Source: an uncultured Paracoccus sp. (GTDB lineage Bacteria > Pseudomonadota > Alphaproteobacteria > Rhodobacterales > Rhodobacteraceae). From it: a DNA stretch of 64,000 bases. The notes beneath the pieces are model-generated. The model was given only the letters and a program-made list of their open reading frames with translations, was not told the origin of the DNA and did not search any database. How positions within the stretch are numbered: the first letter of the stretch is position 1; every line of letters begins with the position of its first letter. The stretch covers positions 1-64,000 of the forward strand of contig NZ_CALMYP010000023.1 of the NCBI RefSeq assembly GCF_937873615.1, in the 5' to 3' direction. The position numbers were made by a program, and so were the translations under genes. Below are positions 1-64,000 of this stretch, piece by piece.

Positions 1-50
1 CAAACTACTTCACCGCCACCGGATATGCATCAAGTTAAAATCGAAATGCT

Positions 51-3255
<3,205 letters not shown>

Positions 3256-3261
3256 GCCATG

Positions 3262-3281
3262 GGCGCCCCCGTTGGGGCGCC
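3262..3281. terminator. Hairpin between convergent katG and btuD
   Basis: An 8-bp all-GC stem (GGCGCCCC / GGGGCGCC) with a 4-nt loop. It fills the 26 bp between the katG stop and the btuD stop. There is no U-tract on either side, so it is terminator-like in position and stability rather than a textbook intrinsic terminator. Confidence 0.5.
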
Positions 3282-4022
3282 TCAGCTCAACACTCGGAGG
3301 GGCTGGAACACCGGCCCTTCCTTCGTTTGTGCGAACTGCCCCTCGATCCCGAAGACGCGGGCCAGAAGGTCGGGGGTCAGCACCTCGGCCGGCGGGCCGT
3401 CGGCGACGATCCGGCCCCGATCCATCATCACCAGCCTTGTGCAATGCCGCGCGGCCAGGCCGAGATCGTGCAACGACGCGATCACGGCGCGGCCTTCCTG
3501 CGCCAGATCCCGGAACAGTTGCATGGTGGCGATCTGATAGGCGGGGTCGAGCCCGGCAATGGGTTCATCCGCCATCAGCACGGGCGTATCCTGCGCCAGT
3601 GCGCGGGCGATCAGGCTGCGGGCAAGCTCTCCTCCCGACAATTCGGTGATGGGGCGATGGCGCAGGGCTTGCAGGCCCATGCGGCTCAGCGCGGCTTCGA
3701 TATGGGCGGGGTCGGCATCGGGGCGGCGATGCGGGATGCGGCCAAGGCGGATAAGGTTTTCGACGCTGACCGGCCAGACCGCTTCGCGCGCTTGCGGCAG
3801 CCATGCGGCGGTCAGCGCACGGCGGGCGGGCGGCAGGGCGGAAAGGGTCGAGGCGCCCTCGGCCGGGATCAGCCCGAGGGCCGCGCGCATCAGCGTCGTC
3901 TTGCCGGCGCCATTGGGGCCGATCAGCCCGACGAACTCCCCACCGCCAAGGGACAGGCTGGCGGTATCGAGGGTGACGCGGGCGCCGCGCCGGACGGTCA
4001 GGTTCCGGATCTCGACCCGCAT
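3282..4022 (-). CDS. btuD: Cobalamin ABC transporter ATPase BtuD
   Basis: A 246-residue ATP-binding subunit of a FecCD/BtuCD-type importer. Walker A is GPNGAGKT (residues 35-42), the Q-loop glutamine is about residue 77, the signature LSGGE is at 128-132 and Walker B VLMADEP at 148-154. It is the last gene of btuB-F-C-D, and its ATG overlaps the btuC stop by one base (TGATG), so the two are translationally coupled. The family also serves haem and siderophore uptake; the upstream cobalamin riboswitch is what assigns it to vitamin B12. Confidence 0.9.
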   Translation of the reverse strand: MRVEIRNLTVRRGARVTLDTASLSLGGGEFVGLIGPNGAGKTTLMRAALGLIPAEGASTLSALPPARRALTAAWLPQAREAVWPVSVENLIRLGRIPHRRPDADPAHIEAALSRMGLQALRHRPITELSGGELARSLIARALAQDTPVLMADEPIAGLDPAYQIATMQLFRDLAQEGRAVIASLHDLGLAARHCTRLVMMDRGRIVADGPPAEVLTPDLLARVFGIEGQFAQTKEGPVFQPLRVLS

Positions 4023-4996
4023 CAGAAACCCCGCCTTTGCCGCCAGATCAGGTGCAGGAAGACCGGCGCGCCGATCAGGGCCATGACCACGCCCAGCTTC
4101 AGGTCGCGCCCCGGCAGCACGACCCGCACCACGATATCGGCGGCCAGCACAAGCGCCGCCCCGCCAAGCGCGGATGCCAGCAGCAGCCGCCCCGGCCTGC
4201 CGCCGACCGCGCCGCGCAGCAGATGCGGCACCACAAGCCCGACAAAGCCCACCGCACCCGCCACCGCCGTCGCCGCCCCGACCATGGCCGCGACCCCCAG
4301 AACGACGCGCAGCCGAAGCCCGCGCAGGTCGATGCCCATCGAGGCCGCTGCGTCCTCCCCCAGCGTCAGCGCATCGAGACCACGGCCCGCGCCCCACAGC
4401 AGGGCCGCGCCTGCCGCCATGACCGGCGCGGCAATGGCGACATGCAGCCAGGACCGGTCGGCCAGCGAGCCCATCATCCAGAACACGATCTCGCCCGCCG
4501 CGAAGGGATTGGGCGAGAGGTTCAGGACCAGCGAGGTCAGCGCCCCGGCGAAGGCGGAAATCGCGACCCCCGCCAGGATCAGCGCCAGCGAACCGCCGCC
4601 CGGCCCGGCCAGCAGCACGATCAGCCCAACCGCGATGCCCGCCCCCGCCAGCGCCGCCATCGGCAGCGCCAGCGCGAAAGCGGCGGCGATGCCGGTCTGC
4701 AGGGCGATCACCGCGCCAAGGGCGGCGGAAGCGGAGACGCCGATCAGCCCCGGCTCGGCCAGCGGGTTGCGCAGATAGCCCTGCATGGCCGCGCCCGACA
4801 GTCCCAGCGAGGCGCCGACCAGCAGCCCCAGCACCGCGCGCGGCGCCCGGATCTCGCGCATTACCAGCCCGAGCGCGCCTTCGCCTGACCACAGCGCCCG
4901 CAGGCTCTCGCCGATCCCGGCATCCGCCGGCCCGATCAGCAGCGAGGCCAGCATCAAGGTCAGGCAAAGAAGGCAAAGCGGCAGCAGCACCCTCAT
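4022..4996 (-). CDS. btuC: Cobalamin ABC transporter permease BtuC
   Basis: A 324-residue, very hydrophobic FecCD-family permease with about ten membrane segments. It carries the family motif around RAPRAVLGLLVGASLGLSGAAMQG (residues about 50-73) and a cytoplasmic coupling region near GIDLRGLRLR. It forms the inner-membrane channel of the B12 importer with BtuD. The start overlaps the btuF stop by 4 bp. Family members for Fe-siderophores look alike, so substrate comes from the riboswitch-controlled context. Confidence 0.9.
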   Translation of the reverse strand: MRVLLPLCLLCLTLMLASLLIGPADAGIGESLRALWSGEGALGLVMREIRAPRAVLGLLVGASLGLSGAAMQGYLRNPLAEPGLIGVSASAALGAVIALQTGIAAAFALALPMAALAGAGIAVGLIVLLAGPGGGSLALILAGVAISAFAGALTSLVLNLSPNPFAAGEIVFWMMGSLADRSWLHVAIAAPVMAAGAALLWGAGRGLDALTLGEDAAASMGIDLRGLRLRVVLGVAAMVGAATAVAGAVGFVGLVVPHLLRGAVGGRPGRLLLASALGGAALVLAADIVVRVVLPGRDLKLGVVMALIGAPVFLHLIWRQRRGF

Positions 4997-5784
4997 TGCG
5001 CCAGCCTCGCGGCGGTGCCGGCGATGGCGGGCAAGCCGCAGATCCAGTCGCGGTCGGGGACGCTGCGCCGCTCGGCCGGGATGGCGGCAAAGGCGGGGTG
5101 ATCGGTGATGCTTTCGGCGCGCGAGGGCGGGTCGTAGCGGCTGCCCGTCACCAGCATCTCGGGCGCGGCCATGACCAATTCTTCCAGCGCCAGATGACCG
5201 CCGGCAAGGCCCAGCCTTTCGGACAGGGGCACCAGCCCGGCCCGTTGCATGACCTCGGCCGACAGGCTGTCAGGTCCGGCGGTCATGCCATTGGCGCCAT
5301 AAGTCGCGGCCAGCCGCGCCGGCCCCGGCGTGATCGCCGCCAGATCGGCATCGAAGCGCGCCAGCACCGCCGCCGCGCGGTCGGGCTGGTCCAGCAACGC
5401 GCCCATCCGGGCGATCTGGTCGCGGATATCGGCGATGGAATTTGCCGGCGGCAGGGTCTCGACCCGAAACCCCAGCTGGCGCAGCATCTCGACCGCCGGG
5501 CCGGTCGACCAGGTTCCGGCAAGAATCAGGTCGGGGGCGTGAAGAAACACCTCCTCGGCGCTGCCGTGATTGAGGGGAAGGCCCCTGGCCTCATCGCTCA
5601 TCAGCGACACGCTCGGGTCAACGGCGAGCCATGAGACCGAGGCAAGCTGCCCCGGCGCCGCGACCAGCATCGCCAGTTGATCGGTGCAGAGGTTCATCGA
5701 CACGACGCGCCGCGGCGCCTCTGCCAGGACCGGGGCCGCCGCGCCCGCGAGCATGATCGCAAGCGCGGCGGCCAGCCTTACCAT
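4993..5784 (-). CDS. btuF: Periplasmic cobalamin-binding protein BtuF
   Basis: A 263-residue substrate-binding protein of the TroA/BtuF fold. Residues 1-21 form a Sec signal peptide ending near VLAEA. The mature start RRVVSMNLCTDQLAMLV is typical of family members paired with FecCD permeases. It would deliver B12 from the outer-membrane receptor to BtuCD. The first 7 bp overlap the end of btuB (ATGGTAA), so it is part of the riboswitch-controlled transcript. Confidence 0.88.
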   Translation of the reverse strand: MVRLAAALAIMLAGAAAPVLAEAPRRVVSMNLCTDQLAMLVAAPGQLASVSWLAVDPSVSLMSDEARGLPLNHGSAEEVFLHAPDLILAGTWSTGPAVEMLRQLGFRVETLPPANSIADIRDQIARMGALLDQPDRAAAVLARFDADLAAITPGPARLAATYGANGMTAGPDSLSAEVMQRAGLVPLSERLGLAGGHLALEELVMAAPEMLVTGSRYDPPSRAESITDHPAFAAIPAERRSVPDRDWICGLPAIAGTAARLAQ

Positions 5785-7646
5785 TTCGCGTTCAACCCCA
5801 GATAGGCGGTGCGGCCACGCGCCGGATAGCCCCAGGCATCGGCATAACCTTCGTCGAACAGGTTCGTCACCCGCCCGGTCAGCCGCACCCGGTCGGTCAG
5901 GTCATAGCCGGCGGCCATGTTGACCACGGTGTAATCCGGCAGTTCGGTCACCGCATAGGTGCCCCAGCCTTCGGCGTCGTAATTCCCGGCCACATAGGTC
6001 ACGTCGCCCGAGACGCTGCCGCGCCCTTCTGCGAACAGATAGGTCGCGTTCAGGCCGAACTGGTGGCGCGGGCGGCGGATTTCGACGCTGCCATCGGGGT
6101 TTCTGGCGTGCAGATAGGTGTAATCGGCCCCGAGGCTGAGGCTGTCGCTGGCCTGCCAGTTGCCGGCGATCTCGACGCCCCGGCGTTTGCTGGTGCCGTC
6201 CTGATTATAGTAATTGGTGCCATCGGGCAGGGTCACGCCGGACCAGGTGATCTCGTTTTTCAGATCCTCGCGGAACAGGGTCAGGTCGACCACGGCGCGC
6301 CCGTCAAGCAGCGTCGCCTCGACGCCCAGATCGAAGCTGCGGTTTTCCTCGGGCGTCAGGTCCGGGTTGCCGACATAGCCCCAGCCGCCGAAAAGCTCGG
6401 CATAGGCGGGGTTGACGACGCCGCGCCCGGCCGAGGCATGGAGCCGCAAGGGCGCGTTCGGCATCTGCCAGCTTAGCCCGAGCGACCAGGTGGTGGCGTC
6501 CTTGAAGACATCGTTATTATCGTGGCGCAGGCCAAGCTGGACATCCAGCCCATTGGCGAAGGCACCGCGATATTCGACGATGGCGGAATCCGAGCGGCGA
6601 TTCTGGCTCGTCGCAAGGCTGTTCTCGTCCTTGCGGTGTTCCAGCCCGAAGGCGACGGTCTGGGTTGCGGCATCGACAGTGCCGTCGACGCCGTAGACGG
6701 CGCGGTATTTCCACAGATCGGTGCGCGCCTCGGTCCGGGTCCATTGGTGATCGTCATATTCGTAGCGGGTCTGATCGTAAGACAGGCGGTGGTTCAGCCG
6801 TCCGTCCAGGGTCTCGGCCTCAAGCCAAAGCTGGCCGCCGCGTTCCACCCGGTCGGCGCGGTTGTCGCTGTCCTGAAGATAGTCGTCCGGGCCGGTCGCC
6901 GCCCAGCTTACCCCGTCATATTCGTATGTCTCGTCGGCGCGGCGCAGGTTGACGCCGGCGCTCAGCCAGTCTGTCAGCGCGTAATCGGCCGCGAACTGCA
7001 CCGAGGAACGCCGCAGCCCGTCATCGTCGCCGCCGCTGCCCGAGATGTCATAGCCGTGATCGTTGCGGCGGCTGAAATTCAGCGCCACCCCGCCGCGCGC
7101 GCTGCGCTGGCTGAGATGGGCGTAACCCGACCAGCCATCGCCATATTCGACCCCGACCCGGGCCTGCCGGCCCTCGCCCCCCTTGTCGGTGACGATATTG
7201 ATCACCCCGGCCGAGGCATCGGCGCCGAAGAAGACCGATTGCGGGCCGCGCAGAACCTCGATCCGCTCGATATTGGCGGTCGAGAGGCCCGAGAAGTAAT
7301 ATTCCTGATCGCCGGCGGCGGCGCGGATGCCGTCGATCAGCACCAGCGTGTGATTGCCCTCAGCCCCGCGAATGCGGATCTGGGTATTGCTTTCGCCCGA
7401 GGCGCTGACGGCGACGCCCGGCACCTGGCGCAGCGCGTCCTGAACGGTGGCGATGCCGCGTTCCTCGATTTCCCTGGCGGTCAGGACGGTATTGGCGCGG
7501 CCATAGGCCTGCGCCTCGATCGGGGTCAGCCCGGCATCGAGATAGAGAGGGTCGAGCTGGATGGTATCGGCTTCCTGCGCCAGAGCGGCGACGGGAAGGG
7601 CAGTAAAGCAAAGCAAAAAGGCAAGGCGCATTGGCATGTCTTTCAT
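5778..7646 (-). CDS. btuB: TonB-dependent vitamin B12 receptor BtuB
   Basis: An outer-membrane beta-barrel receptor of about 620 residues. A signal peptide (MRLAFLLCFTALPVAALAQ) is followed by a TonB-box-like stretch (DTIQLDPLYL) and a plug domain with IRIRGAEGNHTLVLIDG and the LRGPQSVFFG motif. The rest is the barrel, ending in an aromatic residue (...LGLNAKW). The ATG at 7646 is used; ATGs at 7637 and 7631 are alternatives, and an in-frame TTG lies at 7655. The cobalamin riboswitch about 120 bp upstream identifies the substrate. First gene of btuBFCD. Confidence 0.93.
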   Translation of the reverse strand: MKDMPMRLAFLLCFTALPVAALAQEADTIQLDPLYLDAGLTPIEAQAYGRANTVLTAREIEERGIATVQDALRQVPGVAVSASGESNTQIRIRGAEGNHTLVLIDGIRAAAGDQEYYFSGLSTANIERIEVLRGPQSVFFGADASAGVINIVTDKGGEGRQARVGVEYGDGWSGYAHLSQRSARGGVALNFSRRNDHGYDISGSGGDDDGLRRSSVQFAADYALTDWLSAGVNLRRADETYEYDGVSWAATGPDDYLQDSDNRADRVERGGQLWLEAETLDGRLNHRLSYDQTRYEYDDHQWTRTEARTDLWKYRAVYGVDGTVDAATQTVAFGLEHRKDENSLATSQNRRSDSAIVEYRGAFANGLDVQLGLRHDNNDVFKDATTWSLGLSWQMPNAPLRLHASAGRGVVNPAYAELFGGWGYVGNPDLTPEENRSFDLGVEATLLDGRAVVDLTLFREDLKNEITWSGVTLPDGTNYYNQDGTSKRRGVEIAGNWQASDSLSLGADYTYLHARNPDGSVEIRRPRHQFGLNATYLFAEGRGSVSGDVTYVAGNYDAEGWGTYAVTELPDYTVVNMAAGYDLTDRVRLTGRVTNLFDEGYADAWGYPARGRTAYLGLNAKW

Positions 7647-7681
7647 TTGGCCCAAGGGAAACAGGGCCGGTCAAGAGAATG

Positions 7682-7728
7682 CCTGCGGGTGATCCGCAGG
7701 GGTGAAACATCACCGCTGCGGTCCTGCC
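7682..7728 (-). promoter_or_regulatory. Likely expression platform of the B12 riboswitch
   Basis: Between the aptamer and btuB is a 7-bp hairpin (CCTGCGG 7682-7688 / CCGCAGG 7694-7700, plus-strand letters). A CTGCGG copy near 7716-7721 could pair instead with the 7694-7699 arm. A small GGTGA/TCACC stem (about 7701-7714) lies between. Such exclusive pairings are how these riboswitches gate transcription or translation. No clear U-tract follows, so the mechanism is not decided. Confidence 0.45.
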
Positions 7729-7767
7729 GCTTCCTTGGCGCGCCCCGCACCACGGAAAGGGTGAATG

Positions 7768-7936
7768 CCCGGGCAGGTCTCCTGGCTTGCGGGTCTCGGC
7801 TTCGCCGGCCTTCCCGGTTTCCCAGTGGCACGAATGGCGTCACTCTCCGCCTACAGTTGCGGGGGCAGCCACGGCCACGACCCGAAGGCCGATCCCGTGT
7901 TCCCTTTTCACCGACGCGCGAGCGCCGGAACCTGAG
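7768..7936 (-). ncRNA. Cobalamin riboswitch
   Basis: Read on the minus strand, this leader has the hallmarks of the AdoCbl riboswitch in order: AAAAGGGAACACGG, a GC hairpin, the B12 box region GCCCCCGCAACTGTAGGCGG, GCCACTGGGAAACCGGGAAGG, and AGCCAGGAGACCTGCC. It lies directly upstream of btuB. When B12 binds, expression of btuBFCD should fall. The boundaries are approximate because the outer P1 stem was paired only by eye. Confidence 0.95.
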
Positions 7937-7991
7937 CACCGCCTGAATGACCGCTGTCGAAGCGCGGGTCAAGAGGCCGTCGCCTTGAACC

Positions 7992-8984
7992 TCAGTCTAT
8001 GGGCAGTTGGGAATTGGCCGGCGCGAGTGTCGCAATACGGGCGGCGAGGCCTCGCATCTTCTCGACCTCGTTCAGATCGGCGGCAAGGATGCGGGCCAGT
8101 TCATGTCCCGGATCGACATCCTCGAACCTGCCGCGCGCATGTAGGTCCCAGGCGGCGATGCGGAACAGATGCGCATGCTGACTGATCCCGAAGCCGGCGC
8201 AGCGCAGAGCGGTCTTTCGGACAATGCGGTCAAAATCCTCGGCGCCGATCTGTGTGACCAGTTGCGGAAAAGCGGCGTTCATCTGCGCGACAAGCTGATC
8301 CTCGCCAACCTGCGACCGGGTTGCTTTCAGCGCCGCCAGTTCGTCCGTGCCCAGTCGGAACGGCCGGATGGGGCGGGCAGGCCCTGCGGGGATTGGCCCG
8401 GCACGATAGGCGCGCAGCCGGTCCGGGACACCATCCGGCACCAGGATTGCATCGATCAGGCCACCTTCGCGGGGGGAAAACCAGTGCCAGCGGTCCTCGG
8501 CCCGGGCGATGGCATCGAAATAGGCAATGGCGGCGGGCGGGTCCCAGAACCGGAAAAGGCAGGGCCGCCCCTCGGCCTCGGCATGCAGAAAGCGCCGGAA
8601 ATGCCGGCGGAGCGGGTTCAGCCCGAGGCTGGACAGAAGAAGGATACCATGCAGCACCCGCGGCTTGGCGGTCAGGTCGTCTGGGCCGCCCAGCAAGGCC
8701 TGCAATTGCGAAAGCTCGCCATTCAGGCTGACCAGATAGGGCGCGACATCGCGCAGCTTCTGGGCTGCCTTGCTGCCGTCGAAAAGGCTCAGGGCTGCCG
8801 CCCCCGACGCCTTGATCCGGGCGGGCAGACCCGGCAGGCGCGCCGCGTCCAGAAGGGCGGTGATCGAACCGGGCCGCCCGGCCAAGCCGGGAAGTTCACC
8901 AAAGGTGACGATATCCGTATCAGCGATCGACAAGAGACCTGCCTTCACAACCTCCGGGCGTTCCGGAACCACATCCACTTTCAA
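7992..8984 (-). CDS. DUF4123 domain protein (type VI effector chaperone family)
   Basis: About 330 residues. The middle carries the DUF4123 pattern: an LFDG-like start, APYLVSLNGELSQL, LLLSSLGLNPLRRHFRRFLHAEAEG, then CLFRFWDPP. DUF4123 (Tap/TEC) proteins load effectors onto VgrG spikes of type VI secretion systems. The C-terminal third is an extra region with RRHFRRFL-independent charged helices that I do not recognise. The frame opens at a TTG (8984); GTG at 8978 is an alternative, and no good ribosome site is seen for either. No VgrG, Hcp or effector gene is next to it in this window, which is unusual. It is divergent from the Sel1-repeat gene. Confidence 0.75.
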   Translation of the reverse strand: MKVDVVPERPEVVKAGLLSIADTDIVTFGELPGLAGRPGSITALLDAARLPGLPARIKASGAAALSLFDGSKAAQKLRDVAPYLVSLNGELSQLQALLGGPDDLTAKPRVLHGILLLSSLGLNPLRRHFRRFLHAEAEGRPCLFRFWDPPAAIAYFDAIARAEDRWHWFSPREGGLIDAILVPDGVPDRLRAYRAGPIPAGPARPIRPFRLGTDELAALKATRSQVGEDQLVAQMNAAFPQLVTQIGAEDFDRIVRKTALRCAGFGISQHAHLFRIAAWDLHARGRFEDVDPGHELARILAADLNEVEKMRGLAARIATLAPANSQLPID

Positions 8985-9120
8985 CTAAAGGTAACGATTG
9001 TTCAAACCCTTCATCGGCAGAATCGCCGGATCGCATTAAGAAAGGCCCCGCCACATGGCCTTGCAAATCCGGGCGACCTGCCCTTTCTTGGCGGCGAACC
9101 GTTATCAGAGGATTTTCAGC

Positions 9121-10815
9121 ATGAGTTCGATTGCCCGCAAGATTGCCTCGGGAACCGCCTTGTCGATGATCATGGCAGGCACGGCTTCGGCTCAGACCGA
9201 CCCCGCCTATCGCGCGCCGCTGGACGATGCTGCAGGCACCATCAACGCGATCTCGTTCCTGCCACTGGCACTTTTGACCGCCATCGTAATGGGTGGGGCG
9301 GGTGCCGCGTCTGCGGCGGGAGATGAAGGTCAGGGCTTTTCCGCTGCAACCGTGGCCGAAGCACTGGCGCGGGTTGCGGTGTCCTATGGCCGTGTCGTGG
9401 CCGATATCCGCTATGGCGCGCTGGAGGCCGACAGCGCGCGCGGATCGCTGGTGATGCGCGACCTTCAGATCGACGGGATCGGCGATTACGAGAACTGTTC
9501 GATCACGCTCGGCAAGCTGGAAGTGTCCGGCCTCAGCTTCTGGGGGGCCGAGGATCTGCGCAGCCGGTTCGAGGCCTCGGATCTGGCCATTGCCACCAAT
9601 TGCTTCGGCCCCAATGCCGCGATGATCGGCATGGTCACGGGCGGACCGACGATTCCGCTGGAATCGCTGGTCATCGACGCACGCCAGATCTCAGGCAGCG
9701 GTGCGGCAACCTTCGATATCGAGGCGGTCAGCCCCGGCATTGCCCGGATCGAAGGCAGCGCCGATTTCGCCTATGTCGCCCTCTCGATGCCCGGCCTGCT
9801 GGAGGAAATCTCCGGGCAGAGCAATCCTTACGATGTCAACGATCCGACTTTCGACAAGGACGGCAACCTGATCCAGCCGGGCATGGGGCCGTCCCAGCCC
9901 GAGGCCGGTCTGCGCGGCCAGTTGCGCGCGGCCCATCTCACCGCCGAGAATCTCGGTCTGTGGGAGCGTCTGAAACCGCTGATGCCGCCCGACATGATCG
10001 GTCCGGAGGCGGTACAGGGCGTCGTCACCGCCGAGCCGGGGACCGAGCTTCGCACCACCGAGGAGGCACTGGCCGGGGTTTTGACGAATTTCATCGCCCA
10101 GCCCGGACTGGTCACCGCCGAGATACGCCCCGGCGAGCCCATCACCTTCGATACCACCCGATGGCTCACCCCCGAGGAGGCGGTGGTCCAGTTGCAACCC
10201 GTCTTCACCAATGCCCGGCCGACGCCGCCCCTGCCGCTGATCGCGGCGCCGGACAGCCTCGACGATCCGCTGGCCCTTGGCCTGGCCCTGGCCGAGGGGC
10301 GCGGTCTGCCGCAGAACAGCCGCCGCGCCATCGAGGTGCTGAGCCCACTTGAAGACAATGCCGAAGCCATGCTGACCGTCGCCCGGCTGAGCACCGATAC
10401 CGATCCCGCCAGCGCCTATGCCCATGCCCAGAAGGCCGCCGTTCTTGGTGACAGTTCTGCGCCCGCGGCGCTCGACCGGATCGAGGGACGTATTGCGACG
10501 GCGGACCTGCTCGCCGCGCAAGCGCCGGCAGACTCGGATGTCCCGGCGGATGCCTTCGACACCGTCGCGAAACTGCGTGATCTCGCCTATGCCTATGCAG
10601 AGGGTAAGGGCGTTCCGCGCAGCTATCTGCTGGCGCGCCGACTGGCCGGTTCGGCTGCGGCGGCGGGCGACGGGCAGGCGGCGTCGCTGATCGCGCGGCT
10701 GGACAGCCGGTTCGGTGACGATGCCGACTGGATCGCCGCCCGCGATGCGGCGGCCGATCAGGCGCTGGAAGACTGGACCGCACAGGACCTTGCCGCGCGC
10801 TTTTCCGCCCGGTGA
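9121..10815 (+). CDS. Exported Sel1-repeat protein of unknown function
   Basis: 564 residues from the ATG at 9121, chosen because it places a signal peptide (residues 1 to about 27, ending GTASAQ) at the N-terminus. A second hydrophobic alanine/glycine stretch follows near residues 50-65. The N-terminal half looks beta-rich (repeated short strands, LVMRDLQIDGIGDYENCSI) and is not a family I can name. The C-terminal half has at least two Sel1-like (TPR-type) units: DPLALGLALAEGRGLPQNSRRA and LAYAYAEGKGVPRSYLLARR. Sel1 repeats bind protein partners. It is divergent from the DUF4123 gene, so a link to secretion is possible but unproven. Confidence 0.7.
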   Translation: MSSIARKIASGTALSMIMAGTASAQTDPAYRAPLDDAAGTINAISFLPLALLTAIVMGGAGAASAAGDEGQGFSAATVAEALARVAVSYGRVVADIRYGALEADSARGSLVMRDLQIDGIGDYENCSITLGKLEVSGLSFWGAEDLRSRFEASDLAIATNCFGPNAAMIGMVTGGPTIPLESLVIDARQISGSGAATFDIEAVSPGIARIEGSADFAYVALSMPGLLEEISGQSNPYDVNDPTFDKDGNLIQPGMGPSQPEAGLRGQLRAAHLTAENLGLWERLKPLMPPDMIGPEAVQGVVTAEPGTELRTTEEALAGVLTNFIAQPGLVTAEIRPGEPITFDTTRWLTPEEAVVQLQPVFTNARPTPPLPLIAAPDSLDDPLALGLALAEGRGLPQNSRRAIEVLSPLEDNAEAMLTVARLSTDTDPASAYAHAQKAAVLGDSSAPAALDRIEGRIATADLLAAQAPADSDVPADAFDTVAKLRDLAYAYAEGKGVPRSYLLARRLAGSAAAAGDGQAASLIARLDSRFGDDADWIAARDAAADQALEDWTAQDLAARFSAR

Positions 10816-11161
10816 AGACCCCTGATCCCGGCCGCGCCTTTCGGGGCGGGCCGGGAAATACGCCCCCAACGCGCCCTTTCTCAAGCGGCTGCGGGGTGGC
10901 AATCGCCTGTTGGCGCGGATCGCGGGCAAACGGTTAAGGATCAACGCCCAATGGGTAGCTTCCCCTCTCCCCCCCCGGCGGGGGTATTCTGCAATCGCAC
11001 CCGGCAGCCAAGTGGTTCTCTGAAGCTGTGCAGCGGGCTGGGAATGAATCGTCAGCATACGTCTCGCAAACGTTAGCTGCGCTTCCCCTGCCTTTGCACC
11101 AGTTCCGCGATTCACAGTGGCTTGTCGCGTGCAACGTGAAGCAACGGGGAAGGGCATCATC
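10816..11161. other. 346-bp gap with terminator-like hairpin
   Basis: After the Sel1 gene a long GC hairpin (TCCCGGCC 10826-10833 / GGCCGGGA 10849-10856, with inner CGCC/GGCG pairing) could end transcription, although no U-run follows. The remainder should hold the promoter of the Hint gene at 11162. I see no credible gene here. Confidence 0.5.
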
Positions 11162-12676
11162 ATGCCGACATTAAGCAACTTGTATTCGGTATCTGATTTT
11201 ACCGGCGGTCTGACGGACCAGGAAACCGGGACCTTTACCCTCAACGCATCTGCGACTCCGGATTCCATTGATATCACGGATGATGACTCGATACTCGAGG
11301 ACAACAATAATGACGGCGCGGGCCAAACGGTGGATCCAACGCTGCAAGTCCTGACCAACGACTATGATGGCATTCCAGCGGGAACGGGCCTTTATTCACG
11401 CGTCACCGGCGAGATTGACGTCACCGAGCCGGATGGAACCAAATACACGCTGGAAATGAACCAGATCGTCATTGGTGGAAACGTATACTTTAACTTCCAG
11501 CATGATGTGCCGCCGGGCTCAACCTTTGTGATCAAGTCCTGGAGTGCTGTAGGCAATACGAATTACGCCGATCTTGCCGGCGGCGATCCGATTGAGGAGT
11601 TCGAGTATAATCAGGTGATCTCGGACACCCTGGCCAATGCCATCATTGGCGGCGGTGCAACGGTGAACGAAGCCGATCTCAGCTCAATGTTCGTCAATGA
11701 CCAGGACAGCATTCTTGAGGACAGCGTTGATGATGGTGCGGGCCAGACGCTGGATGCCAACATTCAGAACCTTTCCCAAGGGTTCGGGACACACGCTGCC
11801 GGGGCCTATGTGTTTGCGCGCGGCTATTATGACGTGACCAATACCGTAACCGGGGAAACCGGACGCCTTTATCAAATCCGTGTCTCGGACAACTACACCG
11901 GTGTGGGTTCCCCGGCGGTCAATGGGCAGTATTACGCGTTCAGCAATGATTTCAATGTCGGTGATGGATCCAATATTATCATCACGCCGTCCACATCCTT
12001 CCACGGCATCGGGGACGTCGCTCATGTTGCGTTGCTTGTGTGCTTCGCGTCTGGCACGCTGATCAGAACCCCATATGGCGAGACCCCGGTCGAGGATCTG
12101 TCTCAGGGTGATCTTGTTCTGACCGCTGACAATGGCTACCAACCGATCCGCTGGATCGGCAAGCGGCGTCTGTCCTACTTTGATCTCGCGGAACAGCCCG
12201 CGCTGCAACCGATCCGTATTCAGGCCGGCGCACTCGGCAATGGAACCCCGGCGCAGGACCTTCTGGTTTCACCCCAGCATCGGGTTCTGGTGGCTTCGCA
12301 AATCGCCCAAAGGATGTTTGGCGCGACCGAGGTTCTGGTTGCCGCGAAGCACCTGGTGCCGCTCGCCGGTATTGATGTCGCGCATGATGTGATCGAGGTG
12401 ACCTATGTCCATATCCTGTTTGACCGCCACGAGGTGGTGTTCTCCAACAGCGCATTGACAGAGAGCCTCTATACGGGACCGCAGGCTCTGAAGTCGGTCA
12501 GCCCGGAGTCCAAGGCCGAGATACTGACCATTTTCCCGGAACTGGCTGACGTCGACTATGAACCTTTGTCCTGCCGCATGCTGGCCAATGGCCGTATGGG
12601 AAGAAAGCTGGCGATACGACACAAGAACAACAACAAGCCGGTTGTGCAAAGTGAACAACTCGGTGGCGTATGGTGA
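11162..12676 (+). CDS. Hint-domain protein with duplicated N-terminal module
   Basis: 504 residues from the ATG at 11162 (purine-rich GGGGAAGGG at about 11147-11155 upstream). The N-terminal part contains two related modules (about residues 40-140 and 178-285). Each begins with DSILEDxxxDGAGQT and includes a domain-like stretch. The C-terminal part is a Hint_2-type (hedgehog/intein) domain: catalytic-type Cys294 (VCFASGTLI), GETPVEDL, GYQPIRWIGKR and SPQHR with His373. Such proteins are common in Rhodobacterales and are presumed exported and possibly self-processed; no classical signal peptide is seen. It is convergent with a second Hint protein of very similar C-terminus. Confidence 0.85.
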   Translation: MPTLSNLYSVSDFTGGLTDQETGTFTLNASATPDSIDITDDDSILEDNNNDGAGQTVDPTLQVLTNDYDGIPAGTGLYSRVTGEIDVTEPDGTKYTLEMNQIVIGGNVYFNFQHDVPPGSTFVIKSWSAVGNTNYADLAGGDPIEEFEYNQVISDTLANAIIGGGATVNEADLSSMFVNDQDSILEDSVDDGAGQTLDANIQNLSQGFGTHAAGAYVFARGYYDVTNTVTGETGRLYQIRVSDNYTGVGSPAVNGQYYAFSNDFNVGDGSNIIITPSTSFHGIGDVAHVALLVCFASGTLIRTPYGETPVEDLSQGDLVLTADNGYQPIRWIGKRRLSYFDLAEQPALQPIRIQAGALGNGTPAQDLLVSPQHRVLVASQIAQRMFGATEVLVAAKHLVPLAGIDVAHDVIEVTYVHILFDRHEVVFSNSALTESLYTGPQALKSVSPESKAEILTIFPELADVDYEPLSCRMLANGRMGRKLAIRHKNNNKPVVQSEQLGGVW

Positions 12677-12677
12677 T

Positions 12678-12707
12678 GAAACGCCATCTCAATTGAGGTG
12701 GCGTTTC
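12678..12707. terminator. Near-perfect 30-bp palindrome after Hint gene
   Basis: GAAACGCCATCTCAA is mirrored by TTGAGGTGGCGTTTC, with G-T wobbles as the only imperfections. It begins one base after the stop codon of the plus-strand Hint gene. Likely a terminator or processing stem; no U-tract follows. Confidence 0.5.
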
Positions 12708-12852
12708 GCAGGAACGCGCTGGAACCGCTTCAAGGCTGCTGGATAAGTCTCAAAGGTCGCTTTGATCGAACGCAACACAGCCTGACTGTTCAGGCGCGGC
12801 ATGAGAGACCGCATCTCCATGCCCAATGCCTGAACAGGATGTCCCGTTCGTC

Positions 12853-12877
12853 GTCGCCGGCAAGACCAGCCGGCGAC
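12853..12877. terminator. Hairpin downstream of the VWA-Hint gene
   Basis: A perfect 9-bp stem (GTCGCCGGC 12853-12861 / GCCGGCGAC 12869-12877) with a 7-nt loop. It lies 22 bp beyond the stop of the minus-strand VWA-Hint gene. There is no U-run. A further inverted repeat, CTGTTCAGGC 12786-12795 / GCCTGAACAG 12828-12837, lies between this hairpin and the palindrome at 12678. Confidence 0.45.
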
Positions 12878-12899
12878 ACCTTGCCGACAGCGCGCGTCG

Positions 12900-14480
12900 T
12901 CAGTTCAGCTTGGCAAGCGCCTTTTCATTGATCTGGTGACGCGCAACCAGGTGCTTTTGCCGCGCACCTTTCGGAATTTCGCGCACGGGCACCGGCACGA
13001 AATCCGGCATGTCCCATTCCGGGAAGATCGTCAGCAGTTCCTCGCGCTGTTCCGGCAGCATCATGTTCAACGCCTGCTGCCCGGCAAACAGGCTTTCGCT
13101 GATGGCACCGTCCGAGAAGACGAGTTCGTGACGCTCGAAGGCGAAGTGGACGTATTCGACCGTTTCCAGGTCCTCCGCCCGTTCCACCCCCTCAAGATCG
13201 AGCAGGTGCTTCGCCGCGACCAGCACTTCCGCGCAGCCGAACATGCGCTCGGCAATGGCCGAGGCGACAAGGATGCGGTGCTGCGGCGACACGACCATAT
13301 CGCGCTGAGGGATATAGGGCCCAAGCGCGCCCGCCTTGATGCGGATCGGGCAGATCTTCGGCAGACTGCGCAGCATTTCCGGCGCGACCGCCCGCTTGCC
13401 GACCCAGAGAAGCGGCTGCAACCCGTTATCGAAGGTCATCACCATATCCCCGGCCACCAGATCACCGGCCCTGACCTCGCCCCGATCGGTCATGATCAAG
13501 ACATCGGCCGAGAAGCAGGTATAGGCCGGCACAGCGATGATGCCTGTGCTGATCGAATCGGCACCGTTGTTGAAAGAGGTCGTCACGGTCACGTCGATAT
13601 TTGTGCCAGCCAATGGCAGCGGATTGAAATCGATCTCATGGCCGTTGATGTTATAGCCCGTGGGGGTCGGTGTTATCGGCGCATTATTGATATCATAGAT
13701 ATAGCTGAACGTGTGCGGATTATTATTGGCGTCTACATAACTCAGCTCCACCGTGACGGAATCGACGTCGAGAATCGGCGGAGGAGAGGTGATCTCGTTA
13801 AGGATGTCGGCGACATTGGTGACCTTGACTGCACCGCCGGTATTATCCATTTGGTTGAGTTGGCTCAGGCTGCTGTTTACCCCAACACCGATGGCCGAGA
13901 TATTGGCCCCGAAGGTGCTAGAAAGGGCGGAAGCGTCGTCAGTGAAGGTTCCGCCTGAGTTCTGCATACCATCGGACAGGAAGATCACCGTGTTATTCGC
14001 AGTTGGATCGACACCTTGGGAGCTCCAAGAACCATAAATATCCTGCAGCGGGTCTTCAAAGTTCGTCGATCCGCTGGAGTCCAGCCCATCGACCGCAGCA
14101 TTGAACGCCGCCTGATCGTCGAGATTGAATATCCCGAGGACCGTTCCCGACGATCCATACTCTACCAGCGTGATCGTCACACGCGACGGGTCATAGCCGG
14201 CAGCCACATAGGCTTCGAACAATTCCTTCGCGGCAAGCTGCTGCGCTTCCAGATAGGTGTCGTTATCGCCGTCACCATCTACATCGCTGCCAGAATCCCA
14301 TGCGGTCGAACCGGATGTGTCGATCGCAAGCGCGATATTGATATCGGAGTTGTCCTGCGCACCAAGACTGACATCATGGCTGATGGTGATGGAGTCGGTT
14401 GCGTATTCGGGAACGGTCGTTGTCGTCGTGACGGGCACACCGTCGATGGTATCGGAGGCCGTAATCGTCTGGCTAGGCAT
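12900..14480 (-). CDS. von Willebrand A plus Hint domain protein
   Basis: 526 residues; ATG at 14480 preceded by CCAGGAG at good spacing. Residues about 45-225 form a VWA domain with a complete MIDAS: D54-x-S56-x-S58 (DTSGS), Thr139 and Asp170 (FLSDG). A Ca-binding-like acidic loop (DVDGDGDND, 66-74) is inserted after the first MIDAS motif. Residues 230-318 are a beta-rich linker. From Cys322 (TCFSADVLI) a Hint_2 domain follows with SPQHR (His401). The C-terminal 200 residues closely match those of the convergent gene at 11162. A metal-dependent adhesion role and self-cleavage are inferences from the families. Confidence 0.88.
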   Translation of the reverse strand: MPSQTITASDTIDGVPVTTTTTVPEYATDSITISHDVSLGAQDNSDINIALAIDTSGSTAWDSGSDVDGDGDNDTYLEAQQLAAKELFEAYVAAGYDPSRVTITLVEYGSSGTVLGIFNLDDQAAFNAAVDGLDSSGSTNFEDPLQDIYGSWSSQGVDPTANNTVIFLSDGMQNSGGTFTDDASALSSTFGANISAIGVGVNSSLSQLNQMDNTGGAVKVTNVADILNEITSPPPILDVDSVTVELSYVDANNNPHTFSYIYDINNAPITPTPTGYNINGHEIDFNPLPLAGTNIDVTVTTSFNNGADSISTGIIAVPAYTCFSADVLIMTDRGEVRAGDLVAGDMVMTFDNGLQPLLWVGKRAVAPEMLRSLPKICPIRIKAGALGPYIPQRDMVVSPQHRILVASAIAERMFGCAEVLVAAKHLLDLEGVERAEDLETVEYVHFAFERHELVFSDGAISESLFAGQQALNMMLPEQREELLTIFPEWDMPDFVPVPVREIPKGARQKHLVARHQINEKALAKLN

Positions 14481-14792
14481 AACTCGCTCCTGGTCGTTAC
14501 AGACATGTGGAAGAACGTTGCGTCAAATTGATTACATCCTAAGTGCATTATTGCACATTGGCAACTAAAGATCATGTTTTCCTATCCAAACGGATAGGGT
14601 AGCCGCAGTCCCCACCTGGCGTCAGCGGCCCGTGCCTCTCTAGCTGGCCTTTCTGCCCTTCGCTGCAGCTTGAGACGGAGGGCTCGATGCGTTCAGAATG
14701 GCCGCCCGTGCACCCGAGCCCAGGTCGCCGCCGTTTTCCGGCTGAGAGGCCTTGCATTCCCGCACCGCGCAGGCTACCAGCCACCTCACGGT
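14481..14792. promoter_or_regulatory. 312-bp AT-rich leader before the VWA-Hint gene
   Basis: The part nearest the gene (about 14520-14590) is clearly AT-richer than its surroundings. It contains an inverted repeat GTGCA-TTAT-TGCAC (14543-14556) and a hairpin CCTATCC / GGATAGG (14581-14598). One of these may be an operator. The rest, up to the tRNA, shows no gene. Confidence 0.4.
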
Positions 14793-14869
14793 CGGAGCGT
14801 AGCGCAGCCTGGTAGCGCACCTGCTTCGGGAGCAGGGGGTCGGAGGTTCGAATCCTCTCGCTCCGACCA
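14793..14869 (+). tRNA. tRNA-Pro (anticodon CGG)
   Basis: A full cloverleaf can be drawn. The acceptor stem is CGGAGCG (14793-14799) with CGCTCCG (14859-14865). The D-arm contains AGCGCAGCCTGGTAGCGC. The anticodon stem CCTGC/GCAGG encloses loop TTCGGGA with anticodon CGG, which reads CCG. The T-arm contains GGTTCGAATCC. Discriminator A is followed by an encoded CCA. I saw no integrase or repeated 3' end nearby, so it does not look like a used integration site. Confidence 0.97.
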
Positions 14870-15230
14870 GTTTGGCGATGGTCAATTGCCGCGATATTCT
14901 TCCTTGATTGTCACCATGCTTCCCTCGCGGCAGTCCGATGAGGGATCGTGCGGCCAAACGCCTGTCCAAGCCGAATCGGTCGCGACCTTATCGGCATGGC
15001 AGATCCACAGCCGCCTGTCAGGCCCGTCCCGTGCTGCTTGACCACATCCTCCAAGCGCCGCCGGGCTGATAATGCGGCGAAATCTCGACCGGAATCGACG
15101 CTCTGTTGAACGAGCCTTCAAGGGCTGGGCTTGCGCAACTTGTGACCCGCCTCACCTTGACCCGACACCTGCCCAGCTGTCATTTGCCGCCACGGTGTCG
15201 TAGTGATGGCAAAACAACCGAGGTCAGACA
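14870..15230. other. 361-bp gap without a recognised gene
   Basis: No open frame here has a ribosome site or a recognisable product. The last 100 bp should hold the promoter of the SH3 lipoprotein gene. I see no repeat or strong hairpin. Confidence 0.5.
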
Positions 15231-15509
15231 ATGCGAACTCATTTAGCGGCTCTTCTCGCTCTCATGGTGCTCACCGGATGCGCGGTCGGTTCTGGTGCGG
15301 TGGTCAAGGGCGCCGGACCTGACGATCTGCTGAAGCTTCGTGAAGGCCCCGGGCTCAACCACAAGATCATAGTCGGCCTGCCCGACGGAACGCCCCTTAC
15401 CCGTCAGAACTGCGTAACGAATGAGGGCAAAGTCTGGTGCAAGGTTGCGCTCACCGACCGGCCAGGCGTTTCGGGTTATGTGTCCGCTGACTATCTGGCG
15501 CCTCGCTGA
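15231..15509 (+). CDS. Small SH3-domain lipoprotein
   Basis: 92 residues. A lipoprotein signal peptide ends in the lipobox LTGC (Cys17). The remainder is a bacterial SH3 domain: LLKLREGPGLNHKIIVGLPDGTPL, then WCKVALTDRPGVSGYVSADYL. SH3b domains usually bind cell-wall peptides, so it is probably anchored to a membrane facing the periplasm. GAGGT lies upstream of the ATG. A CGGCAA/TTGCCG hairpin (15510-15531) follows the stop directly and may end the transcript. Monocistronic. Confidence 0.85.
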   Translation: MRTHLAALLALMVLTGCAVGSGAVVKGAGPDDLLKLREGPGLNHKIIVGLPDGTPLTRQNCVTNEGKVWCKVALTDRPGVSGYVSADYLAPR

Positions 15510-15568
15510 CGGCAAGACTGGCTCTTTGCCGACCATTGCGAGGCAGGACCGATCTGATCCAACGCCGC

Positions 15569-16672
15569 CTATTCTGCGGGCGCTTCCGGCGGCTTCGCCT
15601 CGTGGAAGATGACCGAGATCGGGATGATTTCCAGTCTGAGGGTAACTTCCTCGCCCAGCTCTGCCGAGATCAACTCGCGGAAGCGTTCCGAGGTTTCCTT
15701 GACCCGGTCCAGATTCGCGCGCAGCCCAAGCAGAACCACCGAGACCGAAAGCTGGCCGCCGACCCGCTCGCCCCGGACCTGCCAGACATAGCTGTCTTCG
15801 CTGACGATATCCGAACCCTCGTTGACCGCCTGCACATAAAGCCGCTTGACCAGATCCTCGACGAAGATGATTTCCAGCCGCCGGTCCAGCTTGTCGACCA
15901 CGAAATAGGACGCCATCATGAGCGCCACGGCGACCACGACCGGCTTGCGCCAGCTGCCATAGCCCTGCAACCCGAAGATCAGCATGGCCGCCGCCACGAT
16001 GCCGAGGAAGTTGGTCACGAACAGCAGCAGCGCGCCTGCGGCCATGCTGTTGCCATTGCCCTGATGGTGCAGGTCCGACATGGCGATGGCCTGGGCCGAA
16101 ACGGCATCATTGCCAAGCGCCAGCCCGATGCCGACGACAGACAGAGGTGGCACGAGCGCCACCGCGATGGCCACCCCGGCGATGTAACTGGCGATGCCGG
16201 GCCGGGCATGGGCAAAGGCCGCCGCCGCGCCCGAGCAGAGCGCCACCAGCATGTCCAGCGTCGAAGGTGCCGTCCGCGCCAGGATTTCAGAGCCGACGAC
16301 CCGCAGGCCAAGTACCTCGGTGCAGAAATAGGCAATGCCGACCACCAGCAGGATGCCGGTCAGGATCGAGGTCAGGGATTGCACGGCCAGCTTATGGGCG
16401 CCGGTGATCGCGGCGAAGGAAAAACCGATAATGGGCGACATCAGCGGCGCCACGATCATCGCGCCGATGATCGCCGGGGCACTGTTGCTGAGCAGCCCGA
16501 AAGAGGCGATGGCCGTGGCCATGCCGAGCATGAAGTAGAAATTCAGGCTGGGGACCGAGGATTGCTCGATCTGTTCGAAAAGCTGATGCTGCTGCGAGAC
16601 CGAACCAGCCGAAGCACCGGCATCGACACCGTTCCGCGATGCGTCGGCTTTGGTTTCATCACCCTTCGGCAC
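15569..16672 (-). CDS. DUF389 family membrane protein
   Basis: About 367 residues with roughly six to seven membrane segments and a soluble C-terminal domain. The DUF389 core motif SNSAPAIIGAMIVAPLMSPI is evident, as is VPPLSVVGIGLALG. Function of the family is unknown. The start is set by AAGGAG on the minus strand: a GTG at 16672 is 8 nt from it, whereas the in-frame TTG at 16678 is only 2 nt away. Convergent with the SH3 lipoprotein; its promoter must lie in the 118 bp before the biotin carboxylase gene end. Confidence 0.88.
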   Translation of the reverse strand: MPKGDETKADASRNGVDAGASAGSVSQQHQLFEQIEQSSVPSLNFYFMLGMATAIASFGLLSNSAPAIIGAMIVAPLMSPIIGFSFAAITGAHKLAVQSLTSILTGILLVVGIAYFCTEVLGLRVVGSEILARTAPSTLDMLVALCSGAAAAFAHARPGIASYIAGVAIAVALVPPLSVVGIGLALGNDAVSAQAIAMSDLHHQGNGNSMAAGALLLFVTNFLGIVAAAMLIFGLQGYGSWRKPVVVAVALMMASYFVVDKLDRRLEIIFVEDLVKRLYVQAVNEGSDIVSEDSYVWQVRGERVGGQLSVSVVLLGLRANLDRVKETSERFRELISAELGEEVTLRLEIIPISVIFHEAKPPEAPAE

Positions 16673-16790
16673 GGGCAAAACTCCTTCTGGACGACCTCGG
16701 GATTCGGGGTCGGCGATTGCGTCATTTTACCTAATTGGAAAGGCTGTGCGAAGACAATCGGGCTCGTGCAGGGGTGGCTGTGTCCCGCTG

Positions 16791-18533
16791 TCAGCCTGCC
16801 GCGATTTCGGCCAGCAACGCGCCTTCGGCCAATTCCTCGCCGGGCTGTATGCGCTGACGGAGCACGCCCGCCTTTTCTGCGGTCAGCGTCATCTCCATCT
16901 TCATCGCCTCGATCACCGCGACGGGCTGACCCCCGGCCACGGTCTCGCCATCCGCGACCAGCCAGCGGGTCAATGTGCCCGCGACCGGGGCACGCAGACC
17001 ATCCGCCGCTTCCGTCGCGGGTTGTGCCAAGCCGATATGCGGTGCCGGAGCCGATGCGCCAAGCGCCCCCGCCAGCCGGCCAAGCGCGCCTGCCGACAGG
17101 CCCAGATCGCGGCGTTCCCCGTCGATCTCGACCGGCAGGCGCAGCACGCTGTCCTCCGCCTCGGGGACGCGCAGCGCGGCGTCCAGATCGGCGGCGAAAT
17201 CGGTCTCGATCCAGCGGGTATGGACGGTGAAGGGGGCGGTGCCGTTGAAGTCCGGCGCCTCGATCACGGCGCGGGCGAAGGGCAGGACCGAGGCCACGCC
17301 CTCGATGCGGAATTCGGCCAAGGCGCGGCGGGCGCGGGCAATGGCGGTTGCGCGATCAGGTCCGGTCACGATCAGCTTTGCCATCAGCGAATCGAAGGCC
17401 CCGGCGACGGTGCTGCCGGTCTCGACCCCGCTGTCCAGCCTTATGCCGGGACCGCCGGGGGGCGAGAAGCGGGTGATCCGGCCCGGCGTGGGCAGAAAGC
17501 CCCGGCCCGGATCCTCGGCATTTATTCGGAATTCGATGGCGTGACCCATGGGCGCGGGCATGGCGTCGATCTGCAGCGGAAGGCCTTCGGCAATGCGGAA
17601 CTGTTCGATCACCAGGTCGATGCCGGTTACGGCCTCGGTCACCGGATGTTCGACCTGTAACCTCGTATTGACCTCAAGAAAGCTCAGCATTCCATCGGCG
17701 CCGAGCAGGAATTCGACCGTGCCCGCGCCGGTATAGCCGGCCTCGGCGCAGATATCATGGGCAGAGGTGGCGATCCGTTCGGCCAGCTCGTCGGGCAGGA
17801 AGGGGGCCGGTGCCTCCTCGACCAGTTTCTGGTTGCGGCGCTGAAGGGAACAGTCGCGCAGGCCCACGACCACGACATTCCCATGCCGATCGGCCAGCAC
17901 CTGCGCCTCGATATGACGGGGCCGGTCGAGGAAGCGTTCGACATAGCAGGCGCCATTGCCGAAGGCGGTCCGGGCCTCGCTGGCGGCGGCGGCGAAAAGT
18001 TCGTCGATCTCGGCCGTCTCGCGGACCACGCGCATCCCCCTGCCCCCGCCCCCGGCCGAGGCCTTGATGGCAACGGGCAAGCCGTGTTCGGCCACGAAGG
18101 CGCGGATCTCGTCGCCACCCCTGACCGGGCCGTCGCTGCCGGGCACCAGCGGCGCGCCGACCTTGCGGGCGATTTCGCGTGCGGCGATCTTGTCGCCAAG
18201 GCGCGCGATGGCCTCGGGCGAGGGGCCGATCCAGATCAGCCCGGCATCGGCGACGGCCCGCGCGAATTCGGCACTTTCGGACAGGAAGCCATAGCCCGGA
18301 TGCACCGCATCCGCGCCGGCGCGGCGGGCGATATCCAGTAATGCGGGGATATTCAGATAGGTCTCGGCCGGGGTCTTGCCGGGCAGCGCATAAGCCGCAT
18401 CGGCAAGGCGCAGGTAAGGTGCATCCGCATCCGCATCGGCATAGACCGCCACCGCGCCGATGCCGTGATCCCGGCAGGCGCGGATCACCCGCAGCGCGAT
18501 TTCTCCGCGGTTGGCGATCAGGACGTTCTTCAT
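16791..18533 (-). CDS. Biotin carboxylase fused to biotin carrier domain
   Basis: 580 residues. Residues 1 to about 446 are a biotin carboxylase: [28 protein letters not shown]-grasp loop KASAGGGGRGMRVV, catalytic EVNTRLQVEHPVTE. Residues about 510-580 are a biotin carrier domain with EAMKMEM, biotinyl Lys545. Only about 65 residues separate the two, too few for the BT domain that acyl-CoA carboxylase alpha chains use to dock a beta subunit. Its start overlaps the pxpB-pxpC gene by 4 bp. It therefore probably partners that protein, which is homologous to the carboxyltransferase of urea carboxylase, rather than a CoA carboxylase. The substrate is unknown. Confidence 0.88.
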   Translation of the reverse strand: MKNVLIANRGEIALRVIRACRDHGIGAVAVYADADADAPYLRLADAAYALPGKTPAETYLNIPALLDIARRAGADAVHPGYGFLSESAEFARAVADAGLIWIGPSPEAIARLGDKIAAREIARKVGAPLVPGSDGPVRGGDEIRAFVAEHGLPVAIKASAGGGGRGMRVVRETAEIDELFAAAASEARTAFGNGACYVERFLDRPRHIEAQVLADRHGNVVVVGLRDCSLQRRNQKLVEEAPAPFLPDELAERIATSAHDICAEAGYTGAGTVEFLLGADGMLSFLEVNTRLQVEHPVTEAVTGIDLVIEQFRIAEGLPLQIDAMPAPMGHAIEFRINAEDPGRGFLPTPGRITRFSPPGGPGIRLDSGVETGSTVAGAFDSLMAKLIVTGPDRATAIARARRALAEFRIEGVASVLPFARAVIEAPDFNGTAPFTVHTRWIETDFAADLDAALRVPEAEDSVLRLPVEIDGERRDLGLSAGALGRLAGALGASAPAPHIGLAQPATEAADGLRAPVAGTLTRWLVADGETVAGGQPVAVIEAMKMEMTLTAEKAGVLRQRIQPGEELAEGALLAEIAAG

Positions 18534-20110
18534 CTGGATACCTCGGGTCGGTCAGGCGGGATTGCGGCGAAGGGAATGCGGGGGCGGAAACGCAGCCGGG
18601 CGCCGGGCGGAACCTGCGCGGCAAGGTCGAGGTGATCGGCGGCCACGGTGGCAATCACCGGATAGCCGCCGGTCAGCGGGTGATCGGGCAGGAACAGCAC
18701 CGGCTGGCCGGAATGCGGCACCTGGATCGCGCCGGTCATGGTCGCCTCGCTTGGCAATTCGCGGCTGTCATTGCGATGCAGGGGCGTGCCTTCCAGCCGC
18801 TTGCCGATCCGGCTGGATCGTGGCGTGACCAGCCAGTCCTGCGCGGTGAACAGCGCCAGAGTCTCGGGCGGAAACCAGTCGGCGCGCGGTCCGGGGATGA
18901 CATCGACGACGATCAGCGCGCCGGGCTTGGGCAGCAGCGGCATCGGCTCGACCGGCCCGAGCGCCTGCGCCGGGCCATTCGCCAGCCCGATCCAGCCGCC
19001 CGCGCGCAGCGCCTCCGGCCCGATATGGGCCAGCGTATCGGTGGCGGCGCTGCCCAGAACCGGGGTCACGTCAAAACCGCCACGCGCGCCGAGATAGCTG
19101 TAGCAGCCATTGCGGGGCGCGCCGATGGCGATCTCGTCACCGGCATCGACGGGGATGGGGCAATGGGTGGCGAAGCCTGGGCCGCCATTGACCGTGATCT
19201 GCCGGTCGGCACCGGTCACGGCAAGGGTGCAGACCCGGCTCGCACGCAGTTTCAGCGGCCCGGCCCCGATCTCGACCGCTGCCGTGCCAGCGGGATTGCC
19301 AAGCAGCCGGTTCAGCGCCCGGAACGCCCCCATATCCGCCGCACCGGATGCCGCGACCCCTTGCGCCAGTTGCGACAGCCGCCCGGCATCCTGAAACAGC
19401 GCCGGAAAAGGGGCCGAGACGATGTCCAGCCTTGCCTCTGGCGCGGCTGCGTCCGGTGCAGGGCTGGCCGGACGGGGCGCACTGAGGTTCCGGCCAGTAT
19501 GGGGGACGAAGCGCACCAAATCGCCGGGCGCGATCCGTGCCGGCGGGCTGCGCGACAGGTCCCACATCGGCATCGGCGTCGTGCCGATGATCTGCCAGCC
19601 GCCGGGGCTTTGCTGGGGATAGACGCCGCTGAATTCGCCCGCCAACGCCACGGATCCCGCCGGGATCGCCGTGCGCGGGCTTTGTCGGCGCGGCACCGCC
19701 AGCACCGGATCTCCGCCGGTCAGGTAACAGAAGCCGGGCGCGAAGCCGGTGAAGGCCGCCCGCCACGGGGTATCGGCATGGCGCCGGATCACCTCGGCCT
19801 CCGAGAGCCCGGTCAGCGCGGCAACCTCGGCCAGATCCTGACCGTCATAGATGACCGGGATGTCGACCTCGCGACCGCCGCCCTCGGGCCGGGCCGAAAG
19901 ATCGCGCCCGGCGATCTCTGCGGCCAGCCGCTCTGCCGTGGTCAAATGGCGGTCGAAGGTCACCGCCAGCGTGCGCGCCGCCGGGACCAGTTCGATCACA
20001 CCGGGGGGCAGATCGGCACCGAGGCTCGCAAACAGCGCCAGCACCGCGTCGAGATCCGCCAGTTCGACCAGCAGGGCCGTATCGCCGGCGGGCAGGAAGC
20101 GGGGGGTCAT
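18530..20110 (-). CDS. Fused PxpB-PxpC (AHS1-AHS2) protein
   Basis: 526 residues. Residues 1 to about 205 are the AHS1/KipI (PxpB) domain ([38 protein letters not shown]). Residues about 225-526 are the AHS2/KipA (PxpC) domain ([36 protein letters not shown]). In most bacteria these are separate 5-oxoprolinase subunits; the same domains form the carboxyltransferase half of urea carboxylase. Overlaps pxpA by 4 bp upstream and the biotin carboxylase gene by 4 bp downstream. Either an ATP-dependent 5-oxoprolinase part or the carboxyltransferase of a split biotin enzyme. Confidence 0.88.
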
Positions 20111-20859
20111 GGGGCGATGGGGGCAAGCGGGATGCCCTCGGCATCGAAAAGCTCGCGAATCCGCCGGGCCATCAGCACAGCGCCGGGGCTGTCGCCATGG
20201 ACGCAGATCGATTCTGCGTCGACGCGGATGTCCTGCCCGTCCACGGCGCGGATGGTGCCCTCTCGGGCGAAGCGCAACATGCGGCGGGCGACCTCCTCGG
20301 GGTCGTGCAGAACCGCGCCCGGCGACCGGCGCGAGACCAATTGGCCGTCGGGTTGATAGCCACGGTCGGCAAAGGCCTCGCAGATGACCCGCAACCCGGC
20401 CTTGCGGGCAAGGCCTACGATGGGCGATCCGGCAAGCGCCATCATCGGCAGGCCGGGGTCCCAGGCCTTGATCGCGTCGATGACGGCCAAGGCCTGATCG
20501 CCGCCCTGGGCGATGGTATTATAGAGCGCGCCATGCGGCTTGACATAGTGCACCGCGCTGCCCGCCGCCCGCGCCAGCCCGTCGAGCGCGCCGATCTGAT
20601 AGATCACATCCGCCGTCAGTTCCCGCGCCGGGATGTCCATCGGCCGGCGCCCGAAGCCGGCAAGGTCGCGATAGCCGACATGCGCGCCCACCGCGATCTC
20701 GCGCGCCGCCGCCAGCCGCAGCGTATCGAGGATGCCCGCCGGATCGCCGGCATGAAAGCCGCAGGCGATATTGGCCGAGGTGACGATCTCCAGCATGGCG
20801 GCATCGTCGCCCATCGCCCAGGCGGCGAAGCTTTCGCCCATGTCGCTGTTCAGATCCAT
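20107..20859 (-). CDS. pxpA: LamB/YcsF protein, 5-oxoprolinase subunit A
   Basis: 250 residues from the ATG at 20859 (GGGGAA five bases upstream); this start gives the family N-terminus [11 protein letters not shown]. Further family motifs are [28 protein letters not shown] and [10 protein letters not shown]. PxpA works with PxpB and PxpC to hydrolyse 5-oxoproline to glutamate with ATP. It overlaps the fused pxpB-pxpC gene by 4 bp and lies 37 bp after cpdB, so all are probably one transcript. Confidence 0.92.
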
Positions 20860-20896
20860 CTTTATTCCCCGGCCCTTCCCGCCGATCCTACCGCGA

Positions 20897-22870
20897 TTAC
20901 AGGGTGATACGGAAGCGGGCAAAGCCGTCCGCGCCGTCGCCGGCAGGTTCGATGGTCAGGGCAGTCATGTCGGCCAGATAATCGGCGGCTTTCGGGCCGG
21001 TATCGAACAGCACAGTGGTCCCGTCGAGCGGCGCAAAGGACCAGTTGCCATCGGCCTTGGGGTCGATGGTGCCCTGCTCGACGATATAGCGCACGATGAT
21101 GTCGCGATTGGTGTCGGGGCCTTCAAAAACGATGGTCGAGCCGTCATTGCCGGGGAAGGTCCCGCCGCCGCCGGCGCGATAGTTGTTGGTGGCGACGATG
21201 AACTCGGCCGCTGGGTCGATAGGGGCGCCGTTGAAGGTCAGATCCGTGATCCGGTTCGCGCCTTCGTTCACCACCGCCCCGTCGCTGTCGTATTTGGAAG
21301 GCTGCGACAGGTCGATCCGGTAGCTGACCCCGTCGATCACGTCGAAATTATAACTGGGGAAATCGGGATTGAGCAGCAGTTGATCGGCCTCGCCCGGGGT
21401 GATCTGGTTGAACATGCCGGCGCTGCGTTCCAGCCAGTCCTTGACCTGCTGGCCGGTGATCTTCACCGCCCGGATCGTGTTCGGATAGAGGTAAAGATCG
21501 GCCACGTTCTTGATTGCGAGATCGCCCGCCGGCACATCGGTATAGTAATCCGGGCCGCCGCGACCACCGGCCTTGAAGGGCGCGCCCGCCGACAGGATCG
21601 GCAGGCCTTCATTCGCGGTGCCGGCCATCATCTGTTCGATATACCATTTCTGCGCATTGGTGACGATCTGCACGGACGGATCGTCGGCCACGAGCGCGAA
21701 ATAGCTGTAGAGCGGCGCCGACGTCTTGCCCACGGCCCGGCGGATATAATCCAGCGTCGCCTCGTGTTCCGGCTTCACGCTGTCTTCCACGGACGCCACG
21801 CTTTCGACCAGAGGGACGATGCTGCGATCCTCCTTGCGCTCATAGATCGGGCGCGCTTCGGAGGTATGGCCGGCGATCTTCCAGCCCTCGCCGTCGCGTT
21901 CCAGCATCAGATCGACCAGCCCCATATGGCTGCCCCAGAAGCCGGCCATGACGGCGGGCTTGCCGGCCAGGGTGCCGGCGGCGATGTCAGCGCCCTCGAC
22001 GCCTTCGAAATCCGGGCCGGGGAAGACCAGATGCTGATGGCCGGTCAGGACCACGTCCACGCCCTCGACCCCTGCCAGCGCGAGCGAGGCGTTTTCGGCA
22101 TCCTCCTCCAGCGACTGGGGGGCAATGCCGGAATGGGACAGGGCGATGACCAGATCGACACCCTCGGCGCGCAGCTTCGGCACCCAGGCCTCGGCGGCGG
22201 CGAGGATGCCGCGCGTGGTCACCTTGCCTTCCAGATGCTTGCGGTCCCATTGCATGATCTGCGGCGGCACGAAGCCGATCAGCCCGATACGGATCGGGTG
22301 GACCTCGCCCGTGCCATCGGTCAAGGCGCGCTCAAGGATCATATAGGGCAGCACCAGGGTTTCATCGGCATCCGGCGTCGCGCCCTCGGTCAGGACCACG
22401 TTGCAGCAGACCACCGGATAGTTCGCCCCGGCCAGCGTGTTCTTCAGGAAATCCAGCCCATAGTTGAATTCGTGATTGCCGAGCGTTCCGGCATCGACGC
22501 CAACGGTGTTCATGGCGGTGACGATGGGATGCATCTGCCCCTCGGCCATGCCGCGCTCATAGGCGATGTAATCGCCAAGCGGATTGCCCTGCAGGAAATC
22601 GCCATTGTCGAGCAGGATCGAGTTCGTGGCCTCGGCCCGGATCGCATCGACCAGTGCGGCCGTGCGGGCCAGTCCGACCGTATCGACCGGCTTGTCGGCG
22701 TAATAGTCATAGGGCCAGACATGGACATGCAGATCTGTGGTTTCCATGATCCGCAGATGCGCCTGCCCGGCCTCGGCCCGGGCCGAGAAGGGATGCAGCG
22801 CGACCATGCCGACCCCGGCAACCGTGCTGGACAGAAACCCGCGCCGGGTCATCGCGAAGGGGGTGTTCAT
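20897..22870 (-). CDS. cpdB: Periplasmic 2',3'-cyclic-nucleotide phosphodiesterase/5'-nucleotidase
   Basis: 657 residues from the ATG at 22870 (CAGGAG upstream). The N-terminus carries a twin-arginine signal ([18 protein letters not shown]). A calcineurin-like metallophosphatase domain follows with [23 protein letters not shown] and GHQH. The C-terminal 5'-nucleotidase domain has the [16 protein letters not shown] motif. It releases nucleosides and phosphate from extracellular nucleotides. It reads into pxpA with a 37-bp gap. Confidence 0.9.
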
Positions 22871-23080
22871 GGCTTGCTCCTGTTCATGGGCCCAAGGTCT
22901 CAGGCTAGCAGCCTGCAATCCGATATCAAGGCCGGGCGGGTCCAAATCGACCCCGGCCCGGATTGTCATCGCCGCCCCGATCCGCAATGCTGCCGGGAAT
23001 GGCAGCCAGCTTGTCGGAGGGGGAAGAATGATCCTTGCAGCACTGACCGCGTCCCGCACCTGGCCGAAGGGCACGGGCGG

Positions 23081-24280
23081 ATGACGGATCCGGTCTCGAT
23101 CGCGCGCCGCAAGCCGGTGACGGTGCCGCGCCGGCTGCGCGGGTTCCTCGCGCTCGACGATTTCGAAGGCGCGGCCCGCCGGCTTTTGCCGCGCGCGATC
23201 TATGGCTATGTCAGCGGCGGGGTGGAGGATGACACCAGCCTGACGGATAACCGCGCCGCCTTTCAAGGCATCGGCTTTCGGCCCCGCATCCTTCAGGATG
23301 TCTCGACCCGCGATCAGCGCACGCGGCTGTTCGATCAGGATTTCGCCATGCCCTTCGGCATCGCCCCCATGGGTTTCAGCGCCGTGGCGGCTTTCGATGG
23401 CGATGTCGCGCTGGCAAAGGGCGCGGCAGAGGCGGGCAGTTTCGCCATCTGCTCGGCCGCTTCGGTCACGCCCTTGGAACGTGTCGCCGATGAAGGCGGC
23501 AGCCGCTGGTTTCAGGCCTATATCCCCGGCGACGATGCCCGGATCGAGGCCCTGCTGGAGCGGTTGCAGCGCGCCGGTTTTGACCGCCTTGTCGTCACCG
23601 GCGACGTGCCCGTGGGCGGCAATCGCGAAAACAACGCCCGCAACGGTTTCGACGCGCCCTTCCGCCTGAGCCCGCAACTGATCTGGCAGGGCATGACGCA
23701 TCCGAGATGGTCGCTGCTGACGCTTTGCCGCGAGATCGCGACCCGGGGAATGCCGCATTTCGAGAATATGGAGGCGGTGCAGGGCCCGCCGCTGTTTTCG
23801 CGCGATCTGGTGCGCTCGACCATCGGGCGCGACCAGTTGAGCTGGACCCATATCCGCCGCATCCGCCAGATTTGGCCGGGCAAGCTGGTGGTGAAGGGGG
23901 TGATGCATCCCGACGATGCGCGGGCGGCGCGCGATGCCGGTTGCGACGGGGTGATCGTCTCGAACCACGGCGGGCGACAGTTGGACGGAACCGCAGCGCC
24001 GCTCAGGGTGTTGCCGGATGTGCGGGCGGCGGTGCCCGACATGGTGGTGATGTTCGACAGCGGCATCCGGCGCGGCACCGATGTGTTGAAGGCGATCATG
24101 CTGGGCGCCGATTTCACCTTCGTGGGCCGCCCCTTCCTTTATGCCGCCGCCACCCATGGCGTGCCGGGCGTAAGCCATGCCGCGAATCTGCTCGGCGAAG
24201 AAATCGACCGCGACATGGCGCTTCTGGGCATCACCTCGCCCTTCGATCTGCGCGGCGAGGCGGCGATCCCGCTTGATTAA
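23081..24280 (+). CDS. FMN-dependent alpha-hydroxyacid dehydrogenase (LldD family)
   Basis: 399 residues, a TIM-barrel flavoenzyme that oxidises an L-2-hydroxyacid such as lactate. Visible active-site residues are Lys272 (VVKGVMHP) and the family signature [10 protein letters not shown] with His296 and Arg299; the N-terminal [10 protein letters not shown] holds the substrate tyrosine. The ATG at 23081 follows GGGCGG, a weak ribosome site. The usual QLY motif reads QAY (145-147), and sequence around it differs from E. coli LldD, so the substrate may not be lactate. Its TAA stop is interleaved with that of the convergent gene in a shared TTAA (24277-24280). Confidence 0.85.
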
Positions 24281-25140
24281 AGCCCGTGGCGGGTCAGGAA
24301 ATCCTTGACCTCGACCGTTGCCGCCTCGCGCAGTTCGGGCCGGAATTCCAGTTGCGACAGCGGCGCGCGCTCCTGCTGCTCGAAACCGTGGCCGGCATCT
24401 TCGTAAAGCACCACGGTCACATCCGCGCCCAGTGCCGTCAGATCCTCGGCCATGCGCTGACACGCCGGGGTCACCATCAACTCGTCCTTGCCGGCAAGGA
24501 TCATCAGGATCGGCGGCATCCCGGACCAGTCGCCTTCGGCGGCACCGTTCAGCACCCCGCAATAGGGATAGATCACGATGGCCGCCGCGATGCGCCGATG
24601 CAGGGCGTCGGGCGAAACGGGCCATTCGGACAGGCCCGGCGGCAGGTCGCCGGTCATGCTTTGGCGCATGAATTCCAGCACCGACCAGCCGCCATGGGAC
24701 GCGCCCAGCAGGATCACGTCATTGCTGCCGCTTGTCGCCATGCCGACGGCGATATCGCCCGCGCGTTCCGCCCCCGGCAGAAGCTGCCCCATGCAGAGCA
24801 GACGCCAGCTTTCCAGCCGGTCATAGCCGCGCGGCCTGTGGCTGTCGATGATGAGACCCGGATAGCCGCGCGCGGCCAGAATGCCGGCCCAGTAATCCAT
24901 ATTGTCATGCACCCCGTCGCAACCCGACAGCAGCATCGCCCCGGCCTCGGTCAGGGGTGTGTCTGGCGGGACCATGCGCCAGTCATCGGCCAGAAGCTCC
25001 AGCCGTTCCTGCGTGGTTTGCGTGTTGATCGCGATCCCGGCCCAGTTGCGCCATGAATTCAGCGCCGCCGCGATCAGCATCGCGGCCAGAACCCCGCTCA
25101 GGATCCAGAGCCAGAGCCAGCGTCGTTTCCGTTCCTGCAT
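24277..25140 (-). CDS. Membrane-anchored dienelactone-hydrolase-like protein
   Basis: 287 residues. One N-terminal membrane helix (residues 8-28, after RKRRW) anchors an alpha/beta-hydrolase domain. The nucleophile elbow is GASHGG, followed by the acid in LAGKDEL and the histidine in EDAGHGF, as in dienelactone hydrolases. The substrate is unknown. The start at 25140 lies inside the end of the upstream hydrolase gene (43-bp overlap); an internal ATG at 25080 would avoid the overlap but remove part of the membrane helix. Confidence 0.75.
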
Positions 25141-26789
25141 CCGTGCTGTGCATCCTTGTCGCAGCGCGCCATCAGCCGCGCGGTATCGTCTTCGGTCCAG
25201 CCATCCGGTGCGGTCACCGCCAGCCAGGGCCCGATATAGTCATGCGCATAATAGGAATGTCCATGCCCCGAGGGCGCGGACAGCGCGATGGCCATGTCGA
25301 GCGCCAGCTGGAACTGCGTCACCACCGGCATGAAGCGCAGATCGGGCGAAACATCCGAGGCCGGCGGCTCGCGCATCCAGGTCGGCGCGCGCCAGAGCGA
25401 ACTGGGCTGGTAGAAGACGATGGGATCGCTGGAATATTGCAGGAACATCAACCGCATGGAGCCCCAGCCATCGGGCCCGCCGGCGGGTTTGGTATGGCTG
25501 GCGAAGCGGAACAGCCGCCCATCCGCCACATCCGGCGCGACATAGGGCGTGTCCGGCTTGCGCCCCGCCATGGCCGAATTCCACAGCGAGGATGGAAAGG
25601 GCGGGCCGGCCCAGAAGGCACCGTCGATGGGATCGTCGACAAGGGCCTCCAGATCGGTGCCATACATCGAGGCCCAGGCCCCGAGGCTGAGCCCGTGCAT
25701 GTAAAGCCGAGGTCGCGCATCTTCGGGAAGATCGCGCCAGTAGCGGTGGATGGTGGTGACAAGCGCGCGCGACTGTTCCAGCCCGGAATCGGTTTCCAGG
25801 ATCAGCGCCAGCGGCGATTGCAGATAGGAATATTGCACGGCGACCGAGGCGATATCGCCGCCATGCATGTATTCGACCACGTCGAAGCTGCCGGGATCGA
25901 GCCAGCCGGTCCCGGTCGGCATGGCGACGATCAGCAGCTTGCGCTCGAAGGCGCCGATGCGCTGCAATTCGGCCAGGGCCAGATCGGCGCGTTCCTGCGC
26001 GCTGTCGGCCTGGGCGAGACCGACATAGACCCGCAGCGGCTGCTTTGCCGGGCGGGTGCTGAAATCCTCGATATCGGCGGCATCGAGGCCGGAGGTGACG
26101 AAATTGCGCCCCGGCCTGCCCATCGCCCCCCAGTCGATCAGCGAGGCGGCGCTGCCCGACCTCAGGCTGTCGTCGGGCGGCGGCGGGGCGCTTTCGAACA
26201 GGTCCTGGGCAACGGTATAGCTTTTGTCGGCAAAGCCCACGAGGCTGTCGACCAGCCCGTCGCGGGTGGTGATGAAGACCAGAAGCCCCACGATCAGCAG
26301 CCCGGCGATATTGGCCCGCCGCTCGGGCATATAGCGGTAAAGGCGTTGCCGGGTGCGGTCGAAGATCAGCCGGATCAGCGCCCCGATCATGTAAAGGATG
26401 GCGAAGATCAGCGTCGCCAGGGCCAGCATGTGCAGCATCCGAATCGATTCGATCGGCTCCATCCCCATGCGAATGCGGATCGAGTTCTGCCAGGGCACCT
26501 CGCGGATCAGCGCCACGATCACCGTCGCCAGCACCGGCAGGCCGACGGCCAGATGACCGATGACAAAGCCCCGCCCGCGCATCAGCGGCAGCGCCATCTG
26601 CCGCCAGATCGTCAGCAGAAGCCGCCCGGTCAGATAGCCGAGCGCGGCCACCGTGCCGCCAAGGATGCCCTGCAGCACCCAGCCGCGCGGAATCAGCGAG
26701 GGGGTCAGCGAGGCGGCAAAGAACAGCAAGCCCAGGAACAGGGGCAGAAGCGAGATGCCAAGGGGCTTTTTCCAGTCCATCCGATCCAT
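25098..26789 (-). CDS. Abhydrolase_9 family membrane hydrolase
   Basis: About 563 residues. The N-terminal third has four to five membrane helices (Abhydrolase_9_N type: LLFFAASLTPSLIPRGWVLQG). The C-terminal part is an alpha/beta hydrolase with nucleophile motif MHGLSLGAW, Asp in the YSSDPIVFY region and a late SGHGHSY. Members are predicted membrane-bound esterases/lipases of unknown substrate. The start is uncertain: ATGs at 26789 and 26780 are both possible and neither has a strong ribosome site. Probably cotranscribed with the next hydrolase gene. Confidence 0.8.
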   Translation of the reverse strand: MDRMDWKKPLGISLLPLFLGLLFFAASLTPSLIPRGWVLQGILGGTVAALGYLTGRLLLTIWRQMALPLMRGRGFVIGHLAVGLPVLATVIVALIREVPWQNSIRIRMGMEPIESIRMLHMLALATLIFAILYMIGALIRLIFDRTRQRLYRYMPERRANIAGLLIVGLLVFITTRDGLVDSLVGFADKSYTVAQDLFESAPPPPDDSLRSGSAASLIDWGAMGRPGRNFVTSGLDAADIEDFSTRPAKQPLRVYVGLAQADSAQERADLALAELQRIGAFERKLLIVAMPTGTGWLDPGSFDVVEYMHGGDIASVAVQYSYLQSPLALILETDSGLEQSRALVTTIHRYWRDLPEDARPRLYMHGLSLGAWASMYGTDLEALVDDPIDGAFWAGPPFPSSLWNSAMAGRKPDTPYVAPDVADGRLFRFASHTKPAGGPDGWGSMRLMFLQYSSDPIVFYQPSSLWRAPTWMREPPASDVSPDLRFMPVVTQFQLALDMAIALSAPSGHGHSYYAHDYIGPWLAVTAPDGWTEDDTARLMARCDKDAQHGCRNGNDAGSGSGS

Positions 26790-26972
26790 CGCCTGCAATC
26801 TCTGCCGGGTCGTCGCCACGGCTTCCGATGTCTTACCCGCTGCGGCGCGATTAGGCGAGAGGGGGCCGGCCCGCCTGCCCGGCGTTGCCCGGCCATGGAC
26901 CTGCCCGGCGGGGCGTGCCATCCTGTGCCGGAAAGGCCTCGCGCCACCCGCCAGCCCGCAACGGAGGGGCAT

Positions 26973-28079
26973 ATGTTCAGCAAATCCGACCCTTTGCGCG
27001 GTCTTCTCGGCATCGTCCTGTCGCTTCTGCTGGTGGCCCTTGTCGGGCGCTTCATGGTGGTGGGCAAATCCTTCCTTCTGCCGATCATCATCGCGGTGAT
27101 CTCGGTCTATGTGCTGGTCGAGGCCAGCGACGCCCTGCGCCGGGTGCCCATTGCGGGCCGCGCACCGGAATGGGCGCGCCGGGCCCTGGTGCTGGTGGGC
27201 TTTCTGGTCATCGCCTTCTGGCTGGGCGGGGTGATGATGTCGACGGCCAGTCAGGTCAGCGCCAAGCTGCCGGAATATCAGGCCAATATCGACCGGCTTT
27301 ATGCCGAGCTTGCGGGCATGGCCGGGCTGTCCGAACTGCCCGATCTCGGCCAGATGCTCGAACGGTTGAGCGCGGCGCTGCCGATCAGCGAAATCGCCAG
27401 TGCCGTGCTCGGCTCGATCAGCTCGGCCGCCGGACTGATGTTCATGGTGCTGGTCTATGCCACCTTCCTGATGGGAGAGCGCAGCGGCTTCGCCCACAAG
27501 ATCGCCGTCGCCCTGCCCGGAGAGCGCGCCCATCGCGCCAGCGCCATCATTGCCGATATCAACGATGCCATCGGCAAGTATATCGCCGTGAAGACGCTGG
27601 TGAACGCCATTCTGGGGGTGCTGTCCTATCTGGCGATGCGGGCGCTCGGCGTGGATTTCGCGCTGTTCTGGGCGGTGCTGATCGCGCTTCTGAACTATAT
27701 TCCCTATGTCGGCTCGCTTCTCGGGGTGGTTTTCCCGGTGGTGTTGAGCATGGCGCAATTCGGCTCGGTCCAGAAGACATTGGTGATCGCGGTGCTGCTG
27801 ACGGCGGCGCAGATGTGGGTCGGCAATGCGCTGGAGCCGCGCATGGTCGGGCGCCGGATCAACATGTCGCCCTTCGTCGTGCTGGTGGCGCTGGCGCTCT
27901 GGTCCTCGATCTGGGGGGCGGCGGGGGCGATCCTGGCCATTCCGCTGACCTCGATCATCGCCATCGTCATGGCCAGCTTCGCCTCGACCCGGCCCTTCGC
28001 CATCCTGCTGGCCCAGAATGTCGAGCCGTTCGAGGCCGCCGGCATGGTTGAGCCATGCGACACGAAGGATGTGTCATGA
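26973..28079 (+). CDS. AI-2E family transporter (PerM/TqsA-like)
   Basis: 368 residues, ATG at 26973 with GGAGG at 26963-26967. About eight membrane helices: a pair near the N-terminus (LLGIVLSLLLVALVGRFM, LPIIIAVISVYVLVEA), a long soluble linker, then a cluster ending in NALEPRMVGRRINMSPFVVLVAL, the family's most conserved stretch. Some members export the autoinducer AI-2, others act as Na+/H+ antiporters. Followed by a small K+ channel gene 43 bp later on the same strand. Confidence 0.9.
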   Translation: MFSKSDPLRGLLGIVLSLLLVALVGRFMVVGKSFLLPIIIAVISVYVLVEASDALRRVPIAGRAPEWARRALVLVGFLVIAFWLGGVMMSTASQVSAKLPEYQANIDRLYAELAGMAGLSELPDLGQMLERLSAALPISEIASAVLGSISSAAGLMFMVLVYATFLMGERSGFAHKIAVALPGERAHRASAIIADINDAIGKYIAVKTLVNAILGVLSYLAMRALGVDFALFWAVLIALLNYIPYVGSLLGVVFPVVLSMAQFGSVQKTLVIAVLLTAAQMWVGNALEPRMVGRRINMSPFVVLVALALWSSIWGAAGAILAIPLTSIIAIVMASFASTRPFAILLAQNVEPFEAAGMVEPCDTKDVS

Positions 28080-28122
28080 CCAGGCTTCCGTCCAAACCTG
28101 CACAAGGGCAAGGAGCGTGCGC

Positions 28123-28476
28123 ATGTTGGTGGTGATCCGCGGCGTCGGGCGCGGCGTGAAGGACATGCTGGCCGGGATCCGCCGGGCGTTCTCGACCCGC
28201 CGGGTGCGCTATCTGGTGGCGATGACGGCGCTTCTGATCCTGACCGCCGCAACCTTCTATCACTGGATGGAAGGCTGGGGCTGGATCGACGCCTTCTATT
28301 TCTCGGTCATCACCATCTCGACCGTCGGCTATGGCGATTTCGCGCCGCAGACCGATATGGGGAAACTGTTCACCATCGCCTATGTGCTTTGCGGGCTGGG
28401 ACTGTTCGTGACCACGGCCACGGCCATCGGCGACAATATCCTGAAAGGAGCCTGGGATCGGCGCGGCAAGGACTGA
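28123..28476 (+). CDS. Small two-helix potassium channel
   Basis: 117 residues; ATG at 28123 with AAGGAG at 28110-28115. Two membrane helices flank a pore loop with the K+ selectivity filter TVGYGD (ITISTVGYGDFAP). It is a minimal KcsA-like Ion_trans_2 channel without a regulatory RCK domain. It probably shares a transcript with the AI-2E transporter. Confidence 0.9.
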   Translation: MLVVIRGVGRGVKDMLAGIRRAFSTRRVRYLVAMTALLILTAATFYHWMEGWGWIDAFYFSVITISTVGYGDFAPQTDMGKLFTIAYVLCGLGLFVTTATAIGDNILKGAWDRRGKD

Positions 28477-28482
28477 GGCTTG

Positions 28483-29901
28483 TCAGTCTGCCGCGACCCG
28501 ATGCGACAGCGCGGCCAGCCCTTCACGGACCATCGCAAAGCGGTTCAGGCGGCGTTCGGCCTGCGCCGCCTGCGACGGGGTGACGGGAACGGGTTCCGGC
28601 ACCGGGGGCACCGGTTGGCCATCCGCCGCCAAGGCCATATGCACGAGGCCAAGCGCCGTGCTTTCCACCTCGACCGCGCGGCCCATCGGGTGCCTGAGAA
28701 GCCCGGCCAGAAAGCCCAGCAGGTAATCGTTCCGCGCCAGCCCGCCATCGACGGAAAGCGCGCGGATCGGCTGCAATGCGTCGATGGCCCCGATCGCCTC
28801 GGCCGCGCGCAGGGCCACGCCTTCCAGCAGCGCCTGCATCAGGTCGGCGGGGCCGTGATCCAGGGTCAGCCCGAACCAGCTGCCGCGCGCCTGTCGGTCC
28901 CAATGCGGGCAGGCCAGACCGGCAAGGGCGGGCAGGAAGACCAGCCCCCGGTCGATGGCGGGCGCGGCGTCGAAACGGGCGATCTCGGCATACTCGCTGA
29001 ACAGGCCCAGCGATTTCGCCCAATCCAGCGCCGCCGCCGCCGAATAGACCGCCCCGTCGAGTGCATGCTGTGGTGCCTCGCCGGGCATCTGCCAGGCGAC
29101 GGTCGGCAGGGGGCCGGGCGTTTCGGGCCGGATCAGCGCGCCGGTCAGGCATTGCACGAAGGCGCCGGTGCCGAAGGTCACCTTCGCGGCCCCCGGGCTG
29201 CGGCAACCGTGACCGTAAAGCGCCGCCTGCTGATCGGTGATGCTGGCGCCAAGCCGCGCGCCATTGGGCAACCGCCCCAGATCGCCCGCCGTCGGCGTGA
29301 TCTCGGGCAGGCAATCGGGTGGAATGCCGAAGATCTCGCAAAGTGCGGGGTCCCAGGCGCCGGTCTCGATATTCATCAGTGAGGTGCGCGAGGCGGTGGC
29401 GATATCGGTCTGGAAACGCCCGGTCAGCCGGTCTCGGAAGAAGGCATCGGTGGTGCCGAGCCGCAGCCGCCCCTGCCGGGCAAGGCCGGCGGCCTCGGGG
29501 CAGTTCCGCAGGATCCAGCCCAGTTTCGTGGCCGAGAAATAGGGATCGAGCGGCAGGCCCGCGCGGGCCATGACCTCGGACCCTGCCCCCTCGCGGTCGA
29601 GCCGGGCGGTTTCCGGCGCGGTGCGGTCGTCCTGCCAGACGATGACCGGGCTGACGGGCCGCCCGTCGCGCGCATCCCAGCCGAGGCAGCTTTCGCCCTG
29701 ATTGGCGAGCGCGACCAGATCGGCCTCATGGTCAAGCGCCGCGTGAAGATTTGCCAGCAGTTCCTTGGGATCGTGCTCGACATGGCCGGGGGCGGGCAGG
29801 ATCTGGCGATGGGCGCGCTGCATGACCGGGGCCAGCCTGCCGTCCCGATACAGAAGCGCCCGGGTCGAGGTGGTGCCCTGGTCGATGGCGAGGACCTTCA
29901 T
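28483..29901 (-). CDS. FGGY kinase, glycerol-kinase-like
   Basis: 472 residues with both FGGY kinase domains (IDQGTTSTRALLY at the N-terminus, FGTGAFV and LSVDGGLARNDYLL in the second half). Aligned by eye with E. coli GlpK, the glycerol pocket keeps Glu70, Trp89, Tyr121, Asp223 and Phe248. The residue equivalent to Arg83 is Gly69 (NQGES instead of NQRET). That arginine contacts glycerol in GlpK, so a related polyol may be the real substrate. Its start overlaps the upstream flavoprotein gene by 4 bp. Confidence 0.85.
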   Translation of the reverse strand: MKVLAIDQGTTSTRALLYRDGRLAPVMQRAHRQILPAPGHVEHDPKELLANLHAALDHEADLVALANQGESCLGWDARDGRPVSPVIVWQDDRTAPETARLDREGAGSEVMARAGLPLDPYFSATKLGWILRNCPEAAGLARQGRLRLGTTDAFFRDRLTGRFQTDIATASRTSLMNIETGAWDPALCEIFGIPPDCLPEITPTAGDLGRLPNGARLGASITDQQAALYGHGCRSPGAAKVTFGTGAFVQCLTGALIRPETPGPLPTVAWQMPGEAPQHALDGAVYSAAAALDWAKSLGLFSEYAEIARFDAAPAIDRGLVFLPALAGLACPHWDRQARGSWFGLTLDHGPADLMQALLEGVALRAAEAIGAIDALQPIRALSVDGGLARNDYLLGFLAGLLRHPMGRAVEVESTALGLVHMALAADGQPVPPVPEPVPVTPSQAAQAERRLNRFAMVREGLAALSHRVAAD

Positions 29902-31106
29902 GCGGTCTCCTCCAGCGTCAGGATCAGCGGGTCGGGCAGCAGGTTTTTGGGCAAAGGCATGGTGATCCGCCGTTCCGGCAGGGCGTTAATCCTGTGGCTG
30001 GCGATGACCATGGGGCCCTGATGCAGCGACAGGATCCCGTGCACGGGCCGGGTGACGCGCAGCTGAATCTGTCCGTGCCGGCCCGGACCGTCGGTGAAGA
30101 TCACCTGCGGCAGCGCATAGCGGATCAGATCGCTGCGGATGGTCAGCGGCACGCCATGTGAAGGATCGGGCAGATCGCCGCGCAGTGCGGCATGGATGGC
30201 ATGGGCGGCGCGGCGGCCCTCGGACCAGCAGGCACCGGCGGTTTCAACCGGGCGCAGCAGGTTGCCAGCGGCGAAATAGCCCGGTCTGGCGCAGCGCCCG
30301 AAACTGTCGATGATCGGCCCGGTCGAGTGCGGATCGACCCCCTCCCCGGCCAGCAAGGCCGCTTCCGAGCGGAAGGAACCGGTCAGCAGCACGCCGTCGC
30401 AATCCAGATGCGTCTTGCCTTGCGGCCCGGCAAGGGTCACGCCGCTGACCCGCTCTCGGCCATGGATCGCGGCAATCTCGGTCTTCAGATGCAGCGGCAC
30501 GCCCAACAGGCGCGGCAACAGGCCCGAGGGGCGGCGGGCGAGGATGCGCGGCCCCGGCTCGATCATCGCCACCGGGCGGATGCCGGCCTGTCGGCAGGTC
30601 AATAGGGCCGAGAAGCTGACCAGTTCCGTCCCGAGGATCACGGGTCGGCAAAACGGTATCTGGTGGTTCAGATGCACGAGGCCCTGAAGCGCGCCGGTCG
30701 GGATCACGCCGCCGGGCTTCTGGCCGCCGATCAGGCGCTGCACCCGGCTGGATTCGCGCGTGCCGGTGGCCAGCAGAACGGCGCGGGCCTGCAGGTGGAA
30801 GACCCCTTCGGGGCCGGTCAGTTCCAGCGCCGGGCCGTCCTGCAAGGCGGTTGCGGTGGTGTTGCACAGGATGCTGGCCCCCGTCGCCTCTGCCGCTGCC
30901 GCCAGCCGCGCGGCATAGGCCTGCCCGCCAAGGATGCGGTGGAATTCGCGCATTCCGAAGGGGGAATGCCCGCAATGGCGGGGGATGCCGCCGGGCACCG
31001 GCTCGCGCTCGATCACGGTCACGCGGCCTGCGCCCAGCCGGCCAAGCTCTGCGGCGGCGGCCAGTCCGGCGGGGCCGGCGCCGATGATGGCGATGTCAGT
31101 CTCCAT
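29898..31106 (-). CDS. FAD/NAD(P) oxidoreductase, GlpB/HcnB-like
   Basis: 402 residues. FAD-binding motif DIAIIGAGPAGLAAAAEL at residues 4-21, conserved PGGIPRHCGHSPFGMREF, second nucleotide motif LLATGTRESSR, and a FAD C-terminal motif (GYFAAGNLLRPVETAGACWSEG). It resembles the pyridine-nucleotide-disulfide type subunit found beside GlpA-like dehydrogenases and opine oxidases. It overlaps its upstream neighbour by 11 bp, so the two probably form one enzyme. The last 60 residues are of a type I do not recognise. Confidence 0.8.
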   Translation of the reverse strand: METDIAIIGAGPAGLAAAAELGRLGAGRVTVIEREPVPGGIPRHCGHSPFGMREFHRILGGQAYAARLAAAAEATGASILCNTTATALQDGPALELTGPEGVFHLQARAVLLATGTRESSRVQRLIGGQKPGGVIPTGALQGLVHLNHQIPFCRPVILGTELVSFSALLTCRQAGIRPVAMIEPGPRILARRPSGLLPRLLGVPLHLKTEIAAIHGRERVSGVTLAGPQGKTHLDCDGVLLTGSFRSEAALLAGEGVDPHSTGPIIDSFGRCARPGYFAAGNLLRPVETAGACWSEGRRAAHAIHAALRGDLPDPSHGVPLTIRSDLIRYALPQVIFTDGPGRHGQIQLRVTRPVHGILSLHQGPMVIASHRINALPERRITMPLPKNLLPDPLILTLEETA

Positions 31107-32475
31107 CCTTATCCCCGCAGGTCATGGGCTGGGTGAAGCGTGCTTCGGTCAGTTTCGCCAGCGCCGCCGTGCAGCCGAAACCCTGGCAGCGGCCCATGGT
31201 GACGCGGGTGCGCCGTTTCAGCCCGGCGATCGAGCGGGCGGGGGCCGGGGCGTTCAGCGCCGCCTCGATTTCGCGCCGGGTCACCAGCTCGCAATGGCAA
31301 AGGATGCCGCCATTGCCCGCCGCCTGCCAGTCGCGTGGCCCCGCCTGCGCAAGCATCGGCATCTGCGGCCAGTGCTGCGGCTCTCTCGGCGCCCGACCCA
31401 CCAGCCCCGCCACATGGCGCGCGATCCCAAGCGCCGCCGACAGCCCGGTCGAGCGGATGCCCCCCACCGTCACCAGCCCCCGCGCCAGATCGGCGCGGAT
31501 GCGATAGCCCTTGTCCTCGGTCGCGGGACGCAACCCGGCATAGGCTGCCGTCACCTCCTGCGCGGCCAGTCCGGGCAGGATGGATTCGCCGGTCTCGCGC
31601 AGGTTGCGCAGCGTGTCGGGCGAAAGCGAGGCATCCTCTCGGTCCTCCTGTTCCTCGGCGGTGGGGCCGACCAGAAGGTTGCCGAAGGCGGTGCGGCAGA
31701 CGACGATGCCCTTGGTGATCTTCGTGGGCACCGGCAGCAGGATATGCCGCGCCAACCCCGCCGCCGGCTTGTCATAGACGATGAACTGACCCTTTCGGGG
31801 ACGGATCCGGAAGAAGCTCTCGCCGGTCAGCAGCCTTTCGACATGGTCGCCCCAGAGGCCCGCCGCGTTGACGACCAACCCGGCCTCGACGGGACCGGCG
31901 GCAGTGGTCAGATGCCAGCGCCCGCCCCTGCGCTCGGCACGGGTCAGTTCGGCCCGGCAGCGCAGTTCGGCACCATGGGCGATGGCCTGATAGAGATAGG
32001 CATGTGCCGCCGACCACGGGTCGATCAGCGCCTCGCGCGGCACCCGGAAACCGGCGCGGACGCCCGGCGCAAGGGCCGGTTCGGCGGCCAGCAGCGCGGC
32101 GCGGTCCATGGGCTCGATATCCTCGACCCCGTTGCGGCGGGCCTGTGCCATCAGATCGGGCAGCGCCGCCTCCTGCCCGGCATCCCAGGCGAGGACGAGG
32201 GCGCCGCAGCGGTCCAGCGGCAGGTTCAGACGCTGGTGAATGTCCAGATATTCCGCATGACCGGCACGGATGCAGTCGAGTTCCAGCGAGCCCTCGGGCG
32301 CGTCGAAGCCGGTATGCAGGATGGCGCTGTTGCCCTTGGAGGCCCCGTCCAGCACGTCATGCGCCTTTTCCAGCAGCACCACCCGCGCCCCGTCGATGGC
32401 GAAACGGCGGGCAAGGGCGCAGCCGACGATCCCGGCGCCGACGATTGCCACATCGTAACCTGCCACCTCAGCCAT
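31096..32475 (-). CDS. GlpA-like FAD dehydrogenase with BFD [2Fe-2S] domain
   Basis: 459 residues from the ATG at 32475 (MAEVAGYDVAIVGAG). A DAO-type flavoprotein domain (residues 6 to about 365, with FAD motif VAIVGAGIVGCALARR) is followed by a BFD-like [2Fe-2S] domain with C-H-C (LCHCELV) and GRCQGFGC cysteines. This architecture matches the GlpA subunit of glycerol-3-phosphate dehydrogenase and related 2-hydroxyacid oxidases. First gene of the minus-strand arm of the catabolic island, divergent from the DeoR regulator. ATGs at 32508 and 32538 are upstream alternatives. Confidence 0.85.
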   Translation of the reverse strand: MAEVAGYDVAIVGAGIVGCALARRFAIDGARVVLLEKAHDVLDGASKGNSAILHTGFDAPEGSLELDCIRAGHAEYLDIHQRLNLPLDRCGALVLAWDAGQEAALPDLMAQARRNGVEDIEPMDRAALLAAEPALAPGVRAGFRVPREALIDPWSAAHAYLYQAIAHGAELRCRAELTRAERRGGRWHLTTAAGPVEAGLVVNAAGLWGDHVERLLTGESFFRIRPRKGQFIVYDKPAAGLARHILLPVPTKITKGIVVCRTAFGNLLVGPTAEEQEDREDASLSPDTLRNLRETGESILPGLAAQEVTAAYAGLRPATEDKGYRIRADLARGLVTVGGIRSTGLSAALGIARHVAGLVGRAPREPQHWPQMPMLAQAGPRDWQAAGNGGILCHCELVTRREIEAALNAPAPARSIAGLKRRTRVTMGRCQGFGCTAALAKLTEARFTQPMTCGDKDGD

Positions 32476-32635
32476 TCCGACCCCATCAGTTGCCGCATAA
32501 CTATACATAATTTGACCGAACGGGCAATCGTCAAGCATAAAACTGTGGTTTCAGGCGCAAATTCTTGCCGGATAATACAAATATTCGTTGACATGGGCGC
32601 GCGCGCCGGATTGGCTTCAGGTCGAGGGGATAACG
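32476..32635. promoter_or_regulatory. Divergent promoter region of the DeoR-controlled island
   Basis: A 160-bp AT-rich gap between divergent starts, the natural place for the DeoR operator serving both arms. TTGACA at 32588-32593 could be a -35 for the plus strand but has no matching -10 at standard spacing. I could not fix an operator. Confidence 0.5.
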
Positions 32636-33394
32636 ATGAAACCGCGTGAGAGACGCTTGCAGATCGAAACCATGATCCGAAGCGAAGGCTCGGCCAGTGT
32701 CGAGGACCTGGCTGCGCATTTCGAGGTCTCGACCGAAACCATCCGCCGCGATCTGGCCCGCCTAGCCGGCGCCGGGCGGGTGCTGAAAGTGCATGGCGGC
32801 GCGCGCAGCGCCCGGCTTCTGGTCGAGCCGAGCATGGATATCCGCGCCGCGCAGGCCAGCGAGGAGAAGGTGCAGATCGGCCGGCGTCTGGCCGGCGAGA
32901 TCGAGCCGGGGGCCACGCTGTTCATCGACACCGGCTCGACCACCCTGGCGGCGGTGCCGGCACTGGCGGCGATTGTCGGGTTGACCGTCATCACCAATTC
33001 CTGCCGGTTGGCCGATGCGCTGGCGCGGGCGGGATCGGACGCCTCGGTGCATCTGCTGGGCGGAAGTTACGTTGCCGGCAATGCGCAGACGGTCGGGCCG
33101 ACCGCGCTTGGCCAGATCGCCGAATATCAGGCCGATCACTGCGTGCTGACCGTCGCGGCCTTCTCGGCCGAGGTCGGGGCCATGGATGCCAGCCATGACG
33201 AGGCGCAGATCGCGCGCGCCATGGCCGCCAATGCGCAGAACCTGATCGTGCTGGCCGACAGCAGCAAGCTGGACCGTCGCGCCGCCTTCACTGTCTGCCC
33301 GACGGCACGGATAGATCTGCTGATCACCGACGACGCGATCCCCGGGCCGATGCGGGGCCAGCTGGCCGCCTGCGGGCTGCGGGTCTTGTGCTGA
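32636..33394 (+). CDS. DeoR/GlpR-family repressor
   Basis: 252 residues from the ATG at 32636 (GAGGGGAT upstream). An N-terminal DeoR helix-turn-helix (VEDLAAHFEVSTETIRRDL, residues about 22-40) is followed by the DeoRC sensor domain with LFIDTGSTTLAAV and VLADSSKLDRRA. Such repressors sense phosphorylated sugars or polyols. Its place between the kinase/flavoprotein arm and the TRAP/ligase arm suggests it controls both. Confidence 0.92.
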   Translation: MKPRERRLQIETMIRSEGSASVEDLAAHFEVSTETIRRDLARLAGAGRVLKVHGGARSARLLVEPSMDIRAAQASEEKVQIGRRLAGEIEPGATLFIDTGSTTLAAVPALAAIVGLTVITNSCRLADALARAGSDASVHLLGGSYVAGNAQTVGPTALGQIAEYQADHCVLTVAAFSAEVGAMDASHDEAQIARAMAANAQNLIVLADSSKLDRRAAFTVCPTARIDLLITDDAIPGPMRGQLAACGLRVLC

Positions 33395-33436
33395 GGGCCG
33401 GGAAGAAAACAACGGGACAGGACGAAAGGGAAACCG

Positions 33437-33949
33437 ATGCCGAAGCTGATCCGCGGATATGTCCGCAGCGTCGACCGTATCAGCGACTGGGCCGGCTGGC
33501 TGGCGGCCTCGCTGATCTTCGTCATGGTGGCGACGCTGCTGCTGGATGCGGTGACGCGCAATGTGCTGAACATTCCCGTTCATTGGGCGATCGAGCTGAC
33601 CCAGTTCACGCTGGCCGCCTATTACTTCCTGGGCGGGCCGTTCACGTTGAAGAACAACGATCATGTGCGCATGGACCTGCTTTACGCCTCGCTGTCGGAG
33701 CGCGGCAAGGCGAAGCTGGATCTGGTCACCATCTGGTGCCTGATCTTCTATCTGGTCGTCATGCTGATGGGCTCGATCAGCAGCCTGAAATACGCCATCT
33801 CCACCGATGAACGGCGGTTTTCGATGTGGAACCCCTCGGTCATTCCGATCAAGGCGCTGATGGTCGTCTGCCTGGTGCTGATGCTGCTGCAGGCCTTCTC
33901 GCTTGTCTTCAAGCATATTGCCACGCTGCGCGGGGAACCCATCGCATGA
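33437..33949 (+). CDS. dctQ: TRAP transporter small permease (DctQ)
   Basis: 170 residues with four membrane helices (for example WLAASLIFVMVATLLLDAV and LVTIWCLIFYLVVMLM). The family element GGPFTLKNNDHVRMDLLY is present. Together with DctM it forms the membrane part of a Na+-driven TRAP importer. ATG overlaps nothing upstream (42-bp gap after deoR); its stop overlaps dctM by 4 bp. Confidence 0.92.
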   Translation: MPKLIRGYVRSVDRISDWAGWLAASLIFVMVATLLLDAVTRNVLNIPVHWAIELTQFTLAAYYFLGGPFTLKNNDHVRMDLLYASLSERGKAKLDLVTIWCLIFYLVVMLMGSISSLKYAISTDERRFSMWNPSVIPIKALMVVCLVLMLLQAFSLVFKHIATLRGEPIA

Positions 33950-35283
33950 GCTATGAATCCATCGCCCTGCTGATGTTCGCCTCCATGGTGCTGCTGCTGG
34001 TCAGCGGGCAGCGGGTCTTTGCCGCCATCGGTTTCGTCGCCTCCGGCGCGGCGCTGCTGCTTTACGGGCAGGGCGCCATCGAGCTGCCGTTCAACCAGGT
34101 GTTCAAGCTGTTCAACTGGTATGCGATGCTGACCCTGCCGATGTTCATCTATATGGGCTATGTGCTGTCGGAATCGGGCATCGCCGAAGACCTTTACAAG
34201 ATGCTGCATGTCTGGTTCGGCCGGGTGCGCGGTGGGCTGGCGGTGGGGACGATCCTGCTCATGGTCATCATCTCGGCGATGAACGGGCTGTCGGTCGCCG
34301 GCATGGCCATCGGCGCCACCATCGCCCTGCCCGAGATGCTGCGGCGCGGTTACGACAAGATCCTGATCTCGGGCGTGGTGCAGGGGGGATCCTCGCTTGG
34401 CATCCTGATCCCGCCTTCGGTGGTGATGGTGCTTTACGGCATGATCGCGCGCCAGCCGGTGTCGAAACTGTGGTTCGCGGGGCTGGTGCCCGGCCTGATC
34501 ATGGCGGCGATGTTCGTGGCCTATATCCTGATCCGCGCGCGCATGAATCCCGCCCTCGCCCCGGTGGTGGACGAGGAGGAACTGAACATGCCCTTTGCCG
34601 AGAAGCTGGCCCTTGCCCGCGCCGGCATCATCCCCTTCCTGATCTTCTTCCTGATGACCGGGCTTTTCGTGATGGGCTATACCTCGCTCGTGGAAAGCTC
34701 GGCCGTGGGGGCCACGGCGGCGACGCTGGCGGCACTGCTGAAGGGGCGGTTCACCTGGCGGCTGATCAAGGAGACCTCGCTGAAGACGCTGTCTGTCAGT
34801 TGCATGTTCCTGTGGCTGATCCTGGCGGCGCTGGCTTTCGGGGCGGTCTTCGACGGGCTGGGCGCCGTGCGCGCCATCGAGAACCTGTTCCTGAACACCT
34901 GGGATCTCGGACCCTGGCAGGTGCTGATCATGATGCAGCTCAGCTTCATCCTGATGGGTATCTTTCTGGACGACACGGCGATGCTGGTCATTGTCGCGCC
35001 GCTTTACATTCCGCTGGTGGCCTCGCTGGATCTGGGCTTCGACAACCAGCTGATCTGGTTCGGCGTGCTTTACACCATCACCTGCCAGATCGCCTATATC
35101 ACCCCGCCCTTCGGCTATAATCTCTTCCTGATGCGCTCTCTGGCGCCGAAGGAGATCACGCTTGTCGATATCTACCGCTCGATCTGGCCCTTCGCGCTGA
35201 TGATGGTGATCACCATCGTGCTGGTGATGATCTGGCCGCAGATCGCGCTGTGGCTGCCCGAACATATGAGCGTCCGAGGTTAG
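33946..35283 (+). CDS. dctM: TRAP transporter large permease (DctM)
   Basis: 445 residues, about twelve membrane segments, with the family motifs GLSVAGMAIGATIALPEM, GSSLGILIPPSVVMVLYG and ITPPFGYNLFLM. This is the substrate-translocating subunit. The start ATG overlaps the dctQ stop (ATGA). Substrate is not visible from sequence; the downstream ligase and dehydrogenases suggest an amino alcohol or related compound. Confidence 0.93.
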   Translation: MSYESIALLMFASMVLLLVSGQRVFAAIGFVASGAALLLYGQGAIELPFNQVFKLFNWYAMLTLPMFIYMGYVLSESGIAEDLYKMLHVWFGRVRGGLAVGTILLMVIISAMNGLSVAGMAIGATIALPEMLRRGYDKILISGVVQGGSSLGILIPPSVVMVLYGMIARQPVSKLWFAGLVPGLIMAAMFVAYILIRARMNPALAPVVDEEELNMPFAEKLALARAGIIPFLIFFLMTGLFVMGYTSLVESSAVGATAATLAALLKGRFTWRLIKETSLKTLSVSCMFLWLILAALAFGAVFDGLGAVRAIENLFLNTWDLGPWQVLIMMQLSFILMGIFLDDTAMLVIVAPLYIPLVASLDLGFDNQLIWFGVLYTITCQIAYITPPFGYNLFLMRSLAPKEITLVDIYRSIWPFALMMVITIVLVMIWPQIALWLPEHMSVRG

Positions 35284-35340
35284 CGAGCGATCCCTGAAAC
35301 CAAGCCCCGCCAAGAGGGTCCACCCAACCGAGAGGATACC

Positions 35341-36417
35341 ATGACCAAGAAACTGATCACCCCGTCGGAAAAGATCCTGTCCAGCCGCCGCAAGTTCCTG
35401 CAGACGGCGGGGATCGGGGCTGCGGCCTCGACCCTCGCCGCGCCTGCCGTGCTGGCGCAGAGCGGCCCGATCAAATGGCGGCTGCAGACCTATTCCGGCG
35501 CGCCGCTTGGCGCCCATGTCATCAAGCCGCAGATCGACGCCTTCAACGCGGCGGCCAATGGCGAGATGGAGATCGAGCTTTACTATGCCGACCAGCTCGT
35601 TCCCACCGCCGACCTGTTCCGGGCGCTGCAGAACGGCACCATCGACGCCGTTCAGTCGGACGAGGCGACCATGGCCTCGCCGGTCGATATCTCGGTCTTC
35701 GGCGGCTATTTCCCCTTCGCCACCCGCTACAGCCTCGATGTGGCGGCGCTGTTCCAGTATTACGGCCTGAAAGAGATCTGGCAGGAGGCCTATGACGAGG
35801 TCGACAATGTCACCTGGCTGTCGACCGGGGCCTGGGACCCGCTGCATATCTTCACCGTGGACAAGCCGATCCGCAGCCTTGCCGACATGAAGGGGCTGCG
35901 CGTCTTCGGGGTGCCGACGGCGGGCAAGTTCCTGTCGCGCTATGGCCTGATCCCGGTCACCATTCCCTGGGACAACGTGGAAGTCGCCATGCAGACCGGC
36001 GAACTCGACGGCGTCGCCTGGTGCGGCTTTACCGAGGCCTATGAGGTCGGCTGGGCCGACGTCTGCAACTATGCGCTGACGAACTCGGTCACCGGCGCCT
36101 GGTTCGGCAGCTATTTCGCCAATACCGCCAGCTGGGAAAAGGTCCCGCCGCATCTGCAGGAACTGTTCCGCATCTCCATCGACCAGTCCCATTACTACCG
36201 CAATGTCTGGTATTGGGGCGGCGAGGCCAAGCTGCGCGTCGAGGGCGAGAAGGTGGAACTGACCAGCCTGCCGGACGAGGAATGGGCGCAGGTCGTCAAG
36301 GATGCCGAAGGCTTCTGGGACGAGGTTGCCGGTTCCTCGGACCGCGCCGGCCGCGTCGTGCAGGCCTTCAAGGATTACGCCGCCAATATGGAAAAGGCCG
36401 GCTATCCTTACCGCTAA
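35341..36417 (+). CDS. dctP: TRAP substrate-binding protein (DctP), Tat-exported
   Basis: 358 residues. The leader has a twin-arginine motif (SSRRKFLQTAG) and ends near AAPAVLAQ. The mature protein is a DctP-type periplasmic receptor (IKWRLQTYSGAPLGAHVIKPQIDAF, FRALQNGTIDAVQSDE, GLRVFGVPTAGKF). No characteristic residue tells the ligand. A 57-bp gap separates it from dctM. Confidence 0.9.
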   Translation: MTKKLITPSEKILSSRRKFLQTAGIGAAASTLAAPAVLAQSGPIKWRLQTYSGAPLGAHVIKPQIDAFNAAANGEMEIELYYADQLVPTADLFRALQNGTIDAVQSDEATMASPVDISVFGGYFPFATRYSLDVAALFQYYGLKEIWQEAYDEVDNVTWLSTGAWDPLHIFTVDKPIRSLADMKGLRVFGVPTAGKFLSRYGLIPVTIPWDNVEVAMQTGELDGVAWCGFTEAYEVGWADVCNYALTNSVTGAWFGSYFANTASWEKVPPHLQELFRISIDQSHYYRNVWYWGGEAKLRVEGEKVELTSLPDEEWAQVVKDAEGFWDEVAGSSDRAGRVVQAFKDYAANMEKAGYPYR

Positions 36418-36425
36418 GACCCCTT

Positions 36426-36450
36426 GCCGGGCGCGGCCCTCGTGCCCGGC
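36426..36450 (+). other. Hairpin after dctP
   Basis: A 7-bp GC stem (GCCGGGC 36426-36432 / GCCCGGC 36444-36450) with an 11-nt loop in the gap before the ligase gene. It probably protects the 3' end of dctP mRNA or partly terminates, giving more binding protein than downstream enzymes. Confidence 0.4.
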
Positions 36451-36471
36451 CTTCCCGATCCGGAGGATATC

Positions 36472-37833
36472 ATGCCCGCCAATATGACGCTCGACAGCCT
36501 GAAAGCCGCCTGGGAGGCGGGCGAGATCGACACCGTGGCCGTCGCGCTGATCGACATGCAGGGGCGCATGATGGGCAAGCGCTTCCATGTCCAGCATTTC
36601 CTGGATGCCCATGACGAGACCCATTGCTGCAATTACCTGCTGGCCACGGATTACGAGATGTTCACCGTCCCCGGCTACAAGGCCAGCAGTTGGGAAAAAG
36701 GCTATGGCGATTACGTCATGCGCCCCGATCTTTCGACCCTGCGCCGCCTGCCCTGGGCGCCGGGCACGGCGCTCTGCATGGTCGATCTGCTGGACCACCA
36801 CACCCATGAACCCGTCCCCCATGCGCCGCGCAATGTGCTGGCGCGTCAGGTCGCCCGCGCCCGCGCCATGGGGTTCGAGCCGATGATGGCGACCGAGCTT
36901 GAGTTCTTCATGTTCGAGGAAAGCTTCAAGGACCTGTTCGATACCGGCTATCGCGATCCGACGCCGAGCGCGCGTTACAATGTCGATTACGCCCTGAGCG
37001 AGACCTCGGGCGACGAGGTGGTGATGCGCGCGCTGCGCAACGATCTTTACGCCGCCGGTGTGCCGGTCGAGTGCAGCAAGGGCGAGGCCGAGCGCGGCCA
37101 GCACGAGATCAATGCGCGCTATTCCGACGCGCTGGATACGGCGGACATGCATATCCTGATCAAGGCGGCGACGAAGGATATCGCGCGCCGGGCCGGGCGG
37201 TCAGCCACCTTCATGGCGAAATACCATCACGACAAGGTCGGCAGTTCCTCGCATGTCCATCAGTCGCTGGCGAAGGACGGGGCGAATGTCTTCGTCGATG
37301 CGACCGACCCGCTCGGCATGTCGGCGCTGATGAAATCCTATGTCGCCGGGCAACTTGCCCATGCCGGGGCGATCACGCTGTTCCTTGCGCCCAATATCAA
37401 CAGCTACAAGCGCTTCGTTGCCGGCACCTTCGCCCCCACCCGCGCGGTCTGGAGCGTCGACAACCGCACCGCCGGCTTCCGCCTCTGTGGCGAGAATACC
37501 AAGGGCGTGCGCATCGAATGCCGCATCGGCGGGGCCGATCTGAACCCCTATATGGCCTGCGCGGCGCTGCTGGCCGCAGGCCTCGACGGGATCGAGAAGG
37601 GGATGGAGCTTGCCCCCGCCTTCTCGGGCGATCTCTACCAGTCGAAGGATGCGCCCGAGGTGCCGCGCACGCTTGGCGCGGCGGCGGCTGCGGCGATGGG
37701 GTCAGGGATGCTGAAATCCGCCTTTGGCGAGGATGTCGTTGCCCACTACCACCGCGCCGCGCTTTGGGAGATAGAGGAACAGAATCGCGTCGTCTCCGAC
37801 TGGGAAACCGCACGCGGATTCGAGCGGGCTTGA
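36472..37833 (+). CDS. Glutamine-synthetase-like gamma-glutamylamide ligase
   Basis: 453 residues; ATG at 36472 with GGAGG at 36462-36466. A GS-fold enzyme of the PuuA/IpuC/GlnT group rather than housekeeping GlnA. Visible motifs are ATELEFFMFE, GEAERGQHEIN (metal-binding glutamates), SSSHVHQSL, NSYKRF and VRIECRIGGADLNPYMA. These enzymes join glutamate to an amine (putrescine, isopropylamine, ethanolamine) with ATP. The adjacent aldehyde and alcohol dehydrogenases suggest the amine carries a hydroxyl group. Confidence 0.87.
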   Translation: MPANMTLDSLKAAWEAGEIDTVAVALIDMQGRMMGKRFHVQHFLDAHDETHCCNYLLATDYEMFTVPGYKASSWEKGYGDYVMRPDLSTLRRLPWAPGTALCMVDLLDHHTHEPVPHAPRNVLARQVARARAMGFEPMMATELEFFMFEESFKDLFDTGYRDPTPSARYNVDYALSETSGDEVVMRALRNDLYAAGVPVECSKGEAERGQHEINARYSDALDTADMHILIKAATKDIARRAGRSATFMAKYHHDKVGSSSHVHQSLAKDGANVFVDATDPLGMSALMKSYVAGQLAHAGAITLFLAPNINSYKRFVAGTFAPTRAVWSVDNRTAGFRLCGENTKGVRIECRIGGADLNPYMACAALLAAGLDGIEKGMELAPAFSGDLYQSKDAPEVPRTLGAAAAAAMGSGMLKSAFGEDVVAHYHRAALWEIEEQNRVVSDWETARGFERA

Positions 37834-37850
37834 AGGAACGGAAAATCGAG

Positions 37851-39239
37851 ATGTCGGGAAAGATCCAGCTGGTATCGCCGGTCGATGGCGAGGTTTATGT
37901 GACCCGCGACGTGCTGTCGCCCAAGGATGCGCGCGCGGCTGTCGCCCGCGCCCACGCGGCGCAGCCGGACTGGGCGGCGCGGCCTTTGGATGAACGCATC
38001 CGGCTGGTCATGGCCGGCGTCGAGGCGCTGATCGCCATGAACGACCGGATCGTGCCGGAACTGGCCCGGATGATGGGCCGCCCGGTGCGCTATGGCGGCG
38101 AGATGGGCGGGGTGCGCGAACGTGCCGAATACATGGCGAAGATCGCCGCGGAAACCCTCGCCCCGCAGGTGGTTGAAGATAGCGGCACCTTCCGCCGCGA
38201 ATTGCGCCGGGTGCCGGTGGGCGTGGTCTTCATCATCGCGCCCTGGAACTATCCCTTCCTGACCGCAATCAACGGCATCGTGCCGGCGCTGATCGCCGGC
38301 AATGCCGTGGTGCTGAAACATGCCAGCCAGACCCTGCTGGCGGGCGAACGTCTGGCCGAGGCGATGCACAAGGCCGGTGTGCCCGAGGATATCTTCCAGA
38401 ACCTCGTTCTGGATCATGCCACCACCGAGGCGCTGATCGCCGAGCGCAATTTCGGCTTCGTGAATTTCACCGGCTCGGTCGGCGGCGGTCAGGCGATCGA
38501 GCGCGCGGCGGCGGGCGGCTTTACCGGCACCGGGCTGGAACTTGGCGGCAAGGATCCGGGCTATGTCGCCGAGGATGCCGATCTGGAAGCGGCGGTGAAC
38601 GGGCTGATGGACGGGGCGATGTTCAACTCGGGTCAGTGCTGCTGCGGGATCGAGCGGATCTATGTCCATGACAGCCTGTATGACGGTTTCGTCGCCAGGG
38701 CGGCGGATTGGGTGCGGGCGCTGAAGCTGGGCGATCCGACCGATCCCGAGACCACGATGGGGCCGATGGCCAATCTGCGTTTCGCGAAGCTGGTGCGCGA
38801 ACAGGTGGCCGAGGCCGTGGCTGCGGGCGCGCGCCCGCTGATCGAGGCAAGCGAGTTTCCGGCCGACGATGGCGGCGCCTATCTGGCCCCGCAGGTGCTG
38901 GTCGATGTGCGCCATGACATGCGCGTCATGCGCGAGGAAAGTTTCGGCCCCGTGGTCGGCATCATGCCGGTCAGGGACGATGCGGAAGCCATCGCGCTGA
39001 TGAACGATTGCGCCTATGGGCTGACCGCCTCGATCTGGACCGCCGATTCCGACCGCGCCGCCGCGATTGGCGAGAAGCTGGAAACCGGCACCGTCTTCAT
39101 GAACCGCTGCGATTACCTCGACCCGGCGCTGTGCTGGACCGGGGTCAAGGATACCGGGCGCGGGGCCAGCCTGTCGGCGCTTGGCTTCCATGCCGTGACC
39201 CGGCCCAAATCCTTCCATCTGAAAAAGGTGACAGCATGA
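37851..39239 (+). CDS. NAD(P)-dependent aldehyde dehydrogenase
   Basis: 462 residues. Aldehyde dehydrogenase catalytic residues are in place: Asn133 (APWNYP), Glu230 (GLELGGKDP) and the nucleophile Cys264 in GQCCCG. The C-terminal EESFGPVVGI motif is present. The ATG at 37851 follows GAAGGAACGG. In context it would oxidise the aldehyde made by the next gene's alcohol dehydrogenase to the acid. Overlaps that gene by 4 bp. Confidence 0.92.
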   Translation: MSGKIQLVSPVDGEVYVTRDVLSPKDARAAVARAHAAQPDWAARPLDERIRLVMAGVEALIAMNDRIVPELARMMGRPVRYGGEMGGVRERAEYMAKIAAETLAPQVVEDSGTFRRELRRVPVGVVFIIAPWNYPFLTAINGIVPALIAGNAVVLKHASQTLLAGERLAEAMHKAGVPEDIFQNLVLDHATTEALIAERNFGFVNFTGSVGGGQAIERAAAGGFTGTGLELGGKDPGYVAEDADLEAAVNGLMDGAMFNSGQCCCGIERIYVHDSLYDGFVARAADWVRALKLGDPTDPETTMGPMANLRFAKLVREQVAEAVAAGARPLIEASEFPADDGGAYLAPQVLVDVRHDMRVMREESFGPVVGIMPVRDDAEAIALMNDCAYGLTASIWTADSDRAAAIGEKLETGTVFMNRCDYLDPALCWTGVKDTGRGASLSALGFHAVTRPKSFHLKKVTA

Positions 39240-40393
39240 CGCTTCGCGCCAACTGGTCCTATCCGACCGCGATCAAATTCGGTGCCGGCCGCATCGCCGA
39301 ACTGCCCGATCAATGCCGCGCGGCGGGGATCGCGAAGCCGCTTCTGGTCACCGACCGCGCCCTTGCCGCCCTGCCGATCACCGCGCAGGTGCTGGACCTG
39401 CTGGATGCGGCGGGGCTGGGCCGGGCGGTGTTCTCGGATGTCGATCCGAACCCGAACGAGGGCAATATGGAAGCCGGCCTTGCCGCCTATCGCAAGGGCG
39501 GCCATGACGGGGTGATCTGCTTCGGCGGCGGCTCGGCGCTGGATCTGGGCAAGATGATCGCGCTGATGATCGACCAGCCGGTCTCGGTCTGGGAGTTGGA
39601 GGATATCGGCGACTGGTGGACCCGCGCCAACCCCGACAGCATCGCCCCGATCATCGCCGTGCCGACCACCGCCGGCACGGGATCGGAGGTCGGGCGCGCC
39701 GGGGTGCTGACCAACAGCGCCAGCCACAAGAAGAAGATCATCTTCCACCCGAAGCTTCTGCCCACGGTGACGATCTGTGACCCGGAACTGACCGTCGGAA
39801 TGCCGCGCGCCATCACCGCCGGCACCGGCATGGATGCTTTCGCGCATTGTCTGGAAGCCTATTCCAGCCCGCATTACCACCCGATGAGCCAGGGCATCGC
39901 GCTGGAAGGTCTGCGGCTGGTGAACGAGAACCTGCCGCGCGCCCATGCCGATCCGAACGACCTTGAGGCACGGGCGAACATGATGAGCGCCGCCGCCATG
40001 GGCGCGGTCGCCTTCCAGAAGGGTCTGGGCGCGATCCACAGCCTCAGCCACCCGGTCGGTGCGGTTTACGGCACCCATCACGGCACAACCAATGCCGTGG
40101 TGATGCCGATAGTGCTGCAATTCAACCGCCCCGCGATCGAGGAGCGCATCGCGCGGGCCGCCGATTATCTGGGCATCAAGGGCGGCTTCGACGGCTTCTA
40201 TGCCCGCGTGCTGGACCTGCGGGCCGAGCTGGCGATTCCTCAGAACCTTGCCGTGATGGGGGTCGAGGCGTCGCGGCTGGACGAGTTGACCGAGATGGCG
40301 CTGGAAGATCCCTCTTGCGGGGGCAATCCGGTCGAGATGACGCGCGAGAATACCCGCGTGCTTTTCGACGCGGCCATGCGCGATCCCGCGTAA
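39236..40393 (+). CDS. Iron-containing alcohol dehydrogenase
   Basis: 385 residues, group III (Fe-ADH) fold. The NAD motif GGGSALDLGK (97-106) and the four expected metal ligands Asp200, His204, His268 and His282 are all present at FucO-like spacing. It would oxidise a primary alcohol to the aldehyde used by the overlapping aldehyde dehydrogenase gene. Last gene of the plus-strand arm; an 11-bp hairpin follows. Confidence 0.92.
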   Translation: MTLRANWSYPTAIKFGAGRIAELPDQCRAAGIAKPLLVTDRALAALPITAQVLDLLDAAGLGRAVFSDVDPNPNEGNMEAGLAAYRKGGHDGVICFGGGSALDLGKMIALMIDQPVSVWELEDIGDWWTRANPDSIAPIIAVPTTAGTGSEVGRAGVLTNSASHKKKIIFHPKLLPTVTICDPELTVGMPRAITAGTGMDAFAHCLEAYSSPHYHPMSQGIALEGLRLVNENLPRAHADPNDLEARANMMSAAAMGAVAFQKGLGAIHSLSHPVGAVYGTHHGTTNAVVMPIVLQFNRPAIEERIARAADYLGIKGGFDGFYARVLDLRAELAIPQNLAVMGVEASRLDELTEMALEDPSCGGNPVEMTRENTRVLFDAAMRDPA

Positions 40394-40416
40394 GCGGGCG
40401 GATCAGGGCGGAAGCT

Positions 40417-40449
40417 CGGGCGATGCCGAACAGATTCAGGCGTCGCCCG
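40417..40449. terminator. Hairpin between convergent operons
   Basis: An 11-bp stem with one G-T wobble (CGGGCGATGCC 40417-40427 / GGCGTCGCCCG 40439-40449) and an 11-nt loop. It lies between the Fe-ADH and the convergent lyase-hydrolase gene. No U-tract. Confidence 0.5.
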
Positions 40450-40489
40450 GCCCGCCGCAGATCGGCCTGTTCGCAGCGGGCGCAGCCGC

Positions 40490-43120
40490 TCAATCCGGTG
40501 CCAGACCTTCAGCGCCCGCCAAGAGCGGTCGAATGAGATCGCCTGTGTCAGCCCGGCTGGGCGGTGAATGACCAAGCGCGGGGTCGGCATAGCGAATGAT
40601 ATTGAGAATGCGCCAATCCGCCCGAGGCCCGATCCGGCCAGTAAATTCGGCCTGCTTTTCAGCCGGAACCTTCTGCAGCAGGGGGGTAAGGTGATGGTTG
40701 AGATGCAGCGTGTCATGCTCGTTCTGGAACAGGAAGATCGGGGCCGTCCGCTCGACCAGTTCGGGTGAGACGCGCATCCGGTCGCCAAATCTCTGCTGAA
40801 CGGCGCTTTCGGTAAAGCCCGGATAGCAGGTCCCCAACATCTTCAGATAGGCAGAGCGGCTATAATGGCGAAGGTCGAGCTGTGGATTGAAGGCAATGAT
40901 CCGCGCCATCGGGAAACGCCTTGCCAGCATCAGCCCCGCGAAGCCGCCCCCGGAAGACCCCAGGATGACCACATCCTGCGGGGCATATCCACCCGCCTCG
41001 CAGATGCGTGACAGACCCTCTGCCAAGGCATCCAGACCGCAATATGCGGCGCTGTTCTGAAACCAGGCCAGACCGATGTCATTGCCGGGCTTGAGCGACG
41101 GGTCGGAGATCGCGACAATATCGTAGTCAGGATAATCATCGCCCCATCCGTGGCGCTGGAAGTCCAGATGCCCGTGCTTCCGCGCCGATGCGCCGGGCAG
41201 CATGACCAGAAGCCGCTTCGATCCGCCGGGTCGTCTGGTCGCAAGGAAAGACAGCGCCAGTCCGCCTGCCAGCATCGTATAGCTTCGCGTACCCGAAGAC
41301 AGCATCAGGGCCTGATCCGGTCTGACGGTCCGATGCGGAACATTCGGCAGCAGCGCCTTTACGTCTGGCAGGGATTCGGGCTTCGGCCTGGGCAGGCCGA
41401 AATGTGCGTGGCAATAACTTTGCACATCCTGGCGGTCGAACGCGGAAAGCGACATCGCGGTCAGGAGCTTGCCATTCTGGACCTCGCCTGAATAGGTCAG
41501 CGCCAGTGCCGGTTCCAGTTTCAGGTCCGCAGTGAAGCTATAGCCCTGGACCGGGGCGCTGTCGCCGCGTTGGAGCATCGGCTCTGGCTTCCAGCCGAAG
41601 GGCTCGATGGTGATGCCTTGCCCATCGGATGCCATGGCATGAAGCACCCGGCCAGCAAGGCGCTGCAGCCCGAAATCGCTATCAAGATGCCAACGCTGCC
41701 TGATCTTCCGTGGTCGGCTTTGCTCGATGTCGTCTTCGATCAATATCCAATGGCCCGGCTTGACATGCAGGCACCGGACATGGGTGATGGCCTTAATCCT
41801 GAGCGCCGCCGTCATGCGGAAGATGCCGCCCGGCAGTTCCTCGGTCCCCTCGATGGCCGAGCCATAGGGACTCATCTTGATGATATCGAAACCGTCGAAT
41901 TCAATATTGTTATGGGCGGCATAGGACAGCGCGTAACGGCGATAGACATCGCTTCTGTAGCCGTATTTCCCACCGTCGCAGATGATCCGCCGACCCTTGT
42001 CGAACCAGTCGAAGCTGAGGCAGTCGCGATGCTTGTGGGTCGTGGCGTGATAGGCACCCATCAGGAAGACCATCGAGGCGGCATCCGCTGGCACCCCCCA
42101 GGCCGAACGCAGCACCGCATAGCCTGAGGCGTCGAAATCCGAGATCACATGTGCAGGCTCCGTCGCCGCGGGGAAGGTCAGATCTGACTGCCTGGTCAGG
42201 ACGGAATCGCCCACGCAGATCGGCCGCCGCAAGGGATCGACCAGCCATTTGCGCGCCTCCATGGCCAACTCGACCCGCCGGGTGAATGCCGGGCGATCGC
42301 CATACCAGCCCGACAGAAGCGCACCGGAGAACATCTTCAGCGCATAGAAGTGATAATGCGGCGAATGCTCGCGATGGATGCCGCTTTCGTCGAATTGCGC
42401 ATCCAGAAGTTCGGTCATGCGGGTGATCGCATAGCTTCGCTCTTGCGCGAAACGGGCGGGATCGGGCAGGCAATTGGTCAGTGCCAGCAGCCCATGCATC
42501 TGAAAGATACCGTGATTGTTCAGCGAGAAGACCTGAGGTCGTGCAAGGTGGCGGATGTGCTTTTCTGCGACATCACCCAGCAGGCGGGTCTGATCTTCGG
42601 GCAGGGCGATGCGGAAATAGGCGATCCGGTTCAGAAAAAAGCCGAGGATCAGCGCCCGATAGCCGACGGACATGTCATACCATGCATAGCTTTCCGGCAT
42701 GCGCGAGGTCACGATATCCTCGGCATCGTCACCATAGTGCTGCCACCAGTCGGCCACGACCTGAAGGAAATAGGCGACCGCCTCGGGCTTGGCATCGCCA
42801 GAATCGAAGGCGTTCATCACCGGGGCAAACATCAGCCAGCCCTGAAGCTGCATCCGCCAGTTGCGGTCGACATGCCGATCCCGGGCTTCCCAGTCTATGG
42901 AAACTGGCAGCGGAAATGGGTCAGCATCGGCCCGGGGTTTGAATATGCGGGCGGTGACCAGATCACGCAGCTCCCCGCTTGCCTTCGGTACAGAGAAGAC
43001 ACGGGTCAGGAAATGCTCAACAGGGACGAGCGTGCCGGGGGTTCCTGCGGATTGCATATCGGAATCCGCCGTGTGGGGTTCAGAAAATTGGGCGTCGTCG
43101 GTTGCGGGGCGGCTGGGCAT
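40490..43120 (-). CDS. Heparinase II/III-like lyase fused to alpha/beta hydrolase
   Basis: 876 residues from the ATG at 43120; an in-frame TTG at 43126 is an alternative. Residues about 40-300 are an alpha-helical toroid and 315-570 a beta-rich domain, as in heparinase II/III and PL15/PL17 lyases. Catalytic-type motifs are NNHG (201-204), SPHYH (253-257, Tyr256), HKHRD (362-366) and DGGKYGY (382-388). Residues about 615-850 are an alpha/beta hydrolase with nucleophile elbow GSSGGG (Ser723) and NEHD (Asp803). The enzyme would cut a uronate-containing glycan and perhaps remove an ester. No signal peptide is seen. Last gene of the polysaccharide operon; usual lyases lack the hydrolase. Confidence 0.82.
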   Translation of the reverse strand: MPSRPATDDAQFSEPHTADSDMQSAGTPGTLVPVEHFLTRVFSVPKASGELRDLVTARIFKPRADADPFPLPVSIDWEARDRHVDRNWRMQLQGWLMFAPVMNAFDSGDAKPEAVAYFLQVVADWWQHYGDDAEDIVTSRMPESYAWYDMSVGYRALILGFFLNRIAYFRIALPEDQTRLLGDVAEKHIRHLARPQVFSLNNHGIFQMHGLLALTNCLPDPARFAQERSYAITRMTELLDAQFDESGIHREHSPHYHFYALKMFSGALLSGWYGDRPAFTRRVELAMEARKWLVDPLRRPICVGDSVLTRQSDLTFPAATEPAHVISDFDASGYAVLRSAWGVPADAASMVFLMGAYHATTHKHRDCLSFDWFDKGRRIICDGGKYGYRSDVYRRYALSYAAHNNIEFDGFDIIKMSPYGSAIEGTEELPGGIFRMTAALRIKAITHVRCLHVKPGHWILIEDDIEQSRPRKIRQRWHLDSDFGLQRLAGRVLHAMASDGQGITIEPFGWKPEPMLQRGDSAPVQGYSFTADLKLEPALALTYSGEVQNGKLLTAMSLSAFDRQDVQSYCHAHFGLPRPKPESLPDVKALLPNVPHRTVRPDQALMLSSGTRSYTMLAGGLALSFLATRRPGGSKRLLVMLPGASARKHGHLDFQRHGWGDDYPDYDIVAISDPSLKPGNDIGLAWFQNSAAYCGLDALAEGLSRICEAGGYAPQDVVILGSSGGGFAGLMLARRFPMARIIAFNPQLDLRHYSRSAYLKMLGTCYPGFTESAVQQRFGDRMRVSPELVERTAPIFLFQNEHDTLHLNHHLTPLLQKVPAEKQAEFTGRIGPRADWRILNIIRYADPALGHSPPSRADTGDLIRPLLAGAEGLAPD

Positions 43121-43122
43121 GG

Positions 43123-44748
43123 TCAAGCGGCGGGCATTTTGGCCCTGCTGGCGAGGACTCGCGTGATCTCATTTTGCGCGAGGACCGCCGTTTGGGGCCA
43201 ACTGCGTTCGGTCTCGACCCAGGTCCGACCATTCCTGCCGAGCTTTTCCCGTAGCTCCGGGTCTTCGATGAGGCGTTGCAATACATCGGCAAGCGCGCCG
43301 GGATTGCCCTTTTCGAAGATGAGCCCGGTTTCGCCATCCCGAATCATCTCTGCCAGTGCTGCGACGGATGATGCCGCGACCGCCTTCTGCATTGCCATCG
43401 CCTCCAGTGGTTTCATCGGAGAAACCATCTCTGTCACCAGTTGCGGCTTGCGTGGGAATGGGGCGATGTCGATGAGGGAGTAATACTTGGCAACCTGGTC
43501 ATGCGGAACGCGGCCAGGCATGATAAGCCAATCGGCCAGCCCGCCTTCGGTCGCCACAGCCTCGATCATGGCCGTGATCGGGCCTTTTTCCTGACGAGAG
43601 ACGTTTTCGTTGCCGACGAGCAGCAAACGGAACTCAACGCCCCTGCCCTTCAGGATTGCGGCCGCGCGGGCCAGATCGTCCAGACCCTCATATTGCACGA
43701 AAGAGCCGATATAGCCGATCACCGGCACGTCCTCGGGGATGTTCAGGGCTTCCGCCAACTGCCTGTCTCGCGGTTGCGGCAGGAACTGCTCGGGCAGGCA
43801 GGAGTTCGGCAGCAGGGTAACCTTGGCGCCGGAAACGCCGCGCCGGATCAGTTCTTCGCGCATCCCGCCGGTAAGGGTGAAGACGTGATCGGCGGCGTCG
43901 GCGCAGATGGTTTCCAGCTTCGCCTGACCAGCATAGGCCTTGGTTTGAAGATATCTCGGTTCGCGCGAGGCACGGGTGATTTCCCAGAAGCCCCGGACTT
44001 CATAGATGAACGGGATGCCCTGGCGTTTTGCGGCGATCTGCGCTGGCAATCCGGTGACATGGTTCGACGCCGCAATGACCAGTTCGGGGCGCAACTCGCG
44101 CAGTTTTTCCTCCATCCGCTCGGCGGCGGACAAGATGTAACCGTGCCCGATGGCAATCTTGTAGCTGGGGGATGTGATGCGGTGATATTGGATGCCATCG
44201 ACTTCGTCGATGGGTGCGACATCTTCTGGCTCGATCTCAATGATGTCGGTCGGAAATCCGGGTCGGGTGACACAGACCATATCATAGCCGATCTGGCGCA
44301 TGCCTTGCAGCAGACCATGTCCGCGTGTCGCATAGCCGCCCGAGGAATAGGGCAGCGAGTTGTGCAGGACGTAAAGGATGCGGCCTGTGACCGGCTCGTA
44401 TTGTGGCGGGTTCTTCACCGCGAGTTCGGTCAGCAGCCGGGATACGACAATCGGCCTGTTCGACACCTGTTTGCGGCGTGCATCGAGCCAGGCTTCTTCG
44501 GCGGGATCGACCACGGCCTTGCGGTCCATCTCGTCAAGGATGGCTTCCGCAGTATCGAAAGCGCGCAGGTCAATCGCCGTGGCAAGGCGCTGCTTCTGAT
44601 ATGGCCAGTGGTCGTGGTCGCGACAGATACGGTCGAGGATCGCCAGTTTGGACGCCGGACGGCCAAGCTGCTCCAGCCGCTGAGCCGCAATATCAAGCCC
44701 CCTCGCGAAGGTTTCGGCGTCGTCCGTCCCCGCACTCGTATCAGGCAT
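43123..44748 (-). CDS. Family 4 glycosyltransferase
   Basis: 541 residues. The first 110 residues are a helical N-terminal extension (many Arg/Ala/Glu). Then a GT-B fold: N-terminal donor of GT4 type with YSSGGYATRGHGL and LPNSCLPEQFLP, and a C-terminal Rossmann domain with VIGYIGSF, LLVGNE, PGRVPHDQVAKYY and EAMAMQKAVAAS. It transfers a sugar from a nucleotide donor, probably onto the glycan made by this operon. Its start overlaps wecC by 8 bp. Confidence 0.88.
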   Translation of the reverse strand: MPDTSAGTDDAETFARGLDIAAQRLEQLGRPASKLAILDRICRDHDHWPYQKQRLATAIDLRAFDTAEAILDEMDRKAVVDPAEEAWLDARRKQVSNRPIVVSRLLTELAVKNPPQYEPVTGRILYVLHNSLPYSSGGYATRGHGLLQGMRQIGYDMVCVTRPGFPTDIIEIEPEDVAPIDEVDGIQYHRITSPSYKIAIGHGYILSAAERMEEKLRELRPELVIAASNHVTGLPAQIAAKRQGIPFIYEVRGFWEITRASREPRYLQTKAYAGQAKLETICADAADHVFTLTGGMREELIRRGVSGAKVTLLPNSCLPEQFLPQPRDRQLAEALNIPEDVPVIGYIGSFVQYEGLDDLARAAAILKGRGVEFRLLLVGNENVSRQEKGPITAMIEAVATEGGLADWLIMPGRVPHDQVAKYYSLIDIAPFPRKPQLVTEMVSPMKPLEAMAMQKAVAASSVAALAEMIRDGETGLIFEKGNPGALADVLQRLIEDPELREKLGRNGRTWVETERSWPQTAVLAQNEITRVLASRAKMPAA

Positions 44749-46015
44749 GGGCGAGTTCCGCCTTGCGCCAGATGCCGCGCGTGTCGACCGTGATCTGGCT
44801 GGCACCCGAAGGCGGTGGCGCGTCACGGAATTTCGCGTGATCCACGAGCATGACGCAGATCTCGGCCTCCATCGCCTCTCCCATCGGGACGAGGCCGGCC
44901 TTGCCGGCAAGTGCGGGCGGCAAGACCTGAATATGCGGTTCGACCACCTTCACCCGACCCGGAAACTCCTCGGTCAGGCGGCGGACGATCTCGACGGCGG
45001 GGCTTTCGCGCAGATCGTCAATATTGGGTTTGAAGGTCAGGCCGAAGCAGGCAATGCTGGCGCCTTCGCCCTTGGCGGCAACGGCTTCGCGGATCTTCTG
45101 CAGCACCCATTCCGGCTTCTGGTCGTTGATGTCACGGGCCGCACGCATCATTCGCGCCAGTTCCGGGGTGCGGGCAATGATGAACCACGGATCGACCGCA
45201 ATGCAGTGCCCGCCCACGCCGGGGCCGGGTTGCAGAATATTCACGCGCGGATGCCGATTGGTCAGGCGAATAAGCTCCCATACGTCGATTCCGAGCCGGT
45301 CGCAGATGATCGAAAGCTCATTGGCAAAGGCGATGTTCACATCGCGAAAGCTGTTTTCTGTCAGTTTGGCCATTTCGGCGGTGCGGGCATCTGTTTCGAC
45401 GCAATCGCCTTCGACCACCATGCGGTAAATCTCTCGCGCGCGGGCGGCACAGGCCGGGGTCATGCCGCCGATGACACGGTCGTTGGTCACCAGCTCCCGC
45501 AAGGCGTGGCCGGGCAGGATCCGTTCAGGACAATGGGCGATACGGATATCGCTTTCCTCGCCGTGGCTTTGCGGGAAGGTCAGATCGGGTCGCTCCTCGG
45601 CCAACCATGCCGCCATCTGTTCGGTCGCGCCGACCGGGCTGGTCGATTCCAGCACCACCAGATCGCCCCTTTTCAACACCGGCGCGATCTTGCGCGCGGC
45701 GCTTTCGACATAGGAAAGATCCGGGAATTTCTCATTGTCGCCCATGAGGAAGGGCGTCGGCACGGCGATCAGGAAGGCCTGCGCCGGTTCGGGCACTGTC
45801 GTTGCGCGCAACAGGCCCGCACCGACCGAGGCGCGGAGCGCATCCTCCAACCCCGGCTCGACAATGTGGCATTCGCCACGATTGATCCGATTGACGGTGC
45901 TTTCGTCGATATCGAGACCGATGACCTCGATATTGCGCAGCGCAAAAATTACGGCGGTCGGCAGGCCGATATATCCCAGACCGACCATGCATATCTTGCG
46001 GAAAGGATCTTTCAT
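44741..46015 (-). CDS. wecC: UDP-N-acetylmannosamine dehydrogenase
   Basis: 424 residues of the UDP-sugar dehydrogenase family: NAD motif [27 protein letters not shown], and catalytic Cys motif [13 protein letters not shown]. It oxidises UDP-ManNAc to UDP-ManNAcA. The N-terminal GYIGLPTA and the PGPGVGGHC region fit WecC rather than UDP-glucose dehydrogenase. It overlaps wecB by 4 bp, so the two-step route UDP-GlcNAc to UDP-ManNAc to UDP-ManNAcA is complete. Confidence 0.93.
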
Positions 46016-47142
46016 GCCGCTTCTCCGATTTCAGTGAGCGCATCGAGGATGCGGCCGACGGCTTTGCCGTCACCATAGGGGTTATGAGCGACGCTCATTT
46101 CGCGATAGGCGCCGGCGTCGGTCAGTAATTCGGTTGCCAGACGGACGATCCGGTCGGTATCGGTGCCGACCAGCCGGACGGTTCCGGCAGCCAATGCCTC
46201 TGGCCGCTCGGTCGTGTCGCGCATCACCAGCACCGGCTTGCCGAGCGACGGCGCTTCTTCCTGAATTCCGCCCGAATCGGTGATGATGAAGGTCGCGCGA
46301 TTCATCAGCCAGACGAATGGCAGGTAATCCTGCGGTTCGATCAGGTGGACATTCCGATGCCGGCCAAGCAGCCGGGTCACCGGCTCTCGGACATTGGGGT
46401 TGAGATGCATGGGATAGACGATATCGACATCATCGAATTGTTCCGCGATCCGCGCGAGGGCGGTGCATATGCGCTCAAACCCGCCGCCAAAACTTTCCCG
46501 GCGATGACCCGTGACCAGGATCAGCCGCCGTTGCGAATGCAGGAAATCGAAACGACCGGCAATCTCTCGGTTCAACTCGGGCTGAGTGTCAAACCGACCG
46601 ACGATCTCCATGAGCGCATCAATGACGGTATTTCCGGTGACGGTGATCCGGCCACCCGGGATGCCTTCGTTGAGAAGCGCCTGACGCGCTGTCTCTGTAG
46701 GTGCGAAATGCCGTCGGGCGAGCGCGCCGGCGATGCGGCGATTCCCCTCCTCCGGCCAGGGCGAATAGATATTGCCGGTCCGCAGCCCGGCCTCGACATG
46801 GCCCACAGGGATGCGGGCATAATAGGCGGCCAGCGTCGCGGCGAGGGTCGTGGCGGTGTCGCCATGGACCAGAACGATGTCAGGACGCTCGACCTCCAGC
46901 ACCGGCTTCATGCCGGTCAGGATCGCGGCGGTGACGCCGTAAAGATCCTGCCCGGCCTTCATGACCCGCAGGTCGTGCTTCGGTGTCAGCCCGAACAGCG
47001 AGGTCACCTGATCCAGCATCTCGCGGTGCTGCCCGGTGACGCAGATCACACCTTCAAAGCGAGGATCGGCCCCGATCGTCTTCGCGAGCGGGGCCATCTT
47101 GATTGCTTCCGGACGTGTGCCGAAGACGGTCATTACCTTCAT
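46012..47142 (-). CDS. wecB: UDP-N-acetylglucosamine 2-epimerase (non-hydrolysing)
   Basis: 376 residues: [18 protein letters not shown] at the N-terminus, [44 protein letters not shown] and [28 protein letters not shown]. It interconverts UDP-GlcNAc and UDP-ManNAc. An inverted repeat sits directly before its ATG and the gap to the upstream glycosyltransferase is 47 bp. Confidence 0.95.
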
Positions 47143-47143
47143 G

Positions 47144-47169
47144 GGTGTATATCATCCGTTGAATACACC
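47144..47169. promoter_or_regulatory. Inverted repeat at the wecB start
   Basis: GGTGTAT (47144-47150) and ATACACC (47163-47169) with a 12-nt spacer, two bases before the wecB start codon. It could be an operator, or in RNA a hairpin masking the ribosome site. Next to it, CTATAGGTTGT (47169-47179) recurs in inverted orientation at 49328-49338 in the operon promoter region. Confidence 0.4.
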
Positions 47170-47189
47170 TATAGGTTGTCATTCTTCCG

Positions 47190-48698
47190 TCAGGATTGCA
47201 AGCTCTCGCGGCCCGATGCGGCGATCTGGCCCATCACATCGCGCAAAGCGTCTTCATCGCCCATGTTGACGCACAGCGATCCGGGCGGGAGCGGGGCCTG
47301 CGACAATGGGCCACCCGGCTCTGCAAGGGCCAGGATCGGGCGTGCCGCGCTGCGGTAATCCGCAAGCTTTGACGGCAGGAAGGGTGTGACCCCGAAGGCG
47401 CCAGTGCTGCTGGTATCGTTGACAAATAGCCAGTCCATCGTTCGCATCCGCGCGAGGGCCTCCAGATAGTCCAGCGGCGGGTGGACCCGGACCATCGGGA
47501 CGATGTCCAGCTGGCGGATCAGGGCGCGCAGCCCCTCTGGCTCCGGGCCATGCAAATGCAGCTGAACGGCACCGCGCAGATCCTCCGGCAAAGCGGACAG
47601 CGCGTTCAACAGCGTCGACAGACCGCGACGCGGGTTGCAATTGCCGAAATAGCCGATCCAGATCGAACCACGGACCGGCTTCGGCATGGGCAGCGCCGAA
47701 AGGATGCGCGCGCCCGGTTCTGGATGGGCAATGACCTCTGCAACGCCGGAGGCGCGGGCGCGCAGTTCAACTGAGTCCTCCGCCTGCGACAGCATCACGT
47801 CGCGCTGAACCTCATTGGTGAAGATGATCCGGTCGGCCAGGCAGAAGGGCAGGTATTCGACCCAATACATCAGGCTTCGCCCTTGCGGCACCGCATGACC
47901 GCGTTGGCGCAGCAGGTCAGCAATACCGATGCGTTCCAACCATGCATCGTCGGCGGGCGCTGCGGCATGTTGACCGTGCAGATCCAGTCGGCAGGGGTCG
48001 GAAAACTCCGCCACCCAGCGATCAGCCCGACCGGCGGCGAGGACCGCCGCAGCGGCGAAATGCGATTGCGCCCACATCGCGCGTGAGCGGACTTCGGGAT
48101 AATGCGTCCGGCCGAACAATCCAGACGCGACCGCCGCCTGCGCCTTGTCGGCGAAATCCGAAAAGGCGGCACTTCGTGCCGGCCAGTTTTCCGAGTTCAG
48201 GACGATGTGCTGCCCAATCAGAGGCGCGATTGCGCCATAAAACGTGCGGTCGATTCGCTCGCGCCCGGACATGTCGTTGGAGATGACATCGACCTTGCCT
48301 CCATCGGCCTCGATCCGGCGGGCCATCACATTGCCCGAGGCCGTCGCGAAAGGTGGAAACGCAAAGGCGATCACCAGGCGGTTCGAAGGCGGGCTCGGCT
48401 CTGGCAGGTCGCACCCCAAGCTCGTCAGGCTGAGCCGCATCTGATCGTGCCAGTCGGTGCTCGGGCCGGCTTCGGTCCACAGATAGCGTGGGATCTGGCG
48501 CAGCAATTCGGCGGCGGCGCAGACATGACTCGCCCGCACCTCCAGCGCCGCGAGCTGGCGCAGCCCCGCCAGACTCGGCTGCATGGTCAGCGCGCGGTTC
48601 AGCAATGTCCGCTGCGCCTCAAGCGGAATCAGTTCGGCCAATTGCGCCTGCGCGCGGGACAGGCCTTCGGCACAGGCTGCAGCGGTGTCCATCTCCAT
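47190..48698 (-). CDS. Glycosyltransferase, GT4-like
   Basis: 502 residues from the ATG at 48698. The N-terminal 100 residues are helical. A GT-B-like region follows with FAFPPFATASGNVMARRI, a central WVAEFSDPCRLDL segment and a C-terminal half with GYFGNCNPRRGL and LHLHGPEP. The usual donor-binding EX7E segment reads TGAFGVTPFLPSKLADY, a divergent form. It starts 4 bp after the coiled-coil gene and probably acts in the same glycan assembly. Acceptor and donor cannot be told. Confidence 0.75.
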   Translation of the reverse strand: MEMDTAAACAEGLSRAQAQLAELIPLEAQRTLLNRALTMQPSLAGLRQLAALEVRASHVCAAAELLRQIPRYLWTEAGPSTDWHDQMRLSLTSLGCDLPEPSPPSNRLVIAFAFPPFATASGNVMARRIEADGGKVDVISNDMSGRERIDRTFYGAIAPLIGQHIVLNSENWPARSAAFSDFADKAQAAVASGLFGRTHYPEVRSRAMWAQSHFAAAAVLAAGRADRWVAEFSDPCRLDLHGQHAAAPADDAWLERIGIADLLRQRGHAVPQGRSLMYWVEYLPFCLADRIIFTNEVQRDVMLSQAEDSVELRARASGVAEVIAHPEPGARILSALPMPKPVRGSIWIGYFGNCNPRRGLSTLLNALSALPEDLRGAVQLHLHGPEPEGLRALIRQLDIVPMVRVHPPLDYLEALARMRTMDWLFVNDTSSTGAFGVTPFLPSKLADYRSAARPILALAEPGGPLSQAPLPPGSLCVNMGDEDALRDVMGQIAASGRESLQS

Positions 48699-48702
48699 CA
48701 CG

Positions 48703-49203
48703 TCACGACCGTTCCGCGCCGCGCAACATCCGCTTGAGCTTGCGCAATGGCGCGGTCGCCTTCCAGGACGAGGTGCCGAAAATCTCCTCAACCATCGCGA
48801 CAACGCGGTTCCGGTCTGCGACAACTTCGGCAAGTGTCCGGTCTCGGATGTCCAACTGACGCGAAAGCTCGGCGATGATAAGTTCGGCCTGATCCGGGAT
48901 CAGTCCGCCAGGCCTGTTGTGATCGACCTGTTCGGTCAGTGCGGCAATATCGGCATCCTTGCGGGCGAGCATCGCCCGAAACGCCGTATCTTTCTGTGCC
49001 AATGCGGTTTCCAGCCGGGCGATTTCATGCCCGAGCGCGGCGATATCGGCAAAGCGTTCCTCGGTTGCGGCCTCGCAAGCCATCAGGCGGCTGGAAAGGT
49101 CCGGCGCTGCCTGAGGCTCAGAAGCCGGGATGTGAGTGATGACCTGCGTCCCGTCCATATCCTGCGTTCCGTGATAGGCATTGCGGCCATTCTGATTTGC
49201 CAT
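48703..49203 (-). CDS. Coiled-coil protein with glycosyltransferase-type tail
   Basis: 166 residues from the ATG at 49203. The middle is a strong coiled coil (about residues 35-125: heptad-like MACEAATEERFADIAALGH, then IARLETALAQKD). The tail SSWKATAPLRKLKRML is the SWR-x-T-x-PLR motif often found at the end of coiled coils in multidomain glycosyltransferases. Here it stands alone as the first gene of the polysaccharide operon. Perhaps a scaffold or chain-length partner; function not known. Confidence 0.7.
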   Translation of the reverse strand: MANQNGRNAYHGTQDMDGTQVITHIPASEPQAAPDLSSRLMACEAATEERFADIAALGHEIARLETALAQKDTAFRAMLARKDADIAALTEQVDHNRPGGLIPDQAELIIAELSRQLDIRDRTLAEVVADRNRVVAMVEEIFGTSSWKATAPLRKLKRMLRGAERS

Positions 49204-49368
49204 GCGAAACCGGCCTCGACAGCTGCCTGTTGAACCATCCGCCCCGCAGATGATCGGCGTTAACGCTGTCGGTGGCTTCACGCGAAGCAGACAGCGTTTT
49301 GACACCCTTCGGGGCAAGTAGAGTTAAACAACCTATAGTGGCATAGCCTTGGCAGACACAACCAAAAT
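49204..49368. promoter_or_regulatory. Promoter region of the polysaccharide operon
   Basis: A 165-bp gap. On the minus strand TTGTGT and TATAGG lie 18 bp apart (around 49334-49363), a plausible weak promoter. The 11-mer ACAACCTATAG (49328-49338) is the inverse of one beside the wecB start. Confidence 0.4.
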
Positions 49369-50076
49369 CTAAAGACGCGTCACCGGCTTGTCTGACGAAG
49401 GCTTCGGTCCGAGAAGCTGATCCTTCAGCCCGCCTGCGGAAGTCGTTGAAATATCGAAGTTCAGTTCGGCTTCGAGATTTCGCAGATGTTCTTCGGCCAG
49501 CCGCAGCAACAGTTCTTCATCGCGCGCGATCAACGCATCCACGATGCCGCGGTGATCGTCGCAGCGCGCGCAGGAATGCCCCTCGGCAGAATACATGCCG
49601 AGGATCAGGGTGCTGCGCATGGTCAGTTCGGCCAGAAAACGCTCCAGTATGCGATTACCCGAAAGCTGCGCGAGATACATGTGGAAGCGTTGCGAGGTGC
49701 GAAGCTCTGCCGGTTTGTCGCGAAGCGTCCGCGCTTCGGTCTCCGCGCTGATATTCGCGCGCAGATAGGCGATGTCGGCGTCGGTCACTCGCCCTATCGC
49801 CTGCCGCGCAATCGTGCGCTCAATGGCGCGCCGGGCCTGAAAGACCTCGCGCGCTTCCTGGGCGGAGGGAGCCACCACGAAGGCACCGCGATTCGGGCGA
49901 AGCTCGACCACATGTTGCGCAGCCAGCGATGCAAGCGCGCGCCGGACATTGGCGCGGTTGCAGTCGAACAGATCGCTGAGCACCTGCTCGCCCAGCTTCG
50001 CCCCCGCAGGCAGGCGCTGTTCCGAGATGGCATCGATAACGGCGCGAACGATCTGGTTTTCCGGCTGGGCGTCCAT
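49369..50076 (-). CDS. GntR/FCD-family transcriptional regulator
   Basis: 235 residues. N-terminal winged helix (residues about 8-70, ISEQRLPAGAKLGEQVLSDLF, NRANVRRALASLAAQHVVEL) and C-terminal FCD ligand domain (MYLAQLSGNRILERFL, DDHRGIVDALIARD). It is divergent from the racemase/NCS1 permease genes. The tandem GTTAAC palindromes in the shared promoter are its likely operator. Confidence 0.92.
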   Translation of the reverse strand: MDAQPENQIVRAVIDAISEQRLPAGAKLGEQVLSDLFDCNRANVRRALASLAAQHVVELRPNRGAFVVAPSAQEAREVFQARRAIERTIARQAIGRVTDADIAYLRANISAETEARTLRDKPAELRTSQRFHMYLAQLSGNRILERFLAELTMRSTLILGMYSAEGHSCARCDDHRGIVDALIARDEELLLRLAEEHLRNLEAELNFDISTTSAGGLKDQLLGPKPSSDKPVTRL

Positions 50077-50174
50077 CTGCTTTCTGGCTCATTTCCGCGC
50101 AATATGCCGAAATTAGGGGCGATATCGTAGCCGGACAAGCCTGAAGGCCAAAAAACCTTTGACGCGCCGCCAGC

Positions 50175-50200
50175 ATTGTTAACAATAATTGTTAACCAAT
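50175..50200. promoter_or_regulatory. Tandem palindromic operator
   Basis: ATTGTTAACAAT (50175-50186) is a perfect 12-bp palindrome, and ATTGTTAACCAAT (50188-50200) a second near copy. The two GTTAAC cores are 13 bp apart. The array sits just before the racemase ribosome site (GGGAGG, 50203-50208), where a bound repressor would block transcription. Confidence 0.7.
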
Positions 50201-50214
50201 ATGGGAGGTGCTCT

Positions 50215-50913
50215 TTGGATATTCTCGTCGTCAATCCGAACTCGACACAGTCGATGACGGACAAGATTGTGGAGGCAGCGCGGCAGGTTGCCAGCCCCGG
50301 CACGGTGATCCATGGTGCCACCGCCGCCGGCGCCCCTGCCAGCATCGAGGGCCATTACGATGAGGCCATGTCGTTGCCCGGCCTCATGGCGCAGATTCGC
50401 GAGGCAGAGGCCAAGGGCATCGACGGGATCGTTGTCGCCTGCTTTGACGATCCTGGCATTGCCGCCTGCCGCGAACTGGCGACCGGGCCGGTGCTGGGCA
50501 TCTGCGAGGCGGCGGTGAAAGCCGCCAGCATGCTGGCCACGTCGTTTTCGGTCGTGACCACGCTGCCCCGCTCGATCCCGATCATCGAGCATCTGATCCA
50601 CGGCTATGGGCTGTCCCATCAATGCCGCCGCGTGCGCGCCGCCGCCATACCCGTGCTGGCACTCGAGGAACCCGGATCGAACGCGCGCCTCAAGGTCCGC
50701 GACGAGATCCTGCGCGCCATCGCCGAGGATCATTGCGAGGCGGTGGTGCTGGGTTGCGCCGGCATGGCCGATCTGACCGCCTGGCTGAGCGAGGAAACCG
50801 GAATCCCGGTCATCGACGGGGTTACCGTTGCAACCCGCATGATCGAGGCCCTTGTCGGGGCCGGCCTGAAAACCAGCAAAATCAACGGATACGCAACCCC
50901 CAACAGCAAATAG
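50215..50913 (+). CDS. Hydantoin/aspartate racemase family protein
   Basis: 232 residues starting at TTG 50215. This start is set by GGGAGG at 50203-50208 (6-nt spacing) and gives the family N-terminus MDILVVNPNSTQSM. The two catalytic cysteines of the family are present: Cys76 (VACFDDPG) and Cys181 (VVLGCAGMAD). Relatives racemise hydantoins or allantoin. No hydantoinase or carbamoylase lies nearby. It is followed 16 bp later by an NCS1 permease gene. Confidence 0.87.
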   Translation: MDILVVNPNSTQSMTDKIVEAARQVASPGTVIHGATAAGAPASIEGHYDEAMSLPGLMAQIREAEAKGIDGIVVACFDDPGIAACRELATGPVLGICEAAVKAASMLATSFSVVTTLPRSIPIIEHLIHGYGLSHQCRRVRAAAIPVLALEEPGSNARLKVRDEILRAIAEDHCEAVVLGCAGMADLTAWLSEETGIPVIDGVTVATRMIEALVGAGLKTSKINGYATPNSK

Positions 50914-50929
50914 AGGGACAGGGAACAGG

Positions 50930-52291
50930 ATGACATTACAGCACACGACATCAGAGGGTGTTGCGACCGCCCAGATCGACCACAAGGCCATCGGCGAAGA
51001 AAGCCTGGCACCGCAGGAAACCCGGATCATGGACCCTTGGTCCTATCTGTTCGCCTGGCTGGGCGGCTGCGTGTCGATCGGCACCTTCACCATCGGTTCG
51101 GGACTGGTCGGCACGCTGAACCTGCTGCAAACCTTCGTCGCCATTGCCATCGGCTGCGCCGTCATCGGCCTGGCGCTGATGATCAACGGTCAGGCGGGCC
51201 ACAAATACGGAATTCCCTTCATGGTGCAGGCGCGCTCTGCCTTCGGCTTTACCGGCACGCGCATCCCGGCCCTCGTGCGTTCCGTTCCCGCCATCGTCTG
51301 GTTCGGCTTTCAAAGCTGGATCGGTGCCGGCGCGCTGAACCTCGTATCGGAAACCCTGTTCGGCTATTCGAACATGTGGGTGTTCTTCATCGGCTTCCAG
51401 TTCCTGCAGATCGGCCTGTCCGTCCTGGGCTTTCACGGCATCAAGTGGCTGGAAAACATCGGCTCGATCTTCATCATCGGCTCTCTGATCTACATGTTCT
51501 TCAGCGTCATCAGCAAATATGGCGACGAAATCAGCACCAACCTCATCAATGTCGAGGGCACCTGGGGTGCGCCGTTCTGGGGCGCGACCATGCTGTTTCT
51601 GGGCATCTACTCGACCATGATGCTGAACGTCTCGGATTATTCGCGAGAACTGCGCAAGGATGTCGGTCCGCTGCGGCAGGTGGTGATCTACGCGAACTCC
51701 ATCCTGCCGGCGACGCTGTTCATGGGCCTGATCGGGCTGATGGTGTCAGGTGCCACCGGCGAGGTCGACCCGATCAAGGTGTTTTCCAGCGCCGTCGACA
51801 ACAAGCTTCTGCTGATCGTGACGCTGCTGTTCATCGCCTTTGCGCAGGTCACGACGAATATCCTGAACAACGTCGTTCCGCCGGCCTATGCGCTGATGGA
51901 TGTGTTCAAGATCAACTTCAAGACTTCGGCGGTGATCGTCGGCCTGCTGGCCTTCGTCACCTTCCCGTGGGAACTGGTCAAGGACGAATCCGCAGCCGGG
52001 CTGAACCTGTTCATCCGCACCTATTCGGCCTTCCTTGGCCCGATCTTCGCCATTCTGGTGGTGGATTACTTCGTGCTGCGCAAACAGGAACTCGATCTCG
52101 ACAAGCTCTATGACCCTGAAGGCCCCTATCAGGGCATCAATATGGCCGCTGTCATTGCGATGGCGGTGGGTGTCGTCGCGGCGCTGATCTTCTCGGGCAT
52201 CTCCTGGTATGCGAGCCTGCTGCCGGCGGGGATCACCTATTACCTGCTGATGAAGAACCTGCCATCCGCGAAGCGCTTCCTGGACGGCTGA
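50930..52291 (+). CDS. NCS1-family nucleobase/hydantoin permease
   Basis: 453 residues, about twelve membrane helices, with NCS1 features: WSYLFAWLGGCVSIGTFTIGSGL, GHKYGIPFMVQARSAFG, VPAIVWFGFQSWIGAGALN and NVSDYSRELRK. NCS1 carriers (Mhp1, PucI, CodB) bring in hydantoins, allantoin or cytosine using Na+ or H+. Pairing with the racemase favours a hydantoin or allantoin. Followed by a strong intrinsic terminator. Confidence 0.92.
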   Translation: MTLQHTTSEGVATAQIDHKAIGEESLAPQETRIMDPWSYLFAWLGGCVSIGTFTIGSGLVGTLNLLQTFVAIAIGCAVIGLALMINGQAGHKYGIPFMVQARSAFGFTGTRIPALVRSVPAIVWFGFQSWIGAGALNLVSETLFGYSNMWVFFIGFQFLQIGLSVLGFHGIKWLENIGSIFIIGSLIYMFFSVISKYGDEISTNLINVEGTWGAPFWGATMLFLGIYSTMMLNVSDYSRELRKDVGPLRQVVIYANSILPATLFMGLIGLMVSGATGEVDPIKVFSSAVDNKLLLIVTLLFIAFAQVTTNILNNVVPPAYALMDVFKINFKTSAVIVGLLAFVTFPWELVKDESAAGLNLFIRTYSAFLGPIFAILVVDYFVLRKQELDLDKLYDPEGPYQGINMAAVIAMAVGVVAALIFSGISWYASLLPAGITYYLLMKNLPSAKRFLDG

Positions 52292-52323
52292 GCAATCAGA
52301 AGCGCTCCATCGCATAGATTAGG

Positions 52324-52355
52324 AAGGCAGGCGATGCCTAATCGCCTGCCTTTTT
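52324..52355 (+). terminator. Rho-independent terminator after NCS1 gene
   Basis: Perfect 12-bp stem (AAGGCAGGCGAT 52324-52335 / ATCGCCTGCCTT 52341-52352) with loop GCCTA and a TTTTT run (52351-52355). The best intrinsic terminator in the window. Because the stem's 5' end reads AA, it is much weaker for the convergent kdgK transcript. Confidence 0.92.
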
Positions 52356-52377
52356 CAACATCCATGATGTGATCCTG

Positions 52378-53298
52378 TCAGGTGCTTGCGGTGACGGCTT
52401 CGGCAACCAAAGCACCGTGATGGCCGATGACGCGGCGACTCAACTCATGCGCCTGGCGGATGGCACCGGCCACGTCATGGCCACCGATCCGTGCCGCCAG
52501 ATAGCCCGCGTTGAAGCTGTCCCCGGCCGAAGTCGTGTCCACCGGCACGGCAAGTTCCAGCCCGTCGACCACGCCCGCGCCATCAGCGCCCCGGAAGTGA
52601 ACCGCCTTGCCGCCGGCCTTGACCACCACCTGCCGCGCGCCACGGGCGAGGTAGCGGGCGATGGTCGCCTCGGGGTTCAGATCGCCGAAGAAGGTTTCCT
52701 CGTCATCGAAGCTGGGCAGGATCAGGTCCGAGATTTCGGCGGCGGCCTCGATGGCGTCGCACATGACCCGGGTCGAGGGCCAGAGCCGGGGCCGCAAATT
52801 CGGATCGAAGACCACCTGCGTGCCGGTCCGCTGCGCGGTCTTCAGCGCCTCAAGCAGCGCCCCGCGCCCGGCTTCGGGCAGGATGCCCAGGGTGATGCCG
52901 GAAAAATATGCGATCCCGACGCCGCGCAACGCCTGCGCCAATGCCGCCGGATCGTCGGCCAGCCGCTTCGCCGCCGAATTGTCGCGCCAATAGGTGAAAC
53001 TGCGCTCGCCATCCTTCAGCGAGATGGCGTAAAGCGCGATCTCGCGCTGCGCATCGCGCCCGATATGGCGGCTGTCGATCCCTTCCGCATCGAGAAACTC
53101 GATCATCTTCTGCGAGAATTCGCCCAAGCCCACCCGGCTGAAATAGCCGACCTGCCATTCCGCCGGCAAAAGGCGGCGCAGATACCAGGCCGTGTTCAGC
53201 GTGTCGCCGGCGATCCCGAGGCGCCACAGCCCCGCCTGCCCCGAGGCGGAAAGTTCGACCATCGCCTCGCCGATGGACAGGATGCGGGTTGCGGTCAT
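52378..53298 (-). CDS. kdgK: 2-keto-3-deoxygluconate kinase (PfkB family)
   Basis: 306 residues of the ribokinase/PfkB family: ILSIGEAMVELS, AGDTLNTAWYLRRLL, VFDPNLRPRLW and the C-terminal anion hole DTTSAGDSFNAGYLAAR with catalytic Asp. Its place at the end of uxuA-uxuB indicates KDG as substrate, giving KDPG for the Entner-Doudoroff aldolase, which is not in this window. The start overlaps uxuB by 4 bp. Confidence 0.9.
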   Translation of the reverse strand: MTATRILSIGEAMVELSASGQAGLWRLGIAGDTLNTAWYLRRLLPAEWQVGYFSRVGLGEFSQKMIEFLDAEGIDSRHIGRDAQREIALYAISLKDGERSFTYWRDNSAAKRLADDPAALAQALRGVGIAYFSGITLGILPEAGRGALLEALKTAQRTGTQVVFDPNLRPRLWPSTRVMCDAIEAAAEISDLILPSFDDEETFFGDLNPEATIARYLARGARQVVVKAGGKAVHFRGADGAGVVDGLELAVPVDTTSAGDSFNAGYLAARIGGHDVAGAIRQAHELSRRVIGHHGALVAEAVTAST

Positions 53299-54749
53299 GA
53301 CAGGCTCCCGTTTGCGATGGCCTGTCTTATGCCATCACGGCGGATGGATGTCAGCGCCCTGACAACGGCCCCGGTGAAGGGGGCGCTTTCGGTCAGCGCC
53401 GCAGGGGCCAGCCCGGGCAGCGACAGGATGGCGCGGGTCAGATGCGCCTCGTTTTGCCCGGCCTCGCGCAGTCGCGCCATCAGCGTCTCGGCGCGCGGAT
53501 CGTCGGGGCGGGTGCCGCTTTCGCTCAGGCTGGCCAGCCATGCCAGCCAGATCGCGGTTGCGACGGCGAAGGGCCGTGCATCGCCGCCCGCCCGCAACAG
53601 TTCCGCCGCCGGGGCAAACCAGCGTTGCGGCAGCTTTTCGCTGCCGTCCATGGCGATCTGCAGCGTCCGATGGGCAATGCCCGGATTGGCGAAGCGCGCC
53701 ATCAGGGCGCCCGCATAGGTCCCCGTCTCAAGACCCACGCCTTTCGGTAGGGTCGCGGCGGCGGCATCCATGTGGCGGCGCACCAATGGGGCCAGATCGG
53801 CATCGCTTACCGCATCACGGACCAGTTCCAGCCCCAGAAGCTGGCCGGCATAGGCCATCAGCGAGTGGCTGCCATTCAGCATCCGCAGCTTCATCGCCTC
53901 GTAGGGGCCGACATCGCGGACGAATTCCGCCCCGCCAGCCTCCCATACCGGGCGGCCCTGCGGGAAATGATCCTCGATCACCCATTGCCGGAAGGGCTCG
54001 GTCTCGACGCCCGCCGGGTCGTGATGGCCGGTCAGGGCCTCGGTATCGGCAAGCGTCCGGGCGGTGGTGGCGGGGGTGATGCGGTCGACCATGGTGGCGG
54101 GGAAGGCGACCGCCTCGGCAATCCAGCGGGCAAGATCGGGGTCGAGGCGGCGGGTCATGCCCAGCACGCCGGCGCGCAGAAGCGGGCCGTTATCGGGCAG
54201 GTTGTCGCAGGACAGCACCGTGAAGGGCGCGACACCCGCCTTGCGCCGGGCCGAAAACGCTGCGGCGACGATCCCCAACACGCCCTGCGGGGCCTGAGGG
54301 CGGGCCAGATCGGCAGCGATGGCCGGGTGGCTCTCGTCGATATCCATCGCCGCGCGATCGATGCCATAGGCCTTTTCGGACACGCTCAGCGACAGGATGC
54401 GGATCGCCGGGTCGCAGGCGGCGCGCAGGATCGCCGCCGCATCGCCGCCGATGGCGGGACCATGTGCGCCTACGATCCGGGCGCGGTCAACCTCGCCACG
54501 TTCCAGAACGGTGAAGAGCCCGTCCTGCGCATTCAGCGCGTCAGGGATATCGCGGCTGCGCAGATTGGCACCCAGAATGCGCCAGTCGCCCCCCGCTGCG
54601 GCAAGCGCGTCGTCGGTATAGACCGCCTGATGGGCGCGGTGAAACGCACCGAGACCCAGATGCAGGATGCCCGTGCCATGCGCCGCACGGTCATAGGCGG
54701 GAACGGCGCCGCCCGCCGGCAGATCCGCCGTGCCGGTCAGGCGCGTCAT
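53295..54749 (-). CDS. uxuB: Mannitol-dehydrogenase-family fructuronate reductase
   Basis: 484 residues: GILHLGLGAFHRAHQAVYTDD (Rossmann motif), VLSCDNLPDNG, FPATMVDRITP and the catalytic KLRMLNGSHSLMAYAG with its Lys-Asn-His set. Reduces D-fructuronate to D-mannonate, the substrate of the overlapping uxuA gene (4-bp overlap). Other polyol dehydrogenases share the fold, but the neighbours decide. Confidence 0.9.
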   Translation of the reverse strand: MTRLTGTADLPAGGAVPAYDRAAHGTGILHLGLGAFHRAHQAVYTDDALAAAGGDWRILGANLRSRDIPDALNAQDGLFTVLERGEVDRARIVGAHGPAIGGDAAAILRAACDPAIRILSLSVSEKAYGIDRAAMDIDESHPAIAADLARPQAPQGVLGIVAAAFSARRKAGVAPFTVLSCDNLPDNGPLLRAGVLGMTRRLDPDLARWIAEAVAFPATMVDRITPATTARTLADTEALTGHHDPAGVETEPFRQWVIEDHFPQGRPVWEAGGAEFVRDVGPYEAMKLRMLNGSHSLMAYAGQLLGLELVRDAVSDADLAPLVRRHMDAAAATLPKGVGLETGTYAGALMARFANPGIAHRTLQIAMDGSEKLPQRWFAPAAELLRAGGDARPFAVATAIWLAWLASLSESGTRPDDPRAETLMARLREAGQNEAHLTRAILSLPGLAPAALTESAPFTGAVVRALTSIRRDGIRQAIANGSLS

Positions 54750-55954
54750 GCCGGGCCCGCATGGCGCAGTGCGGCCTCGACGCCCCGCAACTCGGCCAGG
54801 CCCTTCAGCCGGCCGATGGCGGGATAGCCCGGCTGGCCGCCACGCCCGATATCGTCGAGGATATCCTGCCCGTGATCGGGCCGCATCGGGATCGCCGCAT
54901 CGGCGCGACCGGCCTTGCGGCGGCGTGCCTCCTCGCGCAGCACGGCCGCGACAAGCGCCACCATGTCGGTCTGCCCGCCCAGATGCTCATCCTCGAAGAA
55001 CGAGCCGCGAATGGCGTCCCCCTCGCGCCGGACATTGCGCAAATGCAGGAAATGCACGCGATCGCCAAGCCGGTCCATCATGCCGGGCAGGTCGTTATCC
55101 GGCCGCGCCCCGAGCGAGCCTGAGCACAGCGTGATCCCGTTCGCGGGCAGGTCCACGGCGGCGCAGCGTTCGGCGAAATCGGCCTCGGTCGACATCACGC
55201 GGGGCAGGCCCAGCAGGCCGAAAGGCGGGTCGTCGGGATGACAGCAGAGCCGCAGGCCGATCTCCTCGGCGACCGGGGCGACCTGTTCGAGGAAATCGTG
55301 GAAATGCCGGCGCAGCACGGCGTCGGTGACAGGGGCGTAACTGTCCAGAAGCGCGCGCACGTCTTCCAGCGTGAAGCGCTCGGCGGCACCGGGCAGGCCG
55401 AAGACGACATTGCCGGCAAGCTGTTGCCTGCGGGCCTCGTCCATCCCGGAGAAGCGACGGGCGGCTTCCTCGCGGACCGCGTCCGGGACATCTTCTGCGG
55501 CACCCTTGCGGCGCAGGATATGGATGTCGAAAGCGGCAAAATCGACGAAATCGAACCGCATGCAGGTGGCACCGTTCGGGCGCCGCCAGGCCAGATCGGT
55601 GCGCGTCCAGTCCAGCACCGGCATGAAATTATAGCAGATCACCTCGATCCCGGCCGATTTCAGGTTGCGCATCGAGGCGATCCAGTTGTCGACATGGGCG
55701 CGCCAGTCGCCGGTCTGGGTCTTGATCGCCTCGCTGACCGGCAGGCTTTCGACCACCTCCCATGCCAGACCCGAGGCGGCGCCGTCCCGCATCACCGAAA
55801 CCTCGGCCTGTCGCCTGGCGATTTCCTCGGGCGACCAGACGGTGCCGGTGGGGACATGGTGCAGCGCGGTGACGACGCCCTGAACCCCCGCCTGCATCAT
55901 GTCGTCGATGGAAACCCGGTCATTGGGGCCGAACCAGCGCCATGTATGTCGCAT
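54746..55954 (-). CDS. uxuA: Mannonate dehydratase
   Basis: 402 residues; ATG at 55954 with AAGGAAG upstream. Family motifs: MRHTWRWFGPNDRVSI, TALHHVPTGTVWS, YNFMPVLDWTRTDL, CCHPDDPP, LCSGSLGARPDND, HFLHLRNVRREG and the MRPDHG tail. Dehydrates D-mannonate to 2-keto-3-deoxygluconate with Fe/Mn. Overlaps the upstream lldD-like gene by one base (TGATG). Confidence 0.95.
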   Translation of the reverse strand: MRHTWRWFGPNDRVSIDDMMQAGVQGVVTALHHVPTGTVWSPEEIARRQAEVSVMRDGAASGLAWEVVESLPVSEAIKTQTGDWRAHVDNWIASMRNLKSAGIEVICYNFMPVLDWTRTDLAWRRPNGATCMRFDFVDFAAFDIHILRRKGAAEDVPDAVREEAARRFSGMDEARRQQLAGNVVFGLPGAAERFTLEDVRALLDSYAPVTDAVLRRHFHDFLEQVAPVAEEIGLRLCCHPDDPPFGLLGLPRVMSTEADFAERCAAVDLPANGITLCSGSLGARPDNDLPGMMDRLGDRVHFLHLRNVRREGDAIRGSFFEDEHLGGQTDMVALVAAVLREEARRRKAGRADAAIPMRPDHGQDILDDIGRGGQPGYPAIGRLKGLAELRGVEAALRHAGPA

Positions 55955-57123
55955 CAATCGCTTCCTTGCTGTGAATTCGCTTGGTCCTCGCCGGACCAAA
56001 GGCAGTCCGGCCCGAAATCGCCGATATCGTTGACCCCGCAAAGCGCCATGGTGATGTCCATCTCGCGCCGGATGATGTCGAGCGCGCATTCCACGCCCGC
56101 CTGCCCCATCGCCCCCAGCCCATAGGTGAAGGCGCGACCCACGAAGACGCCGTCCGCGCCGTTGGCAATCGCCTTCAAGGCGGCCTGCCCGGACTGGATG
56201 CCGCCATCGAGGTAAAGCGGATAATCCGCCCCGACCGCGCGCCGGATCGAGGGCAGCGCCCGGATGGTCGAGGGCGCGCCATCCAGCTGCCGCCCGCCAT
56301 GGTTCGAGACCAGGATCGCCTGCGCGCCGGTATCGAGGCCCCGCCGCGCATCCTCGGCATCGTTGATGCCTTTCAGGATCACCGGACCGCCCCATTTGCG
56401 GATGATCTCCTCAACCCGCGCCCAGTCCAGCCGCTGATCGAACTGGCGCGAAGTCCATTCCATCAGATCGCCCATATTCGTCACCCCGCGCGCATGGCCG
56501 AGGATATTGCCGAAGCCCCGCCGCCTGGTGCCGAGCATCCCGAGCGCCCAACGCGGATGCAGGGCGATGTTCAGCAGATTGCCCGCCGTCAGGCGCGGCG
56601 GCGCGGTCATGCGGTTCTTCAGGTCCTTGTGGCGCTGCCCCTGAATGGTCAGGTCCAGCGTAAGGACCAGCACCGTCACCCTGGCGCGGCGCGCCCGGTC
56701 GAGGATATCGTCCAGAAACTCCTCGTCCCGCAGCGTGTAAAGCTGGAACCAGAAGGGCGCGCCGGTCGCCTCGGCGATTTCTTCCAGCGAGCAGATCGAC
56801 ATGGTCGAAAGCGTGAAGGGCACGCCCTTGGCCTTTGCGGCGCGGGCCGCGTGGATCTCGCCATCCGGGTGCTGCATCCCCAGCAGCCCGACCGGGGCGA
56901 GCGCCACCGGCATGGACACGGCCTCGCCCATCATCGTGGCGGCAAGGCTGCGGGCCTCGATATTGCGGGCGACACGCTGGCGAAACAGGATCCGGTCGAA
57001 ATCCTCGCTGTTCGCGCGATAGGTGCTGCCCGTCCAGGCGCCGGTATCGACATAGTCGTAGAACATGCGCGGCACGCGGCGTCGATGCAGCCGCCGCAGA
57101 TCCTCGATCTCGGTGATGACCAT
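55954..57123 (-). CDS. FMN-dependent alpha-hydroxyacid oxidoreductase (LldD-like)
   Basis: 389 residues: Tyr24 (MFYDYVDTGAW), QLY at 127-129, Lys251 (ILKGI) and [10 protein letters not shown] with His275 and Arg278. All FMN and substrate residues of the L-lactate dehydrogenase/glycolate oxidase family are present. Sitting inside a hexuronate operon between idnD and uxuA, it could oxidise a sugar acid at C2 instead of lactate. It is only distantly like the paralogue at 23081. The gap to idnD is 4 bp. Confidence 0.88.
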   Translation of the reverse strand: MVITEIEDLRRLHRRRVPRMFYDYVDTGAWTGSTYRANSEDFDRILFRQRVARNIEARSLAATMMGEAVSMPVALAPVGLLGMQHPDGEIHAARAAKAKGVPFTLSTMSICSLEEIAEATGAPFWFQLYTLRDEEFLDDILDRARRARVTVLVLTLDLTIQGQRHKDLKNRMTAPPRLTAGNLLNIALHPRWALGMLGTRRRGFGNILGHARGVTNMGDLMEWTSRQFDQRLDWARVEEIIRKWGGPVILKGINDAEDARRGLDTGAQAILVSNHGGRQLDGAPSTIRALPSIRRAVGADYPLYLDGGIQSGQAALKAIANGADGVFVGRAFTYGLGAMGQAGVECALDIIRREMDITMALCGVNDIGDFGPDCLWSGEDQANSQQGSD

Positions 57124-57127
57124 CGGT

Positions 57128-58168
57128 TCAGCCCGCGAAGTCGAGTTGCACCTTCACCGCCTGCGCCCGGTTCCCGGCAAGATCGATGGCCCGCACGGCC
57201 TCATGCGCGGGGATGACCTGGGTAACCATGGGCGACAGGTCGATCTCGCCTGCGCCGATCATGCGCACGGCCTCGGCGAACTCGCTGTCGAAGCGGTGGG
57301 TGCCGTGGAAACGCAGCTCCTTGCTGACGATCAGGTTCAAAGGCAGGGGCAGCGTGCCGCCGACGCCGATCTGGACCAGCGTGCCTTGCGGGCGGGTGAT
57401 GCCGATGGCCTGGGCGATGGCATGGGGATTGGCCGAGCATTCCAGCACCACGTCGATCCGGCCCTTGCCGGCGGCATATCCGGCCAGACCTTCGGGGTCG
57501 CTGGCGACATTGACCACGCGATCCGCGCCCATCCGGCGGGCGATGCCAAGCGTGTAATCCTGCACATCGGTCACGACGATCTCGGCCGCGCCGCGAAGCC
57601 GTGCCAGCGCCGTGCAGATCGCCCCGATGGGACCCGCGCCCGTGATCAGCACCCGCTGATCCTTCAGCGAAGGCGCCATGTTCAGCGCGTGCAGGCAGAC
57701 CGCCAGCGGTTCGGCCCCGGCGGCATCGGCAGGCGTGGCACCTTCCGGCAAGGGCAGGCATTGCGCCACCGGATGGGAAATGCGACCCCGGAAGAAGCCC
57801 TGCTCATGCGGCATCCGCATGGCCGAGCCGTTGAAGCGCATGTTCAGGCAATGGCGCGGCTGGCCGGCCAGGCAGAATTCGCATTCCCCGCATGGGCGAG
57901 AGGGCGAGAGCGCCACCAACTGCCCGACCTTCAGGCCGGATCCTTCGGGTGCCGCCTCGACAAAGCCCGCCGCCTCATGGCCGAGGATAATCGGTTCCTG
58001 CACCCGGATCGGGCCAAAGCCGCCATCGTGATAGTAATGCAGGTCCGACCCGCAGATGCCGCCCCGGGCGACGCGGATCACGGCGGTATCCGCGCCGCTG
58101 ACGGCCTCGGGGGCATCCTCGATGCGCAGGTCATGGGCGGCGTAAAGGCGGCAGGCGATATCGGTCAT
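57128..58168 (-). CDS. idnD: L-idonate 5-dehydrogenase-like zinc dehydrogenase
   Basis: 346 residues, medium-chain zinc dehydrogenase. Catalytic-zinc ligands are in GGICGSDLHYYHDGG and ILGHEAAGFVE. The structural-zinc cysteines are CGECEFCLAGQPRHC, and NAD binding lies in VLITGAGPIGAICTALA. The N-terminus and the YHDGGFG motif resemble IdnD. Probably oxidises an aldonate such as L-idonate or L-gulonate at C5. One base after the dctM stop; cotranscribed with the uxu genes. Confidence 0.85.
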   Translation of the reverse strand: MTDIACRLYAAHDLRIEDAPEAVSGADTAVIRVARGGICGSDLHYYHDGGFGPIRVQEPIILGHEAAGFVEAAPEGSGLKVGQLVALSPSRPCGECEFCLAGQPRHCLNMRFNGSAMRMPHEQGFFRGRISHPVAQCLPLPEGATPADAAGAEPLAVCLHALNMAPSLKDQRVLITGAGPIGAICTALARLRGAAEIVVTDVQDYTLGIARRMGADRVVNVASDPEGLAGYAAGKGRIDVVLECSANPHAIAQAIGITRPQGTLVQIGVGGTLPLPLNLIVSKELRFHGTHRFDSEFAEAVRMIGAGEIDLSPMVTQVIPAHEAVRAIDLAGNRAQAVKVQLDFAG

Positions 58169-58169
58169 G

Positions 58170-59447
58170 TCAGTTGTCCATCAACGAGGGCAGCCAGGTG
58201 CTGATCCAGGGAATATAGGAGACCAGCAGCAGCACGATGATATTGGTGATCAGGTAAGGCACAAGTGCCCGGATCACCGGCGCCAGCGGCAGCCGCGCGA
58301 TATTGGCGCAGACGAACATGCAGACCCCGACCGGCGGCGTGGTCAGCCCGATCATCAGGTTCAGCACCGCGAAGACGGCGAAATGCAGCGGCTCGATCCC
58401 CACGCCCTGCGCCAGCGTCATCAGCGGCACGAAAAGGATGATGAGCGCGGCAATCGTCTCCATGAACATGCCGACGATCAGCAGCACGATATTGATCAGC
58501 AGGATCACCAGGAACTTGTTGTCGGTCACCGACAGAACGGAATCGGCGATCATCTGCGGGATACGCTCGCTGACCAGGATCCAGCCGAAGACATTGGCGA
58601 TCCCGACAAGGGCGAGGATCCCGGCCGAGGACACCGCGCTGTCGACAAGGATCGCCGGCACCCGGGCCAGCGGCAATTCGCGATAGATGAAGGCCCCGAC
58701 GACGATGGCATAGATCGAGGCGACGACGGCGGTCTCGGTCGGCGTCACCACGCCCGACAGCATCCCGCCGACGATCAGCCCGGTCATGGCAAGCGCCCAG
58801 AAGGCACCCAGGAAAGCCCGGCCAAGCTCGGGCCAGCCCTGCCACGGCTGGCGCGGGAAGTCGCGGCGCACGGCGATGATATAGGTGGTGACCATCATGG
58901 CGAGGCCCAGAAGCAGCCCCGGAAGCGCACCGGCAATGAACATCTTGCCGACCGAGATCCCGGCCAGCGAGCCGACGATGATCATCGGCACCGAAGGCGG
59001 AATGATCGGCCCGACCGTGGACGACGCAGCGGTCACCGCCGCCGAGAAATCGGCCGGATAGCCCGCCTTCTTCATGCCGGGGATCATCATCCCCCCGATC
59101 GAAGCCGCATCGGCCACCGCCGTGCCCGAGATGCCGCCGAACAGCATCGAGGAGGCGACATTGGTCTGCGCCAGCCCGCCCCGGATCCAGCCGACAAGGG
59201 CCTGCGCGAAGCGGATGATCCGCCCGGTAATGCCGCCGCCATTCATCAGGTTGCCGGCAAGGATGAAACCCGGAATGCAGAGCAGCACGAAACTGTCCAT
59301 ACCCGCATACATCTTCTGCGGAATGACCACGAGCGGCATGCCCTGATACAGCAGGTAGGCCAGCGACGACACGCCAAGCGTGATCGCCACCGGCATTCCG
59401 ATGACAAGGCCCAGAACGAAGACCAGTCCAAGGATGGCAAGGCTCAT
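58170..59447 (-). CDS. dctM: TRAP transporter large permease (DctM)
   Basis: 425 residues with about twelve membrane helices. Family motifs: NLMNGGGITGRIIRFAQAL, SSMLFGGISGTAVADAASIG, IIPPSVPMIIVGSLAGISVG and LTTPPVGVCMFVCANIA. The ATG at 59447 overlaps the dctQ stop by 4 bp. Likely imports a hexuronate or aldonate for the downstream enzymes. Confidence 0.93.
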   Translation of the reverse strand: MSLAILGLVFVLGLVIGMPVAITLGVSSLAYLLYQGMPLVVIPQKMYAGMDSFVLLCIPGFILAGNLMNGGGITGRIIRFAQALVGWIRGGLAQTNVASSMLFGGISGTAVADAASIGGMMIPGMKKAGYPADFSAAVTAASSTVGPIIPPSVPMIIVGSLAGISVGKMFIAGALPGLLLGLAMMVTTYIIAVRRDFPRQPWQGWPELGRAFLGAFWALAMTGLIVGGMLSGVVTPTETAVVASIYAIVVGAFIYRELPLARVPAILVDSAVSSAGILALVGIANVFGWILVSERIPQMIADSVLSVTDNKFLVILLINIVLLIVGMFMETIAALIILFVPLMTLAQGVGIEPLHFAVFAVLNLMIGLTTPPVGVCMFVCANIARLPLAPVIRALVPYLITNIIVLLLVSYIPWISTWLPSLMDN

Positions 59448-59947
59448 TCCACGTCCCCCAGCAGGTTCTCGGGCCGGCCATCGGTGGTGCCGGTCAGCAT
59501 TCCGATGACACGCAGAAGCGCGGCAAGGGCCAGCGTCGCCAGCAGCAACAGCACGCTGGCATGGGCATAGTTCATCGGCATGGCCATGGCGGGCGAGGTC
59601 TGCATCGCCCCGATCTGGGTGAAGCGCAAGGCCGGAGGGATCAGCATGACGGCAAAGACCAGCACCAGCACGGCACTGACAAGGCGCAGCAGCCAGGGCC
59701 AGCGGCCGGGCAGGCTTTCGCTGACCAGATCGACATTGACCAGATCGCCCGAAACCAGCGCCAGCCCGGTGCCGAAGCCGGCCAGATAAAGCAGCGCGAA
59801 ACGCGTCAATTCCTCGGTCCAGACCGGGGAACTGCCGACGAAGCTGCGCCCGACCACCTGCACGGTGACGGCGCCGATCAGGATCAGGAAGGATATCCCG
59901 ACCCCGAGGCGCAGCACCACGCGCATCGCTTGTGTTAACCCGGACAT
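59444..59947 (-). CDS. dctQ: TRAP transporter small permease (DctQ)
   Basis: 167 residues with four membrane helices (GISFLILIGAVTVQVVGRSF, LLRLVSAVLVLVFAVMLIPP, then a C-terminal helix). The WTEELTRFALLYLAGFG motif is typical of DctQ subunits. A stable hairpin in the 67-bp gap before it separates its translation from that of dctP. Confidence 0.92.
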   Translation of the reverse strand: MSGLTQAMRVVLRLGVGISFLILIGAVTVQVVGRSFVGSSPVWTEELTRFALLYLAGFGTGLALVSGDLVNVDLVSESLPGRWPWLLRLVSAVLVLVFAVMLIPPALRFTQIGAMQTSPAMAMPMNYAHASVLLLLATLALAALLRVIGMLTGTTDGRPENLLGDVE

Positions 59948-59977
59948 CTCTCTCCCCCTTATCTCGCGACATCAGAG

Positions 59978-60004
59978 GGGTGGCCGGAACAGGCCCGGCC
60001 ACCC
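59978..60004 (-). other. mRNA-stabilising or attenuating hairpin between dctP and dctQ
   Basis: Perfect 10-bp stem GGGTGGCCGG (59978-59987) / CCGGCCACCC (59995-60004), 7-nt loop, straight after the dctP stop. Stems at this place are known to raise the level of binding-protein mRNA over that of the permeases; here this is inferred from position and stability. Confidence 0.6.
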
Positions 60005-60014
60005 GGATGTGCGA

Positions 60015-60998
60015 TCAGCCCTGGCTGGCGAACAGCTGTTCGACGACCGGCTTGATCTCTTCGCTGACATTGGCCAGGACCGCATCCTTGGCCTTGGCGG
60101 CGAAGGCGGCCTTGTCGCTGTCGACGAAGGTCATGCCCTTGTCCTCAAGGACCGAGACCAGACGTTCCTCATCGGCCAGGAACAGCTCGCGTTCATGGGC
60201 CTGCGCGTTCTGCGCGGCCTGCAGGACGGACTGCTGGTCGGCTTCCGACAGCTTGGCCCAGCTGAGTTCCGAGATGGTCAGGTAGATCCAGGACCGGACA
60301 TGCTCGGTCTTGTTGACGAATTTCTGGACCTCGTTGAAATTCGCCGAATCGATCAGCGCCAGCGGGTTTTCCTGCGCGTCGATGGTGCCATTCTGAAGCG
60401 AGGTGAAGACTTCGCTGAAGGCCATCGGCGTCGGTGCCGCGCCAAGCGCTTCCCAGGTCTTGACGAAAAGCGGCACGTTCGGCACCCGCAGCTTCAGCCC
60501 GCCCAGATCTTCCGGCGTCACGATCTCCTTGTTCGAGGTCAGGTTGCGCGGGCCACGGGCGAAATAGGCGATGGGGCGGATCTGAGCGCGGGCGATGATC
60601 TCGGCCTCGATCTGCTTGCCGATCTCGCCAGACGCGACCTCGTCCATCTGCTCCAGCGAGTTATAGGCGTAAGGCACGGCCAGCAGCGCCGCCATCGGCG
60701 CCCAGTTCTGCAGGCTTTCGCCGGTGATGGTCATGTCGGCGGTGCCAAGCTGCATGCCGTTGATCAGGTCGATTTCCTTGCCCAGCGACTCGTTGGGGAA
60801 AACCTGCACCTCGACCCGGCCCTCGGTCAGGCTGGCGACATCCTCGGCGAATTTCAGCGCGGCCTTGTGCCAGCTGTTTTCCTCGTTCGCGAGGTGGCCG
60901 AGCTTCAGCGTGACCTCGGCAGCCGAGGCTTTCAGCGCCGGCAGCGAAAGGGCCGCAGCGCCTGCAAGGGCGGTAAATTGACGGCGATTGAGTTTCAT
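60015..60998 (-). CDS. dctP: TRAP substrate-binding protein (DctP)
   Basis: 327 residues from the third of three consecutive ATGs. AGGAGG abuts the first ATG (61004), so the third (60998) has proper 6-nt spacing. The leader MKLNRRQFTALAGAAALSLPALKASA has twin arginines. The mature domain is a C4-dicarboxylate/sugar-acid type DctP (LKLGHLANEENSWHKAALKFAEDV, PRNLTSNKEI, LGGLKLRVPNVPLFV, SLQNGTIDAQENPLALI). The Arg in PRNL commonly contacts the ligand carboxylate. Confidence 0.9.
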   Translation of the reverse strand: MKLNRRQFTALAGAAALSLPALKASAAEVTLKLGHLANEENSWHKAALKFAEDVASLTEGRVEVQVFPNESLGKEIDLINGMQLGTADMTITGESLQNWAPMAALLAVPYAYNSLEQMDEVASGEIGKQIEAEIIARAQIRPIAYFARGPRNLTSNKEIVTPEDLGGLKLRVPNVPLFVKTWEALGAAPTPMAFSEVFTSLQNGTIDAQENPLALIDSANFNEVQKFVNKTEHVRSWIYLTISELSWAKLSEADQQSVLQAAQNAQAHERELFLADEERLVSVLEDKGMTFVDSDKAAFAAKAKDAVLANVSEEIKPVVEQLFASQG

Positions 60999-61024
60999 CA
61001 TCATCCTCCTGTTGATGGGTCGTG

Positions 61025-61705
61025 TTATGGAATGAACAGTTCCGGCCTGTCGCGGGTGACCTCGGGCAGATCGTCCAGAAGCTGATTCAGGTGCCGGCGC
61101 ATGGCCTGTTCGGCGCGGGTCGCATCGCCGGCGCGCAGGCCATCCACGATCTCGACATGCTGCTCGATCAGCTTGCGGATATCGAAGGCCTTGGCGGTGA
61201 TGTGGCGCAGCCGGTTCATCTGCGATTTCAGCCCTTCCAACACCGTCCAGACACTTTCATGCCCGGCCGCGTCGGCCAACATGCGGTGAAAGCGGTCGTC
61301 CAACTCAACGAAAAGGTCGGAATCGCCCGCCTCCAGCGCCAGCCGCTGACGCCGGATTTCCTCGTCGAGGCGGCGAAGCAACTCCGCATCCGCATTGCCT
61401 GCGACGATGCGGATCAGGTCGCCCTCGACCGCTTCGCGGATCAACCGGGCCGAGAGCACCGCCGAAATCGATATCTTGCGGATATAGGTGCCGCGCTGCG
61501 GGCGAACCTCGGCCAGGCCGTCAGACGCAAGATGAATGAAGGCCTCGCGCACCGGCTGGCGGCTGATGCCGAACTGCCGGGCGACCTCGCTTTCGCTCAG
61601 CCGGTCGCCCGGCGCCAGCGTGCCACGCAGGATCGCCTGCCGCAGCCGCTCATAGACCTGCGGCGCGGCGGACACTGTCAGGTCGATTGCCTGCAATTCG
61701 GACAT
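61025..61705 (-). CDS. GntR/FCD regulator of the hexuronate operon
   Basis: 226 residues from the ATG at 61705 (GGGAGAGGGGA upstream). Winged helix at residues 16-75 (RLRQAILRGTLAPGDRLSESEVARQFGISRQPVREAF), then an FCD domain with ELDDRFHRMLADAAGHESV and QHVEIVDGLRAGD. First gene of the nine-gene operon and 26 bp before dctP, so it is probably autoregulated and a repressor relieved by a sugar acid. Confidence 0.92.
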   Translation of the reverse strand: MSELQAIDLTVSAAPQVYERLRQAILRGTLAPGDRLSESEVARQFGISRQPVREAFIHLASDGLAEVRPQRGTYIRKISISAVLSARLIREAVEGDLIRIVAGNADAELLRRLDEEIRRQRLALEAGDSDLFVELDDRFHRMLADAAGHESVWTVLEGLKSQMNRLRHITAKAFDIRKLIEQHVEIVDGLRAGDATRAEQAMRRHLNQLLDDLPEVTRDRPELFIP

Positions 61706-61797
61706 GATTCCCCTCTCCCTTGCAAATTTATAATGCATACTTCCATACAAGTAAACATATCAGAATTGACCGCTCGCAGCGGGACCGCTTGCGGAAC
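61706..61797. promoter_or_regulatory. Promoter/operator of the hexuronate operon
   Basis: The 92-bp AT-rich gap before the GntR gene. It contains CATAC twice (61735-61739 and 61743-61748 region, TGCATACTTCCATACAAG), a likely GntR-type operator core resembling GTAT-containing FCD sites. No -35/-10 was fixed. Confidence 0.4.
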
Positions 61798-62295
61798 TCA
61801 GATCTCGTGCTTGCGGATATTGGTCAGCATCTTCTGCAGCGTGGCGATGAAGGTGCGACGCTCCTCTTCCGGGATACCCCGGAAGATGCGTGCGTGCGCC
61901 TCAACCATGCATGGCCAAAGAAGATCAAAGGTCTTGCGGCCTGACTCGGTCAGGAAGACACGGGTGGCCCGGCTGTCAGTGCTGTCGGCCTCGCGCCGGA
62001 TCAGGCCGCCTTCAGAGAGCTGATCCAGGGCGCGAGAAAGGGTCGACTGTTCGACCACCGAGTAGACTGCCAGTTCACGGATCAGCGGGCCGTCGATCAC
62101 CGACAGCACTGCCAGCGCGCGCATCTTTGGCGTGGTCAGGCCCAGCTTCGCCATCTCGTCGCGCAGGCTGGTATTATAGCGGCCCATGATGCGGTTCATC
62201 AGATAGGGCGCATAGCTCATCAGACCGATTTCGCCCAGTTTGGGCAGGTCGTCGGGCGGCGGTGCCGGCGGGTCGATGACAGGCTGTTCGGTCAT
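61798..62295 (-). CDS. MarR-family regulator
   Basis: 165 residues with the MarR winged helix: LGLTTPKMRALAVLSVIDGPLIRELA, VVEQSTLSRALDQLSEGGLIRREADSTDSRATRVFLTESG. The proline-rich first 20 residues are a short extension. Its start overlaps the flavoprotein gene by 4 bp, so it is at the end of that operon and likely senses the operon's substrate. Confidence 0.92.
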   Translation of the reverse strand: MTEQPVIDPPAPPPDDLPKLGEIGLMSYAPYLMNRIMGRYNTSLRDEMAKLGLTTPKMRALAVLSVIDGPLIRELAVYSVVEQSTLSRALDQLSEGGLIRREADSTDSRATRVFLTESGRKTFDLLWPCMVEAHARIFRGIPEEERRTFIATLQKMLTNIRKHEI

Positions 62296-63860
62296 GCGCC
62301 AAGCCTTTTGGCGGCGAGAAAGCCTGATCCACCACCCAGGCCGGGGCCGGGATGGGTCGAGGCCCCGATATGGATCAATCCGCGCAACTGTTTCACCCCA
62401 TTGGTTGAGTGAGGATAGGGACGGAAAATGAAGAACTGGTCAAGGCCGCACAACCCGCCATAGGGATCGCCGCCGACGAGATTGACATTCATCCGCTCCA
62501 GATCCGCAGGCGAGCAGGCGTGACGGGCCAGCTTGATGGCGTCGAAATTGCTGATGTGGCGGCGCAGAATCGCTTCGATGCGGTCGGCGAATGCCTCTCG
62601 CGTGGCCTCGCTCCAGGTGCCGTCAGTGGCGATTTCGCCGCTCGCATCGCCCTTGATCTCGCGTGGAGCATCCGGGATCTGCAGCCAGAGGATCGCCTTC
62701 CCATCCGGGCAGCGCGACGGGTCGAGCCTGTCCGGCTGACCGACGCAGATCGTGGGGGTTTCCGGCAGAATACCGCGCTCTGCCTCGTTCGCGGATTTCG
62801 ACACACTGTCGATACCATCGGACAGGTGGATCAAGGCGACCTGATCCAGACCCGGCGTGGCCCATTCCGGCATCCCGTCAAGCGCATAATGCAGCTGAAA
62901 ATTGCCGCGTCCATGGCGAAAGGTTCTGGCCGCCGCATCGTCCTGCGGCAAGCTGACCCCGCGCAAAAGCCGGTCTTGCAACTGACCCGGAGCGACCGAA
63001 GCCAGAACCGAAGGGGCGAGGATCTCCTCTCCATCCGCCAGCCTGACGCCCCGAACACGGCCATTCTCGGCCAGAATGCGATCAACATCGGCATTGCAAC
63101 GGATCTCGCCGCCATGCTCCTCGATCAGACCCTTGAAGGCGTCAACCGCGCGGCCCGAGCCCCCTTTGACAATCGGCGCCCCTGCGGCTTCCAGCGCGAA
63201 GGCCACCACCTTGCCCATCTGGGCAGAGTAGGTGCTTTCCGGGGTCAGGCCGCAATGCAGAACCCAAGGGGCATAAAGCGCCTGAACCATCGGGCTTTGA
63301 TACCCCGTCTCAAGCCAGCCGCGCGCCGGGGTAAGTGCGGTGCCAAACCACGCAGCCAACCCCCGCAAACCGCGCTTTCGCGCCTGCCCGAACAGCAGCC
63401 GGACCGTCGGCCAGGACCACAGCGCCCCGCCGAGTAGCGAAAACAGGAACGGCGCATCGGCTTCGACTGCGCCGACATCGGCGGCGTGCCGGTCGCCGTC
63501 GCCAGCAGCAACCGCGTTGAAGGCTGCGATATTGGTGGCACGATCCGTGGTCAGGACCAGGGAAGAACCGTCGGGGCGCAACACGGCGGTCGGATGCGAC
63601 GTATGACAATAGTCGAAACCATGCCGGGCAAGGTGAGGGCCAAGCGCGGCCCCCGCCGGAGAGGTGAGGAACAGAACCCATGTCGCGGCCATGACATCAT
63701 GGTGGAAGCCGGGCAGCGTGATTTCCTCGGTCCGCATACACCCGCCGGGGATGCTGTTGCGTTCCAGAAGCAGCACCTTTTTTCCCTTCATCGCCAGCAT
63801 CGCGCCGGCGACAAGGGCATTTATTCCGGTTCCAATGATGACGTGATCGGGCCGCGCCAT
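62292..63860 (-). CDS. Phytoene-desaturase-like FAD oxidoreductase
   Basis: 522 residues of the CrtI/PYROXD2-like amine-oxidase superfamily. N-terminal FAD motif HVIIGTGINALVAGAML and LERNSIPGGCMRTEE; middle GGSGRAVDAFKGLIEEHGGEI; C-terminal FAD motif LIHIGASTHPGPGLGGGSGFLAAK. No carotenoid genes are near, and the MarR plus cyclase context suggests a small-molecule catabolic role. Substrate unknown. It lies 4 bp after the partial cyclase gene. Confidence 0.87.
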   Translation of the reverse strand: MARPDHVIIGTGINALVAGAMLAMKGKKVLLLERNSIPGGCMRTEEITLPGFHHDVMAATWVLFLTSPAGAALGPHLARHGFDYCHTSHPTAVLRPDGSSLVLTTDRATNIAAFNAVAAGDGDRHAADVGAVEADAPFLFSLLGGALWSWPTVRLLFGQARKRGLRGLAAWFGTALTPARGWLETGYQSPMVQALYAPWVLHCGLTPESTYSAQMGKVVAFALEAAGAPIVKGGSGRAVDAFKGLIEEHGGEIRCNADVDRILAENGRVRGVRLADGEEILAPSVLASVAPGQLQDRLLRGVSLPQDDAAARTFRHGRGNFQLHYALDGMPEWATPGLDQVALIHLSDGIDSVSKSANEAERGILPETPTICVGQPDRLDPSRCPDGKAILWLQIPDAPREIKGDASGEIATDGTWSEATREAFADRIEAILRRHISNFDAIKLARHACSPADLERMNVNLVGGDPYGGLCGLDQFFIFRPYPHSTNGVKQLRGLIHIGASTHPGPGLGGGSGFLAAKRLGA

Positions 63861-63864
63861 GACG

Positions 63865-64000
63865 TCAGCCCTTGGGAACCAGTGCCAAGGCCCGAATGGG
63901 CGAGCCGGTGCCGTTCTTGATCTTCAACGGCGCCGCAATCAGGATCGCCCCCTTGGCCGGCAGCTTGTTCAGATTGGCCAGGCTGGCGAGACCGAAGCGA
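63865..64000 (-). CDS. Cyclase-family protein, C-terminal part only
   Basis: The window edge cuts this gene; 45 codons up to the TGA at 63865-63867 remain. The readable end (LASLANLNKLPAKGAILIAAP, then KNGTGSPIRALALVPKG) matches the C-terminus of the KynB-like cyclase family (PF04199). Such metal hydrolases open amide or lactam rings. It is the upstream gene of the flavoprotein-MarR operon. Confidence 0.7.
   Translation of the reverse strand, partial: RFGLASLANLNKLPAKGAILIAAPLKIKNGTGSPIRALALVPKG

Follow-up and report, generated by a model that had tools for sequence, protein, structure and literature searches.

Genes and Features of the Island

The island occupies positions 28,483–40,393 of the window (the whole stretch of DNA that was analysed, 64,000 nucleotides) and comprises ten genes in two divergent operons flanking a gene for a DeoR-family regulator. 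An earlier note on this DNA had described a DeoR gene between two divergent arms, and this was confirmed: all ten ORFs lie where that note had placed them, and Pfam agrees. Neighbouring genes within an arm overlap by 4–11 bases or are separated by gaps of 17–57 bases. A promoter and terminator scan gave a number of matches no higher than chance.

The minus strand encodes an FGGY kinase of a GlpK-like subfamily (KIN, 28,483–29,901; FGGY_N/C), an FAD/NAD(P)-binding flavoprotein (FL2, 29,898–31,106; Pyr_redox_2), presumed to be the electron partner of FL1, and FL1 itself (31,096–32,475, start possibly at 32,508), a DAO-type flavoprotein with a C-terminal BFD [2Fe-2S] domain (DAO and Fer2_BFD). 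Between the operons lies a putative DeoR operator, a palindrome of the type ATTGACCGWWCGGTCAAT (32,511–32,528; 23.0 bits). On the plus strand, the regulator gene (32,636–33,394; HTH_DeoR/DeoRC) is followed by the genes for a TRAP importer, i.e., an EtoV-like small permease (33,437–33,949; DctQ), an EtoW-like large permease (33,946–35,283; DctM) and a solute-binding protein (35,341–36,417; DctP), and then by those for a GS-like ligase (36,472–37,833), an aldehyde dehydrogenase (37,851–39,239; Aldedh) and an iron alcohol dehydrogenase (39,236–40,393; Fe-ADH).

KIN scored 349.8 bits against the NCBIfam model TIGR01311 (GlpK), below its cut-off of 590.35. The GlpK signature, as given in PMC3245297, consists of Arg83, Glu84, Tyr135, Asp245 and Phe270. 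In all 70 KIN sequences (69 loci and this island) Arg83 is replaced by Gly (motif NQGESCL), and the other four residues are retained. The loss of a positive charge next to Glu84, itself retained, would accord with an ammonium group.

FL1 is related to GlpA and to the type 2 glycerol-3-phosphate oxidase (GlpO) and reached neither curated cut-off (199.9 bits vs. 460 for NF033460; 132.3 vs. 552.8 for TIGR03377). Its His, Lys, Arg and Ser line up with those of 4x9m, which we take to be the glycerol-3-phosphate oxidase active site; H54, K255, R316, S342 and the four BFD cysteines were retained in 81 of 81 FL1 sequences (80 loci and this island), and FL1 carries the HxG motif common to alcohol-oxidising relatives. 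The best solved relatives of FL2 by sequence were sarcosine oxidase alpha subunits, and the match was weak (E 2e-7). Thus, the term “GlpA/GlpB-like”, applied earlier to both flavoproteins, suits FL1 (GlpA/GlpO-like with an added BFD domain) and is loose for FL2. The regulator scored 120.7 bits against NF008154 (DeoR/GlpR family; cut-off 331), and no listed NCBIfam DeoR-family model reached its cut-off.

The best solved relative of the binding protein was 4uab/4xf5 (E 1.7e-136, the next being 2.3e-17), and this kinship with Csal_0678 (4uab), far above that with other TRAP proteins, places it in the EtoX family, within which it belongs to the type 2 clade described below. The acidic platform residue of EtoX is Glu220 of Csal_0678, according to PMC12410723; the glutamate of a T-E-x-Y motif, aligned with 4uab and retained in 19 alignment rows, probably corresponds to it by its position. 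The GS-like ligase, of which only Gln-synt_C matched in Pfam, is a probable ethanolamine gamma-glutamylase (ETAGA), with solved relatives 5dm3 (E 6.1e-174), 11zs (4.3e-155) and a third at 2.2e-49.

Conservation of the Core and of the Palindrome

Relatives were collected with two short FL1 patterns, and the 80 named loci are the best 80 of at least 581, a sample that favours close relatives; several of them share an identical EtoX sequence with genomes of the family set. A subset of 57 loci extends at least 5.5 kb beyond FL1 in both directions, 23 of the 80 having been dropped for short flanks. Among these 57 (from the best 80 of at least 581), KIN was present in 56, the EtoX TRAP in 46, GS in 10 (the full trio in 8) and EutB instead in 5; in 31 loci EtoX and the core stood without GS or EutB, and the 11 loci lacking the EtoX TRAP comprised four with EutH, one with an ethanolamine permease (TIGR00908, 564.7 bits vs. 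a cut-off of 381.75) and six with neither. EutH, EutB and EutC were confirmed by Pfam on L111, L096 and L125, and EutB/EutC also stand beside KIN–FL in G088. FL2 accompanied FL1 in all of the best 80 of at least 581 relatives, and DeoR was matched in 65 of these 80.

The constant unit in relatives is therefore the kinase, the two flavoproteins and the TRAP importer, usually with DeoR. The order TRAP–DeoR–FL1–FL2–KIN recurs across many families, and since many genomes share the kinase, flavoprotein and TRAP genes down to their order, the arrangement is not due to chance. The conserved linkage and the conserved palindrome between the arms bear out the earlier suggestion that the two operons belong together. 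The proposed boundary between a polyol arm and an arm of TRAP and gamma-glutamylation genes was not supported, as the TRAP stays with the kinase and flavoproteins, GS being found only in the 10 of 57 loci (from the best 80 of at least 581).

The binding proteins of the core clusters form a clade of their own (type 2, support 100/100) in which 68 of 71 are linked to the kinase and flavoproteins, vs. 0 of 24 in the sister group. The type 1 loci, 24 in number, were hand-picked from a list rather than drawn at random. A set of 21 near-fixed positions, several of them around the acidic platform residue, separates type 2 EtoX from type 1. Independent occurrence of the arms in related genomes, which the earlier note had named as refuting its reading, was borne out by half: in 20 of the 24 type 1 loci TRAP and GS had neither the kinase nor the flavoproteins beside them (RpiR in 19 of 24), whereas the type 2 TRAP is seldom found apart from these. 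The type 2 tree required nine changes for GS and five for EutB (gains and losses together), so that both came and went repeatedly, bearing in mind that its labels include short-flank loci where absence of GS or EutB may mean a contig end. Furthermore, among 198 family genomes FL1 was found in 13 of 15 with an EtoX of at least 74% identity vs. 0 of 92 with other EtoX, and across the phylum (E ≤ 1e-120) in 5 of 397 genomes, this island's included. In G003, a type 2 EtoX lies within an RpiR/GGAH/GS operon, KIN and FL1–FL2–DeoR being elsewhere and apart.

The palindrome exceeded the 95% null in all 59 divergent FL1/DeoR intergenic regions, the operator model having been trained on the same 59 regions and the null being only 5.7 bits. 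The fair test is the held-out run, in which 33 of 34 regions passed vs. 7.8% of random windows of the same loci. Sites above 14 bits were present in 9 of 29 further or special loci, and three of the four EutH loci had none above this value. In G088, where another TRAP replaces EtoX, the gene for the binding protein of that TRAP is preceded at a distance of about 120 bases by a palindrome of 18.9 bits. The island palindrome is the sole exact match to the pattern in its genome; allowing one mismatch in 12 genomes, the own site was recovered in four (G000, G091, G141 and G138), with 40 sites elsewhere vs. 10 for a reversed control, which means either a wider regulon or a loose pattern. DeoR control of unlinked gamma-glutamylation trios was considered and rejected: seven of eight stretches (L131–L138) had no palindrome above 14 bits, and the only one, in L136 (14.5 bits), falls within the GS gene.

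Possible Role of the Kinase–Flavoprotein Branch

The link of the island to ethanolamine is strong. We read the island as a conserved core with an add-on, together forming an amino-alcohol (ethanolamine-type) utilisation cluster whose kinase–flavoprotein branch acts on an amino alcohol, and put the probability of this at about 50%. The reading is drawn from the conservation of the core with an EtoX TRAP, EutH or a permease, from the presence of two unrelated ethanolamine-degrading systems (GS and EutB) in core loci, from the association of FL1 with EtoX of at least 74% identity, from the Arg83-to-Gly change in KIN, from the acidic platform residue retained in type 2 EtoX, and from the position of the G088 palindrome before the gene of the substitute TRAP. 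It also draws on the coexistence of canonical genes: GlpK above cut-off and GlpD were each found in 13 of 14 genomes bearing FL1, so that the core is not the sole glycerol pathway, and the idea of KIN–FL as the only such pathway of the cell was dropped. G162 carries the core and gave no canonical GlpD match.

All substrates and products of KIN and FL1–FL2 given here are predictions from sequence. On this reading, the type 2 EtoX TRAP would import a small 2-amino alcohol, KIN would phosphorylate its hydroxyl, and FL1–FL2 would oxidise the carbon adjoining the phosphorylated one, electrons passing through the BFD iron–sulphur centre. For ethanolamine, O-phosphoethanolamine would yield glycolaldehyde phosphate and NH3; for serinol, serinol phosphate would yield dihydroxyacetone phosphate and NH3. 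DeoR may bind the palindrome, sense a phosphorylated intermediate and repress both operons from this one operator. The add-on, here and in some relatives, is the known ethanolamine gamma-glutamylation trio (GS-like ligase, Fe-ADH and ALDH).

Several observations speak against the amino-alcohol reading. Of the five GlpK signature residues KIN has lost only one, FL1 retains those expected of glycerol-3-phosphate oxidase, and the HxG motif of FL1 is better suited to a C2 hydroxyl than to an amine. The gene company in L113 and L118 suits glycerol 3-phosphate, an adjacent KIN is missing from L105 too, and in G003 type 2 EtoX lies apart from the branch. Two extra ethanolamine routes would be redundant if KIN–FL1–FL2 already degraded ethanolamine. 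Finally, 6 of 57 loci (from the best 80 of at least 581) have the core or FL1–FL2 and no recognised ethanolamine transporter, DeoR was matched in only 65 of those 80, and three of four EutH loci lack a palindrome above 14 bits.

A tentative proposal, which we hold to be rather doubtful as it stands, is that KIN–FL1–FL2 provides a third aerobic route for the use of ethanolamine or serinol, one that begins with a kinase. If true, an FGGY-family amino-alcohol kinase would be followed by a flavin/iron–sulphur oxidoreductase of amino-alcohol phosphates, the products being ammonia and either glycolaldehyde phosphate or dihydroxyacetone phosphate. The route would then occur in Paraburkholderia as well as in several alpha- and gammaproteobacterial families, in most cases accompanied by a TRAP subtype of its own and by DeoR. 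If type 2 EtoX serves another substrate or route, some ethanolamine uptake ascribed to gamma-glutamylation may be misassigned. No description of the kinase–flavoprotein branch was found in searches of open-access papers, and a kinase with one diagnostic residue changed and a flavoprotein pair, both tied to ethanolamine-type transporters, pose a directly testable question.

The branch may act on ethanolamine, serinol or the like, or on glycerol from the same lipid headgroup. The latter, which retains the earlier idea of a compound split into two parts, is a serious rival that we nevertheless consider less than probable. The cluster would then salvage (glycero)phosphoethanolamine in its two parts, the TRAP feeding ethanolamine to gamma-glutamylation or EutBC, KIN and FL1–FL2 serving as a variant glycerol kinase and glycerol-3-phosphate dehydrogenase for the glycerol moiety, and DeoR sensing glycerol 3-phosphate or a similar compound. 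It is favoured by the closeness of KIN to GlpK and of FL1 to GlpO/GlpA with most substrate residues kept, and by G162; moreover, dihydroxyacetone phosphate calls for no dedicated enzyme downstream, and no conserved gene for one was seen in the clusters. In L113 and L118, FL1–FL2 and DeoR stand without an adjacent KIN beside PotD-type ABC genes, and a phosphodiesterase is encoded in both L113 and L103, the two proteins sharing 46% identity; the best solved relatives of that in L113 are 2zo9/2dxl, presumably GpdQ, and weaker relatives occur in L106 and L065. It is opposed by the Gly at Arg83 in every KIN, by canonical GlpK and canonical GlpD, each of which 13 of 14 FL1 genomes possess in any case, and by the 31 of 57 loci (from the best 80 of at least 581) with EtoX and the core and neither GS nor EutB.

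One molecule bearing both a polyol and an amine, as also suggested before, is possible. A diol with an amino group, for instance 3-amino-1,2-propanediol, that type 2 EtoX would import, KIN phosphorylate at the primary hydroxyl and FL1 oxidise at the neighbouring secondary one, would reconcile an amine-binding importer, the loss of Arg83 and an alcohol-type FL1, but we regard it as improbable: its product would need further enzymes, for which the clusters offer no additional conserved gene, and to our knowledge this diol has no abundant natural source. That unrelated glycerol-type and ethanolamine operons are chance neighbours in this genome, for which one might cite the 12 genomes in which FL1 adjoins EtoX (GS elsewhere in 7, not found in 2), is very hard to credit given the recurrent gene order and conserved palindrome in many families. 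The earlier interpretation was thus half right: its ethanolamine link is strong, but it cut the island in the wrong place.

Comparison with Known Systems

The earlier note knew of no described pathway with all these parts; in fact TRAP, GS, ALDH and Fe-ADH, which here share one operon, reproduce in order and family the ethanolamine gamma-glutamylation operon of Phaeobacter sp. MED193 (EtoVWX, ETAGA, GAADDH and GETADH), for which PMC10132767 states a close kinship with genes of Chromohalobacter salexigens and Agrobacterium tumefaciens. By position and neighbours, the two dehydrogenases of the island are GAADDH-like and GETADH-like, respectively. The MED193 operon has an RpiR regulator and GGAH (gamma-glutamylglycine amidohydrolase), whereas the island has DeoR instead and lacks GGAH, the best match in the same genome (34% identical) being on another contig. 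The island also differs in the group of its EtoX and in the added KIN–FL1–FL2 operon.

As to the EutBC ammonia-lyase route, EutB/EutC, EutH and the TIGR00908 permease adjoin the KIN–FL core in other genomes; all are absent from the island, and EutB gave no match in its genome. With canonical glycerol catabolism through GlpK and GlpA/GlpD/GlpO the branch shares a kinase and a flavin oxidoreductase, KIN being nearest to GlpK and FL1 to type 2 GlpO/GlpA; it departs from it in scores below curated cut-offs, in the lost Arg83, in its linkage to ethanolamine-type transporters and in its coexistence with the canonical genes. A pathway of an amino alcohol kinase and a phospho-lyase exists in Pseudomonas and Erwinia. 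The proposed branch would resemble it in a kinase-first attack on an amino alcohol, with the difference that the kinase is followed there by a phospho-lyase and would be followed in the island by a flavoprotein pair.

Gene content of the island and the partners of its core

The island at 28483-40393 comprises ten intact genes arranged in two divergent operons (open reading frames and Pfam); the gene layout given in the earlier note was borne out at these coordinates. The minus-strand operon encodes FL1, bearing a DAO domain and a C-terminal BFD [2Fe-2S] domain, the Pyr_redox_2 flavoprotein FL2, and the FGGY kinase KIN. The plus-strand operon encodes DeoR, the TRAP proteins DctQ, DctM and DctP (EtoV, EtoW and EtoX), and a trio consisting of a GS-like ligase, an aldehyde dehydrogenase (ALDH) and an iron alcohol dehydrogenase (FeADH). 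The closest relatives among the loci compared are from Paracoccus (L051, L052). A second TRAP cluster lies on the minus strand at 52378-61004; judged by eye from the protein starts, its genes resemble a mannonate dehydratase, a fructuronate/mannitol-type dehydrogenase, a sugar kinase and an alcohol dehydrogenase, and look like hexuronate-type catabolism.

In the loci of the same family, the core is KIN-FL2-FL1 / DeoR-DctQ-DctM-EtoX, with no DeoR match in L031 and L033, and the GS-ALDH-FeADH trio directly follows EtoX in the window, L025 and L026 only. Where FL1 and EtoX are neighbours (12 genomes), GS (E <= 1e-90) was linked in three, located elsewhere in seven, and not found in G162 and G138. 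The stretches around the unlinked GS (L131-L137, L134 being cut by a contig end) gave no TRAP match, which looks as though the importer had relocated to the DeoR cluster. RpiR and the amidohydrolase GGAH are present in three of these stretches (L132, L133, L137). G162 carries a TRAP-KIN-FL core (L028) with no match to EutB or canonical GlpD either; it offers a case of the core by itself, although its assembly is split into about 320 contigs.

The comparison was extended to the best 80 of at least 581 FL1 relatives, where FL2 is present in all 80 loci and DeoR in 65. In the 57 loci with 5.5 kb or more of sequence on both sides of FL1, KIN was found in 56 and EtoX in 46, of which 31 have neither GS nor EutB, 10 have GS and five have EutB; EutH occurs in four, and seven bear none of these four labels (EtoX, GS, EutB, EutH). 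The trio is complete in eight of the 10 GS-bearing loci, the exceptions being L112 (no ALDH match) and L122 (a GS of only 46% identity). Pfam confirms EutH, EutB and EutC on L111, L096 and L125. One of the seven unlabelled loci, L110, encodes an ethanolamine permease scoring above the NCBIfam cut-off; no ethanolamine transporter was recognised in the other six. The family genome G088 has EutB/EutC beside KIN-FL-DeoR, and its TRAP is a different one. Within type 2, the window's group on the EtoX tree, nine changes are needed to explain GS and five to explain EutB (gains and losses together). Therefore, the core has been repeatedly joined to two unrelated ethanolamine-degrading systems, and it occurs with three unrelated ethanolamine-type transporters; the case for its role depends chiefly on this.

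In Pseudomonas, the EutH gene next to the KIN-FL core has a DUF1937 protein (PF09152) as its partner (L111, 6039-7667, and also L116, L119 and L127).

Two types of EtoX and the putative operator

Among 198 family genomes, FL1 (E <= 1e-60) was found in 14 and EtoX in 107. The EtoX proteins are either 74-100% identical to that of the window (15 genomes) or 65% identical or less (92 genomes), and FL1 accompanies 13 of the former and none of the latter; the one genome with FL1 and no EtoX is G088. The two genes lie less than 5 kb apart in 12 of the 13 genomes and about 715 kb apart in G003. Neither was found in G023, the sole genome of the same genus in this set. On a tree of 95 EtoX sequences, type 1 (24 hand-picked rows) and type 2 (71 rows) form separate groups. 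KIN or FL1 is present in 68 of the 71 type 2 stretches and in none of the 24 of type 1, 19 of which bear RpiR. The three type 2 exceptions are L035, L037 and L038. In L035, EtoX resides inside an RpiR/GGAH/GS operon, and the kinase of that genome, also with the NQGES motif, is encoded elsewhere; in L038, the contig begins within a DeoR gene.

According to PMC4646407, Csal_0678 binds ethanolamine and is devoid of the usual TRAP arginine. In our alignment, type 2 EtoX has kept the acidic glutamate of the platform; 21 positions, near-fixed (90% or more) within each type, distinguish it from type 1. Among these, positions 190 and 191 adjoin a Phe that we infer to occupy the place of the arginine, and positions 228, 230 and 235 lie near the platform residue. 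Type 2 EtoX could have as its ligand either ethanolamine or a larger amino alcohol, or it could accept both.

The FL1/DeoR intergenic region contains a palindrome of the form ATTGACCGWWCGGTCAAT, which in the window forms a putative DeoR operator at 32511-32528 (23.0 bits). When the model was trained on 59 such regions, all 59 exceeded the 95% null (5.7 bits) and 58 the 99% null (9.0 bits). A model trained on 25 regions scored 33 of 34 further regions above the 95% null and 32 above the 99% null; random windows drawn from these loci passed at rates of 7.8% and 2.5%, respectively. Allowing one mismatch, TTGMCYGWWCRGKCAA has two matches in the window's own genome, the sole exact one being the island site, and in G088 the palindrome is found about 120 bases upstream of the substitute TRAP. 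Two results count against a simple picture: no site above 14 bits was found in three of the four EutH loci, and across the 12 genomes just four of 44 one-mismatch matches are the island's own (the reversed control gave 10). None of the stretches with an unlinked GS has a site ahead of the trio, and the one weak match (L136) is inside the GS gene.

Kinase and flavoproteins

The closest family to KIN is GlpK, yet its score falls under the curated GlpK cut-off. Of the GlpK signature given in PMC3245297 (Arg83, Glu84, Tyr135, Asp245, Phe270), the last four residues, along with Trp103 and Gln246, are kept in all 70 sequences (69 loci and the window), and Arg83 is replaced by Gly in 70/70. This position is Arg in four canonical GlpK and in a fifth FGGY kinase from the compared genomes. 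In a tree of 19 KIN and six other FGGY kinases, KIN occupies one side of a branch (92/100), and 13 of the 14 FL1 genomes possess canonical GlpK over the cut-off, as 13 of 14 do canonical GlpD. On these grounds, KIN forms a conserved subfamily of its own. With the adjacent glutamate kept, the loss of Arg83 would make the site favourable to an ammonium group. By eye, an unlinked KIN of G003 with an NQGESCL motif (L178, 7431-8825) has a Dpp-type ABC transporter and an AMP-binding synthetase in its neighbourhood, and Dpp-type ABC genes adjoin FL1-FL2-KIN in L099.

FL1 is closest to type 2 glycerol-3-phosphate oxidase, and its aligned His, Lys, Arg and Ser and four BFD cysteines are retained in 81/81 sequences. 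Its HxG motif is common to both aligned solved relatives, the glycerophosphate oxidase 4x9m and 3dme, which we take to be alcohol-oxidising; this argues for a hydroxyl as the probable substrate group. An amine is also possible, since in O-phosphoethanolamine this group would take the position that the C2 hydroxyl has in glycerol 3-phosphate. The solved relatives of FL2 are distant only.

Probable role and the known operon

Our best reading, to which we give a probability of roughly one half, is a DeoR-controlled cluster with an amino alcohol as candidate substrate, where TRAP, KIN and FL1-FL2 would constitute a kinase-first branch and the gamma-glutamylation trio would be an addition in the window's genome. 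The main rival, the salvage of both glycerol and ethanolamine as candidate substrates out of one lipid headgroup, is possible though less likely; it draws on L113 and L118, where FL1-FL2 without adjacent KIN lie beside PotD-type ABC genes, and on the GpdQ-like phosphodiesterases in L113 and L103. The ethanolamine link, kept by both the amino-alcohol reading and the headgroup rival, is well supported. Among the matches listed by title in the open-access literature, a limited body of evidence, the type 2 TRAP/KIN/FL1-FL2/DeoR core had no description.

The window's TRAP and three plus-strand enzymes are an already known system. For the TRAP binding protein, the best solved match is PDB 4uab/4xf5 with E 1.7e-136 (the next solved protein, 2.3e-17), 4UAB being Csal_0678 with ethanolamine according to PMC12410723, and the GS-like protein matches 5dm3 with E 6.1e-174. 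PMC10132767 describes a Phaeobacter operon (RpiR, GGAH, EtoV, EtoW, EtoX, ETAGA, GAADDH, GETADH) from which proteins are induced on phosphorylethanolamine, whose EtoX binds ethanolamine with a Kd of 7.9 uM, and whose genes are said there to have close relatives in Chromohalobacter salexigens and Agrobacterium tumefaciens.

By eye, a 5-oxoprolinase-type set (biotin carboxylase, KipI/KipA and LamB/YcsF look-alikes) lies at 16791-20859 of the window. GGAH, present in the Phaeobacter operon, is missing from the island, so a candidate route for gamma-glutamyl products through a cyclotransferase and 5-oxoprolinase is conceivable. The window shares EtoV-W-X, ETAGA, GAADDH and GETADH with the Phaeobacter operon in identical order, and has DeoR where the latter has RpiR. 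The gamma-glutamylation part of the island is the known operon with a changed regulator.
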